Assembly: GCA_963662155.1 (NCBI GenBank)
Contig: OY759268.1
Location: 1,737,501 to 1,801,500 of the forward strand
Length of the DNA stretch: 64,000 nucleotides
Origin: Lamellibrachia columna
Taxonomy: Eukaryota > Annelida > Polychaeta > Sabellida > Siboglinidae
Reading direction: 5' to 3'
This document shows positions 1 to 64,000 of the stretch, in pieces. Each line of letters begins with the position of its first letter. Within the stretch, counting starts at the first letter, position 1. The position numbers and the translations under genes were made by a program. The notes below the pieces were generated by a model. That model was not told where the DNA came from, did no database searches, and saw nothing but the letters and a program-made list of their open reading frames with translations.

Positions 1-470
1 CTTAGTTTGTTATGACTGATTCATGGCGACTGTGTGGGGCAGACACGATGAATGTGTCTACTGTGTAAGTCGTACTTAGTTTGTTATAACTGATTCATGG
101 TGACTGTGTGGGGCAGACATGATGAATGTGTCTACTGTGTAAGTCGTACTTAGTTTGTTATGACTGATTCATGGTGACTGTGTGGGGCAGACATGACGAA
201 TGTGTCTACTGTGTAAGTCGTACTTGGTTTGCTATAACTGATTCATGGTGACTGTGTGGGGCAGACATGACGAATGTGTCTACTGTGTAAGTCGTACTTA
301 GTTTGTTATGACTGATTCATGGTGACTGTGTGGGGCAGACATGACGAATGTGTCTACTGTGTAAGTCGTACTTAGTTTGTTATGACTGATTCATGGCGAC
401 TGTGTGGGGCAGACACGATGAATGTGTCTACTGTGTAAGTCGTACTTAGTTTGTTATAGCTGAGTCTTGA
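1..470. repeat. 74-bp tandem repeat, about 6 copies
   Basis: The motif CTTAGTTTGTTATGACTGAT recurs every 74 bp with only a few substitutions. The array is cut by the window start, so its true size is unknown. No gene is supported in it. Confidence 0.95.
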
Positions 471-861
471 TGACATTGTCAACATATTGTTATATGTGAA
501 GTACAACAACTGTTTCTTCGGGACATTTGTTTGTTGAAGGGACAGTTGTTTGATTTGTTGACGACTTAGTGACTTTAAGATGTCAATAATAATAATGTGT
601 ATTTCTCTAGTTTGAGATATACACACATTTGACAATTGGAAGGCTGGGGATCTTAATAGTACCATGTGTGCAACACCAAAGCAAATTGTTGTCGGAATGA
701 TTCAGGCAAACAACACATAATAATTGCCGAGTAGAAGGTGAACAATCCATTGTACATGTGAATGTCGACTGTTAATGTTTGTAGCAGCTGAATGTATCAA
801 TGCGATCAGCTACATTTGATCTACGTAACATCCGAAATATACAAACTGCTTCGACAAGCTC
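471..861. other. Intergenic, no gene seen
   Basis: AT-leaning unique sequence between two tandem arrays. No ORF with recognisable content and no repeat beyond short simple tracts. Confidence 0.6.
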
Positions 862-1145
862 CGTACGTAACTCCTGGTTCCACCCAAACTCTGGGCATTC
901 AAGTCTACACTACGTGACACGTACGTAACTCCTGCTTCCACCAAACTCTTGGCATTCAAGTCTACACTACGTGACACGTACGTAACTCCTGGTTTCACCA
1001 AACTCTGGGCATTCAAGTCTACACTACGTGAAACGTACGTAACTCCTGGTTCCACCAAACTCTGGGCATTCAAGTCTACACTACGTGACACGTACGTAAC
1101 TCCTGGTTCCACCAAACTCTGGGCATTCAAGTCTACACTATGTGA
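862..1145. repeat. 57-bp tandem repeat, 5 copies
   Basis: CGTACGTAACTCCTGGTTCC recurs at 862, 920, 977, 1034 and 1091. The period is 57 bp, with one inserted base in the first unit. Because 57 is a multiple of three, long reading frames stay open on both strands. They are repeat artefacts, not genes. Confidence 0.93.
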
Positions 1146-2032
1146 CACAGTGACGTGGCGCTCTCGAAATAGACCTTTTGTGAGCCGGGCCACCTTCTAA
1201 CCTGCACGCTACGGTAGACGCTATCTGACTTCCTGCGATTCCGAGGACGTTTTGGACATGGTTGACTAAGCAGTATGAGATATTCAGATATATCATTCAT
1301 AGCCAGGCCCGAAGCCACGGGGTGAAGGGGTCGTCACGCACCCCCGGGTACCCAGGTTGGGTCAAATAAGCGCCACGGTACACTCCACAGTGGCGATTAC
1401 ACTCAGTTTAATTGGGACCTTCCGCGTAGGAACTATATTACCGTATTGTATTGTATGTCAGTGTTTATTCAGTAGAATACACGTATTTTTATATAACACA
1501 GTTAGAAAGGTGAGTAGGGTACGACTGCCAAATGGGGCACTTAGTGATACTTGCACCCCATTGCATCCTCCTATTGCCGGGCTATTCAATTACTTTAGCT
1601 GAACTTATTAAACACGCTTGGGCATACCTAGTGGTTGTGTTAATGTCGAGGTGGGTTCGTTTATATACACAAATTAGACGGTGCGTCTCTTTGCCGACCG
1701 GTTGTCTGGTTCCCGTCTTGCCCGCCCATATCAGGCAAATAGGGTTTCGTCTGCGGGAATATCTGATACAAATTATGCATAGCGATTTTCGTTGCACTGG
1801 TTGCAACTACCTACTTGATACGTCAGACGTCAGACGGCACATTTCTATATGGGATTCACATTAAACCAGATGAAAAAGCAATACCATATGATTAATAGTT
1901 TAATTAAAACATTAAGCCAGGTGTTAAAACAATACCATATGATTAATAGTTTAATTAAAACAGGAATGAAATGTAGCAGTACTGTGAAACTTGTCATTGT
2001 CAATACGAATACAGGGATCTTTTGATTTTTTT
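1146..2032. other. Intergenic; one short direct duplication
   Basis: No gene is recognisable. Around 1864-1965 a block of about 51 bp containing CAATACCATATGATTAATAG is present twice in tandem. Confidence 0.6.
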
Positions 2033-2370
2033 AGAACACCACTAAGTACGTGTACGGGCATAGTGTATGTAGAACACCACTAAGTACGTGTACGGGCATA
2101 TTGTGTGTAGAACACCACTAAGTACGTGTACGGGTATATTGTGTGTAGAACACCACTAAGTACGTATACGGGGCATATTGTGTGTAGAACACCACTAAGT
2201 ACGTGTATGGGCATATTGTGTGTAGAACACCACTAAGTACGTGTACGGGCACATTGTGTGTAGAACACCACTAAGTACGTGTACAGACATATTGTGTGTA
2301 GAACACCACTAAGTACGTGTACGGGCATATTGTGTGTAGAACACCACTAAGTACGTGTAAGGGCATATAG
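2033..2370. repeat. 38-bp tandem repeat, about 9 copies
   Basis: Units begin AGAACACCACTAAGTACGTG and repeat every 38 bp, with single-base variants. Confidence 0.94.
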
Positions 2371-3984
2371 TGAAATAAACGGATTTCTACCAGCTAACGC
2401 CCCAGGTATCAATCTAAATCCGAATCCCAGTTTGCCATTTTACCCCGTTCTGTCCACCTTTCTGAGGTTGTCAGTTATATTCTGTCTAACCATGAGATAA
2501 AAGTACAACACACGTGAAATGCCGCTAAGACTGAATGGCGGTGATGTTGTTAATGGGAAGAAAATACGTGCGTGAAATAGGCCAGTTCACGAGAGGGAAA
2601 TTATGGTGTGTTTGGTTTAGTAGTTGGGCGGGGGGGGGCAGTGAAGCTGTGTCACCCGTTTTGCTAGGCAGTCATATACTTTTGTTGCGAATCGTGCGTT
2701 TAATCGACTTAAAACGGATCAGTCGTGCGGTGTTCGCTGGTCCGCGACTCGACAAAACTCGATGTTTCGCGTTGATTTGACCGTCGCAACATTTGTTGAA
2801 CCGATTCATTCAAAAACGTAATCGCGGCAACTAACGTTGTGTAATGTGTGAGATTTAAATGGACCCCAGTGGTAAATAGACCCCCGGTCCATTTTTCACT
2901 GTGAAGTTTGGACCCGCAGCGTGATAAATGGACCGTGTTACAGCAACAGCCTTACCGGCTTACGCCAGCATTAAACATCATTTTACTTTCACGAATAAAA
3001 TTCATATTGAGATGTTTAATAAATTCATAATAATGATTAGTTGCAGAACTAAACAGTATAGAATTGATACATTGCCACTTGACCCATCAATGGCTTATTC
3101 AAGCTGACCCATAATATCAGGGACAGAGACAGGGGCCCTGACATGGCACTTAAATCTTAATTGCAATTATCAACAACACGCCTCTGTTGCACTGGTCTGT
3201 CTTCTGATCAATTCGAGCCACAGCTGGTACCAGGTAACCAACACAGTTAGCTGCTAAAGCCTGTTGTTTCAATGTTTGTGTGAGCTGATAAGACATGTCT
3301 GGGAAAACATGAGGGGGGTTCACAAGCCAGATGACTTGATCAGCTAGGCATCAAATGTCTTTGTTAATTTTACTATGGGCAGTGCCAGGTGGTATTACCT
3401 CTGACCAGTTTCCCTGAGAGGCTACTACTGGACAGACCCTCTATCTACTCAGATACAATCACACCTGCGTATACATATCCTGTTGTATAATCTAGCTCCT
3501 CCCATACCCCAGTGGAACAGGTCGATAAAAAGACAGGTTGTGCCTCATCATTAATTTAGTTCTGTATTTAACTGACATTATTTGATGTTGTGAGCTCTCA
3601 TTAAAGATAATGTAATTTTCCAAGCATCCAAGTGAGCACCATGTCGAAGGGTGACAGACCGATTGACCAGCTAAGGCTGCCTGGGAGCACTTTGTTATAG
3701 GTAGAGTGGTTGCAAAACAGTTGCCATATGCAAGCTGTGTAACTTAAATAATATTACTCATGATTTTGTTGTTATTCCTAAGTGTTGTACTTTTATTTCT
3801 ACTTTTACTTCTTTTTGAAAAGTAGTTTTACTTTTTACTCAAGTACTTTTTTACAAAGTACTTTTACTTTTAATCAAGTACTTTTTAGGTGAATTACTTT
3901 TTATTTTACTCAAGTACAAAAATAAAGTACTTCAGTCAACCCTGGACTCGAGTACTTTGTGTTAAACAAACTGAACTGTGATGT
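2371..3984. other. Intergenic; AAGTACTTTT-rich patch near 3795-3935
   Basis: No coding sequence is recognised. Between about 3795 and 3935 the words AAGTACTTTTACTT and CAAGTACTTTTT recur. Such clusters are often found near ends of hAT-type DNA transposons, but no matching terminal inverted repeat or target duplication was found here, so the origin is open. Confidence 0.45.
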
Positions 3985-4305
3985 GAAATCGGCGGTCACA
4001 ACTCATGACAATTGACGTGGTCCATTCGAAAATAGACCCAATGTGAAGCAGTAAGCCGTGTAACGTACTGTAGCCTGCGTCAGTTCTGGTTGTAACCAGT
4101 TCCTTGCCACAGTTACCCCCACTAGTAACCCGTTATGTAGACATTGCTCTTTCCTCAGGTCAGTGACTCTGAATGCGCCACGTCCCCGACGACACAGATC
4201 GCTCTGACACTGCCCCGCTGTGGCTGACCCGGGTCTAAGCCGCACCCAACGTTAGATCTGTTTGTGAGGAGGCGACGGCGGACACGCGGTCGTTGTGGGG
4301 ATCAC
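3985..4305. repeat. Dispersed repeat family A, copy 1
   Basis: Strongly similar to 10045-10330. The clearest shared block runs from GGTCAGTGACTCTGAATGCG to CCAACGTTAGATCTGTTTGT. It ends directly at the 27-bp array, while copy 2 ends in unrelated sequence. No coding content is recognised. Confidence 0.85.
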
Positions 4306-5162
4306 GCTAGAGACCGGCCATTAATAAATCACGCTAGAGACCGGTCATTAATAAGTCACGCTAGAGACCGGCCATTAATAAATCAAGCTAGAGACCGGCC
4401 ATTAATAAATCAAGCTAGAGACCGGTCATTAATAAATCACGCTAGAGACCGGCCATTAATAAATCAAGCTAGAGACCGGCCATTAATAAATCAAGCTAGA
4501 GACCGGTCATTAATAAATCACGCTAGAGACCGGTCATTAATAAATCAAGCTAGAGACCGGTCATTAATAAATCAAGCTAGAGACCGGCCATTAATAAATC
4601 AAGCTAGAGACCGGCCATTAATAAATCAAGCTAGAGACCGGCCATTAATAAATCACACTAGAGACCGGTCATTAATAAATCACGCTAGAGACCGGTCATT
4701 AATAAATCACGCTAGAGACCGGTCATTAATAAATCACGCTAGAGACCGGTCATTAATAAATCACGCTAGAGACCGGTCATTAATAAATCAAGCTAGAGAC
4801 CGGTCATTAATAAATCACGCTAGAGACCGGTCATTAATAAATCACGCTAGAGACCGGTCATTAATAAATCACGCTAGAGACCGGTCATTAATAAATCACG
4901 CTAGAGACCGGCCATTAATAAATCACGCTAGAGACCGGTCATTAATAAATCACGCTAGAGACCGGCCATTAATAAATCACGCTAGAGACCGGCCATTAAT
5001 AAATCACGCTAGAGACCGGCCATTAATAAATCACGCTAGAGACCGGTCATTAATAAATCACGCTAGAAACCGGTCATTAATAAATCACGCTAGAGACCGG
5101 TCATTAATAAATCACGCTAGAGACCGGCCATTAATAAATCACGCTAGAGACCGGTCATTAAT
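4300..5162. repeat. 27-bp minisatellite, about 32 copies
   Basis: The unit is close to CACGCTAGAGACCGGTCATT plus AATAAAT. Two sites alternate: C/A in the second position of CACGCT/CAAGCT, and T/C inside ACCGGT/ACCGGC. The 27-bp period keeps one frame open for about 300 codons (a nine-residue repeat). This is a by-product of the period. Confidence 0.96.
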
Positions 5163-5379
5163 TCTTTTGCAGTTTCACGTTAGATGCTTGTAGAAAAGCA
5201 AACATCACTAAATGCCCCATTTTGCCAGCCTTTCCGCTGCCAAATGTCTGCAGCAAATTAAACTTGGTGGTTTGGATATATTAATGCTATATATAGACCT
5301 GTGTATATTCGAACTGCCATGTTATTACTTGGTATTCAGAAAATGTTTTTTTAACAGTTAACCACCGACATATGCTACT

Positions 5380-5880
5380 GTTGCGTCAACGTCGCTCACT
5401 CGGGTGACGGGAACAGAAGGACCGCTGTCGGCCGGCTGTGTTTCGTATATGTGATTAATTTCAGTTATGCGATGGCAAACAAGCACCAGGTGCATTGCGC
5501 CATGTTCCAGTGACGTCACCAGAGAAGGCCGGGTCACTGGTCCAGGTGGACATTGCAACACCACTCAAACAAACGCCCTGTGTCCTTCATTTTCACGCCT
5601 TCGGGGTGGGTCAATATGGCTGCCAGACAAGTGCGAGTCTTTCCTTTGTGACGACTACCTATTGCCCTCAAGGTGCCGGTATTACCTTGACCTCTTTACC
5701 AGACTGTTTCGTGACGGCTTTGTGTCATTCCAGTTATTAACAGAGACAACGATCATTGCCGCAGGAGAGAACCTCGATGTGACCAACAACCCTGATCGGC
5801 TGTTTTTTGTTTGTTGGAATAGCTAAGGAAACGTACTTGGCGTAAATGTGTGCGTGCGTGCGTGCGTATGTATGTGTGTG

Positions 5881-5929
<49 letters not shown>

Positions 5930-6350
5930 TGCGTGTATTGTGCGTGCGTGTGTACATGTGTTTTTATTCAAGTTGCTTAAATGTTGTTTGAGGCAGATGA
6001 AGACAAATATTGTAAAATTTAAGAAACTTTTCTGGTTGATTATTTTAACTGAGACAACATTCCCCATGACAACGTCGGTATCGACACTTAAGATAGGGTC
6101 TGGGGTAGCGCCCACGGGAAGGTGACGTCACAATGTTACACCGCCGTCGTATTAGCAATTACATCGATCGTATCAGTTGTACACGTTCACGTCTGCACGC
6201 ATGATAAAAGTTGTACAACGCACAGGCATACATTAACGTCAGTTGCTGCACGGTATGTCGAGGGCTTGCCTTTAGACCAGAGCTGCGTTGACAAGGCAGT
6301 ATTGTCCTGTTGCATTGAAAAACTATTTATGTTTGTGTGTCATGTGTGAC
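5380..6350. repeat. Dispersed repeat family B, copy 1, with internal TG/CG tract
   Basis: Shares with 10540-11025 and 25716-26600 a core containing CATGTTCCAGTGACGTCA, then a block ending near GAGACAACGATCATTGCCGC, then an alternating TG/CG microsatellite (about 5847-5955 here). A tail with GGTGACGTCACAATGTTACA and CACGTCTGCACGCATGATAA follows, and the tail is also found in copy 3. No coding function is recognised. Confidence 0.85.
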
Positions 6351-7429
6351 TCACAGGACACCGCGAGCGGCGAGCGTCTTCTGTCTTTATGTCAACAACT
6401 CAATGAATTATGTTTGTAGAAAAAATATATAGCTGTCTTATTCCACATACCTAAAACTGTTTCATAACATATCATACGTACAACAACTGTGCACGATCGT
6501 GTCAAGTGCATAATATTGTGAAGTTGCACGGATCTCTACCGGCCAACGAACCAGTTATCGATAAATCCAAATCAGAGTGTGCGATGTTACCCCGTTCTGC
6601 CCACTTGTTTGAAGTTCTCAGTTATACTATGTCCAACCACGAGATATAGAATAAGTAAATATAACTAGAGACGACAAACGTGTAATATCGTCAAGACTGA
6701 ATATCAGTGATGTTAATATAAATTGACATAAAAATATATCGCATGTTACCGTGCAGTGGCGAAACAGGTTATTCATTGAAAAAAATAATATCCCAAATCC
6801 TCAGTTTGCCAGTTTTTTTTAATTTAAACTAAGAAAAGAACAACTTCATCTACTACTACAAATAAAAACAACGGCCAAAAACATACAACCCCGTATCAGC
6901 AATCAGCCTGCCGGACGTTGCTTTTCAATGGCGTCATTCGGCTATTTATAACCCGGGTTCAAATCACTCAAATATTGAACACGATAATACACGACAATGA
7001 GACAATCACGTGACTTCGCCACTTTGACATAGTAATTTTGATGTCACGCCCTCTTGTTGATCACGACGTCATCAGTTTGAACTTTTCTTTGTGTTTAAAT
7101 TGTATTTTGTTAGTACGGTCATATTGCTAAGCACATTTTTGTGTGAAAGAGTTTGTAATCTTTCGGGTGATGGTTTTATATAATTCTGAATTGAAACAAA
7201 AATATTCCAGTCACATCTCACAAACACAACTGACAGCCATCTTGAAAATTAGTACTTTTATGTTTTCATGCACGCTCACAAAATTGTGCATAATAGTGAA
7301 AAGTAAACACCAGAATTGAATAATTGCAAAAAAACGCGCGACATCAAGAAAAGTTGGTGACCATATGAAGACTGAGGGTAAACTAGTTGTCAACAATGTT
7401 GCAAAACATGCCAATGACATCTTTATGCT
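6351..7429. other. Intergenic; contains dispersed family F, copy 1
   Basis: No gene seen. The block near 6835-6905, with ACAACGGCCAAAAACATACA, recurs near 27480-27565, so it belongs to a dispersed repeat. The block near 6745-6780 (GTGGCGAAACAGGTTATTCA) has a relative near 22650-22690. Confidence 0.55.
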
Positions 7430-7580
7430 GAGCACACGTCCCCAGCTATGGCCCAAACGTCCCCAGCTATGGCCCAAACGTTCCCAGCTATGGCCCAAAC
7501 GTCCCCAGCTATGGCCCAAACGCCCCAGCTATGGCCCAAACGCCCCAGCTATGGCCCAAACGTCCCCAGCTATGGCCCGC
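7430..7580. repeat. 21-bp tandem repeat, about 7 copies
   Basis: The unit CCCAGCTATGGCCCAAACGT plus C repeats every 20-21 bp. Open frames here are artefacts of the period. Confidence 0.93.
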
Positions 7581-9044
7581 TAAGCTACGTAAACAACATC
7601 AAGTCGACGTACGACCCATGTTTGAGTGACAAGAGTGGAGGCCCCGCCCCTCCGTGCGACGGTCGAGCCGGCGGCTACTCACACAGCGCACTTCGCCTCG
7701 CCTCGCTGCACTCTGCTCGAGGGTTCCGAGTCGCTGTCGCAGCGTTACCGTTTCGGCGACGAAATTCTTGGACGCTTCGGCAAATTAATTGGACATTTCA
7801 GAGGCGCAATATATGTGTATTATGTGTAATGTGGACTGTGCATGTCACCATTGTCTGACACACGCGTGTCCTTTTATTAGCAAATACGGCGTTATATTTT
7901 ACGTTTTATAGGGCTTTGTGGGTAAATTAAATATTGACAAATTGAGAATCAATGCCATTATTTACTGAACAAAAATGTTACCATAATTCTTGCAGAACCA
8001 TCTCCAGTACATAATCTATCATAAGACTTTCAGAAAACATATAACAAGTTAGTTTTGTTTGTTTAGAATATGTTGTGTAACTTTTGTAAAAAAAAATTAT
8101 TATTATTATTATTTAGAAACAAATCATTTTCAAACTTGTGTTTATCTTGATAATGTGTTCTACCGGTTGTGTACAGAATAAGACAAGAATAAACTGAAAA
8201 CAAAAGTCAAAATCTTATTTGGCTAACATAATTACTCCCAGAGATATCCTTCTTACAAATGAGAAAAATATGGTTTCGAGCAAACGGCCGTCAAAGATTG
8301 AAAAACGGTTTATTAGTTAAAGAGATAAAATTAGAAAGAGGCATGATTTATCCATGAATAAATGTGATTTTGAGGTATGTGATTGTTGTAAAAATAAAAT
8401 GTATGCACAATAAGTTATAGTAAATACACAAAGCTATCATGCCATTTCACCTTGAATGTCTTCCCTTAGTATTACAAATTCAAAATCCCGATTAAATAAA
8501 AGTAACAAATACATTATGCTTTAAAAAAATAATATATATGGACAAATAAAAAATCGCTATGTGTCAATAAAGAATGCACATGTCAACACATAATTAATTC
8601 ACATAGACTGTGACAGCAAAGTAGGCCTATGGCCTCCATGCATTCCTAGCACACAACTCAAAGGACAAACCAATTATAAATGTTCATAAAGGTATACAAA
8701 GGATATTGTTCTCTTTATATTAAATATAATATTTCATGGACTTCATAGGAAAATGTTTAACAATTATCTTCATGGAGTTTTTACATTTTTGTATTTGAAG
8801 TAGGCATTTGTAAATCAAAATTAATGTTTTGAAACATTTTGAAAATATTAGTAGTTTGTGTTTGACCATCTTGCAGTAGCGTAACGTATTTGCATTCAGA
8901 TACACTTTAAGAAAAGTATTTAAGTTTTTTTAAATTAACAATAATGACAATGTAATTGATTTATCGAAATGAAAACGTCCCAAATCCTTTTCATAAAACA
9001 ACGGCACAGAAACGACCAAAATTCGCCGGTTCCGAGTCGCGTCG
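7581..9044. other. AT-rich intergenic with a short (TTA)n tract
   Basis: No gene, RNA or transposon is recognised. A short ATT/TTA microsatellite sits at about 8090-8115. Composition is markedly AT-rich from 7900 onward. Confidence 0.55.
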
Positions 9045-9262
9045 GCGGCGATACCACTTCAGTAGCTATACCACTTCAGTAGCTATACCACTTCAGTAGC
9101 TATGTCACTTCAGTAGCTATACCACTTCAGTAGCTATACCACTTCAGTAGCTACACCGCTTCAGTAGCTATACCACTTCAGTAGCTACACCACTTCAGTA
9201 GCTACACCACTTCAGTAGCTATACCACTTCAATAGCTACACCACTTCAGTACCAATACCACT
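9045..9262. repeat. 17-bp tandem repeat, about 12 copies
   Basis: CTTCAGTAGCTATACCA repeats every 17 bp with C/T variants in the TATACC/TACACC part. Confidence 0.94.
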
Positions 9263-9335
9263 TCGGCAAAATTGTTTTCATAAAACGGCGCCGACGCGAC
9301 CAAAAATCGCCGCTGACGCAATCAAATTGTCCCAC

Positions 9336-9365
9336 CGACGCGACCAAGAAAGCTTGGTCGCGTCG
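9336..9365. repeat. Perfect 13-bp stem inverted repeat
   Basis: CGACGCGACCAAG is followed by four bases and then its exact reverse complement CTTGGTCGCGTCG. It lies in a GC-rich patch (about 9285-9365) that contains a second, weaker GACGCGACCAAA motif on its left. This suggests the end of a small non-autonomous transposon, but no partner end is proven. Confidence 0.8.
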
Positions 9366-9499
9366 CTAGCTGAATACCAACTCTTTCTAAGTTTGTGTGG
9401 AAAAAACCCAACTACTATGTAGGCTGAAAATGGGAAATTCGTCCAATTTATTTTGGAGGGTGAATTTCGATGTAATTGCCACTGTGCACACCGCATTAA

Positions 9500-10044
9500 A
9501 TGTAAGATGCCTGCAGCATAGGGTGCACCGTCAGAATAAATAGTCTGTCTGGATAATTACATCGGTGTAGAAGACAAACTGGTACATGTTAGCAATAAAA
9601 GTTTGACCAAAAAACCCTTGTCGCTGTTATTGTTTTGTTTGATGATCGTACCATACACTACACTTCCAGCCGCTTCGCCACAACTCACCCGCCTCTAAAG
9701 GGTTCCTAAGAGGTGTGTGTGTATAATGACATGTACGTTGACACCTGCGACACATCACTAACGATCGGCGGCAACGAGTCTATCAGTTTACGTAATTGTC
9801 TACATACCGTTTGATGTGAGATGTCCTCAAATGTCTCCGTGAAACTTGAAGTTCAGTGTCTCGAAGTGTCTCGAAGTGTCTCGATCAGAAGAACTGTTCT
9901 GTAATAACACATATCTATACTTCGAAGGCGATTTAGACGAAGTGAGCACAGGGCCAGATGTTAAACCTTGGGGGGGGGGTGCATCGTGAACCCGGCAACC
10001 AATAAAACTAACCCTTTGGGTAACGTGATATGTTGCCTGCCAGT
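9500..10044. other. Intergenic, no gene seen
   Basis: Unique sequence with no recognised coding or repeat content. A short near-duplicate GTCTCGAAGT run occurs at about 9857-9885. Confidence 0.55.
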
Positions 10045-10330
10045 AGACCGGCCGTCACTCAAATACTGACGTAGTTCATTAAAAAATAGACCCGCAACGT
10101 GCTGTATGTCAGTCGTGGTTGTTTCCGGCCCCTTGCCCCACATACCTTCACTGGTAACCCGTTATGTAACCCCTGCTCTTTCCTCGGGTCAGTGACTCTG
10201 AATGCGCCACGTCCTCGACGACACAGATCGCTCTGACATTGTCGCGCTGTGGCTGACCCGGGTCTAAGCCGCACCCAACGTTAGATCTGTTTGTGAAAAG
10301 ACGACGGCGGACACACCGTCGTTGCGCTGT
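10045..10330. repeat. Dispersed repeat family A, copy 2
   Basis: Aligns with 3985-4305 over nearly its full length, including GCTGTGGCTGACCCGGGTCT and CGCACCCAACGTTAGATCTG. Family B follows about 200 bp downstream, as it does after copy 1. A and B may therefore be parts of one larger element. Confidence 0.85.
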
Positions 10331-10539
10331 CAGTCTGTTTATTTTGTTAAAGTAATGACAATGTTAACAGTATGTATGATAACGTTTAGTAGTCGGCTGT
10401 CTTAAAGGCAAGGTTTAAACAACGACAAAGTCCCTCATCGGGTGACTAGGCTAGAGAAGTGATCGTTGTGGGTGGGCTTTGTGTTGTTTATTTGTGTCAT
10501 TTAACGCTGTGGGTGGGCTTTGTGTTGTTTATTTGTGTC

Positions 10540-11025
10540 ATTTAAGGTGTGCGATGATAATCAACCACCAGGTACCTTGGGCCATGTTCCAGTGACGTCA
10601 GCACAGAAAGCCGGGACACTGGTCAAGTTGGACATTGCACAACCACTCAAACAGACGTTCTATGTTCGCCACATATACGCCTTCGGGGGCCACATTGACA
10701 TCAGTGGTAAGAGAGAGAGCCAGCCTTTCAAGATAACATGTTATTTCGACATATACGCCTTCGGGGGCCACATTGACATCAGTGATAAGAGAGAGAGCCA
10801 GCCTTTCAAGATAACATGTTATTTCGACATATTCCCAGACTGTGTCGGGACGGCTTTGTGTCATTCCAGTCACTAACAGAGACAACGATCATTGCCGCAG
10901 GAGAGAACCTCGATTAGACAAACAACCTTGATCGGCTGTTTACCTTCAAAATGTGCATGGGTGAAATACCCGCGCGCGTGCGTGCGCGCGCGCGCGTTTG
11001 CGCGTGCGCGTGTGTGTGTACCTGG
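10540..11025. repeat. Dispersed repeat family B, copy 2, with internal CG/TG tract
   Basis: Carries the CATGTTCCAGTGACGTCA core, a 78-bp block duplicated in tandem (starting near 10673 and 10751, both with CTTCGGGGGCCACATTGACA), and an alternating CG/TG tract at about 10968-11020. The tract sits at the same relative place as in copies 1 and 3. Confidence 0.85.
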
Positions 11026-11299
11026 CTAACTAGGGTAATTGTTCCCTGCCTAAACATGTTCCGAGTTTGTCGAGACGTCAGCCAGGCTACGCGTGATAAA
11101 GCATAAATTTTCTGCTGTGTTCGTCCCAATCCCCCGTCCTGCCGCAGACGGGTTCGTTATCTACCCATGACTGGGACATGTGTTGATGGCCAGCACCTAG
11201 GGCTATAAGCTTCTCCGAGATCTCTAGCACGTTCGTCTGGGACGGCAAGACATTCTGTAACCGCAATGCACCACGAGTCACCACGGGTATGTTGTGCTG

Positions 11300-11985
11300 G
11301 GAGGGGAGACTTACGCACTCGGCTCCCTGTCGCTCCAATGAGCCATATGGCGGCTGCAGTTGGAAGCGAGTGTATCAGAATCAGAACGTGGGACATACGG
11401 ACCCTTGTGTGTGTACGTTGCAATAAATAAATAAATGTACACGTGATTACTTGCATGTGGAGATAAGGAACCCTGGTCTAGCGATAACATCCACCAAGCC
11501 GGGGCAATGGACGTACGTACACTTGTATGTGTACGTTACAATAAATGTACATGCCAATACTTTCATGTGGAGACACGGATCCCTGGTGTAGCGATGACAT
11601 CCGCCAAGCCGGGGTATTGGGACGTACGGACACCTGTGTGTGTACGTTACAATAAATGTACATGCCAATACTTTCATGTGGAGACAGGGATCCCTGGTGT
11701 AGCGATGACATCCACCAAGCCGGGGTATTAGGACGTACGGACACCTGTGTGTGTACGTTACAATAAATGTACATGCCATTACTTTCATGTGGAGACAGGG
11801 ATCCCTGGTGTAGCGATGACATCCACCAAGCCGGGGTATTGGGACGTACGGACACCTGTGTGTGATCGTTACAATAAATGTACATGCCATTACTTTCATG
11901 TGGAGACAGGGATCCCTGGTGTAGCGATGACATCCACCAAGCCGGGGCATTGGGACGTACGGACATGTGTGTGTACGTTACAAGC
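11300..11985. repeat. Dispersed family C, copy 1, with a 111-bp tandem array
   Basis: The 5' part (CGCTCCAATGAGCCATATGG, then GTTGGAAGCGAG) matches 42526-42570. It is followed by units of 111 bp (GCGATGACATCCACCAAGCC at 11702, 11813 and 11924, earlier variants at 11480 and 11591). The related array at 42740-43130 has a 115-bp period. Long antisense frames in the array are artefacts. Confidence 0.9.
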
Positions 11986-12255
11986 CCTGGTGTAGCGATG
12001 ATATCCACCAAGCTAAGGTACGTGCCGTCGATGAAGAGTCGACATTGAACACGACTAAAGGCGGTTCGACGTTCCACCATCAGACAATGAACGGTGAATT
12101 GACTTTGACGCCTTCTCGCGGTCACTGTTGTAAAGAGATGTCTTAACTCTTTTGTTAATATAGGTTTATTAATAACATCGACATAACGACACATACACTG
12201 AGCCCCCGGTATGACGTCTTGATGCAACTAAAAACAGAGGGCGCCACTTGAACAT

Positions 12256-12430
12256 TCAACTTATGATGGTCTGCACAGTTCTCTCCGCCAGGCCATTCGA
12301 CTGAGGATAGGTGGGGCTTGGTGACGTGTGGTGGAAGTCCCACTCATCTGTGAGCTTGGAGAACTCACTGCAGGAGTACTGGGGCCCGTTGTTGCTCACC
12401 AGAGGGAAGACGGTGTGTGTAGAAAGAGGG
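12256..12430 (-). pseudogene. Ty3/gypsy-like integrase core fragment
   Basis: On the minus strand a short stretch reads as the second half of a retroviral-type integrase core. It has an SNNGPQYS-like segment, where the usual catalytic Asp before NGPQ is replaced by Asn, and a downstream YPQSNGLAER segment holding the catalytic Glu region. Nothing else of the element (protease, RT, LTRs) is seen, and a family D purine-rich tract begins right beside it. An isolated, probably inactive retroelement scrap. Related integrases of DNA transposons cannot be excluded from so short a piece. Confidence 0.75.
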
Positions 12431-13670
12431 ATGACGCAGGCATGGAAGGGTTCGGAGATAGGAATATTAGCGAAGGGATAAAAAGGGTTCCGGACAGAGA
12501 ACAGAAAGTGCACGAAAGACTAATGTTACAGGGATGGAGGGGGTGGAGAGAGGTAGGAGGGTACAGAAGGGAGTAGGGTGGACACAGGAAGGAGGATGGA
12601 GAGAGGATGGAGAGAGGGAGAAGGGTAGAAATAGGAAGGAAGGTAGAGAGAGGGAGGAGGGTGGAGGGAAGGAGGAGGATGGAGAAAGGGAGGTGGGATG
12701 AGAGATTAAAGAGGATGGAGAGAGGGGAAAGGGTGGAGGGAGCGAGGAGGGTGGAGAGAGAATAGGATAAAGAGGGTGATGAGGGTAGACATAGGAAGGA
12801 GGATGGAGAGAGGGAGGAAGGTAGAGATAGGGAAAAGGGTAGATAGAGGAAGGAGGATGGAGAGAGGGTGGAGGGAGGGAGGGAGGAGGAGGAGAGAGGG
12901 GAGAGGGATGGAGAGAGGGAAGAGGGTGGAGGGACGGAGGAGTGTAGAGAGAAGGAGGGGTAGATAATGGAAGGAGGGTGGAGTGAGGGAGTAGGGTAGA
13001 GATAGGGAAAAGGGTGGATAGAGGAAGGGAGGGAGGGAGAAGGGGAGAGAGGGTGGACAGAAGAAGGAAGATGGAGAGAGGGAAGAGGGTGGAGGGACGG
13101 AGGAGTGTAGAGAGAAGGAGGGGTAGAGAGAGAGGGAGGAGGGTGGAGTGAGGGAGGAGGGTGAAGAGAGGGAGGGAGGTGGAGAGAGAAACGAGGATGG
13201 AGAGAGGGAAAAGGGTAGAGGGACGGAGGGAGGGAGGATGGTGTACAGATGAAGAAGGGTGGAGAGACGGAAGAGGTTGGAGAGGGGGAAGAGGGTGGAT
13301 GGAGGAGGGTAGAGAGAGGGTGGTCGATGGAGAAAGCAATGAAGATGGAGAGAGGGAGGAGGTCGAGGGGGAGTGAATGAGGAGAAAGAGGAGTGTAGAG
13401 AGAGGGTGGAGAGAGAAAGGAGGATGGAGAGAGGGAAGAGGGTGGATAGAGGGAGGGAGGAGGGTGTAGAGAGGGAGGAGGGTGGAGAGAGGGAAGAGGG
13501 TGGAGGGAGGGAGGGAGGAGGGTGCCGAGAGGGAGGAGGTTGACGAGAAGGAGGAGGGTGAAGAGAGGGAGGAGGGTGGAGAGAGGGAGGAGGGTGGAGA
13601 GAGGATGGAGAGAGGATGGACAGAGGGGGAGGGAAAAGGTGGAAGAGGAGAGGGAAAGACGAACTGATAA
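12430..13670. repeat. Purine-rich dispersed family D, copy 1
   Basis: About 1.2 kb that is almost pure G/A on the plus strand, built from GGAGAGAGGGAGGAGGGT-like units with irregular spacing. The leading edge (GAGAACAGAAAGTGCACGAA, then ACTAATGTTA) matches copies near 24515-24560 and 28365-28395. Serine/proline-rich antisense and arginine/glutamate-rich sense frames are composition artefacts. Confidence 0.88.
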
Positions 13671-13756
13671 AAGGACACCCGCCCTTTATCCAAATAAAAC
13701 ACCTTTGTAACATTTGTATTACTAATTTTATTTATTTCTATCCCTATTAATTTGTT

Positions 13757-14000
13757 TCCCAGTTTGGTACGTCTGAACAGTGATTTCTACTGCAACCAGT
13801 TATCTTCCTTGTAGCGAGAAGCTTTATGGAACTCGAGCGACAACTTGTGACACGACACCTGATAACATCTGAAACACGGATCGTTGAGGTAATTGACTGC
13901 ATTGAACGCGACTGGAGGGCGATCCGTCTTGGTGCGGTGAAGCGTGACCAATGGGTCTACTGAAGAACAACATCGCCCTCTGGCGGTCTGTGGAGCTGAC
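13757..14000. repeat. Dispersed repeat family E, copy 1
   Basis: Similar to 31311-31560. Shared landmarks are GTTTCCCAGTTTG, CTACGTCTGAACAGTGA-like sequence, GCATTGAACGCGACTGG, and CGCCCTCTGGCGGTCTGTGG against CGCCCTCTAGCGGTCTGTGG. Non-coding as far as can be seen. Confidence 0.82.
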
Positions 14001-14216
14001 AGGGCCCGGGTGCGACCCAGTGTGACGAGCCCAGAGTATCCGCGTGCCCAGATTCCGCAAAACGCATACTGCGCAAGCGCGCGCAGGCGCAGTAGACAAT
14101 TTGATCTCCTGTGACGTCACACTTTTTACAGCCGTGCCAGGAGTAGCCGCGTTTTTAGTTCACGTGGGTTTTTTAGTTATATAAGTTGAAGAAGGCCTCC
14201 TTTGAGTTTGATTGAA

Positions 14217-15186
14217 ATGACGATGATAGGAATTGAGGAAAGAGACAAGAAATATAAGGAATGTATGGGTTGCATTAAACACTATCTTGTCAATTACACA
14301 CATCGCGCAGGTATCGATAAGCGCTTGACGAATGCTGTACAGAAGGCCATCAGGAACGACAAATACGAAGTAGACGGTGGGTAAGATGTTAGCGATCCAT
14401 AGCCGTAATTATTAATCAGTTGGGTTACCATCAATTAATGGAGTGCAAATAAACTTAGTTTTTTTCTCATTAAATACAACGTGAAGTAGTTTCCCAAAAC
14501 TACAAAAGGACGAGGCTATTCACACAGCTGCTCGGCGTATGTACTGGTGCGGTGGGAGTAAACCCAAATTGGTGCTATCTATTATGTTTTACCATAAAAA
14601 AAAAAAACAGAACAGTTTTTTCACAAGATATCTATGTGCTAAATCTCTAACAACTATTCTGTGAAATTTATGCAAGCAAACTGTTAGAAAGGTTGTTTCG
14701 AGTGAAGTACTTATGCAAATAGACCGGCAAATTCTAAATCTCGCAAAAGATGCCTACTGTCCAAACTGTGAATCCAATCTCCGATGTGTAAGTCATTCCT
14801 TGTCATGTGGTCAGTATACAAGATCATACACTATTATTAAATTAGTTGATTTGTTTTATCCCCTGAGCTATATGAAGTCGAAGAAACATTGACTCCGTGT
14901 CAGAATCTCAAGCCATCTTTGCGGCAAACACTTTGAAATGATAATATTTCATGAAAAAGGTAAGCTATTTTCATTGCCGTGCAACAACTGTTTGTTACTA
15001 TAACAATGACATATGATGCAGTTTAGCTTCAAATAATTTACTCAATGATCTAATGTTTCAAATTAAATGTTTTTTCTATCTTTTTCAGGGTTGTGTTTTG
15101 GAGAGGAAAATGCCCAACACGTCATAAACCCTGTCAGGACGTCATACACTTGCAAAATGTGTCCCGAATCATTTAGATATTATTAG
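14217..15186 (+). CDS. Possible small spliced gene, cysteine-rich, unidentified
   Basis: A tentative gene model. A TATATAAG-like box near 14178 precedes an ATG at 14217, and the first exon is open to about 14376-14380, where GT donors occur. A short exon near 14726-14787 ends at the strong donor GTAAGT and encodes a C-P-N-C pair. A third candidate ends at about 14958 with GTAAGC. A last exon begins after TTTTTCAG at 15088, is open in the frame that joins the third exon, encodes a C-K-M-C pair and stops at 15184-15186. The paired cysteines suggest a small zinc-binding protein. No family is recognised, not all phases could be reconciled, and the model could be a chance combination of splice-like sites. 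Confidence 0.25.
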
Positions 15187-15507
15187 ATTTGTTGATTATG
15201 TGATGTAGTTAAACGTGTTATAGTCATTAATTGTAGATGGTTTACCCATTCTGTAATTAAATAATGTCAGTTGTCGCAATCAGTTTAGTAGTAGAATTGC
15301 ATAAAATGACTCTTCCAACAGTATCGATTTCTGGTAAAATTATTAATCACCAGTATACTGGCTCTTCTTACCCTTCTTGAAGGATTGTGTGGTGTCTGGA
15401 GAGATGATAAAGGTGCCAAATACTACAGAATGTATTATTTTACGTACTGTTTGTTTCTATGTTTATTTCTGTGAGTTCTATGTTTTAGAGGATGACCGGT
15501 ACATCAA

Positions 15508-17190
15508 GTTGAAACACTGCTTTATGGTGTCAACCTGCTCCTCCAAAGTTGAGAGTAGGCACTTCAAGTTGAAACACTGCCTTATGATGTCTAGAAAAGA
15601 AAAACAACCTACTCCTCCAAAGTTGACAGTACGCACATCAAGTTGAAATGCTGCCTTATGATGTCTACAAAAGAAAAACAACCTACTCCTCCAAAGTTGA
15701 CAGTAGGCACATCAAGTTGAAATGCTGCCTTATTGATGTCTGGAAAAAAAAAAAAACCTACTTCTCCAAAGTTGACAGTATGCACATCAAGTTGAAATGC
15801 TGCCTTATTGACGCCTCGAAAAGAAAAACAACCTTCTCCTCCAAAGTTGACAGTATGCACATCAAGTTGAAATGCTGCCTTATTGATGTCTGGAAAAGAA
15901 AAACAACCTTCTCCTCCAAAGTTGACAGTAGGCACATCAAGTTGAAATGCTGCCTTATTGATGTCTGGAAAAGAAAAACAACCTACTCCTCCAAAGTCGA
16001 CAGTATGCACATCAAGTTGAAATGCTGCCTTATTGATGTCTGGAAAAGAAAAACAACCTTCTCCTCCAAAGTTGACAGTATGCACATCAAGTTGAAATGC
16101 TGCCTTATTGATGTCTGGAAAAGAAAAACAACCTACTTCTCCAAAGTTGACAGTACGCACATCAAGTTGAAATGCTGCCTTATTGATGTCTGGAAAAGAA
16201 AAACAACCTACTTCTCCAAAGTTGACAGTACGCACATCAAGTTGAAATGCTGCCTTATTGACGTCTGGAAAAGAAAAACAACCTTCTCCTCCAAAGTTGA
16301 CAGTATGCACATGAAGTTGAAATGCTGCCTTATTGACGCCTGGAAAAGAAAAACAACCTACTCCTCCAAAGTTGACAGTACACACATGAAGTTGAAATGC
16401 TGCCTTATTGAAGTCTGGAAAAGAAAAACAACCTACTTCTCCAAAGTTGACGGTATGCACATGAAGTTGAAATGCTGCCTTATTGACGTCTAGAAAAGAA
16501 AAACAACCTACTTCTCCAAAGTTGACAGTACGCACATTAAGTTGAAATGCTGCCTTATTGATGTCTGGAAAAGAAAAACAACCTACTCCTCCAAAGTTGA
16601 CAGTATGCACATGAAGTTGAAATGCTGCCTTATTGATGTCTGGAAAAGAAAAACAACCTACTCCTCCAAAGTTGACAGTACACACATAAAGTTGAAATGC
16701 TGCCTTATTGATGTCTGGAAAAGAAAAACAACCTACTTCTCCAAAGTTGACGGTATGCACATGAAGTTGAAATGCTGCCTTATTGACGTCTGGAAAAGAA
16801 AAACAACCTACTCCTCCAAAGTTGACAGTAGGCACATGAAGTTGAAATGCTGCCTTATTGACGCCTGGAAAAGAAAAACAACCTACTCCTCCAAAGTTGA
16901 CAGTACACACATGAAGTTGAAATGCTGCCTTATTGACGTCTGGAAAAGAAAAACAACCTACTCCTCCAATGTTGACAGTACACACATGAAGTTGAAATGC
17001 TGCCTTATTGACGTCTGGAAAAGAAAAACAACCTACTCCTCCAATGTTGACAGTACGCACATCAAGTTGAAATGCAGCCTTATTGATGTCTGGAAAAGAA
17101 AAACAACCTACTCCTCCAATGTTGACAGTACGCACATCAAGTTGAAATGCAGCCTTATTGATGTCTGGAAAAGAAAAACAACCTACTTCT
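15508..17190. repeat. 75-bp minisatellite, about 22 copies
   Basis: Units contain AAGTTGAAATGCTGCCTTAT and AAAGAAAAACAACCTACTCC and repeat every 75 bp. The 25-codon period keeps frames open on both strands (over 500 codons on the minus strand). The repeated peptide resembles no family I know, and both strands drift at similar rates, so a coding role is not supported. Confidence 0.95.
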
Positions 17191-18160
17191 TGACATTAAG
17201 CAGCAACATGTTAATTCTACAAAGAACAGACTATGGAAAGATGCATGGATTGATCGTCTCTTTCTGGACATATTCTGCATCTGCGAAAAAATAAAAGGAC
17301 ATTTGATAATTGTGTTTTTAAATTGTGAACAATAAGTGTGCTGATGCTTTATTAATAAAGGAAGTACTATTTTGAGAATGCTTTGATTTGACTAACTTTG
17401 ATGTTTCGCATTATCGCATTATTTCTGCCATCTCACTAATGCAGTTTTGATAACACTGGACAATGTCAGGGTCATGAGAGAAGTTGACACACATTCATCA
17501 CCCTAAAGTCTAAACTTGCCATTTAGAGTAATCAGTTTAACTTTTTGCAGTTAAGAGTAGACGTTAATGTCTCGGTTTTCGTAGTTGGTTCGATTCCAAC
17601 TGGTATAGCACTTTGTGCAAAAATACCCCTGGCATGGGCATATTGACCGAAACATTGCATCTCCTCTTATAATTATATTGATATTGAACTGAAAATGCTC
17701 ACCAAATATATGTATTATTTTCAACATTTAATTAAAGGACTAGCTTATTTCTAGTACTCTGGAAATTATAGATATACATTGGCTTAAATTATAAAAATTA
17801 TCTTCCATTCACCAAAACTTATAGAATAAAAAAAATATCTACAGGTGTTAATTTACAATATAGAATTTTACATTATATACTTACATTTAACATGTATATA
17901 CCCATAACTATTCTGGAATTTAAGTAACTTAGTGTATGTTTCAAAATCATGTAGTTAAATTGTTAGAAACTACTATTTTGAGCACTGCATTGGATGATGC
18001 TTCTAAGGGGAGGTAAACTATGGCCTAGTTAATTTACCTTCTGAAATAACGATACAACTACAGAATAATAGACTTGCTATAAGTACCGACATTGAGTAAA
18101 TATTGTTTGACTGACATTACTTTATAAATAATGCCTAGATGACTTTATAAATATTTCTAG
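17191..18160. other. AT-rich intergenic, no gene seen
   Basis: Low-GC unique sequence between the 75-bp array and the Ginger-like exons. No coding exon with recognisable content. Confidence 0.5.
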
Positions 18161-19800
18161 ATACCGGAGCATTGGTTTACCATCCCCCACACACAGACAT
18201 ATGCCAGCGCATCATCACTGATGTTGATGAGAAGCATAGAATCCTGTGGCACATGCACTCAGCTCCACATGCTGGCCACAGCGGCATCAATGCTACAGTA
18301 GATAAGATCACCCAGCGATTCTACTGGAAGGGGTTGAAGGAAGACGTCAAGGTATACGTATGTGACGTTCACATTAACAGTACTGTTTAACAACTATATT
18401 CCATGTATGAAGCAAACTGGTGGCTTTAATTTTGTATGTTTAAAAATATAGATGTGCATATTAGTATGCTAATTTTGGGACATTGTATGTGTATCTCCCC
18501 CAGGCACCAAGGTCCAGTCTCCCATTTCTATTGCTTCCTTGGACAAATGGCCTCTGATCTACCAATTGGCATACAAAGGTAGTTATTTTTAGTTATTTAA
18601 TTACAAAGTTATGTATTTGTTTTTCCACTTATCAGAGAAATATGGAAACTGTACATTGCTTAACGATTTTTCCATTGGTGGGTGTGAAGTAGTATATAAT
18701 TAATAATTGAATTGCTGTCATTATTACTATATTTCTAACAGCACAAGTAAATGGCACGAATATCTCCATGCTTTTAGTCAAATTAATCTGCGAAAAATTA
18801 ATATCAGGATTTAACCTATTCTTTTGGAACTATAATTATTAGTTGTTACCCATTTGATAAGAAGAATGTAGTGACTATTTAAAAAGTAGGTACACAATTT
18901 GTTTTTACATAACTTGGTTCTTTTGTTTGTAGGGCCTTTACCAGAGACTCAGACTGGATTGAAGTATGTTCTGACCCTGACGGACTACTTCACAAAGTAT
19001 GTGGAGCTGTTTCCACTAAGACAGAAGTCGGGGCTGTGTGTGGCACGTGGGCTCAAAAGCTACATCTACCAGGGTCGAGAATTCGTAAATCAGTTGAACA
19101 CTGATTTGGTGAAGAGGTTTGACATTAACCGTATGATTACAGCTGCGTATCATCCACAGACTAATGGCTTGGATGAAAGGTATTACCAGTATAGCAGATG
19201 TAATGTAATGTGAAAATAATTTGTTCAAGCACTACAATAATTGGTCACAGACTGTAAGTTGCCCACTGAAATTAGTAATCACAATTTTACTGCCCAAAAT
19301 GTGAAAACATTTCCTATTTATAATAATTTTTTTTTTTAAAGAAAACTCATAGAAAATAATTCGTGACATACATGTTGACATGTGTATGATGATTCATAAT
19401 TGCTATCTGGTCCATATAAAACTATTTTTTATTAAATTACAGAAATGGCATGTGCAACGTTGTACATATCAAGAAAAATAAATTGTGTGCAAATGTTAAA
19501 TTGGCACATGCACTTTTACTGCCAAAAGCAGACAACAAGCTATTAAAATTATGTACTTGGAATACTTTCTACCACATAATAAATGAAACATGTTGCAGAA
19601 CCAACCAGACGCTTAAGACGAGACTGAGTAAGCTAGCAGCTGAGCACCAGACTGACTGGGATGAATATATTGAGGAGGTGGCCTTCAGTCTCCGCACACA
19701 GAGACAAGGATCTACAAAGTTCACCCCGTTCTTTCTCATGTTCAACCGACATCCACGTCTGCCTATGGAGGTCATTGTATTAGCCAACTATAATATATGA
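18161..19800 (+). pseudogene. Ginger-like transposase (integrase), spliced and broken
   Basis: Four exon-like blocks join in phase: 18161-18379, 18504-18578, 18933-19179 and 19599 to about 19768. Block 1 has the His pair of an HHCC zinc domain (HMHSAPHAGHSG), but the second Cys position of the CC pair reads His. Block 3 has the first catalytic Asp (TLTDYF), then YQGREF, where the expected Asp-containing residues are missing, apparently through a small deletion. Block 4 continues after the Glu (LDER, split over the intron). Intact introns are known from Ginger elements and their host-domesticated relatives, whereas retroviral integrases lack them. The lost second Asp argues for an inactive copy. 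A Ty3-like origin is less likely because of the introns and the downstream protease and PHD exons. Confidence 0.75.
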
Positions 19801-19989
19801 CTGTTTATCTGAATGATACACAAATGGATCTATATAACTCAACTGTAAGGTATATCTAAAAAAACAATATGCATGAGTCATAGTTTAAGAAAGAAATGTA
19901 AAATAGTGGTGGTATAAAGCCCTAAGTACCTGCACCCGTCTATAATCCTTGTATTTCTATGACTTTGTCATTGAAGGAGCTATATGAAG

Positions 19990-20730
19990 ATGCGCTCCAA
20001 GAAAGTTGAGAGAAAACTCGCTGATTTGGAAACATGCCACATGCCCTGCAGACAGCAAGCAGACGGATCAAGCTGTGGGATATTTGTCCTGATGGTAAAC
20101 CTTTCTTATGATAAGTAATTGTAGAACAACTATTGTATTTACACCTTTTGCTTGGTCACTCTCCATCACATTATATTTGTCTTTAATCGCAGTACATTCC
20201 ATATATGCTATGATTTAATGTTACAATATGCTTAATACCTTCCATCTGTGAAATGATATTCAAAATTCATATGCATTTAATAATTTTAAAGTAATCAAGT
20301 AAATCACTAAATGTCACTCTTTTGCACCAAATCATGGTTCAGGTTAATTATCTGGTACCTCTCAAGTCCAAAGCCTACTGATAGAAATGTTGTAACAGGC
20401 AGACCAGGCATAAAAATATAATTGACTACAGTATAATTAAAATAAAAAAACGAATTATTATTGCAGAATGCTGAGTCTTTGGTGAAGGATGTGCCTGTTG
20501 GTGTAATGGGTCAGGCCCAGACATACCACTACAGCCACTTTGTGTACGCCCGATTGGTGGAACAGGACGAAAAGGATTCCTGCTGCAATCCCACCTGTCA
20601 GCCCAACAGAGAACATGTGGACTGGGTGGAGTGTGAGAATTGCTTCTCTTGGTGGCACTTTCATTGTGCTAAATTGTTGAAAAAGCCAGTAGATTTCAAC
20701 TGTGAAGAATGTCAACAGAGAATACAGTAG
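19990..20730 (+). pseudogene. Ulp1-like protease C-terminus plus PHD finger exons
   Basis: An exon-like block ending at a GTAAAC donor (about 20094) encodes QADGSSCGIFVLM, the Gln and Cys region typical of C48/Ulp1 deSUMOylase-like proteases. The next block begins after TTGCAG at 20466 and continues the Ulp1 C-terminal pattern (Ala-Glu-Ser-Leu). It then gives a Cys-rich domain (CCNPTC, WVECENCFSWWHFHC, FNCEEC) with the C4HC3 spacing of a PHD finger before a stop at 20728-20730. Its position after integrase exons on the same strand fits Ginger1-like elements, which are reported to carry accessory Ulp1 and PHD domains. The catalytic His and Asp of the protease were not located, so this is a remnant or an incomplete model. 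Confidence 0.65.
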
Positions 20731-21555
20731 AACACCTCAAAGCAGCCACACCTTGACAATTGCCACCCTATCAGTCTGTGTTGATCTACCACAGGTACTT
20801 CTGTAAAGTGGCCACCCATCTATTTCTATCTAGTGTGCTTCTACTGTACAACACAACTGAATTGAGACTGTGCATGTCTGAAAGTGAATTGAGACTATGC
20901 AATGTGTGTAACCAGGCCAACAGAGGCACAACAAACATATAGTCTACCTTAGACCACATTTATTGCATTCTTTTGTTTGTTGATATTCTTTTAGATACAG
21001 TAAATTGTTGTGCATTTGTTTACTACAAATGTACATACTATTTAGGTTTATTATTTGCAATGTGCATATAAGCTATTTTGAATTTATCAGCATAATTGGT
21101 ATGCCATTGAAACAATACTTTTGTCAGATACAGCCAACAATTACAGTATAAGGCCTTCGAGAAGTCCATAATTACCATGTCAACCTGGGTTTGTTATCAA
21201 CATACTGATCTAGGTCATGTGTGGTGTAGGTCAATGAGTTGGGTCTTGTAAAAGCGGTGATTCCTGAATCCGTGCTATTTGTCGGATAAAATGTTATAAA
21301 ATTTAATGATCATCAAGATGTTGTATAATGTGGCCTTAAATAATATCCTTAAGAATATCCTTCTTAAAGAGATATTGCACTAGATAAAGTTAGTTTCTGA
21401 AACATGTATGTGAAGAAAAAATGAGATTATGATGATGTAACTGATGTGAGTCCACATGTTAGTGTATTAAATTCAGTTGCATTATTTTTCCCAACAAGAG
21501 GTGTATAATTACAGTGGCTTAGAAATGACTAGAAAACAGTTTGTTTCTTATAAGT
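20731..21555. other. AT-rich intergenic, no gene seen
   Basis: No exon or repeat family recognised. This stretch could contain the 3' end of the Ginger-like element, but no terminal inverted repeat was found. Confidence 0.5.
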
Positions 21556-21842
21556 TAGATTCGGAATTAATGATAGTGACAGTGTTCCTCAAGGATCAAC
21601 ACTAGGTCCACTTCTTTTTATCTATTACATAAACGACATTGTTAAAACAACAAATATATTTAACTTCATATTATCTGCAGATAACACAAACATGTTTCAC
21701 TCGCACACAAATTTTACTAGGCTTATTGAAGAAGTTAATTGGGAACACAATGATATATTGGTTTCATTCTAACAAATTTTCATTAAACATAAATAAAAAT
21801 AATGTTATTATTTTTACCCCTGAAAATCAAAAAATACAATAA
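21556..21842 (+). pseudogene. Non-LTR retrotransposon reverse transcriptase fragment
   Basis: The start reads SVPQGSTLGPLLFIYYINDI, the highly conserved palm segment of LINE reverse transcriptases, followed shortly by SADNTNMF, where FADDT-type catalytic residues are expected. The change of the second catalytic Asp to Asn and later frame breaks show decay. Similar to Jockey/CR1-group enzymes, but too short to place exactly. Confidence 0.85.
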
Positions 21843-22840
21843 ATATGATGCTGTAATTAAAATAAAGGAAATTAATATAAATCAAATTACTTCAACACAT
21901 TTTTAAGCAATTTACATAGAGGAACATCTAAACTGGTCATATTAATTCATTAGTGTCTAAAGCTACACCCCTCGTAGGCATGCTTTATAAATTAAAGCAA
22001 TTTTACCAGACTATATATTAAAAACCCTGTATTGCACATTAATTTTCCCTCATCTGCAGTAGGCCTACTATGCCCTAATATGGACAAATACTTATCCATC
22101 AAGGATAATTAAACTTTACATTTTACAATCATAATAATTACTAAACCTGACTACTTAGCTACTCTAGAGGAAATTATGTCGAACAATTAATTATGCTGAT
22201 TAACTGACCACCAATTCAAGAAGAAAGTATTTAGTGAGCGCAAAAGAATAGCACGACACCGCGGCAGTGCATATAAACAGCGCCGCGCACTGCCATCGCT
22301 ATAGCCTCGATACTAATTATAGCCTCGATTTACAAAAAAACGGCACTCTAAATCACACAATATATTTATGTACGTGAAAATAATCACAGAAGTTATTCCA
22401 TTTTAGTTATACTATGTGTACTAGCAATTATATTAGAAAACATTATATATTACTAACGCAAACCACCTTAGCAACAACGCGGAATCCTGGCCTGCTCCTA
22501 CACTGGGCCCGTAACCGTCGCAGGCCGAGAGTAGGCGGAGAATCCTGGCACGGGATACTCTGGGCCCGCGACACCTGGTTACGCAGCCGCCGCCAGTGGG
22601 GTATCTAGAATCTCGCGGGGGGGGGGGCAATCATCACCCATTAGTTTACCATGCTACCACGTAGTGGCGCAACAGGTTATATAGTAATAAAAAAATAAGC
22701 CAGGGGGCTATGGACCAATGCCCCGCCCTAAATACGTCACTGGCCGACGCCCAGGAAAAATTACAATCTGCGGGTATATATGCAGTCAAGGAGGCGAGGG
22801 ATGTGCGCCTGCACGTAGTTCAGTTGGAACGGAGAGAGGG
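21843..22840. other. Intergenic, no gene seen
   Basis: AT-rich to about 22200, then mixed. A patch near 22650-22690 resembles 6745-6785. No coding content recognised. Confidence 0.5.
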
Positions 22841-22849
22841 GAATTGTCT

Positions 22850-23895
22850 ACAGGTCAGTCAGACTGAAAGTAAGGGAGAGAGTGGACTTGTTTACAGGCA
22901 GTCAGATTGTAAGGAAGGGAGAGAGGGGACTTGTCTACAGACAGTCAGATTGTAAGGAAGGGAGAGAGGGGACTTGTCTACAGGCAGTCAGATTGTAAGG
23001 AAGGGAGAGAGGGGACTTGTCTACAGGCAGTCAGATTGTCAGGAAGGGAGAGAGTGGACTTGTCTACAGGCAGTCAGAATGTAAGGAAGGGAGAGAGTGG
23101 ACTTGTTTACAGGCAGTCAGATTGTAAGGAAGAGAGAGAGAGGGGACTTGTCTACAGGCAGTCAGATTGTAAGGAAGGGAGAGAGTGGACTTGTCTACAG
23201 GCAGTCAGATTGTAAGGAAGGGAGAGAGTGGACTTGTTTACAGGCAGTCAGATTGTAAGGAAGGGAGAGAGGGGACTTGTCTACAGGCAGTCAGATTGTA
23301 AGGAAGGGAGAGAGGGGACTTGTCTACAGGCAGTCAGATTGTAAGGAAGGGAGAGAGGGGACTTGTCTACAGGCAGTCAGATTGTCAGGAAGGGAGAGAG
23401 TGGACTTGTCTACAGGCAGTCAGAATGTAAGGAAGGGAGAGAGTGGACTTGTTTACAGGCAGTCAGATTGTAAGGAAGAGAGAGAGAGGGGACTTGTCTA
23501 CAGGCAGTCAGATTGTAAGGAAGGGAGAGAGTGGACTTGTCTACAGGCAGTCAGATTGTAAGGAAGGGAGAGAGTGGACTTGTCTACAGGCAGTCAGATT
23601 GTAAGGAAGGGAGAGAGTGGACTTGTCTACAGGCAGTCAGATTGTAAAGAAGGGAGAGAGTGGACTTGTTTACAGGCAGTCAGATTGTAAAGAAGGGAGA
23701 GAGTGGACTTGTTTACAGGCAGTCAGATTGTAAGGAAGGGAGAGAGTGGACATGTTTACAGGCAGTCAGACTGTAAGGAAAGGAGAGAGGAGAATTGTCT
23801 ACAGGCAGTCAGAGTGTAAGGAAGGGAGAGAGTGGACTTGTCTACAGGCAGTCAGACTGTAAGGAAAGGAGAGAGGGGACTCGTCTACAAGTAGA
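22850..23895. repeat. 43-bp minisatellite with 346-bp higher-order repeat, about 24 copies
   Basis: Units contain GGACTTGTCTACAGGCAGTC and AGATTGTAAGGAAGGGAGAG. A variant unit with an extra GA (AAGAGAGAGAGAGG) occurs near 23128 and again near 23474, 346 bp apart. The flanking order of unit variants also repeats, showing duplication of an eight-unit block. Confidence 0.94.
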
Positions 23896-24259
23896 CCTTG
23901 GCTTAACTATTCACAAGAGTGACAGGGCCTCCTATCCATTCTTTGTGACACACCCTAGAAAACTGCTACATACACGCCAGGTGGCGTGTCAGTCTGTTTA
24001 TATAACAGCCAGCGCATTGTCGTGACGAGCGGACGAACGGACTGGCGCCTGCGGGAAGGTGACGTTTGAAAGATACAATAAGGTTCTCACGACATATATT
24101 CGACTTGAATTGGCGCCGCAGACATATCAGTTGTGACGGAAAGTGTAGGAAGACAGATAAACGCGGGCCCGTAATGATAACATATATGCTGACATCTGCA
24201 CGCACGACATTAGTTATATAAGTTATACGACGGTAATCATCTACAGCTGACAGAGACTT
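23896..24259. other. Intergenic, no gene seen
   Basis: Mixed-composition sequence between the 43-bp array and the purine-rich family D. Nothing recognised. Confidence 0.5.
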
Positions 24260-24960
24260 AACATGGCTCGACGTCGTGTCATCTTCCCAAGGGAAAGGAA
24301 GGTCGATCAGTGTGAGGAGAGGGAGGGGAGAGGGGAAACAGGGACACGGGAAGTGCAACACAATTGACGCGGGAGATAAGACGGGGGGATTGAGGAATTA
24401 GGGAAGGAATAAATAAAAGATAGAGGAGAAATGGGTGGGAAAGTGAGGACGGGATGTTGACGTGGATATAGAGAGAGGGAGGGGGAAGGTCTTTGGGTGA
24501 AGGGAAGGGATATAAATAGTGTCGGACTGAGAAGAGAGTGTGCACGGAAGACTAACGATAATGGGAGGGAGAGAGTGGAGGAATAGAGGGTGGAAAGAAG
24601 GGGACACTGGGTATAGAGAGGGGGGAGAGAGGGTGGAGAGAGGGGGACAGAGGTTGGGGAGAGGGGGACAGAGGGGGTAAAAAGGGGGAGAGGGGGACAG
24701 AGGGGGTAAAAAGGGGGACATAAGGTGGAGAGAGGGGGACAGAGGATGGAAAGAGGGGGACAGAGTTTGGAGAGAGGGGGACATATGGTGGAGAGGGGGA
24801 CATATTGTGGAGAGAGGGGGGACAGAGGGTGGAGAGAGGGGGACAGAGGATGGAAACAGGGGATAGAGGGTGGCGTAAGGGGGGCAGAGGTTGGAGAGAG
24901 GAGGAGAGAGGGTGGAGAGAAGCCAGCAAGGCGGAGTCATCTGATCGTGCGTGTGTGTAC
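24260..24960. repeat. Purine-rich dispersed family D, copy 2
   Basis: Begins with GACGTCGTGTCATCTTCCCA and AAGGTCGATCAG, matched near 28030-28075, and continues as GGAGAGAGGGGGACAGAGGG-like units. Related to 12430 and 28015. Composition-driven open frames on both strands are not genes. Confidence 0.85.
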
Positions 24961-25084
24961 ATATGGGTGTGCGGTGTGTGGACGTTGTTTAACAAGATTT
25001 AACAAGATTGCCATCTCGAACAACAAGTTCCAGATGGCAAGTGGACAAGGAAGCCATTGGCTTATCGAGAGTCCAACAATTTTC

Positions 25085-25660
25085 TCATTTATGTGTAGCC
25101 CGCCCTTATCAGATATCTGTCAATTCTATTTTTAAACATATTCACACTACTAGCATTAACACAATCATTTGGCAGTTTGTTCCATTCATTTATCTCTGTG
25201 AGAAAGAGTACTTTCTCATGTCCAACCTACACTGCTCCTTAACTAATGCTGCTTTGTGTCCTCTGGTTCTACTGCCTTCTTTAAGTTTGAAGAACATATT
25301 CCTATCAACATCCTCGTAACCGTTCACTATTTTAAACACTTCTATTTGGTCTCCTCTTAGTCTCCTGGTCTCTAGTGTTGTCAAACCACATTGCAATAAG
25401 CGACTTTCGTAACTAAGGTCTCTTAATTCTGGAATCATTTTAGTTGCTCTTCGTTGTATTCTTTCTAGCTTATCTATGTCTTTTTTTACGATATGGCCTC
25501 CATGCTTGAATACAATATTCCAAATGTGGTCTAACTATTGCTTTGTACAGGGGTACAATTAGATGTTTCTCCTTATACGGGATAGTTCTCCTAATTAGCC
25601 CTAGAATTTGATTTCCTTTCGAAGCAGCAATCCCACATTGCTCTGAAACTTTCATTTAAA
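25085..25660 (-). pseudogene. CR1-like LINE, RT C-terminal region
   Basis: The minus strand carries, in order, segments reading ILGLIRRTI, LYKAIVRPHLEYCIQAW, SYESRLLQCGLTTLETRRLR, RTRGH and a final NEWNKLP. This is the thumb and C-terminal signature of CR1/Jockey-group reverse transcriptases. The frame changes near 25450 and again near 25190, so the ORF is broken. Upstream RT motifs and the endonuclease are absent, a usual 5'-truncated LINE copy. Confidence 0.85.
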
Positions 25661-25715
25661 TGTTACTCCTAATCCTTTTCTTGTGTGCTTCTACCTAGTA
25701 CAGCATCCCCCATGT

Positions 25716-26365
25716 GCGTGTGTGCGTGCGTGCATTCCCAATGACAATTTCAGTAATGACAATTAAGATAGGGGCTGGGGTAGCGCCTACCGAAAGATGA
25801 CGTCGCGATATTATAATGTATTATAAATGACGTCGTTCAAAGCTCTGTATCAATAAGGTGCACGTCACACAGCCTAACGACCCTTCATATCACTTGTAGA
25901 CGTTCACGTCTGCACGCATGATAAGATTAATACAAGACACAGGAATACATTTACGTCAGTTGCTGCACCTTGTTCCAGTGACGCACTAGAGAAGGCCGGG
26001 TCACTGGTCCAGTTGGACATTGTAGAGCCATTCAAACAGACGCTCTGTGTCCGTCGCTTACACGACTTCGGGGGTCAAGATGGCCATCAGACAAGTGCGG
26101 GTCTTTCCTTTGTGTTGACTGCATGTTGCCCTCAAGGTACCGGTGTTATCTTTACATCTTTGTGTTGACTACATGTTGCCCTCAAGTTACCGGTGTTATC
26201 TTTACATCTTTGTGTTGAATACATGTTGCCCTCAAGGTACCGGTGTTATCTTTACACCTTTGCCAGACTGCGTCGTGATGGCTTTGTACCAATTCAGTTA
26301 CTAACAGAGACAACGATCTTTGCCACAGGAGGGAACCTTGTTGAGACAAACAACCCATATCGGTT

Positions 26366-26427
<62 letters not shown>

Positions 26428-26600
26428 AGTGCTTGCGTGAGAACGAGTGTGCGTGCGCCCGGAAATGTGACGTCGACATTTTACAATGCCGTCGTATTAG
26501 CAATGTATCAATAAGGTGCGCGCCACACAGCCTAGCGACCTTCGTATCAGTTGTAGACGTTCACGTCTGCACGCATGATGTGGGTGCTCCAGGTAAAGAG
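25716..26600. repeat. Dispersed repeat family B, copy 3, with (TG)n tract
   Basis: Contains the TTGTTCCAGTGACGCACTAG-type core, a block of about 54-58 bp (CATGTTGCCCTCAAGGTACC) in three tandem copies at 26122-26250, a (GT)n run at about 26366-26425, and the tail TTCACGTCTGCACGCATGAT. The family tail is also found upstream of the core here (25900-25950). Confidence 0.83.
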
Positions 26601-26653
26601 GTAATTGGAGTTTGTAGATATATAATGGCATAATGCAACTTGTCATAACATTT

Positions 26654-26817
26654 TAAACAATTTCATGTAGATTAGGTATGTTTTGGGCTCCAGGAATGAT
26701 ACGAAACGATGACTGGTGACCGGCGGCCATGTTTTGGCTGTTCCTTCAATAGAACAAAGACCGACTATTATCATCATTCCGTGAGTCAAAACATACCTTA
26801 ATCTACACGTAATTGTT
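26654..26817. mobile_element. Foldback/MITE-like element
   Basis: A block starting AAACAATTTCATGTAGATT and running to GGAATGAT is repeated in inverted orientation near 26766-26817, where the reverse strand reads AAACAATTACGTGTAGATTA and on to GGAATGATGA. The arms of about 45-50 bp enclose about 65 bp without coding capacity, typical of a small non-autonomous inverted-repeat element. Target duplication was not established. Confidence 0.65.
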
Positions 26818-26854
26818 TGCCATTTGGTGAAAAGTTGCCTATTACCACAAATAC

Positions 26855-27302
26855 AGATTATGTATTCAAGCGTGGAGCCCGTACATTGCGAAAGATATCG
26901 ACAGTTTAGATAAAGTGCAACGCAGAGCCACAAAGCTGGTAACCAGCTTAGCGAAGCTCACGTATGAACAGAGACTACGACACCTGAGACTACACTCGTT
27001 ATATTACCGGAGGCAAAGAGGCAACCTAATCTAAACTTTCAAAATACTAAATGGATTGGAAAACGTGGAGGCTAGCACCTTCTTCGAAAGTGGACAGCCT
27101 GGACGTGCCAGAGGGCATGCAATGAAGACTTTCAAACCGTGAGCAAGACTGTTGACTAGGCAGAGATTAATTTCGATCAGAGTGATCGATCAGTGGAATG
27201 GACGCCGGCAAACCGTGGTGGATGCCAAGACAGTGCCTCAGTTAAAAGACAGATTAGGTCAGCCCTGTTATAGCCTAGGATATGGAATACGAACAAAGTA
27301 AA
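26855..27302 (+). pseudogene. LINE reverse transcriptase C-terminal fragment
   Basis: The plus strand reads CIQAWSPYIAKDIDSLDKVQ, then RRATKLV, a LTYEQRLRHLRL segment and a VIDQWN segment, the same RT C-terminal signature as at 25085 but clearly diverged from it. At least two in-frame stops (after the GNLI and FKP segments) show it is dead. The foldback element lies just upstream. Confidence 0.83.
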
Positions 27303-27477
27303 TGTAAGTGTATGTATAAGTGTATGTGTAAGTGTAAGTGAAAGTGAAAGTATGAATGTAAGTATAAAATGCCAATGATCACGTTTTTCTAAGGCCTCTC
27401 ATACAGTCAAAATGCTCAGCTCTTTTGAGATTTTAAAAATCTTCAATTGTAAAATATAATATTAAATTTAAATTAAG

Positions 27478-27835
27478 AATAAAACAACTTCACCTACTAA
27501 CAAAAATCATAATTAGTGCTGAAACTTCCCCGGGCACAACGGCCAAAAACACCCAACCCCGTATTTTTCTCATGATCGACCTTAGTTGGTTCAATACAGC
27601 ACACCGACAGTTCAATACAGTTCGAGGAGATAATTTAAGGTGTCTCTGTCTAGAACAAATACAGTACCACGATAACAACATTGAACTTACTAATTCTAAG
27701 GTGTCTCTGCCTAGAACAAATACAGTACAACGATAACAACACTGAACTTACTAATTCTAAGGAGTCTCTGTCTATAACAAATACAGTACCACGATAACAA
27801 CACTGAACTTACTAATTAATGTCATTTTTATTGAA
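27478..27835. repeat. Family F copy 2 and a 61-bp triplication
   Basis: The first about 90 bp, with ACAACGGCCAAAAACACCCA, match 6835-6905. From about 27630 a block with AACAAATACAGTACCACGAT and ACTGAACTTACTAATTCTAA is present three times at about 61-bp spacing. Confidence 0.75.
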
Positions 27836-28014
27836 AATGCACCTGGATATGTAAAATATAAACACCTGGTATAATGTGTGATGATTTAATCAACACACTC
27901 GGCTACGCTGCGTTAAGATGTCTTCAAATGTGTTGGGACCCGAACCAGTAATGTCGTAATCTAGTCATTAATATTGGTGTCCATGTGTGGAAGTGGAGCC
28001 TGGCAGCAAACCTT

Positions 28015-28530
28015 AGACTTAACTTGTCTCGATGTCGTGTCATCTTCCTAAGGGAAAGGGAAAGTCGATCAGAGGACAGAGGAGTGGGACACGGGGAACA
28101 GGGACAGGGGACTACAAAACAAGAGACGCGGGAGATAAGAGGGGGATGTAGGAAGGAGGAAAGAGGGATTCAATAAATAACTGACGGAGAAGAAAGGAAT
28201 AAGGAAGAGAGGACGGGATATTGAGGTGGGTAGAGGGGGAGTGGGAGGGGAGGAACATCTGATGGTGAACAGAACCGGTGAGTGTAGAAAGAGGGAGGAC
28301 GAAGGCATGGAATGGTTGGGAGAGAGAAATATTAATGAAGGGATAATATGGTGTCAGACGGAGAACAGAGAGTGCACGAAAAACTAATGTTAAAAGGAGG
28401 GAGAGGGGGACGCAGTGTGCAAAGTGGGAGGAGGGTAGAGAGAGGGGGACAGAGATTGGGAGATGGGACAGAGGGTAGAGAGATGGGGGACAAAGGGTTT
28501 AGAGAGGGAGATTTACAAAAACGTAATTCA
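28015..28530. repeat. Purine-rich dispersed family D, copy 3
   Basis: Starts with CGATGTCGTGTCATCTTCCT and ends in GAGAGGGGGACAGAGATTGG-like units. The internal landmark GGAGAACAGAGAGTGCACGA is shared with the other two copies. A second, shorter start-like block (GCCGTGTCATCTTTCCAATA) lies near 28568. Confidence 0.83.
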
Positions 28531-28879
28531 AAGCCAGCAAGGCTGAGTCGTCAGATCTTGGCACGATGCCGTGTCATCTTTCCAATAAAAATGGATGGTC
28601 GGCCAGTGTTAGGAGACGGAAGGGTTGGAACGAGAGAGGCGTGCTACTATTTACAGGTTTTATCCAAGTTCACTGTCACCAAAGGGGCAAATGTCCTTCC
28701 TTTATTCAGACACACAACTGATGTGGTGTTGTAGGGGTGCTATCGTAAGTAGCCGACCGCTACAGTGTGGTCATTTCAGTTTCTTTCACAGTCATTGTTT
28801 ATGCATCCATATGTGATTTGTTACATTCAATAAATGCAACCGTTTTTCAGAAGAAGACATACAGATGGAGGTTGGCAGA

Positions 28880-29345
28880 ATACCCGCTGCCTCCCTCCCT
28901 CCCCCTCCCCCCTCTCTCTCTTTCTTTCTCCCTGCCTTCCTCAATCCTTCCTTCCCTCCCTTGCAGGAGGAGACAGCGAACCAGCATACAAGCTAAGGTT
29001 GGCAGAAGATCCTGCCCCCTCCTTATTTTCCACTCCCCTCCCTAGCAGGAGGAGAAAGGGAACCGGCCCACACTCTAAAGTTGAGAGTAGATCCTGCTCC
29101 ACCTCTCCTTCCCTTCCTCTTTCTCTCCTTCTATCCCTCCGTCGGTCCCTCCCAGTCCCTCCCTTCCTACCGTGTACGAGGAGACAAGGAACCAGACCAC
29201 AAATTAAGGTTCGGAGAAAATCTTGCTCCCTCCTTCTCTCTCTCCCTCCCCCTTCCCTCCTTTGTAGGAGGAGACAGACAACCAGCCCACACACATTGGT
29301 TGAGAGAAGATCGAGGGCTGAAGAGACTCCTTGGAAAGGAGATGA
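28880..29345. repeat. Four imperfect pyrimidine-rich units
   Basis: AGGAGGAGACAGCGAACCAG-type blocks at about 28965, 29046, 29174 and 29266 each follow a CTCCCTCC-rich stretch and precede a GGCAGAAGATCCTGC-like stretch. Units are strongly diverged. Open frames are low-complexity. Confidence 0.65.
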
Positions 29346-29532
29346 AGCAGTCGTCCTCCTGAAGGCCCCGTGTCTCTGGCACAAACTTGACAGCAACACG
29401 AAAATCAGCCGTCAATCAAGAACACCACTGAACGCTTTCTCGTTATCAAGAATATTAATCTGCAAGTACAATCCCCGTAACAAGTTCATAAATTATATTG
29501 TTCTTGCCAACACTCAAATGTTTACGTGCATA

Positions 29533-30063
29533 CACGTGTTGGCTAGCCTGTATGTACACAAACTTGTTGGCCAGCCTGTATGTACACAAACTTGTTGGCC
29601 AGCCTGTATGTACACAAACTTGTTGGCCAGCCTGTATGTACACAAACTTGTTGGCCAGCCTGTATGTACACAAACGTGTTGGCCAGCCTGTATGTACACA
29701 AACTTGTTGGCCAGCCTGTATGTACACAAACTTGTTGGCCAGCCTGTATGTACACAAACTTGTTGGCCAGCCTGTATGTACACAAACTTGTTGGCCAGCC
29801 TGTATGTACACAAACGTGTTGGCCAGCCTGTATGTACACAAACTTGTTGGCCAGCCTGTATGTACACAAACTTGTTGGCCAGCCTGTATGTACACAAACT
29901 TGTTGGCCAGCCTGTATGTACACAAACTTGTTGGCCAGCCTGTATGTACACAAACTTGTTGGCCAGCCTGTATGTACACAAACTTGTTGGCCAGCCTGTA
30001 TGTACACAAACTTGTTGGCCAGCCTGTATGTACACAAACTTGTTGGCCAGCCTGTATGTACAC
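29533..30063. repeat. 28-bp minisatellite, about 19 copies
   Basis: The unit CTTGTTGGCCAGCCTGTATG plus TACACAAA repeats almost perfectly. Since 28 is not a multiple of three, the frames cycle and all stay open because the unit has no stop in any of three frames on either strand. Confidence 0.97.
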
Positions 30064-30449
30064 ACAACAATCCACCTGGGTCCAGGTCATTTGTTCACAG
30101 GTGTGTCACTCTTTGGACACGCCCAATCCGTGTTGTGGTAAACCCTCTAGGAAATGTCCTGGGCCATAGATAATGTTTTATCTCGCGTTGTCCAGGCACA
30201 ATACCCACCCCGCCAACTGTTGCATCATACACAACGTTCATAAGTATTTATTTATTACGGTTTGATGCAAATAAGGAATATGGAAGTGTAACACAAATGA
30301 ACATATTATTATGATAATATCTTCATAAGTACACTATATACAATGTGTACAAATTTGGCAAAATAACAACTATTAAAAGTCTGTCATCCGGTGAAAGGAC
30401 TACGTGTACAATGTCTTAATTATATTATTTGACAGAGGTAGGTGTAGTT

Positions 30450-31125
30450 TTCTTGCATTAGATCGCACATTCGACTTCACTACTACATATATGTCCCACG
30501 TTGTAGTGGTTTCTGGCGTCTAGTTGACATCACTGTTATTACTTTATGATAGTTATCTCCCTCGCAATGATTTAGTCACATTCGACCTGACCACTACATA
30601 TATGTCCCACGTTGTAATGGTTTCTGGTGTCTAGTTGACATCACTGTTATTACTTTATGATAGTTATCTCCCTCGCAATGATTTAGTCACATTCGACCTG
30701 ACCACTACATATATGTCCCACGTTGTAATGGTTTCTGGTGTCTAGTTGACATCACTGTTATTACTTTATGATAGTTATCTCCCTCCTCATGATTTAGTCA
30801 CATTCGACCTGACCACTACATATATGTCCCACGTTGTAATGGTTTCTGGTGTCTAGTTGACATCACTGTTATTACTTTATGATAGTTATCTCCCTCCTCA
30901 TGATTTAGTCACATTCGACCTGACCACTACATATATGTCCCACGTTGTGTGGTTTCTGGTGTCTAGTTGACATCACTATTATTACTTTATGATAGTTATC
31001 TCCCTCGCCATGATTTAGTCACACTCGACCTGACAACTACAGATATATCCCACGTTGTAATGGTTTCTGGAGTCTAGTTGACATCACAATTATTACTTTA
31101 TGATAGTTGTCTCTCTCGCCATGAT
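30450..31125. repeat. 111-bp tandem repeat, about 6 copies
   Basis: GATAGTTATCTCCCTCGCAA-type starts occur at 30548, 30659, 30770, 30881, 30991 and 31102. Units include ACATATATGTCCCACGTTGT. The period equals that of family C at 11480, but the sequence is unrelated. Confidence 0.94.
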
Positions 31126-31310
31126 TTAGCTAAACTTCTTAATCGTCGTGTTAATGTTCCATCAACACCAGCATTTTATCCAAAGAAAAAACATGTGTCG
31201 CCTCTCCCTGGGAAACTACTTGTCATTACACTGTTAACTTCCTTAATGGTCCAATTTCTCCCCCAGTATTGTTTTATTACCAATTTAACTTAATTCTCCC
31301 TCCTCATAAT

Positions 31311-31560
31311 TGGTTTCCCAGTTTGCTACGTCTGAACAGTGACTACTGCTGCAAACAGCCGCCTTCCTTGAAGCGAGAAGCGACAACTTATACACGACAC
31401 CTGATAAGATCTAGACACGAGTCGCCGAGGTAATGACGGCATTGAACGCGACTGGGGGGAGGGCGGTACGCTTTGGTGCAGTGACCAAAGGGTCTACTGA
31501 AAAATTACGTCGCCCTCTAGCGGTCTGTGGAGCCGACACGCCGCCGCCTGGTGTCATGAC
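31311..31560. repeat. Dispersed repeat family E, copy 2
   Basis: Matches 13757-14000, starting at TTTCCCAGTTTGCTACGTCT and continuing through CGCCCTCTAGCGGTCTGTGG. Confidence 0.82.
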
Positions 31561-31676
31561 CAGACTTTCTTGTATGTGCACTTAGAAGTGGTTTAACTAT
31601 GCACAGGGAAGAAGATTATTTATATCACTTCGTACATTAATGAGAAGTTAATTAAAACTGATTAATTGTCAAAACG

Positions 31677-32246
31677 GGGTTAGTTGAGCCACCCGAGGCC
31701 GAATGGATGGTTAGTTAAGCCACCCGAGGCCGAATGGAGGGTTAGTTGAACCACTCGAGGCCGAATGGAGGGTTAGTTGAGCCACCCGAGGCCGAATGTA
31801 GGGTTAGTTGAGCCACACGAAGCCGAATGGAGGGTTCGTTGAGCCACCCGAGGCCGAATGGAGGGTTCGTTGAGCCACTCGAGGCCGAATGGAGGGTTCG
31901 TTTAGCCACACGAGGCCGAATGGAGGGTTAGTTGATCCACACGAGGCCGAATGGCGGATTAGTTGAGCCACCCGAGGCCGAATGGAGGGTTAGTTGAGCC
32001 ACCCGAGGCCGAATGGAGGGTTAGTTGAGCTACCCGAGGCCGAATGGAGGGTTAGTTGAGCCACCCGAGGCCGGATGGAGGGTTCGTTGAGCAACACGAG
32101 GCCGAATGGAGGGTTAGTTGAGCCACCCGAGGCAGAATGGAGGGTTAGTTGAGCCACACAAGGCCGAATGGAGGGTTAGTTGAGCCACCCGAGGCGGAAT
32201 GGAGGGTTAGTTGAGCCACTCGAGGCCGAATGGAGGGTTAGTTGAG
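31677..32246. repeat. 31-bp minisatellite, about 18 copies
   Basis: The unit GGTTAGTTGAGCCACCCGAG plus GCCGAATGGAG repeats every 31 bp with scattered substitutions. Confidence 0.95.
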
Positions 32247-33763
32247 CAGTTGATTAAAGAACGAAGACGAATGTTCTTTACCCCAAAATATATCAACGAA
32301 TTTATTTTACCGAACAAATTGGGACATCGGATAACTACAACTATCCGATATACACCGGCTGTAATTGGCCTATAAGTCTATATTAAATAAGTGTTTCAAC
32401 TTATAAATACAAGGTCTACGTAAATTGTACAAATAAAGTATTTACCCAACTTACGCTACATTGTAGCTCAATTTACCCCACACCAAGTGTTAGTTGAGCC
32501 AGCCTAATAACCCTATTTGAATCAGCTACATATAATTATCTATGCATACTAGATATATTATCTTGGTATAAAATGATCTACTGATAATCATTGTTCATGT
32601 TAGTAAAACAAGTTTGACTCATGAATATGACTGTGCCCTACATATGAAAAAGATTGAAAAATGGCACTGCCACTAACACTGCCTTCCCCTACTGCTGGCA
32701 TTATTCCAGACATTGCACGCGACGGTGCTGTCATCTGGTGAGTGGTACGCTAACTATGAATTTCCATTCCAGAGAGTTCCACGTAGGTGAGGGAGGCCGT
32801 TGTTGAAGTGAAGGAGGAACGTGATGGGTGAGAGGAAGGGGCGGTGTTGAGACGAAGGAGGAACGTGTTGGGTGAGGGGTGGGGTACGGGGTGGATTGTT
32901 GATATTGATCTATTTGATGCACCCGAGGCCATTCTAGGCACATTATTATTATTGTGGCTTCAACTGATTTTGTTTTTCGCCCGGGCATTCACCACGAACG
33001 GGCATTCACCACGAACGGGCATTCACCACGAACGCGGACGACACGTCAAAATGGTGACGCGCAAAACAACAAGTTAACAAAAAGACGAAAAACACAAAAA
33101 AGACGAAAGTTGAACGGAGGAGATCGTCTTCCGCTTTTTATGAGCAATTTCCCGCTTTTTCGAGAGCAGATGTTGAAACCGATCGGGTAAGTATGACTCA
33201 ACTATTGTCCATAATTCTATTACACTCTCGCAGTTTTGTTAATTTGGTGAGTTAATTACAATTCTGTAGCTGTATTGTATTTGGTATGTAAATGTCTTTC
33301 CACAGAAGTAGGTAGAGTCCGGAAATGACGCAATAAGAAGCGCAACTAATTCCGTTGGAAGTACAATTTGATAAATAATTACAGTTTTAGCTAAGATGTC
33401 TAATAGTTGGCAGATATATTGGTGTACATGAATTGAAGATTCACACATTTGAACACACATATCTACTCTTTGATATGTTTCCGCACCATAAAAACAGGCC
33501 ATGCATAATATTGGTAAGTTTATTGACGCTAGAAGTCATAACTTGTACTTTCAGATAAAGATGACAGTAGAGTATATATACAATGTAGGTCCGTCCTCGG
33601 GGTGTTGAAAAGAGGGTTCGAGGGTACATGTATAGGGAGTGTGGAGGGGTGATATGGAAACGTAGGGTGGAGAGTGTAAACGGAGGGTGGAGAGGGGACT
33701 GAATTGGACAGTGACTGAGGGTTGACGAAGGGGGTGGGAGTAGAAGACGGGGGTTGAGGCGGG
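32247..33763. other. Intergenic; possible isolated first exon near 33139-33187
   Basis: No complete gene is seen. A short 17-bp unit (ATTCACCACGAACGGGC) occurs three times at about 32985-33032. An ATG at 33139 opens a short frame ending at a strong donor (GGGTAAGTATG, about 33187), which could be a host first exon, but no continuing exon was found. From 33590 the sequence is purine-rich. Confidence 0.35.
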
Positions 33764-33910
33764 AGAGAAGTTCGTGCCCACATCGACAATTTGCTGAGTC
33801 ACGGAGCAGAAGCAAAAGCGAGTCAACCGACTGTTGTGGTTCAAAGACACGGTCGGACACATGGACGCGATAGACCATAAATAATGGAATACACTACCAG
33901 TGGTCGAATC
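33764..33910 (+). pseudogene. Polinton major capsid gene remnant
   Basis: Translated segments match the intact capsid gene at 58548-59864 in order: RAHIDNLLSHG against RAFVETLLTYG, LWFKDTVGHMDAID against LWYKDKASRMSAVD, and EYTTSGRIVDMMG against EYISGSRVVDMMG. The frame changes between the first two segments, and a stop plus a short deletion lie before the third. It leads without a gap into the 63-bp array and so shows where the array came from. Confidence 0.85.
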
Positions 33911-36165
33911 GTCGACATGATGGGCCGCTGTCACGTGGACCGCTTCTTCCAAGATCGCTACCTGCTCAACCGTGTCGACATGATGGGTCGTTGTCTCGTG
34001 AACCTCTTCCTCCAAGATCGCTACTTGCTCAACCATGTCGACATGATGGGTCACTGTCTCGTGGACCTCTTCTTCCAAGATCGCTACCTGCTCAACCGTG
34101 TCGACATGATGGGTCGTTGTCTCGTGAACCTCTTTCTCCAAGATCGCTACTTGCTCAACCGTGTCGACATGATTGGTCGCTGTCTCATGGACCTCTTCTT
34201 CCAAGATCGCTACTTGCTCAACCGTATCGACATGATGGGTCACTGTCTCATTGACCTCTTCTTCCAAGATCGCTACCTGCTCAACCGTGTCGACATGATG
34301 GGTCGTTGTCTCGTGAACCTCTTCCTCCAAGATCGCTACTTGCTCAACCGTGTCGACATGATGGGTCACTGTCTCATGGACCTCTTCTTCCAAGATCGCT
34401 ACTTCCTCAACCGTGTCGACATGATGGGTCACTGTCTCATGGACCTCTTCTTCCAAGATCGCTACTTGCTCAACCGTGTCGACATGATGGGTCACTGTCT
34501 CATGGACCTCTTCTTCCAAGATCGCTACCGCTGTCTCGTGGACCTCTTCTTCCAAGATCGCTACCTGCTCAACCGTGTCGACATGATTGGTCGTTGTCTC
34601 GTGGACCTCTTCTTCCAAGATCGCTACTTGCTCAACCGTGTCGACATGATGGGTCACTGTCTCATGGACCTCTTCTTCCAAGATCGCTACTTGCTCAACC
34701 GTGTCGACATGATTGGTCGCTGTCTCGTGGACCTCTTCTTCCAAGATCGCTACTTGCTCAACCGTATCGACATGATGGGTCACTGTCTCATTGACCTCTT
34801 CTTCCAAGATCGCTACCTGCTCAACCGTGTCGACATGATGGGTCGTTGTCTCGTGGACCTCTTCCTCCAAGATCGCTACTTGCTCAACCGTGTCGACATG
34901 ATGGGTCACTGTCTCATGGACCTCTTCTTCCAAGATCGCTACCGCTGTCTCATGGACCTCTTCTTCCAAGATCGCTACCTGCTCAACCGTATCGACATGA
35001 TGGGTCACTGTCTCATGGACCTCTTCTTCCAAGATCGTTACTTGCTCAACCGTGTCGACATGATGGGTCACTGTCTCATGGACCTCTTCTTCCAAGATCG
35101 CTACCGCTGTCTCATGGACCTCTTCTTCCAAGATCGCTACTTGCTCAACCGTATCGACATGATGGGTCACTGTCTCATGGACCTCTTATTCCAAGATCGC
35201 TACTTGCTCAACCGTATCGACATGATGGGTCACTGTCTCATGGACCTCTTCTCCCAAGATCGCTACTTGCTCAACCGTGTCGACATGATGGGTCACTGTC
35301 TCATGGACCTCTTCTTCCAAGATCGCTACTTGCTCAACCGTGTCGACATGATTGGTCGCTGTCTCGTTGACCTCTTCTTCCAAGATCGCTACCTGCTCAA
35401 CCGTATCGACATGATGGGTCGTTGTCTCGTGGACCTCTTCTCCCAAGATCGCTACTTGCTCAACCGTGTCGACATGATGGGTCACTGTCTCATGGACCTC
35501 TTCTTCCAAGATCGCTACTTGCTCAACCGTGTCGACATGATTGGTCGCTGTCTCGTTGACCTCTTCTTCCAAGATCGCTACCTGCTCAACCGTATCGACA
35601 TGATGGGTCACTGTCTCATGGACCTCTTCTTCCAAGATCGCTACCGCTGTCTCATGGACCTCTTCTTCCAAGATCGCTACCTGCTCAACCGTGTCGACAT
35701 GATTGGTCGTTGTCTCGTGGACCTCTTCTTCCAAGACCGCTACTTGGTCAACCGTGTCGACATGATGGGTCACTGTCTCATGGACCTCTTCTTCCAAGAT
35801 CGCTACTTGCTCAACCGTGTCGACATGATTGGTCGCTGTCTCGTGGACCTCTTCTTCCAAGATCGCTACTTACTCAACCGTGTCGACATGATGGGTCACT
35901 GTCTCATGGACCTCTTCTTCCAAGATCGCTGCCGCTGTCTCATGGACCTCTTCTTCCAAGATCGCTACTTGCTCAACCGTGTCGATATAATTGGTCGTTG
36001 TCTCGTGGACCTCTTCTTCCAAGATCGTTACTTGCTCAACCGTATCGACATGATGGGTCACTGTCTCATTGACCTCTTCTTCCAAGATCGCTACCTGCTC
36101 AACCGTGTCGACATGATGGGTCGTTGTCTCGTGGACATCTTCCTCCAATATCGCTACCTGCTCAA
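33911..36165 (+). repeat. 63-bp minisatellite derived from a Polinton capsid gene
   Basis: About 36 units starting GTCGACATGATGGGTC. Each encodes a 21-residue repeat in the frame RVDMMGHCLMDLFFQDRYLL. The intact major capsid gene has one such segment, 59082-59144, bounded by GTCGAC at both ends exactly 63 bp apart. Several shortened 36-bp units (RCLMDLFFQDRY) are interspersed at recurring spacing, a higher-order pattern. Both period lengths are multiples of three, so a frame of 802 codons (33884-36292) stays open on the plus strand and long frames stay open antisense. Whether any protein is made is unknown, and I treat it as a repeat. Confidence 0.93.
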
Positions 36166-36423
36166 CCGCGGCGGCCTGGTCCCCAGAGAGCGTCGACCCA
36201 CGGCGTCGTGGTCCTCAGAGACTGTCTACCCACGGCGGCGTGAACCCCAGAGACTGTCTACCCACGGCGGCCTGGTCCCCACAGACTGTTGACCCACGGC
36301 GGCGTGGTTCTCAGAGACTGTCGACCCACGGCGGCGTGGTCCCGAGACTGTCGACCCACGGCGGCGTGGTCCCAGAGACTGTCGGCCCACGGCGGCGTGG
36401 TCCCCAGAGACTGTCGACCCACG
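36166..36423 (+). repeat. 32-bp minisatellite derived from the Polinton protease gene
   Basis: About 8 imperfect units CCACGGCGGCGTGGTCCCCA plus GAGACTGTCGAC. One frame reads HGGVVPRDCRPT, matching FGGVVPKDGLPKT near the N-terminus of the intact protease (59866-60345). The last unit runs directly into the rest of that gene at 36424. Confidence 0.82.
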
Positions 36424-36648
36424 GCTGCTATCGCTAGTAACCTGGCGGCGTTCGTGTGCAACATTCACGCGAGCGATAAAGAGAGTCAACACTGGATCAG
36501 CGTGTACTTGACGAAAGACGGACGTGGAGAATATTTCTATTCATACGACCTACCTCCACAACACGACGAATTCATTAACTTTCTACGTGACAACTGCGCC
36601 TCAGAGCCCGCTGTCTGACGTCTGTCGACGGTATTGCGCCGTGTAATT
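36424..36648 (+). pseudogene. Adenain-like protease fragment of a decayed Polinton
   Basis: Segments reading AAFVCNIHAS, QHWISVYLTKDGRGEYFYSY, DLPPQHDEF and, after a frame change near 36610, SDVCRRYCAV follow the intact protease in order. The catalytic His context (HW) and the Cys-box (VC..YC) are present, but the frame break and missing C-terminal third make it non-functional. Capsid and then protease order equals that of the intact element. The capsid 3' half and its stop are missing between the two arrays. Confidence 0.88.
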
Positions 36649-37309
36649 GTTGCGTTGTACTGTCTTGGAAACCAATACAATTGTCGACACCACTTGTTTA
36701 ATCTGATATCAATTATTTTATTCATAAACCAAAGAGGAGGTGACAAATACATGACTTGTGCAGACCACGTAATAGTTTAATATCCTAATATGTTTTGTTT
36801 TCAAAGCGTTGTATTTGATTTAATACAATGTAATACAATGAAAGCATCATTTGTTTTTCTACAAAGCCCAGTATGCGTCTTAATACAATGTAACACAATG
36901 TAGTAAGGTCTTTATAAAGTTGTATACTATACGCTGCCTACTTGTCGTGACACACCCGAGCTACACAACACGGCTTAGAGTCGACCCACCCACGACCGAC
37001 CAACCGACACGTCATGTAATCTGGCACGTGCCCGTCACAACATACGGAAGGGAACCACTCCGACATGTTTTAAAAATAATGTTCCAACTTACCCTGGGCA
37101 ACACAATCGTCTAGCGATTTGGCAGCGATGGCCAAATAAAAGGAATCTTTGTCCATCTTGCATAACAATAATAACTGATACAGGGGGCGCTCTATGTAGA
37201 AATATAAAAATTCGTTTCGTAATTTAGCATCACTGTAAACAGAATATCCAATTTGGATTGGGAGACCGTATCAAAAGATACTTTTAGAATTTGCCGTCTG
37301 GTACAGAGA
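36649..37309. other. Intergenic between two Polinton gene relics
   Basis: AT-rich sequence. Short near-duplicate stretches (TTAATACAATGTAATACAAT) occur near 36815-36900. No gene recognised. Confidence 0.5.
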
Positions 37310-37555
37310 TTGCGATATTTGGTCGAGCTGCCTGAATCGATGACTGTTTATACCCCGGGCAGCTGCTCTGTCGTTACAGAAATAAATGTTCGACGTTGAT
37401 TACAACCGGAGTTGTCTAGCAGCTTGATGGTGTCTGCTGTGGTGGCTTTGTCCGAAGACACGTCGCCTTCGGTGAGTGTCTCGCGTACATCCGGGACACT
37501 CATCTTGAACCACGGCATAGGTTCGTGCTCTACCACTTGGTGGATGTGCGATACA
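37310..37555 (-). pseudogene. Polinton DNA polymerase B fragment, motif B side
   Basis: The minus strand reads IHQVVEHEPMPWFK, then SDKATTADTIKLLDNSG, and further weakly similar sequence. It corresponds to the segment of the intact polymerase around 52645-52800 that holds polymerase motif B (KLLGNSGYG). The Tyr-Gly of the motif is lost. Together with 38086-38430 it is one polymerase relic split by a minisatellite. Confidence 0.87.
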
Positions 37556-38085
37556 ATTAAAATAGGAGGCAACCAGGGTACGGTGGGAAGTTGTTAAAAT
37601 AGGAGGCAACGAGGGTACGGTGGGAAGTTGTTAAAATAGGAGGCAACGAGGGTACGGTGGGAAGTTGTTAAAATAGGAGGCAACGAGGGTACGGTGGGAA
37701 GTTGTTAAAATAGGAGGCAACGAGGGTACGGTGGGAAGTTGTTAAAATAGGAGGCAACGAGGGTACGGTGGGAAGTTGTTAAAATAGGAGGCAACGAGGG
37801 TACGGTGGGAAGTTGTTAAAATGGGAGGCAAGCAGGGTACGGTGGGAAGTTGTTAACATAGGAGGCAACCAGGGTACGGTCGGAAGTTGTTAACATAGGA
37901 GGCAACCAGGGTACGGTGGGAAGTTGTTAAAATGGGAGGCAACCAGGGTACGGTGGGAAGTTGTTAAAATAGGAGGCAACCAGGGTACGGTGGGAAGTTG
38001 TTAAAATAGAAGGCAACCAGGGTACGGTGGGAAGTTGTTAAAATGGGAGGCAACCAGGGTACGGTGGGAAGTTGTTAAAATACCG
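37556..38085 (-). repeat. 37-bp minisatellite inside a polymerase B relic
   Basis: About 14 units TTAAAATAGGAGGCAACGAG plus GGTACGGTGGGAAGTTG. On the minus strand the unit reads HRTLVASYFN in one frame, close to RRMLVGSYYG at the collinear place of the intact polymerase (about 52549-52578). The array thus appears to have grown from that codon block. The 37-bp period destroys the frame. Confidence 0.8.
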
Positions 38086-38430
38086 GGATCTTCTGTCAAC
38101 GCACGAATAAGATCACCGATATCGGAACGAGTTATGGCGGTGTTTTGAATACCGGTTGCATTTCGTCAAAATAGTCTTTCAAATGGGCCTGAACCGTAAC
38201 GTCGCATTCTACCAAACAAGCGACCCTTTTAAGTGGCGGCCAACATGTCATCTTGGGTCGTTTCCCTTTTGAAAAAAACGATAAGTATATTTTGATCTTA
38301 GAAATTCTTTCACTTCTGAATTTACTTTTATTGTCTTCCACTGACATTCCCACATTTTGACAACGTTAGTGGCAAAAGTACTCCGTGTTCGATCTTGTTT
38401 CTCCACGTTTGTTTTCAGATACATCAAATA
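38086..38430 (-). pseudogene. Polinton DNA polymerase B fragment, upstream part
   Basis: The minus strand carries NVVKMWECQW, then VECDVTVQAHLKDYFDEMQP followed by VFK, and after a frame change TRSDIGDLIRALTED. These align with VELWECEW, IECDISVPEELRDHFAEMQP and VREDLGPFMRRYAEE of the intact polymerase. A short deletion removes the middle. Orientation is opposite to the capsid and protease relic on its left, so this locus is either two elements or one rearranged element. Confidence 0.88.
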
Positions 38431-39210
38431 CATCAGGTTTGTACAGTATCTGTGTCTTATTGTGTATTAATAATTTGTTTAAATCTTAAGCACATCGTCA
38501 GTGGAATGTCGCCAACCGGACTGGATTTCACGAAGTTCCCCAATAGCAATGGATTTCACGAAGTGTGTCATTTCCACTTCCTTTGTTCTAGTAAATATTG
38601 TATTTAACCATTCAATACTACAGCACTGATCTGCTGTGACCACTGAATACTGCATTCTCAATGAATATGCAAGAAAATCGATTGCATCACATCAATTCAA
38701 GATTTCAGCAACAAAAATGCATTTTATGAATAGGAATATTATATAAATATATCCTGAAAGTATGATAATCAGCGAGTAAAACGAAACAGATCATTTTACA
38801 ATTCGTCGTCATGGTAACCAGCAATTCAAGATGGCCGCCTGGATTTCAACATTTTTGCTGTTGCTGCACCCAGTTGTATACCAATGTACACATTTAATGT
38901 AAACTACTCATGTTCATCATGCTACAGAAGTGTGCTATGATAAAAAATACAATATCAGTAACATTTTGGGGAGTATAAGAAAGCGAAAAACAAGTTATTT
39001 ATCTGTATTTTAAACATATATGACAAAAGTGTTTATTCGTATTTTTGCTAACATCCATCGCTCCTGGACCGATTCCAATCAAACTTTGCATGTTGACGGA
39101 TTCACAGACACATTTTCCTTCTTACAAAAATCAAACTACGCATCATACAGCATTGATAATGCAGTGGGAAATCAAGATAACCAAATTCAAAGAATTCATG
39201 GCATCTGATA
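38431..39210. other. AT-rich intergenic, no gene seen
   Basis: No coding content or repeat recognised before the 46-bp array begins. Confidence 0.5.
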
Positions 39211-42200
39211 CTAACAAGAGACTATGTACCAGCAGGGGAGACTTACGCATTCCGATCTATGGAGAGACTATGTACCAGCAGGGGAGACTTACGCACTCTG
39301 ATCTATGGAGAGACTATGTACCAGCAGGAGAGACTTACACACACCGATCTATGGAGAGACTATGTACCAAAAGGGGAGACTTACACACTCCGATCTATGG
39401 AGAGACTTTGTACCAGCAGGGGAGACTTACGCACTCTGATCTATGGAGAGACTATTTACCAGCAGGGGAGACTTACACACACCGATCTATGGAGAGACTA
39501 TGTACCAGCAGGAGAGACTTACACACTCCGATCTATGGAGAGACTATGTACCAGCAGGGGAGACTTACACACTCCGATCTATGGAGAGACTATGTACCAG
39601 CAGGGGAGACTTACACACTCCGATCTATGGAGAGACTATGTACCAGCAGGGGAGACTTACGCACTCTGATCTATGGAGAGACTATGTACCAGCAGGGAAG
39701 ACTTACACACTCCGATCTATGGAAAGACTATGTACCAGAAGGGGAGACTTACGCACTCCGATCTATGGAGAGACTATGTACCAGCAGGGAAGACTTACAC
39801 ACTCCGATCTATGGAAAGACTATGTACCAGCAGGGGAGACTTACGCACTCCGATCTATGGAGAGACTATGTACCAGCAGGAGAGACTTACACACACCGAT
39901 CTATGGAGAGACTATGTACCAGCAGGGGAGACTTACACACTCCGATCTATGGAGAGACTATGTACCAGCAGGGGAGACTTACGCACTCCGATCTATGGAG
40001 ATACTATGTACCAGCAGGGGAGACTTACACACTCTGATCTATGGAGAGACTATGTACCAGCAGGGGAGACTTACACACTCCGATCTATGGAGAGACTAAG
40101 TACCAGCAGGGGAGACACTCCGATCTATGGAGAGACTATGTACCAGCAGGGGAGACTTACACACTCCGATCTATGGAGAGGCTATGTACCAGCACGGGCG
40201 ACTTACACACTCCGATCTATGGAGAGACTATGTACCAGCAGGGAAGACTTACACACACACCGATCTATGGAGAGACTATGTACCAGCAGGGGAGACTTAC
40301 ACACTCCGATCTATGGAGAGACTATGTACCAGCAGGGGCGACTTACACACTCCGATCTATGGAGAGACTATGTACCAGCAGGGGAGACTTACGCACTCCG
40401 ATCTATGGAGAGACTATGTACCAAAAGGGGAGACTTACACACTCCGATCTATGGAGAGACTTTGTACCAGCAGGGGAGACTTACGCACTCTGATCTATGG
40501 AGAGACTATGTACCAGCAGGGGAGACTTACACACACCGATCTATGGAGAGACTATGTACCAGCAGGAGAGACTTACACACTCCGATCTATGGAGAGACTA
40601 TGTACCAGCAGGGGCGACTTACACACTCCGATCTATGGAGAGACTATGTACCAGCAGGGGAGACTTACGCACTCCGATCTATGGAGAGACTATGTACCAG
40701 CAGGGGAGACTTACACACTCCGATCTATGGAGAGACTATGTACCAGCAGGGGAGACTTACGCACTCCGATCTATGGAGAGACTATGTACCAGCAGGGGAG
40801 ACTTACACACTCCGATCTATAGAGAGACTATGTACCAGCAGGGGAGACTTACACACACTCCGATCTATGGAGAGACTATGTACCAGCAGGGGAGACTTAC
40901 GCACTCTGATCTATGGAGAGACTATGTACCAGCAGGGGAGACTTACACACACCGATCTATGGAGAGACTATGTACCAGCAGGAGAGACTTACACACTCCG
41001 ATCTATGGAGAGACTATGTACCAGCAGGGGCGACTTACACACTCCGATCTATGGAGAGACTATGTACCAGCAGGGGAGACTTACGCACTCCGATCTATGG
41101 AGAGACTATGTACCAGCAGGGGAGACTTACACACTCCGATCTATGGAGAGACTATGTACCAGCAGGGGAGACTTACGCACTCCGATCTATGGAGAGACTA
41201 TGTACCAGCAGGGGAGACTTACACACTCCGATCTATAGAGAGACTATGTACCAGCAGGGGAGACTTACACACACTCCGATCTATGGAGAGACTATGTACC
41301 AGCAGGGGAGACTTACACACACCGATCTATGGAGAGACTATGTACCAAAAGGGGAGACTTACACACTCCGATCTATGGAGAGACTTTGTACCAGCAGGGG
41401 AGACTTACGCACTCTGATCTATGGAGAGACTATGTACCAGCAGGGGAGACTTACACACACCGATCTATGGAGAGACTATGTACCAGCAGGAGAGACTTAC
41501 ACACTCCGATCTATGGAGAGACTATGTACCAGCAGGGGAGACTTACACACTCCGATCTATGGAGAGACTATGTACCAGCAGGGGAGACTTACACACTCCG
41601 ATCTATGGAGAGACTATGTACCAGCAGGGGAGACTTACGCACTCTGATCTATGGAGAGACTATGTACCAGCAGGAAAGACTTACACACTCCGATCTATGG
41701 AGAGAGACCATGTACCAGCAGGGGAGACTTACGCACTCCGATCTATGGAGAGACTATGTACCAGCAGGAGAGACTTACACACACCGATCTATGGAGAGAC
41801 TATGTACCAGCAGGGGAGACTTACACACTCCGATCTATGGAGAGACTATGTACCAGCAGGGGAGACTTACGCACTCCGATCTATGGAGATACTATGTACC
41901 AGCAGGGGAGACTTACACACTCTGATCTATGGAGAGACTATGTACCAGCAGGGGAGACTTACACACTCCGATCTATGGAGAGACTAAGTACCAGCAGGGG
42001 AGACACTCCGATCTATGGAGAGACTATGTACCAGCAGGGGAGACTTACACACTCCGATCTATGGAGAGACTATGTACCAGCAGGGGCGACTTACACACTC
42101 CGATCTATGGAGAGACTATGTACCAGCAGGGAAGACTTACACACACACCGATCTATGGAGAGACTATGTACCAGCAGGGGAGACTTACACACTCCGATCT

Positions 42201-42525
42201 ATGGAGAGACTATGTACCAGCAGGGGCGACTTACACACTCCGATCTATGGAGAGACTATGTACCAGCAGGGGAGACTTACGCACTCCGATCTATGGAGAG
42301 ACTATGTACCAGCAGGGGAGATTACACACTCCGATCTATGGAGATACTATGTACCAGCAGGGGAGACTTACGCACTCCGATCTATGGAGAGACTATGTAC
42401 CAGCAGGGGAGACTTACACACTCCGATCTATAGAGAGACTATGTACCAGCAGGGGAGACTTACACACACCGATCTATGGAGAGACTATGTACCAGCAGGG
42501 AAGACTTACGCACTCCGATCTATTT
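39211..42525. repeat. 46-bp minisatellite, about 72 copies, with higher-order duplications
   Basis: The unit is TCTATGGAGAGACTATGTAC plus CAGCAGGGGAGACTTACACACTCCGA in two parts. Variant units recur at long range: the rare ACTAAGTACCAGCAGG variant is at about 40096 and again about 41984, some 1,888 bp (41 units) apart, and other blocks repeat at about 416 bp. Many overlapping open frames of 100-520 codons are artefacts of a unit lacking stops in its three plus-strand frames. Confidence 0.95.
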
Positions 42526-43135
42526 CGCTCCAATGAGCTGTGTGGAGGTTGTAGTTGGAAGCGAGAATATGAAACAAGCGCCACAAACCGCGCACCGAAC
42601 TACAGCACAAGACGCCTGGGAACTGTCCTGGCCCAGAGATAACTTCTCGTGGTCCATGTTCAATGTCCCCATCACTGTCACGACACATGACGGGAGTCTG
42701 TATGTATTTATTCATTACGGTTTTAGGACGTCTATATATGTACCTGTGTACGCTACAATAAATAAATAAATGTGCGCAAGTGATTTGTGTAACGATGACA
42801 TCCACCAAGCCGGGGCATTGGGACGTACGGACACATGTGTGAGTACGTTACAATAAATAAATGTACATGTGACTTCTTGCATGTGGAAACAAGGAGCCCT
42901 GGTGTAACGATGACATCCACCAAGCCGGGGCATTGGGACGTACGGACACATGTGTGAGTACGTTACAATAAATAAATGTACATGTGACTTCTTGCATGTG
43001 GAAACAAGGAGCCCTGGTGTAACGATGACATCCACCAAGCCGGGGCATTGGGACGTACTGACACATGTGTGAGTACGTTACAATAAATAAATGTACATGT
43101 GACTTCTTGCATGTGGAAACAAGGACATTGGGACG
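42526..43135. repeat. Dispersed family C, copy 2, with 115-bp units
   Basis: TTCGCTCCAATGAGCTGTGT then TTGGAAGCGAG matches copy 1 at 11330-11370. Three units with AACGATGACATCCACCAAGC follow at 115-bp spacing (about 42792, 42907, 43022). Confidence 0.9.
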
Positions 43136-43206
43136 TACAAACGAGAAGAGGGGAACAAACCTCGACGTCCATCGGCATAATTGTGTACAACACCGAACAT
43201 AGGTGA

Positions 43207-43470
43207 ACACTATGATCACCCGAGCTAAGCTCAACATGAGTCTATGTTGTCATCACTCCAGCTAAGCTCAACATAAGTCTGTGTTGTCATCACCCGAGCT
43301 ATGCTCAACATGAGTCTGTGTTGTCATCACCCGAGCTAAGCTCAACATAAGTCTATGTTGTCATCACTCGAGCTAAGCTCAACATGAGTCTGTGTTGTCA
43401 GCAATCGAGCTGAGCTCAACATGAGTCTGTGTTGTCATCACTCGAGCTAAGCCCAACATGAGTCTGTGTG
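43207..43470. repeat. 37-bp minisatellite, about 7 copies, abutting the Polinton
   Basis: Units contain GAGCTAAGCTCAACATGAGT and CTGTGTTGTCATCAC. The last unit is cut after AGTCTGTGT and followed one base later by the left terminal repeat of the Polinton. Confidence 0.93.
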
Positions 43471-43600
43471 AGTAGTACCTTATAGCTTTTCAATCCTCAC
43501 TTTTATCACAACTTCATCCGGTTGCGCGCGCAGCCGGATGTACATAGCGCCATCTAGCGATTGACGCGCTGCACACGTGCACGCGTGCGTGCACGCAGCC
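43471..43600 (+). repeat. Polinton left terminal inverted repeat
   Basis: The first about 95 bp match the reverse complement of the right end with very few differences and then decay in a CACGCGTGCG-rich stretch. It contains a 24-bp near-palindrome at 43516-43539 with GCGCGC at its centre. The right end has one extra AGT at its tip. Confidence 0.9.
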
Positions 43601-44626
<1,026 letters not shown>

Positions 44627-45500
44627 TCAGTATGGTGCAAAGCGCACGCAAAGCGGCTTGCCGCGACGACCTCGACGACGCCAAATTTGTAATGGCGGTC
44701 GCTGAATCGGAGCCGGGGCGGTGGCGTCGTCGTTGTCGTCGTCGTCGTCGGTCACCCAACCCTCTTGTTCCAGCACTTTCGGATCGCCCTCGACCAGCCA
44801 AAGCTCCTCATCCATCACTTTATTGTAGCATTCGGTGCTCTTATAGGCAAACTTTAGTGTGAGTTCCTTCATGACAGCCGGCCAGAGAGATCGCGCATGC
44901 ATTAGTTGGATAATTCCCGCCAACGAGGATGGTCGCAGCAGCCATGTCCGCTCCAGCTCCTTCTTTTTTTCCAGCATTTCTTTGCAGTACTTCTTGATGG
45001 CGCGTTGGAGACTCACTTCCTTCAACTCTCTCATTACGGCACACCATCGGTGACAGTGAGCGCTGCGAGAAAACAAAAAAAAAGATATATAGTCGAATAA
45101 AACAACACATCATTATAGACTAAAAAAATAAACTTACTGAAGACAGAACTCTGCAACTCCTCTCTTAAAGTTTTGCAACGACAAAGTATTGAATACAAGA
45201 AAAAACAACATATCATTATAGACTAGAAATAAACTCACCGAAGATCGGTCTGCGTATCGAATCTCTTAAAGTTTTGCAACGACAAAGTATTGAATACAAG
45301 AAAAAAAAACATATCATTATAGACTAGAAATAAACTCACCGAAGATCGGTCTGTGCGTCGCATTTCTCTTGCAGTACACGACGCAAGATCTTTACGTCCG
45401 CCACGAAACATTTCATATATTGGTACGCTAGCGCCATAATACCGACGATCACGGATAGGATTGCTGCGACAGATCGAGGAATTAAAATGTATGACGGCAT
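44627..45500 (-). CDS. Spliced membrane-anchored protein of unknown function
   Basis: A two-exon minus-strand model. Exon 1 runs from an ATG at 45500 to 45340 and ends at a GTGAGT donor. Exon 2 starts at 45062 after a good acceptor (TTTGTTTTCTCGCAG) and ends at 44627. Phases match, giving about 198 residues. The N-terminus has a hydrophobic segment (about residues 10-28, AAILSVIVGIMALAY), probably a signal anchor. The middle is Lys/Glu-rich helical, and an Asp run (DDDDD) precedes a basic tail. A TATA-like sequence lies 35-45 bp upstream. About 100 bp around the exon 1 donor is duplicated inside the intron (45131-45340), producing candidate extra small exons. No family is recognised. It is divergently transcribed from the NADAR gene. 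Confidence 0.55.
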
Positions 45501-45533
45501 GTTGACGATGATGACGAGAACACGACGGGAGTG

Positions 45534-45544
45534 GTATATATAGG
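45534..45544. promoter_or_regulatory. TATA-like box of a divergent promoter
   Basis: GGTATATATAGG lies between the minus-strand gene (start 45500) and the NADAR gene (start 45681). It is nearly symmetrical and so could serve either strand. The distance fits the minus-strand gene best. Confidence 0.5.
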
Positions 45545-45680
45545 GGAAATATTGTTGACGAGAATGTGACGGGAGTTCTATCTATAGACCTGACAGATAA
45601 GACCGTCTGGCGAACGGACAAAAAATCGAGGTGACAGCACTCGTTTATGTAACGCAGTGAATGCGTGTTTTAACACAAGT

Positions 45681-46172
45681 ATGGATCGTCCAGTTCGTTT
45701 TAAAGGTTCTAATAATTATTTGTCCAATTTTTATGCGTGTAGAATACGCGTATGGGGTAGACAATTGTATACAGTCGAAAGCGCTTACCAGTGGAAGAAA
45801 TGCATGCACAACAACGATCGAGACACGGCGGAAAAGATGGCAGCAACACGCACGGGACTGCAGGCTAAACGTCTGAGCAAGAACATTCGTGAGAAGGCTC
45901 ATTTACGAGAGAGCTGGAACACGCAACGCCGTTCCGTGATGTATGCTCTAGTAGCTGTGAAATTTCGTGATCGATACTTACGGAAACGCCTGTTAAGCAC
46001 GGGAGAGAGACAATTGACGGAATGGGTGAGAAGTACAGAGGGTTTTTGGGGTGCTTTAACCTACGATGGTCGAAGGGGTCAGAATACGCTCGGGGAGTTA
46101 CTTATGCAACTAAGAAAGTTCATTCGAATTCACCAGCAGGTAAAAAATGGGTCTGATGTAACGCGGATGTGA
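45681..46172 (+). CDS. NADAR (YbiA-like) domain protein
   Basis: About 163 residues, essentially one domain. Family hallmarks in order are FKGSNNYLSNFY near the N-terminus, YTVESAYQWKK, an AKRLSK segment, WNTQRRSVMYALVAVKF, LLSTGERQLTEW, GFWG and NTLGELLMQLR. NADAR domains act on ADP-ribose-type substrates, and some members have been shown to remove ADP-ribose from guanine in nucleic acid. In a virus-like element this could counter host NAD or ADP-ribosylation defences, which is inference. I chose the ATG at 45681 because the frame upstream starts only with GTG and the domain begins six residues later. It lies just upstream of the SSB gene. The assignment to the family is firm; the substrate is unknown. 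Confidence 0.87.
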   Translation: MDRPVRFKGSNNYLSNFYACRIRVWGRQLYTVESAYQWKKCMHNNDRDTAEKMAATRTGLQAKRLSKNIREKAHLRESWNTQRRSVMYALVAVKFRDRYLRKRLLSTGERQLTEWVRSTEGFWGALTYDGRRGQNTLGELLMQLRKFIRIHQQVKNGSDVTRM

Positions 46173-46338
46173 GATTGCAACCAGGCATCGGGAAAACATC
46201 ACGCGACTTGCAACCCGATTCCAGCATCACGCGCTGTTTTGCAATAGCAAAAACACCAGAACCAGTCCGAACTCGTTTGTACTGGTGAAAGCATCACGCG
46301 TTGCGTCGCAATAGCGTTGTCAACAGCTGGTAAGGGCC

Positions 46339-46346
46339 TATATAAA
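46339..46346 (+). promoter_or_regulatory. TATA box upstream of the SSB gene
   Basis: TATATAAA lies 64 bp before the ATG at 46410, in the run GGGCCTATATAAACACAGC. Position and sequence are typical of the Polinton genes in this element. Confidence 0.7.
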
Positions 46347-46409
46347 CACAGCAGCAGCGCTAGCCCAGTTATCACAATTGTCTTCAAGCGATTCTACTCG
46401 ACTTCAAAG

Positions 46410-46871
46410 ATGACTGCCTCAAACCCGATCTGCGTCGATATGACTTTGACGAAGTTACAATGCGAGGTAAGCGGTGGTCGGTATGTGTTTGCGCAGCCTT
46501 TAACAGTAGTGACCCTCGGTGTTCAAAATAAATACGTGTTTTACAGGGCTTGCACTAAATGTCCCAAACGACTCACCAACCACGTCTGCACAGTGCACGG
46601 CTACCAGCGTGAGCACGTGAACAGATTCGCTCTGCGCGTACTGCTGTCAGACAGTATCGGGTGTGAGTGTTGGTGTACTTGTTTTGACGCAAATGCCGTC
46701 AAAATTCTAGGTTTCACAGCAAACGATTACGTGCTGATGGACATGGACGAACAACGTTACGAGTCGATGTCGACACTGCGAGGTAGTCAGGTCACGGTTG
46801 TCATCAGGAAGCGCGTGACCGGAGAGTATGTAAACTACATTGCGGAGGAGATTAATATCATAAATATGTAA
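46410..46871 (+). CDS. RPA70 C-terminal-like single-strand DNA-binding protein
   Basis: 153 residues. A zinc-ribbon pattern (YRACTKCPKRL, then NHVCTVHG) sits inside what looks like the OB-fold of the large RPA subunit's C-terminal domain. It is followed by FALRVLLSDSIGCECWCTCF, a KILGFTANDYVLM helix and a final VIRKRVTGEYVNYIAEEI strand region. RPA70-C binds single-stranded DNA and holds the trimer together. Here it would most simply protect displaced strands during protein-primed replication. The start is the first ATG after the TATA box. A strong donor (GAG|GTAAGC) after codon 19 means the rest of this ORF can also be spliced out as an intron (46468-46883). The domain assignment rests on motif spacing and should be tested by profile search. 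Confidence 0.65.
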   Translation: MTASNPICVDMTLTKLQCEVSGGRYVFAQPLTVVTLGVQNKYVFYRACTKCPKRLTNHVCTVHGYQREHVNRFALRVLLSDSIGCECWCTCFDANAVKILGFTANDYVLMDMDEQRYESMSTLRGSQVTVVIRKRVTGEYVNYIAEEINIINM

Positions 46872-46883
46872 CTTTGTTGACAG

Positions 46884-47375
46884 AACGAAGCTGCAACCAC
46901 TGTCGTCGATGCGCCCGCCACCGCTGTCGACGGAAACAAAAAGGTGAGAAAGTGGTTAGAGAATAATAGTTGTAACGATTTATTCTCAACAGACGACGAC
47001 GATAAGACGGAGGAGGGGGACAGATCCGTTGTAGTAAGCAGCGGTGGTAGCGGCGGCAGCGACGACAGCGATAGCTGTATGGAAATGGTGCGTCGAATAG
47101 ACGGAATAGCCAATCGCGCCGAAAGTATGTATAACGAACAACAATTTAACCTGACTGTAGAGAAAGCCGCTGCGGAATACGCGTGCGCTGAGATGGCTCG
47201 TATAGCGAATTTAGATTCAGAGAGCGATATGCCTTCAGACAGCACGATCTTGCATGTCGTGAGTTGGATGGGTATAGAAGTAATGTCAACGTGTAATAGT
47301 ATACAGTGGCGACACCGAGTGAAAGATAAGGTGAGAGAGCTTTTAATTGAACAATACGGTTCATATATGTACTAA
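46884..47375 (+). CDS. Alternative middle exon(s), acidic unknown protein
   Basis: The open stretch begins after TTGTTGACAG and reads NEAATTVVDAPATAV, then a Ser/Gly/Asp-rich acidic segment and a helical part with AAAEYACAEMARIANL. It contains two donors of the same type, AAG|GTGAGA, after 46941 and 47330, both in phase 0. If read through, it stops at 47373-47375, about 20 nt before the next acceptor. It could be joined behind the first 19 codons of the SSB gene, also in phase 0, or be used from an internal start. No domain recognised. Confidence 0.45.
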   Translation, partial: NEAATTVVDAPATAVDGNKKVRKWLENNSCNDLFSTDDDDKTEEGDRSVVVSSGGSGGSDDSDSCMEMVRRIDGIANRAESMYNEQQFNLTVEKAAAEYACAEMARIANLDSESDMPSDSTILHVVSWMGIEVMSTCNSIQWRHRVKDKVRELLIEQYGSYMY

Positions 47376-47394
47376 TCTTTTTTCTATTCAATAG

Positions 47395-48030
47395 AGTGGT
47401 TTGCAGCGCATCAAAGACGCGTACAAGAGGACGGCATCGAGCGACGACGACGAAACCGTCTTTGCAACACCGAAGTGGATTGCGCCGCTGACGAAGAGAT
47501 CGCGCATGCGAATGACGGCGTGCAAGTCGTGCGAGACGAGCGGTGACGCGGACAATATGGAGGCCTTCGCGAGACCGGCTGTGAAAGTGCCAGCAATCAC
47601 CCAACCCGGAGATAAAGGCCCGATCGATGACGTGAGTCCTATAGAGAACTTCGAGAGATCGACGACTTCATCACCTTCATCGCCACAGCCGGAGGGATGT
47701 CCTCTAACCCCACCGGAAGACGATGGTTCCGACTCGACGGATGACGAGATGCCGGTATTGTTCGTTCTACCAGACACCACCGTTATTGTGTCACCGCACG
47801 ATACCCCGGCTGTGTTTAAGCCACGTACGCCAAACGAGGACATGACGCAGGAGGTCTGCGATGTCATCCTCGAAGAGGTGATAGGTCGTAAGATCACGCT
47901 CGAACGTCAAAACAGTCGTTTGTCACTCGAGAGGGCAACTCACAACGTGTGCCAGGACGTAGCCGTCACTATAACATCGACGGATTGGCAGAAGGGAGTT
48001 CGCCGACACCTTCAGTTGGAATCGAAATGA
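47395..48030 (+). CDS. Last exon of the alternatively spliced unit; disordered acidic protein
   Basis: Opens in phase 0 after TTCTATTCAATAG at 47394 and runs about 211 codons to a TGA at 48028-48030. The product is rich in Ser, Pro, Asp and Glu (for example TTSSPSSPQPEGCP and PPEDDGSDSTDDE), with a possible basic segment (PLTKRSRMRM) near residue 30 that could be a nuclear signal. It has no ATG near its start, which supports use as a spliced exon. Such disordered acidic proteins near the early end of midsize DNA viruses often have regulatory roles, but here this is only inference. No LxCxE motif was found. Confidence 0.5.
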   Translation, partial: SGLQRIKDAYKRTASSDDDETVFATPKWIAPLTKRSRMRMTACKSCETSGDADNMEAFARPAVKVPAITQPGDKGPIDDVSPIENFERSTTSSPSSPQPEGCPLTPPEDDGSDSTDDEMPVLFVLPDTTVIVSPHDTPAVFKPRTPNEDMTQEVCDVILEEVIGRKITLERQNSRLSLERATHNVCQDVAVTITSTDWQKGVRRHLQLESK

Positions 48031-48047
48031 ACATTGAACACAACCGC

Positions 48048-48270
48048 TGTAGAAACGAACATTATAACCGTTGTAGAAATATAACCGTTGTAGAAACGAA
48101 CTTTGTAGAAACGAACATTATAACCGTTGTAGAAACGAACATTATAACCGTTGTAGAAACGAACATTATAACCGTTGTAGAAACGAACATTATAACCGTT
48201 GTAGAAACGAACATTATAACCGTTGTAGAAACGAACATTATAACCGTTGTAGAAACGTACTTTGTAGAAA
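48048..48270. repeat. 24-bp tandem repeat, about 8 copies
   Basis: GAACATTATAACCGTTGTAG plus AAAC repeats exactly six times, with shortened units at both ends. It lies just behind the stop of the previous gene, so it may be in its 3' untranslated region. A polyadenylation-like AATAAA is at about 48563. Confidence 0.92.
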
Positions 48271-48629
48271 CTAACATTGAATATAACCGTTTCTGTAGAA
48301 ATGAAAATTCGTGAATATATTGTTTTTTGTTATGTTGATATATATATACATCTCTGCGAAAAAGACTTATAATCATCAACATTACCTAACCTCTGTCGTG
48401 GTTAACAGCCCACAAGTTATTCATATACTAGCCGCTGCCGTATCGATAACAGATCGTAAGCTAGGGGTCACTGTCGAGATCATAAAGATCCATAAACCCA
48501 GCATTATCATCATCATCATCATCTATAAGTCGAATCGTATATGTATGACATTATTACAACATAATAAAAAATGAAACAAAATATGATGCGTGTTGTCGTT
48601 GTAGAAATTCTTCGTAGATTCTTTATCAC

Positions 48630-49150
48630 CCCTCGTAAAGAATTATATATATAGCGCGAGCTGTCATTCCTCTTTATCGTAAAGAAACCTCCGAAGGAAT
48701 TATGTTTAACGAAAGGAACTCGCAGTTCGTTCGATATCGCCTTCTTGTGAGTCGCCTCCTCAATAAATGACTGTATTAAACCGTTTCCGTTTCACGAAAG
48801 TGCAATATTCGCCTTAACTCCCTGCGAAATGTACCGCTTGTTTTCCCAAAGTAATTCTGAACAACATACCCGCTTTGTGTCGATGTAGCATTCACGTTTG
48901 AGGTCGCCACCGTACGGTGTCGTTTACATAACGAATATCCATCCATCAGGCGTCGCCACCGTACGGTCTTGATATCGTTTGTTCATCCGTTTGAGGTCGC
49001 CACCGTACGGTCTTGGTGTCGTTTGCATAACGAATGTCCATCCATCCATCAGACGTCGCCACCGTACGGTCTTGGTGCCGTTTGCATAACGAACGCTCTC
49101 TCGAATATTTAATAAATAACGAACGGTTCTGAACCGTATATATGTTATAA
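48630..49150 (+). promoter_or_regulatory. Polymerase upstream region with four ACCGTACGGT palindromes
   Basis: The perfect 10-bp palindrome ACCGTACGGT occurs at 48909, 48958, 49002 and 49061, each preceded by GTCGCC. The surrounding 50-60 bp (CGTTTGCATAACGAATGTCC) is also repeated, so the palindromes sit in an imperfect tandem array. A TATATATG-like box follows at about 49137, some 55 bp before the polymerase ATG. A symmetric repeated site next to a core promoter suggests binding of a dimeric protein or an origin-related site. Both are inference. Confidence 0.5.
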
Positions 49151-49192
49151 CGAGAGTCAATGTATGTCAGTTGTAGATACGTCGTTGGTATC

Positions 49193-52100
49193 ATGAAACG
49201 TCATCTATGTCGTCACTGTGGACTCGCGCTCGAATCGTATGTGGCGCTACGAAACCACTTAGAGAGTCACCCGTCTGAGAACGAACATTCTTATTCGATA
49301 GCGCCCTCTGGTGTTCGTTTAGAAGACCCCTCTCAAGACGATCGTGCGAAGAAAACAAAATTCTCGTGTAAATGCGAAGCGACGTTTGAAAGATGGAACG
49401 ATCTGCGACATCACGTAAGAACAACATGTCGTCTTAAAAAAAGAAAGAAAGACCAAGACATTCACGTGTGCCGAATGCGGAAAGAATTTTGTCAGACGTG
49501 ACTATTTGAGCAAACACGTGTGCGCACCAACACAACCACCATCACCACCACCACTACCATCTCATCACCCGCTAGTCACCGACGAAGACCCCGTTGATCC
49601 ACCCGAGCGTCTTCCCTTCCCAGACGCTCTGTCGACGAACTTGTTTGACGTCGTTCGAGAGCACTGGTCCTCCATAAGAACATGCGTGGCGAGAGGTCCT
49701 CTCCAGAGTAGGTACAATTACAGATTAACGACGCTAGACACGACCGTTCTAGAAGCACCGTTGAGGAACGTGTTCCAAGAACAGACCACCGCCTTCAAGA
49801 TTAACCTCAGTTACGCATTCGTGTTGAGGAACAAGAACACGGATCGATACAGGTATTATCACGCGTCTTGTAACTGTTGTTGACGGTACCTGGACGAACC
49901 CAGTCTCATAGCCAACAGCAAGGACTTTGACGAGTTTCTGGAACGAATCCGAGAAGCCGACGTCTTGCAATGGGCCATCAATCAAAGACCTGATTCCGCG
50001 TGGGTGTGCGAGCTCGTGACAAACGCCACTTTTTTCGTCAATCGCATCATCGATCATCCGATAGGATGCGTGGGAATGATACCCCTTCCGGTCTACATTA
50101 AGAAGAACAAAGCAGTCGTCGGATTGGAAGTGGACCCCAACCACGGCAGACGGTACGGAGATAACCTGTGTCTCTTTCGATGTCTGGCTCTGCAACGAGG
50201 ATGCGACGTACGTCGGTTGAAACCAGCTGTGAAGACGCTGTACGAGACGTATGCTCAAGACGATGTACCCATGGAGAAATTTGCCGGAGTCTCGGTGAAA
50301 GACCTCTATCGTGTCGAGACCACGTTCCAGACGAACGTGTGCGTGTACAGTCTCGTAAAACCGAACGAGAACGACGACGAACGACCAACCGCCGAACTCA
50401 TCCGTCGATCGATCTGTAAATACCCTACCACGCTCTACCTCAACCTTCACGAGACGCATTTCTCTTTCATCAGCGATGTACGCATGTACTGTCACTCGTA
50501 CAGATGTCGAACATGCAACTCGTTGTGGAAACGCACATGGAACCTACGCGTACACGAGAGTACGTGTACGGGTTCTGTACGTCGAGTCTTTCCCGGAGGC
50601 GTGTACCATTACACACCGTCGATATTCGAACGACTGGACGACGAGAACATCCGAGTGAACGAGTCGTTGCGGTACTACCCGTACAGAGCCACTTTTGATT
50701 TCGAATGTTGGTTCGACACCGAACACCTTCCCTCCAACAGCGAGGTTCGATGGATCGCGCGTCACGTTCCACTGAGCGTCAGCGTGGCCTCAAACGTACC
50801 GGGACACGAACGAGTGACATGTCTCGTCACGAACGGAGACTCCAACAAGTTGATGATCGACATGATGACCATTCTGATATCGATGAGCAACGCCGCGTAC
50901 GACTGCATCAAAGACTCGTACGAGAACGTGATGGACCAGCTCGCTGAAAAATTGACGCGATGGGACGAGCAAGAGGAGACTACGAGAGCGGCCAACGACA
51001 AGAAAAGTCGACGTCGACGTACAAAAAATCCATACAAAAAGCTGATGTGGCAACTGTATGGATGGATGCGTCAGTTACCCGTCATCGGGTTCAATTCGGG
51101 TCAGTACGATCTCAATGTCGTCAAACAGTTCCTCGTGCCCTACTTCCTGGCCGTTGCAAAGACAGAGGAGGGGGAAGAGAGACGACAAGAGGGAGAAGAA
51201 GAAGAAGAAGAAGAGAGCGGATCGTTTTTCATCATCAAGCGCAACAACGCTTTCATGTGTCTTTCGACGGATCAGTTGAAATTCCTAGACATGACCAACT
51301 ACCTAGCTCCCGGATTCAGTTATGCCAAGTATCTGAAAGCGTACGGATGTGAGGTGACGAAAAGTAATTTACCGTACGAGTACATGGATCGGCTGGAGAA
51401 GCTCGACGATACCGTTCTACCTCCGAAAGAGGCCTTCTTCAGTCGACTGAAGAACGAAGGTATTTCCGACGAGGACTACGTCAGTTGTCAGGAGGCGTGG
51501 CGCGACAACGGTATGTCGACGTTGCGCGACTTTCTCGTATGGTATAACAACAGGGACGTGGTTCCCTTTCTGCAGGCCGTCGACCGACAGTTTGACTTCT
51601 ATCAGCAGCGTGGAATAGACATGTTCAAGCAAGGCATCAGTGTACCGGGTCTGACCTTGCTGTACCTGTTCAACGACCTTCCCGAGAAGACCTACTTTAC
51701 CATCTTCAACGAGAAACACAAAGATCTGCACGATCTCGTCAAAGACAACATTTGCGGTGGTCCTTCGATCATATTTCATCGCTATCACGAGAAAGGGGTC
51801 ACCACGCTACGTCAGAACGAGCACGGAGAGGCGTCTCATCCGTGTCGATCGATCGTCGGATACGACGCGAACGCGCTGTACCTATGGTCGCTCATGCAAG
51901 ACATGCCCATGGGATGGTACACGCGACGACGCTTTGAGAACGACTTCCGACCCGAATCGGCTCAGCTGTACGGACAGATGGCTTCGGAATGGCTGACGTG
52001 GGAATCCGAACGTACGGGACTTTCCATACGACATCAGACCAACGGACGAGAGAAACGGATAGGTAAACATCGAGTGGATGGCTGGTGCAGCGAGACGAAG

Positions 52101-53594
52101 ACGGCTTATCAGTTCCAAGGGTGCTTTTTCCACGGTTGCTCGTGCACTCAAGTGGAGGTCAATTCCGTCAACGGGAAAACCATGACCGAACTGCTCGTCG
52201 AGACCCGAAAGACCACCGCCTACCTACGTCACTTCGTCAAGGTTGTCGAACTGTGGGAATGCGAGTGGAAAAAGATGAGACGAGATCCGCACGTAAAACG
52301 GTGTCTGGACGCCGCGTTTCCACGACGACGTCGACGCGTTCAGTGGACGATGACTCAGCAACAGATCCTGAGCGGCGTGCGTGACGGAACCGTGTTCGGC
52401 ATGATCGAGTGCGACATTAGTGTGCCTGAAGAACTGCGCGATCACTTTGCCGAGATGCAGCCCGTGTTCAAGAACATCAGTCTGGTACGCGAGGATCTCG
52501 GTCCGTTCATGCGTCGATACGCCGAAGAGCACAACATCATGACGACTCCGAGACGCATGCTCGTGGGCAGTTATTACGGCGATAAGATACTGCTCGCTAC
52601 GCCTCTGTTGCGATGGTATCTGGACCACGGACTCGAGGTGTTACACGTCTATCAGGTCGTCGAATACGATCCGATTCCGTGCTTCCGTCGATTCGGCGAT
52701 GCCGTGTCCGAGGCCAGACGCGCGGGAGACGTTCACAGCGACAAGGCCATCATCGCGGACACCATGAAGTTGCTGGGAAACTCGGGCTACGGAAAAACCA
52801 TCACCAACGTGGACCGACATCGCGACGTCAACTACTGCACGGAGAAGGCGGCGTCGCGCCTGGTCAACAATCGGCGATTCCGACAACTCGACGTCGTCGT
52901 CGACGACGCGTACGAGATAGAGATGAGCAAGAGAACAGTGACGTATGCCTTGCCTATACACGTGGGATTCTTCGTTCTGCAGTACGCCAAGATGCGCATG
53001 CTGCAGTTCTATTACGACTTCATCGACAGATACGTGGAGCGTCCTCTGTTCCAATACTGCGAGATGGATACGGATAGTGCCTATTTGGCCTTGGCCGCCG
53101 AGTCAGTCGATGCCCTCGTGACCCCTGCACTACGAGAACATTATTTTCGACATCGATCCGAATGGCTCCCGTCGGAATGTTGCGACGCGCATCGGGACGA
53201 GTACGTGCGCTGTCGACTCGCCGACAGACAGTGGGTCGGAGGCGAAGAGTGCTGCAAGATGCGACGAGTGTTCGACAAGAGAACTCCGGGACTGTTCAAG
53301 GTGGAATGGTCGGGCGACGGGTTCGTGGGTTTGTGTAGCAAGACGTACTATTGTTTCGGATCCACCGACAAGTACAGCACCAAAGGTCTGAGCAAACGAC
53401 ACAACACCATCGACAAGGAGACGTTCCTGGAAGTGCTCACCAGTCGTCGGAGCGGAAGCGGAAAGAACCGCGGGTTTCGGGTGTATAAATCGGCCATGAT
53501 GACGTACGTGCAGGAACGAGCGGCTCTCACCTACTTCTACGCCAAACGCGTGGTGCACGAGGACGGTTTGAGCACGGGTCCGACGGACGTGTAG
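49193..53594 (+). CDS. POLB: Protein-primed DNA polymerase B, with N-terminal frameshift and in-frame UGA
   Basis: About 1,465 codons overall. The N-terminus has C2H2-like zinc fingers (CRHCGLAL near the ATG, and FTCAECGKNF at 49461). A DNLCLFRCLAL segment of OTU-like appearance follows near 50161. The 3'-5' exonuclease shows FDFECWF (50697) and GFNSGQYDLN. The palm has motif A YDANALYLW (51861), motif B KLLGNSGYG (52767) and motif C MDTDSAY (53064). Polintons copy their linear genome by protein priming with this enzyme. The reading frame shifts by one base in an A-run between about 49425 and 49455, and a TGA interrupts it at 49881-49883. From 49884 on it is fully open, so the exonuclease and polymerase domains are intact. 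Either error or real damage could explain the breaks. Confidence 0.93.
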
Positions 53595-53632
53595 ATAAGA
53601 CGACGCGGTTCGACGGTCTGTCATAACGGACC

Positions 53633-54259
53633 ATGGATGCGCGATGGAAACACCCCTTCACGTGCATCATCGCTGGACCGACGGGATGTGGCAAGAGTAC
53701 TTTCGTGACGCGTATGTTGCGTCACGCCGCTGCGATGATCGATCCGCCACCCGAACAAATAACGTGGTGTTACGGAGAATGGCAAGAGGCTTACGCAACG
53801 ATGGACTTGAGTCACGTGCGATTCGAGGAAGGGTTACCGACGGCAGCCATGTTCGATCCGACAACCAGGAACCTCATCGTCATAGACGATCTCATGGCAG
53901 AAACGGACGAACGGGTCACGACCTTGTTCACTAAAAAAAGCCACCACAGGAACACGTCCGTGCTGTATCTCGTGCAGAACCTGTTCCCTAAAAACAAAGA
54001 GAGTCGCACCATCAGTCTGAATTCGCAGTACATGGTGGTGTTCAAGAATCCACGTGACGCATCGCAGATGACGACCTTGGCTCGACAGATGTATCCGGGT
54101 CGCGGTAAGTTCGTGCAAGAGGCGTTTAAAGACGCCACGGCGATACCGTACGGGTATCTATTGGTCGATCTCAAACAGGACACGCCCGAGGACATGCGTC
54201 TGCGCACGGCCATCTTTCCAGACGACGACGTGCAGTACGTGTACTTACCGAAGGTATAA
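53633..54259 (+). CDS. ATP: Packaging ATPase (FtsK/HerA-like)
   Basis: 208 residues. The Walker A motif GPTGCGKSTF is at residues 15-24, and Walker B, a hydrophobic strand ending in IDD (NLIVIDDLM), at about residues 82-90. An Asn/Gln-rich sensor-like VQNLFPKN follows. The family drives genome packaging into capsids in PRD1/adenovirus-related elements, and its length is normal for Polintons. The gene begins 38 bp after the polymerase stop on the same strand. The 3' end contains the TATA box of the next gene. A truncated second copy lies inverted at the window end. Confidence 0.94.
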   Translation: MDARWKHPFTCIIAGPTGCGKSTFVTRMLRHAAAMIDPPPEQITWCYGEWQEAYATMDLSHVRFEEGLPTAAMFDPTTRNLIVIDDLMAETDERVTTLFTKKSHHRNTSVLYLVQNLFPKNKESRTISLNSQYMVVFKNPRDASQMTTLARQMYPGRGKFVQEAFKDATAIPYGYLLVDLKQDTPEDMRLRTAIFPDDDVQYVYLPKV

Positions 54260-54262
54260 AAG
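54255..54262 (+). promoter_or_regulatory. TATA box within the ATPase gene end
   Basis: TATAAAAG overlaps the last codons and stop of the ATPase gene and lies 41 bp before the next ATG (54296). Confidence 0.65.
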
Positions 54263-54295
54263 ACCGGACGCGTGGATAGTCTCTTCATTCGCACC

Positions 54296-54661
54296 ATGTC
54301 TGCGCTCGTGAAGAAACACATTTTGTGTATCCAGACGCTGGCCAGAGTCAAGAACAACAACATAAAAAAGGCCATCATCGCCAACGCAGACGCCAAGTTG
54401 CTGTGCGCACTAGCCGAGTGTGCTTACAACATACTAACGAAGAACATTCCATTGACCGCTTTACAGAGGCGTCGATTGGGCAAATACAGGACGAAGTTAC
54501 GCGAGTTGGCCCGAAGAAACACGACCGCTGTCCGGAGAAAACGCCTCTTGTTACCCCAGATCGGCGAGGGACAGAGCGGAGGTTTCCTATCGGCCTTCCT
54601 AGCTCCGTTGACTGGTTCGGTCTTGCTGCCCTTGCTTCGTCAGGTGCTGGCCGGAAATTAG
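54296..54661 (+). CDS. Conserved Polinton protein, helical with basic core and hydrophobic tail
   Basis: 121 residues. The first two thirds look helical, with an ALAECAYNIL segment and then a Leu/Arg-rich RRRLGKYRTKLRELARR helix. The middle is strongly basic (VRRKRLLLPQ). The C-terminus is Gly/Leu-rich and amphipathic (GGFLSAFLAPLTGSVLLPLL). This layout fits a small virion protein that binds DNA or membrane. I recall similar proteins from other Polintons/adintoviruses but assign no function. The ATG was chosen over an upstream in-frame GTG because a TATA box stands in front of it. Confidence 0.7.
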   Translation: MSALVKKHILCIQTLARVKNNNIKKAIIANADAKLLCALAECAYNILTKNIPLTALQRRRLGKYRTKLRELARRNTTAVRRKRLLLPQIGEGQSGGFLSAFLAPLTGSVLLPLLRQVLAGN

Positions 54662-54665
54662 ACGC

Positions 54666-55391
54666 ATGGATCACGCGCGAAATATGGCTTTGGTAGACCC
54701 TCGATTGTTGGATGTACTTCGCTCGCAACCTCCTCCAACGGATACCGTAGGTAAAATAGTGCAAACCCTCGACGAGGAGATGAAGACCAACCTCGATAGA
54801 AAGGACCTCGACGACGGGATAAAGGTAACGCTGTATAATCAGGTGTTACAACGATACAACGGTCTGGTCGACAAACGCGTCAAGGAACCGATACGCACGA
54901 TTTCGGTGAGCGAATCGACGAAAGCTTCAAAAACGAGGGATGAGGAGAAGGAGGAGGAGGATACTCCTATTAGAAGACTGGAGACTACCGTCTTGGACAC
55001 CGTTCCCAAGAGTCTGCAGGTCAAAGCCAGACGATTGATGGAACATCTCAAAAGAAACGTCGCGTGGAGCGATCGCGGCGAACTCGTGTACAAGGGTGTT
55101 CCCATTGCAGGAAGTAACGCGGTGGATCTCGTTCACGATCTGTTGCGTAAGAGAAAGACCGACGCACAGACGGGATGGCAATCGCTCGCGAAGCAACTTC
55201 GCACCGTCAACATACCCATGGAGTTGATCGGTAACGCTGCCAGGAGAACCTACATACAAACGAACTCTCTCTCTCGACGGTCTGCAACTACCCCGCGCGC
55301 TGTTGGTAGTGCACAAAAATCTCTACGTTGGACACCCCTCGCCCGTCCGAGACACCCCACACCCACGCCATCTCGACGGTTCGACTTATAA
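54666..55391 (+). CDS. Conserved Polinton protein of unknown function
   Basis: 241 residues, starting 5 bp after the previous stop. It has a charged N-terminal region with LDEEM and DLDDGIKVTLYNQVLQRY, an acidic low-complexity stretch (EEKEEED) near residues 94-100, a helical LQVKARRLMEHLKRNV part, a conserved-looking NIPMELIGNAARR segment near residue 185, and a basic Ser/Pro-rich tail. The VDKR-type spacing and position between ATPase and integrase recall a common Polinton ORF. Enzymatic motifs are not visible. It may be a structural or scaffold-type protein, which is inference. Confidence 0.7.
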   Translation: MDHARNMALVDPRLLDVLRSQPPPTDTVGKIVQTLDEEMKTNLDRKDLDDGIKVTLYNQVLQRYNGLVDKRVKEPIRTISVSESTKASKTRDEEKEEEDTPIRRLETTVLDTVPKSLQVKARRLMEHLKRNVAWSDRGELVYKGVPIAGSNAVDLVHDLLRKRKTDAQTGWQSLAKQLRTVNIPMELIGNAARRTYIQTNSLSRRSATTPRAVGSAQKSLRWTPLARPRHPTPTPSRRFDL

Positions 55392-55420
55392 GGAGACTAC
55401 GTCGTAGTCGTAACCCACTC

Positions 55421-55591
55421 ATGTCGTTAGATTCACAAGACACGCATCGTTCCATCGTCGCTTCGGTGTTGTTTAACGGACTTACGTCGCCCGGTGACAT
55501 TACAGCCGGAATTCTTATACAACAGGTGTTATTCGGACTATGGTTTCGTTACCAGACTGTTGTTCGGTCGTTACCGTTGTGGGAACGATAA
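55421..55591 (+). CDS. Possible small ORF, 56 residues
   Basis: Starts at an ATG about 35 bp after a weak TATAAGG and encodes a mildly hydrophobic peptide (TAGILIQQVLFGLWFRY). It overlaps the next small ORF in another frame. No family is recognised. It may be only a leader sequence of the integrase transcript. Confidence 0.3.
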   Translation: MSLDSQDTHRSIVASVLFNGLTSPGDITAGILIQQVLFGLWFRYQTVVRSLPLWER

Positions 55592-55692
55592 CGTGCGTCC
55601 TACTATACGTCAGTGCGCTCCTCATCGTTCGTCAGTACTCGGGAACCGTCAACGTCACCGGTATCGTCAACGCGTCGGATCTTCTGTTTTAA
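55540..55692 (+). CDS. Small membrane protein, 50 residues
   Basis: An ATG at 55540 opens a frame whose centre is a clear transmembrane segment (VVGTITCVLLYVSALLIV), followed by a polar tail with two NxT-type glycosylation sites (NVT, NAS). It ends two bases before the integrase ATG, so it could be read from the same transcript. No homologue is recognised. The good fit of a membrane segment and a tight junction to the next gene argue for a real gene. Confidence 0.45.
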   Translation: MVSLPDCCSVVTVVGTITCVLLYVSALLIVRQYSGTVNVTGIVNASDLLF

Positions 55693-55694
55693 CG

Positions 55695-56744
55695 ATGACG
55701 AAGACACTGAAGAAGGTCTATTTCGATCCGAGTCGGGTAGGCAGTTACGGAGGAGTCGACGCCTTGCGACGCGTCACGCATGCGCCACGGAAAATAGTCG
55801 CGCGGTGGTTGTCGGAACAGGACGCCTACAGCTTACACAAACCAGCGAGACGGCGTTTCAAGAGACGACGCGTTATCGTGGGTGGTACGAATCAACAGTG
55901 GCAGGCCGATCTCGTCGATCTGAAGACGTTGAAAAACGACAACGACGGTATGACCTTTCTCCTCACGACGATCGACGTCTTTTCGAAGCGAGCCAAATGC
56001 ATTCCTATACCTAGCAAGTCTGCCGCGTCGTTGGTCGTCGCTCTGCGAATCGCGTTCGCGGACGACCCACCGCAGACGTTACAGACGGATCGAGGAATGG
56101 AATTTCTGAATAAATCCGTTCAGACGCTCTTACGAAAACGAGGCGTCCATCACTTCGCCACGCACAACGTGGAGACGAAGGCGAGCATCGTGGAGCGTTT
56201 CAACAGGACGTTGAAGGAGCACATGTGGCACTACTTCACGAAAGTTCAGTCGTGGCGTTACATCGACGTACTTCCGGATCTGGTGCGAACGTACAACAAC
56301 ACCCGCCACCGCAGTCTCGGTATGGCTCCGTCGCAGGTGACCGCAAAGAATCAAGAAACGGTGTGGCAACGTCTGTACGGACACGACGGTAAGGGTGTAC
56401 CCAAGTTACGCGTGTTGGATCGTGTGCGTGTCAGCAAGTACAAAGGCACGTTCGAAAAGGGCTACGAGACGAACTGGAGCGAAGAGGTGTTCACCGTGCA
56501 CGAAGTTCACCCCTCCGATCCACCCGTATACCGTCTACGAGACGATCTCGGTGACGTGCTGGAAGGCACCTTCTACGAACTGGAGCTGCAAAAAGTGGTG
56601 ATAGCGAGCGATAAAGAGTTCCGAGTGGAAGCGGTGTTGGAACGTCGTAAGGTCGGCCCTCGAACGAATGCTTTGGTGAAATGGTTCGGCTATCCGTCCA
56701 AATTCAACAGCTGGATCGACGCCAGGTCGCTCACTTCGCTATAA
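55695..56744 (+). CDS. INT: Retroviral-type integrase with C-terminal chromodomain
   Basis: 349 residues. The catalytic DDE is visible: Asp in QADLVDL, Asp in QTDRGMEF and Glu in KASIVERFNR, the last two 35 residues apart. A RHRSLGMAPSQV segment closes the core, and a KVRD-like beta region follows. The last about 45 residues (VEAVLERR, LVKWFGYPSKFNSWI) form a chromodomain, which can direct insertion to marked chromatin. The enzyme inserts Polinton DNA with a short target duplication. The ATG was chosen because the upstream part of the longer open frame is out of family and overlaps the small membrane ORF. In the inverted copy only its last six codons remain. Confidence 0.94.
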   Translation: MTKTLKKVYFDPSRVGSYGGVDALRRVTHAPRKIVARWLSEQDAYSLHKPARRRFKRRRVIVGGTNQQWQADLVDLKTLKNDNDGMTFLLTTIDVFSKRAKCIPIPSKSAASLVVALRIAFADDPPQTLQTDRGMEFLNKSVQTLLRKRGVHHFATHNVETKASIVERFNRTLKEHMWHYFTKVQSWRYIDVLPDLVRTYNNTRHRSLGMAPSQVTAKNQETVWQRLYGHDGKGVPKLRVLDRVRVSKYKGTFEKGYETNWSEEVFTVHEVHPSDPPVYRLRDDLGDVLEGTFYELELQKVVIASDKEFRVEAVLERRKVGPRTNALVKWFGYPSKFNSWIDARSLTSL

Positions 56745-56774
56745 AGACTAAACGACGCGAGACGGATTGTCATT

Positions 56775-57065
56775 ATGGAGCAAGACACGGCACCGCACAC
56801 TATCGTCGTAGAGGAGGAGGAAGAGGAGGAGGAGGATTGCACCGACGCATCGAACGACAGCACTCCTTGGCATCTGTTCTGTATCAAGTGTCCCAAAGAG
56901 GAGATAGTGTTTCTGTGTCAGATCGTCGTCTTGTACACGGTCATCGTGATAAGCATCTACAACCTGACTGTCGGTCACGACGATTCTAATCTGTGGACGG
57001 CTCTGTTGAGCAGTTCGTTGGGCTATCTACTACCCAATCCCACGTTGAAACGCAATGACGACTGA
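56775..57065 (+). CDS. Small single-pass membrane protein, conserved in Polintons
   Basis: 96 residues with a Glu run (EEEEEEEE) near residues 13-20, a Cys pair (FCIKCPKEEI), one strong transmembrane helix (CQIVVLYTVIVISIYNLTV) and a short C-terminal segment ending in GYLLPNPTLK. The Cys-x2-Cys plus helix plus PNP pattern is one I associate with a conserved Polinton ORF of unknown role, perhaps a virion membrane or assembly protein. Its end overlaps the next gene by 11 bp in another frame. The inverted copy at 63392-63682 is identical in sequence. Confidence 0.7.
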   Translation: MEQDTAPHTIVVEEEEEEEEDCTDASNDSTPWHLFCIKCPKEEIVFLCQIVVLYTVIVISIYNLTVGHDDSNLWTALLSSSLGYLLPNPTLKRNDD

Positions 57066-57888
57066 TTTCTACATGACGCTACCTAGCAACGCTTCTATGA
57101 AGACGCACCCCGACAACACCTTGACCCATTACGTCACGGAGTTGCCTCACTGTGTCGATCTGATCGGCGAGTGGGAGTGTGGATTGACAGAGATGCAGTA
57201 TTCGCACACTTGGTACAACGTCACGGAGGATGATGTCTGGTTATTCCTCGAAGAGGTCGATGTTCCCGACGTGACTCGACGCTCGAGATTGTCGTGTGGA
57301 TATTACGACGATCCGTTAACATTGATGAACCACGTCAACAACGGACTGTACAGTCTGAGAACGGAGAAGGCACGAGCTCAAATGAGCTATAGTTCCGTCA
57401 CTCAAAAAATGACGTTACACATGACAGAGAACACCATGTTCACCATACCGTACCACAGTTCGACTACTTCCATGTTAGGATTCCACAAGATCGTAGCCAC
57501 CGGAACGAAAACGGATGCTACGTCCGCGTCGTCACTCGACTCCGTCTCTCGAACTTCCGACTCCTCGTATCCTTTCCACATCGAAGCCCCCGACGTGGTG
57601 GACATGACGCAGGGATTCAACACCCTATACGTATACACGGACGTCGTGGAGTCTCGTATAGTGGGTGACACTCTCGCGCCACTGTTGCGATCCATTCCGA
57701 TTAGTGGACGTCACGGTGACAGGGTGTCCGAACGTTTCACTAACGTTCACTACATACCTCTGTTACGCTCGAACTTCCACTCGATCGAAGTGGATATAAG
57801 AGACGACATGGGTCGACGCGTGCCATTCGAATACGGCCGAGTGACGGTGACGCTTCATTTTCGTCGACGTAAGATCGGACTGTTCTAA
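57055..57888 (+). CDS. Minor capsid (penton) protein
   Basis: 277 residues. The N-terminus (TDFYMTLPSNAS, then HYVTELP) and the ECGLTEMQYSHTWYNV segment are typical of the Polinton minor capsid protein, a single jelly-roll protein expected at the fivefold vertices. Beta-rich sequence with an FTNVHYIPL segment and a basic C-terminus follows. The gene sits immediately before the small basic protein, its stop overlapping that ATG (TAATG). The inverted copy encodes the same protein. Confidence 0.85.
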   Translation: MTTDFYMTLPSNASMKTHPDNTLTHYVTELPHCVDLIGEWECGLTEMQYSHTWYNVTEDDVWLFLEEVDVPDVTRRSRLSCGYYDDPLTLMNHVNNGLYSLRTEKARAQMSYSSVTQKMTLHMTENTMFTIPYHSSTTSMLGFHKIVATGTKTDATSASSLDSVSRTSDSSYPFHIEAPDVVDMTQGFNTLYVYTDVVESRIVGDTLAPLLRSIPISGRHGDRVSERFTNVHYIPLLRSNFHSIEVDIRDDMGRRVPFEYGRVTVTLHFRRRKIGLF

Positions 57889-58283
57889 TGAACTACAACG
57901 ATTATTACGCGCGTCAGGCTGGCGGTGCGCTACCCTACTTCGCCGGTGCGCAATACCAACGAGGTCACGGACTGGGCAATCTGTTCGGCGGTCTGTTGCG
58001 CAGCGTCATGCCGCTCCTCAAGAGAGGTGCCGTGGCTTTGGGTAGGGGTGCGTTGAAGACCGGCGTTCGTATAGCCGGCAATGTCTTATCGGGTCAGAAC
58101 ATAAAAACGGCCGCCAAGCGACGCGTCACCGATGCCGTGTTGACGGGACTTCGACCTCCCCCTGGTAAACGTATAAAGCGACCGACTGCGAAGGCGAGAA
58201 TCAGTGCAGTAACGCATCGACGCAAGAAACGGACGTCCAAGAAACGAGAGATCGACATATTCGACAATGACGCTCGTGTATAG
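57888..58283 (+). CDS. Basic virion protein, pVI/pX-like
   Basis: 131 residues. The N-terminal part is Gly/Tyr-rich (GGALPYFAGAQYQRGHGLG), then an amphipathic helix (FGGLLRSVMPLLKRGAVALG) with a KTGVRIAGNVLSG segment, then a very basic tail (HRRKKRTSKKR). This design fits the adenovirus-type core or membrane-lytic proteins processed by the viral protease, and GG-type cleavage sites near the N-terminus would suit such processing. Function is inferred from layout. A decayed paralogue follows directly. The inverted copy differs at three residues. Confidence 0.75.
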   Translation: MNYNDYYARQAGGALPYFAGAQYQRGHGLGNLFGGLLRSVMPLLKRGAVALGRGALKTGVRIAGNVLSGQNIKTAAKRRVTDAVLTGLRPPPGKRIKRPTAKARISAVTHRRKKRTSKKREIDIFDNDARV

Positions 58284-58311
58284 TAGACACGAGACCACCA
58301 GCGCAGGTGCA

Positions 58312-58546
58312 CCGATGACTTACGGACTTCCCGCTGAATTACGATTCTTACGCTCGCCCTGTCGGCGGTGCGCTGCCCGACTTCGTCGGTGCACAATACC
58401 AATGAGGTCGTGGACTGGACGTTCTGTTGCGCTACCACAACAGCCTGACTTTAACTAAGGGTATAAAACAACCGTCCTCGAAGACGACAATCACTATAGT
58501 AAAGAGACGAAGCGAGAGACGGACGTTCAAGAAACGAGAGATCAAC
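58312..58546 (+). pseudogene. Decayed tandem paralogue of the pVI/pX-like gene
   Basis: Reads LNYDSYARPVGGALPDFVGA then a stop after QYQ, and further on GRGLDVLLRYH and finally RRTFKKREINN. These align with the start, the helix and the basic tail of the preceding gene, while most of the middle is gone. The same pseudogene is present in the inverted copy, so it decayed before the two copies separated. It now supplies the TATA box and leader of the major capsid gene. Confidence 0.75.
58462..58469 (+). promoter_or_regulatory. TATA box of the major capsid gene
   Basis: TATAAAAC in AAGGGTATAAAACAACC lies 86 bp before the capsid ATG at 58548, inside the pseudogene. It is conserved in the inverted copy. 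Confidence 0.65.
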
Positions 58547-58547
58547 A

Positions 58548-59864
58548 ATGGCATTCGTACATAGACAGTCGTGTGAGGGAGTCAAGAGCGAGCTGGATCT
58601 CTTTACCGTACCTCCCACTCAGAACTGCATCATCGCCAGTCACGTGGTGGAACATCAACCCACGGCATCTCTGGACTCTGGAGGTCCGATAGAATTCTTC
58701 ATCCCCGGTTCGGGCGATGATTACATAGATCTCGCCAACACGATGCTACACGTGCAGGTGAAGGTGACGCAACCCAACGGAGCCGATCTTGACGCAGCTG
58801 CACCCGTAGGACCGGTGAACAACTGGCTGCATTCACTGTTTAGCCAGGTCGACGTCTTCCTGAACAGCACGCTCGTGACCCAGTCGACCAACACGTACCC
58901 GTATAGGGCCTTCGTGGAAACGCTGTTGACTTACGGAGTCGGCGCCAAGTCGACGCAGCTGACGAATCAGCTGTGGTACAAGGACAAGGCTAGTCGCATG
59001 AGTGCCGTCGATCTGGCGGGTGGAGTCGATCCTAACCCCGGGTTCGTGACTCGACGAGAATACATATCAGGCAGTCGTGTGGTCGACATGATGGGTCGTC
59101 TCCACGTGGATATGTTTCTACAGGATAAATTCCTAATCAACGGAGTCGACGTCAAGATACGACTGGTGCGTAGTAAGCCGGCGTTTGCGTTGATGGCTGG
59201 AGGAGCAGCCCCCGATTACAAGATAACGATCACCAATGCAACCTTGTTCGTCAAGAAGGCCACCCTCAATCCAGCCGTGCAATTGGCTCACATCAAAGCG
59301 CTCGATAAGAGTACGGTCAAGTATCCGTTACGAAATGTCAGTATGAAGGTGTACTCCATTCCCGCGGGGGCTCGATCGCACACGCACGAGAACCTGTTCC
59401 TCAACACGCTGCCAAAACGTCTCGTACTGTGCTGTATCGACAACGACGCCTACAACGGTGCGTACGATAAAAACCCATTTCACGCCAAGAACAACGCCAT
59501 AGGCTTCCACTCGGTGTACGTGGACGGACGTCAGATACCTTCCAAACCCTTCCAGCCCAACTTCGAGGACAACCTCTTCGTCAGGTGCTACACGAGCCTG
59601 TTCACCTCGACCGGCAAGATCTGGCAGGACGAAGGGAACGGTCTGACTCGCGACGACTACCGAGACGGTTACACCTTCTTCTGTTTCGATCTGACCCCCG
59701 ACCAGTGCGACGGACCCTGCTTCAATCTGGTGCAAAAAGGCAACCTGCGCATCGAATTTCATTTCCGAGAAGCGCTTCGCACCACCGTGAACGTCGTCGC
59801 CTACGCCGAATTCGAATCCGTGCTGGAAATCGACAAGAATCGCAACGTCATCTACGACTACTGA
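58548..59864 (+). CDS. Major capsid protein, double jelly-roll
   Basis: 438 residues, of normal family length. Recognisable segments include GPIEFFIPGSGDDYIDLANT, FLNSTLVTQSTNTYPYRAF, SRVVDMMGRLHVDMF, RKYLI-like YPLRNVSMKVYSIPAGA, and a C-terminal GNLRIEFHF. Double jelly-roll proteins of this group form pseudo-hexameric capsomers. Residues 179-199 (59082-59144) are the 21-codon segment that was multiplied at 33911-36165. The gene lies between the minor capsid and protease genes, as is common in the group. Confidence 0.93.
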   Translation: MAFVHRQSCEGVKSELDLFTVPPTQNCIIASHVVEHQPTASLDSGGPIEFFIPGSGDDYIDLANTMLHVQVKVTQPNGADLDAAAPVGPVNNWLHSLFSQVDVFLNSTLVTQSTNTYPYRAFVETLLTYGVGAKSTQLTNQLWYKDKASRMSAVDLAGGVDPNPGFVTRREYISGSRVVDMMGRLHVDMFLQDKFLINGVDVKIRLVRSKPAFALMAGGAAPDYKITITNATLFVKKATLNPAVQLAHIKALDKSTVKYPLRNVSMKVYSIPAGARSHTHENLFLNTLPKRLVLCCIDNDAYNGAYDKNPFHAKNNAIGFHSVYVDGRQIPSKPFQPNFEDNLFVRCYTSLFTSTGKIWQDEGNGLTRDDYRDGYTFFCFDLTPDQCDGPCFNLVQKGNLRIEFHFREALRTTVNVVAYAEFESVLEIDKNRNVIYDY

Positions 59865-59865
59865 G

Positions 59866-60345
59866 ATGGACACCCTGCAGATCGCTCGTCTACTGGCGAT
59901 GGATCCGAACACCGCGTCCGTCTTTGGCGGCGTTGTACCCAAAGACGGACTGCCTAAAACAATAGACGCTTTACCGATCGCCTTCGTGTGCAACACCGAC
60001 GACGGCGACGAACCGGGCGAACATTGGATAGCGCTGTACCTATCCTCCGACGGACGCGGCGAATACTTCTGTTCGTACGGTCTACCGCCCCTTCACGCCG
60101 TGTTCAGCACCTTCTTGAACAAACACTGTTCCGAGTGGAGTCATAATAGCAAGAGACTTCAGAGTCCAGTGTCTAACGTTTGCGGACAATATTGTGTAAC
60201 TTATATAATGTTTCGATGTAACGGCGCTCCTATGAGAACTTTCGTAAATGCATTCCGAACTGATCTGGTCGCTAACGATTGTCGTGTGTTCGATTGGATT
60301 AACCTACTAAAAAAGGGTACACCATACTATCGCACATCGTACTGA
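59866..60345 (+). CDS. PRO: Adenain-like cysteine protease
   Basis: 159 residues, starting one base after the capsid stop. The catalytic His is in GEHWIALYL, an acidic/Tyr segment is YFCSYGLPP, and Gln and Cys are in QSPVSNVCGQYCVTYI, the usual order H-(D/E)-Q-C. The enzyme would mature capsid and core proteins, as adenain does in adenoviruses. It is the last gene on the plus strand, and an AATAAA follows at 60501. The corresponding gene in the decayed element is at 36424. Confidence 0.92.
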   Translation: MDTLQIARLLAMDPNTASVFGGVVPKDGLPKTIDALPIAFVCNTDDGDEPGEHWIALYLSSDGRGEYFCSYGLPPLHAVFSTFLNKHCSEWSHNSKRLQSPVSNVCGQYCVTYIMFRCNGAPMRTFVNAFRTDLVANDCRVFDWINLLKKGTPYYRTSY

Positions 60346-60500
60346 ACCTCTGGCGAGGTGGAGACACCCGTAAGTTCGCGACCTCTGGCGCGATGGTCGA
60401 CATCCGCAAGTCAACTCATCGTCATCATACCCGTTGTATTCATTCGAACACGCTTGTACTGTTGTCGTTACGATTGTATCGCTACCGCTTTGTTTTATTC

Positions 60501-60506
60501 AATAAA
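60501..60506 (+). terminator. Polyadenylation signal after the protease gene
   Basis: AATAAA stands about 155 bp after the protease stop, in TTATTCAATAAAATACG, and would end the capsid/protease transcripts. Confidence 0.6.
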
Positions 60507-60770
60507 ATACGTGTGCACCGTACGCTTTTGTTCGTCTCCTTACTAGGTCAAAAACATGAGTCCGTTAGGTGTCCCCGCCCGTCAGTCCACCAACCCGCCC
60601 GTCATTCAGTCGCAGTCGCTAGAGAGCGCACCTGTTACCCGAAAAATTTCTCCACCCGCCATTCAGTCGCAGTCGCTAAAGAGCGCACGTGTTATCCAGA
60701 AGACCGCACACACACACGCACGCGTGCGCACGCGCGCTTGCGCACATCAGTTGCTATAATACCCGCTAGG
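60507..60770. other. Polinton right subterminal region
   Basis: Non-coding. Two copies of CATTCAGTCGCAGTCGCTA (about 60603 and 60661), each followed by GAGCGCAC, stand about 58 bp apart. A CACACGCACGCGTGCGCACG run leads into the terminal repeat. Confidence 0.6.
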
Positions 60771-60893
60771 AGGGCTGCACGCGTGCAGCGCGCGCGTCAA
60801 TCGCTAGATGGCGCTATGTACATCCGGCTGCGCGCGCAACCGGATGAAGTTGTGAAAAAAGTGAGGATTGAAAAGCTATAAGGTACTACTACT
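60771..60893 (-). repeat. Polinton right terminal inverted repeat
   Basis: Reverse complement of 43471-43600 over about 95 well-matched bp. It ends GCTATAAGGTACTACTACT, with one ACT more than the left end would predict. The 24-bp near-palindrome is at 60822-60845. Confidence 0.88.
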
Positions 60894-60899
60894 GTTGTC

Positions 60900-61909
60900 C
60901 TCGAAGTTGGGCTGGAAGGGTTTGGAAGGTATCTGACGTCCGTCCACGTACACCGAGTGGAAGCCTATGGCGTTGTTCTTGGCGTGAAATGGGTTTTTAT
61001 CGTACGCACCGTTGTAGGCGTCGTTGTCGATACAGCACAGTACGAGACGTTTTGGCAGCGTGTTGAGGAACAGGTTCTCGTGCGTGTGCGATCGAGCCCC
61101 CGCGGGAATGGAGTACACCTTCATACTGACATTTCGTAACTCGTACTCTTATCGAGCGCTTTGATGTGAGCCAATTGCACGGCTGGATTGAGGGTGGCCT
61201 TCTTGACGAACAAGGTTGCATTGGTGATCGTTATCTTGTAATCGGGGGCTGCTCCTCCAGCCATCAACGCAAACGCCGGCTTACTACGCACCAGTCGTAT
61301 CTTGACGTCGACTCCGTTGATTAGGAATTTATCCTGTAGAAACATATCCACGTGGAGACGACCCATCATGTCGACCACACGACTGCCTGATATGTATTCT
61401 CGTCGAGTCACGAACCCGGGGTTAGGATCGACTCCACCCGCCAGATCGACGGCACTCATGCGACTAGCCTTGTCCTTGTACCACAGCTGATTCGTCAGCT
61501 GCGTCGACTTGGCGCCGACTCCGTAAGTCAACAGCGTTTCCACGAAGGCCCTATACGGGTACGTGTTGGTCGACTGGGTCACGAGCGTGCTGTTCAGGAA
61601 GACGTCGACCTGGCTAAACAGTGAATGCAGCCAGTTGTTCACCGGTCCTACGGGTGCAGCTGCGTCAAGATCGGCTCCGTTGGGTTGCGTCACCTTCACC
61701 TGCACGTGTAGCATCGTGTTGGCGAGATCTATGTAATCATCGCCCGAACCGGGGATGAAGAATTCTATCGGACCTCCAGAGTCCAGAGATGCCGTGGGTT
61801 GATGTTCCACCACGTGACTGGCGATGATGCAGTTCTGAGTGGGAGGTACGGTAAAGAGATCCAGCTCGCTCTTGACTCCCTCACACGACTGTCTATGTAC
61901 GAATGCCAT
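60900..61909 (-). pseudogene. Truncated major capsid gene of the inverted copy
   Basis: Starts with the same ATG context as 58548 and follows it closely. After the KALDKST segment, near 61137-61127, a net loss of 10 bases relative to the intact gene shifts the frame and ends the product. The downstream part is readable in another frame until NFEDN, where homology ends at the terminal repeat of the neighbouring element. The C-terminal about 95 codons and the protease gene are absent. Confidence 0.92.
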
Positions 61910-61910
61910 T

Positions 61911-62145
61911 GTTGATCTCTCGTTTCTTGAACGTCCGTCTCTCGCTTCGTCTCTTTACTATAGTGATTGTCGTCTTCGAGGACTGTTGTTTTATACCCTT
62001 AGTTAAAGTCAGGCTGTTGTGGTAGCGCAACAGAACGTCCAGTCCACGACCTCATTGGTATTGTGCACCGACGAAGTCGGGCAGCGCACCGCCGACAGGG
62101 CGAGCGTAAGAATCGTAATTCAGCGGGAAGTCCGTAAGTCATCGG
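61911..62145 (-). pseudogene. Decayed pVI/pX-like paralogue, inverted copy
   Basis: Same pseudogene as at 58312-58546, with the same internal stop and deletion and the TATA box retained (TTTTATA on the plus strand at about 61988). At least one substitution separates the two. Confidence 0.72.
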
Positions 62146-62173
62146 TGCACCTGCGCTGGTGGTCTCGTGTCTA

Positions 62174-62569
62174 CTATACACGAGCGTCATTGTCGAATAT
62201 GTCGATCTCTCGTTTCTTGGACGTCCGTTTCTTGCGTCGATGCGTTACTGCACTGATTCTCGCCTTCGCAGTCGGTCGCTTTATACGTTTACCAGGGGGA
62301 GGTCGAAGTCCCGTCAACACGGCATCGGTGACGCGTCGCTTGGCGGCCGTTTTTATGTTCTGACCCGATAAGACATCGCCGGCTATACGAACGCCGGTCT
62401 TCAACGCACCCGTACCCAAAGCCACGGCACCTCTCTTGAGGAGCGGCATGACGCTGCGCAACAGACCGCCGAACAGACTGCCCAGTCCGTGACCTCGTTG
62501 GTATTGCGCACCGGCGAAGTAGGGTAGCGCACCGCCAGCCTGACGCGCGTAATAATCGTTGTAGTTCAT
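62174..62569 (-). CDS. Basic virion protein, pVI/pX-like, inverted copy
   Basis: 131 residues and intact. It differs from the copy at 57888-58283 by three residues (Asn to Ser in GLGSLFGG, Arg to Thr in ALGTGALK, Asn to Asp in IAGDVLSG). Its ATG overlaps the minor capsid stop as in the other copy. Confidence 0.75.
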   Translation of the reverse strand: MNYNDYYARQAGGALPYFAGAQYQRGHGLGSLFGGLLRSVMPLLKRGAVALGTGALKTGVRIAGDVLSGQNIKTAAKRRVTDAVLTGLRPPPGKRIKRPTAKARISAVTHRRKKRTSKKREIDIFDNDARV

Positions 62570-63402
62570 TAGAACAGTCCGATCTTACGTCGACGAAAAT
62601 GAAGCGTCACCGTCACTCGGCCGTATTCGAATGGCACGCGTCGACCCATGTCGTCTCTTATATCCACTTCGATCGAGTGGAAGTTCGAGCGTAACAGAGG
62701 TATGTAGTGAACGTTAGTGAAACGTTCGGACACCCTGTCACCGTGACGTCCACTAATCGGAATGGATCGCAACAGTGGCGCGAGAGTGTCACCCACTATA
62801 CGAGACTCCACGACGTCCGTGTATACGTATAGGGTGTTGAATCCCTGCGTCATGTCCACCACGTCGGGGGCTTCGATGTGGAAAGGATACGAGGAGTCGG
62901 AAGTTCGAGAGACGGAGTCGAGTGACGACGCGGACGTAGCATCCGTTTTCGTTCCGGTGGCTACGATCTTGTGGAATCCTAACATGGAAGTAGTCGAACT
63001 GTGGTACGGTATGGTGAACATGGTGTTCTCTGTCATGTGTAACGTCATTTTTTGAGTGACGGAACTATAGCTCATTTGAGCTCGTGCCTTCTCCGTTCTC
63101 AGACTGTACAGTCCGTTGTTGACGTGGTTCATCAATGTTAACGGATCGTCGTAATATCCACACGACAATCTCGAGCGTCGAGTCACGTCGGGAACATCGA
63201 CCTCTTCGAGGAATAACCAGACATCATCCTCCGTGACGTTGTACCAAGTGTGCGAATACTGCATCTCTGTCAATCCACACTCCCACTCGCCGATCAGATC
63301 GACACAGTGAGGCAACTCCGTGACGTAATGGGTCAAGGTGTTGTCGGGGTGCGTCTTCATAGAAGCGTTGCTAGGTAGCGTCATGTAGAAATCAGTCGTC
63401 AT
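62569..63402 (-). CDS. Minor capsid (penton) protein, inverted copy
   Basis: 277 residues, with the same predicted protein as at 57055-57888. The gene is intact although its element lacks integrase, protease and a full capsid gene, so it would need a helper to be useful. Confidence 0.85.
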   Translation of the reverse strand: MTTDFYMTLPSNASMKTHPDNTLTHYVTELPHCVDLIGEWECGLTEMQYSHTWYNVTEDDVWLFLEEVDVPDVTRRSRLSCGYYDDPLTLMNHVNNGLYSLRTEKARAQMSYSSVTQKMTLHMTENTMFTIPYHSSTTSMLGFHKIVATGTKTDATSASSLDSVSRTSDSSYPFHIEAPDVVDMTQGFNTLYVYTDVVESRIVGDTLAPLLRSIPISGRHGDRVSERFTNVHYIPLLRSNFHSIEVDIRDDMGRRVPFEYGRVTVTLHFRRRKIGLF

Positions 63403-63682
63403 TGCGTTTCAACGTGGGATTGGGTAGTAGATAGCCCAACGAACTGCTCAACAGAGCCGTCCACAGATTAGAATCGTCGTGACCGACAGTCAGGTTGTAG
63501 ATGCTTATCACGATGACCGTGTACAAGACGACGATCTGACACAGAAACACTATCTCCTCTTTGGGACACTTGATACAGAACAGATGCCAAGGAGTGCTGT
63601 CGTTCGATGCGTCGGTGCAATCCTCCTCCTCCTCTTCCTCCTCCTCTACGACGATAGTGTGCGGTGCCGTGTCTTGCTCCAT
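63392..63682 (-). CDS. Small membrane protein, inverted copy
   Basis: 96 residues, identical to the protein at 56775-57065. It overlaps the minor capsid gene by 11 bp in the same way. Confidence 0.7.
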   Translation of the reverse strand: MEQDTAPHTIVVEEEEEEEEDCTDASNDSTPWHLFCIKCPKEEIVFLCQIVVLYTVIVISIYNLTVGHDDSNLWTALLSSSLGYLLPNPTLKRNDD

Positions 63683-63712
63683 AATGACAATCCGTATCGC
63701 GTCGTTTAGTCT

Positions 63713-64000
63713 TTATAGCGAAGTGAGCGACCTGTTTTTAGGGAACAGGTTCTGCACGAGATACAGCACGGACGTGTTCCTGTGGTGGCTTTTTTTAGTG
63801 AACAAGGTCGTGACCCGTTCGTCCGTTTCTGCCATGAGATCGTCTATGACGATGAGGTTCCTGGTTGTCGGATCGAACATGGCTGCCGTCGGTAACCCTT
63901 CCTCGAATCGCACGTGACTCAAGTCCATCGTTGCGTAAGCCTCTTGCCATTCTCCGTAACACCACGTTATTTGTTCGGGTGGCGGATCGATCATCGCAGC
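63713..64000 (-). pseudogene. ATPase N-terminal part fused to the integrase stop, inverted copy
   Basis: The minus strand matches the ATPase gene up to VQNLFPKN and then jumps to RSLTSL and the stop of the integrase gene. The joint lies where both parents share CA (53995-53996 and 56723-56724), so a deletion of about 2,728 bp with two-base microhomology explains it. Walker B (IDD) is present. Walker A lies beyond the window end. The C-terminal third of the ATPase is lost, so a working enzyme is unlikely. Confidence 0.9.

Follow-up and report, generated by a model that had tools for sequence, protein, structure and literature searches.

The first step in the formation of a minisatellite is hard to study, as the unexpanded ancestor is usually missing. 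A 64,000-nucleotide window of the Lamellibrachia columna genome (C8:1737501-1801500; C8 is a 59-Mb contig in an assembly of 880 Mb and 30 contigs) raises the question of how this step occurs within the coding DNA of a transposon. At positions 33911-36168 of the forward strand, the window contains an array of 63-bp units that encode a segment of the Polinton major capsid protein (VDMMG..LLN). A prior interpretation made without database searches (the sequence-only reading) had taken this array for a satellite, generated from a capsid gene by slippage or unequal exchange between two GTCGAC words. Here we consider where the unit came from, in what form its relatives survive, and whether the long open reading frame that crosses the array is a gene.

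The array unit is a conserved capsid segment

The array has 33 register starts, corresponding to 28 registers of 63 bp (the last one 62 bp) and five of 99 bp. Each 99-bp register consists of a 63-bp unit and a 36-bp partial copy, giving a total of 38 full or partial units, close to the "about 36" originally counted. The unit consensus, VDMMGRCLMDLFFQDRYLLNR, scored 70, 79, and 81 against three capsid proteins, far above the best of 2000 shuffles run against each (45, 42, and 42), and the proposed capsid origin of the unit is thereby upheld. In an alignment of 121 capsid proteins (the best 120 of 2767 matches plus the window protein) the segment forms a conserved block, with Val-Asp at both ends, 21 residues apart, in 69 of the 121. 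The term satellite, by comparison, is not appropriate. Classical satellite DNA consists of very long arrays, and because this array is 2.3 kb long and occurs at a handful of loci, we refer to it as a minisatellite; the arrays of this unit span 0.1-2.3 kb at five C8 loci, with genome counts being lower bounds. The order of the units did not support a simple higher-order period: values at lags 2, 4, and 8 exceeded those for shuffled order (P = 0.008, 0.016, and 0.048, respectively), and lag 1 fell below the shuffled mean.

The suggestion that the first unit is the most capsid-like proved only partly correct. Among the window units, the His of the capsid family (HVD) is retained by unit 1 alone, and this unit has the top protein identity to the capsid protein P0066 (17/21), though against the capsid protein P0057 and the intact capsid gene described below it is level with other units. 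DNA identity to the intact gene instead favours the last unit (45/63, compared with 44/63 for the units at 34100 and 34829 and 42/63 for unit 1), and a weakly resolved tree of the units rooted on that gene likewise places the last unit, not unit 1, at the base.

The array lies within a dead Polinton of a second lineage

The array sits inside a frame-broken block, positions 33764-38364, in which capsid, protease, and DNA polymerase B homology occur together, identifying the block as a Polinton/Maverick remnant. Upstream of the amplified segment, 33764-33910 (forward strand) is a frame-shifted piece of the major capsid gene that contains a stop codon and leads into unit 1, as recognized by tblastn with P0066 and P0057 and by translation. 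In searches of the first 44.9 kb, the broken frames of this flank (33776-33910) matched P0057 with an E value of 1e-11 and P0066 with 2e-14, in alignments that extend on into the array, while the flank by itself gave 1e-6 in a 4-kb search space. Where P0066 reads ..LLSHGAEAK..DYTTGSRIVDMMERLHVDLFFQDRYLLNGVD.., the remnant reads RAHIDNLLSHGAEAKAS..EYTTSGRI-VDMMGRCHVDRFFQDRYLLNR-VD. Unexpanded capsid sequence thus does precede the first unit, as had been proposed, though in broken frames. Downstream of the array are remnants of the protease gene (36448-36691, forward strand; tblastn E 1e-19) and of the polymerase B gene on the reverse strand, with the 3' part of the gene at 36941-37556 (tblastn E 7e-47) and a part from further upstream in the gene at 38083-38364 (tblastn). 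We rejected a local inversion as the source of the polymerase orientation, as a copy on contig C12 has the same order, with capsid and protease on one strand and the polymerase facing them.

The homologous 63-bp segment also occurs as a single copy, at 59082-59144 on the forward strand, within an intact capsid gene at 58548-59864. GTCGAC flanks it on both sides, exactly 63 bp apart, just as first reported. This gene, however, is not the array's parent: its segment is about 72% identical in DNA sequence to the best array units, and it was dismissed as direct parent because P0066 and P0057 fit better. These comparisons point to a second Polinton lineage, that of P0066 and P0057, as the parent, and place the intact gene in another lineage. 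The closest named proteins to the intact gene, among the best 120 of 2767 matches, are from Lamellibrachia satsuma, Ridgeia piscesae, and an Escarpia laminata symbiont bin. Polinton genes turn up in bacterial symbiont bins (L001; P0028, P0149, and P0173), from the Escarpia laminata symbiont and mussel Thiodubiliella, probably through host contamination. No relative was found in viral contigs, whether these were scanned with the capsid protein, with the pattern of the unit, or with the alignment of capsids. A scan of genome contigs returned one contig of a mussel symbiont, whose capsid gene is distant (45% identical) and in which a motif scan for the segment found nothing.

The intact gene belongs to an apparently complete Polinton at 43471-60890, which has terminal inverted repeats of about 115 bp that are 95% identical and start AGTAGTACC. 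Its frames specify a NADAR-domain protein (45657-46172), a Rep_fac-A_C domain protein (46317-46871), the capsid protein, an ATPase-like protein, an integrase, and a polymerase. Positions 60894-64000 are an inverted partial copy of the same element (60894-63734 matches 59573-56723 at 99.4%, and 63733-64000 matches 53996-53729 at 100%, with the integrase region skipped), which may be either a real rearrangement or an assembly effect.

Related copies carry from one to 33 units, and short repeats bracket the single-unit copies on C8

The genome was searched with the flank and first units as query, returning 58 matches; scoring covered 40 of 46 candidates, such that counts are lower bounds. We fetched 11 places on C8 and nine on other contigs; the places outside this set, one at 51.36 Mb of C8 and 18 elsewhere in the genome, are nearly all matches of about one unit. 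With the window included, the segment was present in 10 of 12 C8 places and not found in two. Unit number varied widely among these copies: 33 (as registers) in the window, 23 at 12.250 Mb and 11 at 0.852 Mb (the last unit being truncated in both), nine at 0.685 Mb, two at 12.364 Mb, and one each at 11.747, 12.360, 12.243, and 8.849 Mb. The copy at 12.674 Mb (L016) contains one unit together with a 27-bp tail of a lost unit, indicating that at least one of the single-unit copies arose by contraction.

All five single-unit C8 copies, the contracted array included, have GTCGAC on either side of the segment, exactly 63 bp apart. When all 70 distances from 30 to 99 were compared, the repeat at 63 was longer than that at any other distance in four of these copies; in L016 this repeat is 18 bp long, lengthened by the tail of the lost unit, and in L018 one other distance equals or beats 63. 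Each of the nine places fetched from other contigs has one segment match. In the seven of these in which the segment could be located by pattern, the bracket is exact in two, has one or two mismatches in three, and has lost one or both words in two. Intact brackets of other lineages (the intact gene, L021, and L029) are unexpanded. For the 63-bp unit, therefore, both the unexpanded state and a pair of short direct repeats spaced exactly one period apart are at hand, and the copies with two, nine, 11, 23, and 33 units bear out the proposal that a capsid segment lying between two GTCGAC words became a tandem array. At their truncated ends the 11- and 23-unit arrays pass into capsid sequence from further downstream, and these ends have the look of deletions that came later.

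Two other explanations of the array can be weighed against these copies. Capture of a pre-existing satellite by an element has been proposed for some MITEs, and tandem arrays are very common here: 23 of them, counting those with a period of at least 10, at least 3 copies, and a length of at least 100 bp, take up 25% of the window, one lying in the intact Polinton and three in the 4.7-kb remnant. The 63-bp unit, however, is itself conserved capsid sequence, is preceded by the proper upstream capsid sequence, and in unexpanded copies is single and followed by the proper downstream capsid sequence, which leaves capture with next to no probability. Similarly, assemblies are error-prone at tandem arrays, and the array lengths given here are taken from the assembly, yet the five C8 loci differ in their counts, in their locus-private variants, and in their ends; we consider it highly improbable that the array or its length is an artefact. 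Two other arrays of the window, of 111 bp at 11430-11983 and of 115 bp at 42787-43125, are listed in the repeat table with consensus units of visible similarity and represent the same family at two places.

The C8 copies arose by duplication after the element had been truncated

The C8 copies have about 1 kb of sequence in common outside the element, and the window stretch 32300-33300 matches seven other C8 places over nearly its full length at 83-89%. The sharing of sequence beyond the element indicates that the copies are segmental duplications and that the remnant had been truncated before it was duplicated. On a larger scale, the C8 regions 0.6-1.8 Mb and 8.8-12.7 Mb form a segmental duplication with at least eight long copies, the window among them, each with a piece of dead Polinton. 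A 46-bp array that adjoins the remnant (39217-42523) recurs by pattern at other C8 copies (15 copies in L014, 10 in L046, and three in L012) and is thus part of the duplicated block; it had no match among the Polinton proteins compared with it. A purine-rich degenerate repeat (33580-33760) immediately precedes the capsid remnant, within the stretch common to the C8 copies, and in look resembles arrays at 12536, 24568, and 28431.

The capsid flanks on C8 are broken. The window and seven of eight translated C8 copies (all but L016) have a stop codon upstream of their first unit, in the frame of the units, and single-unit copies have the same kind of broken flank as array copies.

The arrays themselves differ by locus. 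When variants were scored in the first 51 bases of units and required to be seen at least twice, the window had eight that occur nowhere else, the 0.685/0.852 Mb pair and the 12.250 Mb copy had three each, and the two-unit copy had one. Compound units differ as well, being 99 bp long in the window and 105 bp at 12.250 Mb. By 160-bp flank identity to the window, a single-unit copy (L014) is closest at 98%, with L010, L011, and L015 at 97%, whereas over longer upstream stretches L012-L015 are each about 90-91% identical. The C8 copies are thus mosaic, and they fit more than one order of events. L014 joins the His of the window's unit 1 with the Phe of the last unit of the nine-unit copy, a mix that would be expected of either an ancestor or a collapsed array, and L014 could be the latter. 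The private variants and compound units fit separate amplification histories, which need not have been separate births: the expansions at GTCGAC may have arisen independently, or may go back to a single birth after which the arrays diverged. A tentative possibility, to which we give somewhat less credence than to its opposite, is that the same bracket was used more than once on C8, with the window, the nine- and 11-unit pair, the 23-unit copy, and the two-unit copy being parallel births from separate single-unit copies, beside arrays from other segments of the dead element. At the second capsid site, described below, one segment has indeed given rise to arrays more than once (63 bp on C8, 49 bp on C13).

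Other segments of the remnant have also formed arrays

Immediately downstream of the 63-bp array, positions 36169-36425 (forward strand) are a 32-bp array with eight copies by pattern, whose unit is the N-terminal protease segment GGVVPRDCRP. The array reads GGVVPRDCRPT where the protease has GGVVPKDGLPKT, and its peptide scored 37 against the window protease, compared with 32 for the best of 2000 shuffles. This array, with five to 11 copies, was found in 10 of 10 C8 protease copies that match the whole query (one fetched piece ends just past the array), a requirement that favours copies with the array, as three weaker C8 protease matches (70-73%) begin beyond it. It was absent just upstream of the protease in six copies fetched from other contigs. 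Its presence in all ten C8 copies and absence from the six elsewhere suggest that the 32-bp array probably predates the 63-bp expansions.

Between the two polymerase pieces, at 37557-38082 on the reverse strand, is a 37-bp array whose unit is the polymerase segment TTSHRTLVASYF, standing at the place of polymerase TTPRRMLVGSYY. Since two of 5000 shuffles reached the score of this peptide, its position carries much of the claim to polymerase origin. Among the matches of a genome search the window copy alone is an array: all seven array matches fell in the window, and six single matches fell elsewhere. The unit is single in all three fetched homologues, and in one of them TATTTT occurs exactly 37 bp apart.

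A third array of this kind has a period of 63 bp but a quite different sequence, and derives from the capsid segment CFIDNDTYNGAYDKNP. A pattern search counted 26 units in the copy at 0.68 Mb, where one more spans the boundary between two pieces; there are 18 at 0.85 Mb, six at 12.250 Mb, seven at 12.364 Mb, five at 8.85 Mb (two places), and one in each of three further copies. This unit is absent from the window's remnant. On contig C13, an array with a 49-bp period and no fewer than 6.7 units (L025 1-327, C13:26723400-26723726), which runs to the end of the fetched piece, derives from the same capsid segment; because its period and place differ from those of the C8 array, it represents an independent birth from this second capsid site. 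Six unexpanded homologues of the 32-bp unit showed no bracket, and none was found at 63 bp for the second capsid site in six sequences scanned, one of which (L025) is itself an array there. Short direct repeats, then, may not explain every array.

The second capsid-site unit also bears on when expansion took place. The 63-bp unit of the window array shares the reading frame of the capsid segment and has a period divisible by three, as it would had the capsid gene expanded while the element was still active and the array once been a variant of the viral protein. Against this, the motif occurs twice, by pattern, in none of 120 capsid proteins (once in 112 and not at all in eight; these are the best 120 of 2767 matches), and the C8 flanks are broken, including those of single-unit copies. 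Moreover, the second capsid-site unit contains an in-frame TAA, indicating that this expansion came after gene death. Expansion in an active element is consequently very unlikely.

We are confident in an origin account in which a dead Polinton was duplicated within C8, a capsid stretch expanded at its GTCGAC bracket, and similar events occurred at other sites. A Polinton/Maverick element of the host genome first died and was truncated, as the frameshifts and stops in the capsid flank of the copies attest, and the stretch bearing the remnant was then copied several times within C8 by segmental duplication, as the approximately 1 kb shared outside the element shows. In some copies the 63-bp stretch bounded by GTCGAC was then probably duplicated by slipped replication or unequal exchange, a step to which the exact bracket points; the sequence fits either process. 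From two units on, unequal exchange would lengthen, shorten, and reshuffle the array, a process consistent with the locus-specific variants, the truncated ends, and the compound units, which measure 99 bp in the window and 105 bp in the 23-unit copy. Similar events took place elsewhere in the remnant, in the protease (32 bp), the polymerase (37 bp), and the second capsid site (63 bp, and separately 49 bp on another contig).

The 802-codon frame is very probably not a gene

An open frame of 802 codons does exist at 33884-36292 (forward strand), and the sequence-only reading had considered a repeat protein of capsid fragments conceivable. In keeping with a real gene maintained by selection, the sense frame runs without a stop over 752 array codons, and the spacings between window units are all multiples of three. 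Changes between units, however, show no excess of synonymous substitutions. There are 26 distinct changes, of which 18 are non-synonymous, eight are synonymous, and none is a stop, compared with a neutral expectation (transitions weighted 2) of about 76%, 21%, and 2%, respectively; the probability of eight or more synonymous changes is 0.18 and that of no stop is 0.53. One frame of the opposite strand has only two stops and an open run of 425 codons. Nor is the frame conserved across copies: the 23-unit copy has an in-frame TGA and has ACT at the place of the window's ATG, the upstream stop noted above falls in the frame of the units both in the window and in seven of eight translated C8 copies, and the ATG at 33884 itself stands within the broken capsid flank. 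Among the other arrays, periods of 32 and 37 bp mean that a reading frame cannot be kept, and the second capsid-site unit has its stop. The frame matched none of 7997 candidate proteins scored at an E value of 0.001, a result weakened by length limits and by the repetitiveness of the frame. An apparent Pfam match to LydB (E 1e-16) was discarded as the product of repeated weak matches, with no single stretch passing alone. A repeat-protein gene is thus highly doubtful; we judge the array to have no evident function and the open frame to be a by-product of a stop-free unit.

Comparison with known systems

Having one-, two-, and many-unit versions on one contig makes the short-direct-repeat model of minisatellite birth testable on actual sequences from before and after expansion. 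The copies also allow a comparison of what follows, namely the formation of compound units, the truncation of ends, and contraction. In the model of Haber and Louis 1998 (described in PMC3389668 and cited in PMC6947457), as excerpted, a minisatellite arises by duplication between flanking direct repeats of 5-10 bp through slippage or unequal crossing-over. The 63-bp bracket fits this model closely, with a unique segment, a bracket of 6-bp direct repeats, and a period equal to the distance between them. What sets the present case apart from those in the excerpt is that single- and multi-unit paralogues occur on one contig, where the step is visible. A second model, slipped-strand mispairing at non-contiguous repeats (Taylor and Breden 2000, described in PMC3389668), predicts in its excerpted form that the terminal unit is truncated. 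Truncated units do close the arrays of 11 and 23 units, but these ends continue into downstream capsid sequence.

Satellites derived from transposon coding regions are documented in the excerpted text of a review (PMC9659126), including LINE-1 ORF2 (PROsat), CR1 ORF2 (HinfI), a gag-related rye satellite, and CACTA transposase. The source of the unit is likewise a transposon coding region here, although several genes of one element have each made an array: capsid, protease, and polymerase regions of Polintons can all seed tandem repeats. A term search found neither Polinton nor Maverick in the text of that review. Literature on Polinton/Maverick repeats and on satellite and minisatellite origins yielded no capsid-derived array among the matches listed, as far as their excerpts go, and a search on Polintons in tubeworms found no paper. 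A review of "transposon graveyards" (PMC12628747) describes, in the excerpt, remnants of dead elements recycled into tandem repeats, a setting like the one found here; its hypothesis concerns composite monomers, whereas here each unit comes from one gene. The nearest published case in the excerpts is CgiSat52 of the Pacific oyster, a 1656-bp satellite listed as DNA/Polinton (PMC8268682). It too is a tandem repeat with Polinton similarity, but it has a long monomer, and the excerpted text calls non-Helitron similarities fragmentary and states no capsid origin. The array is therefore of a known kind, a minisatellite of the Haber-Louis type from transposon coding DNA, and what is new is the before-and-after series and the Polinton source.
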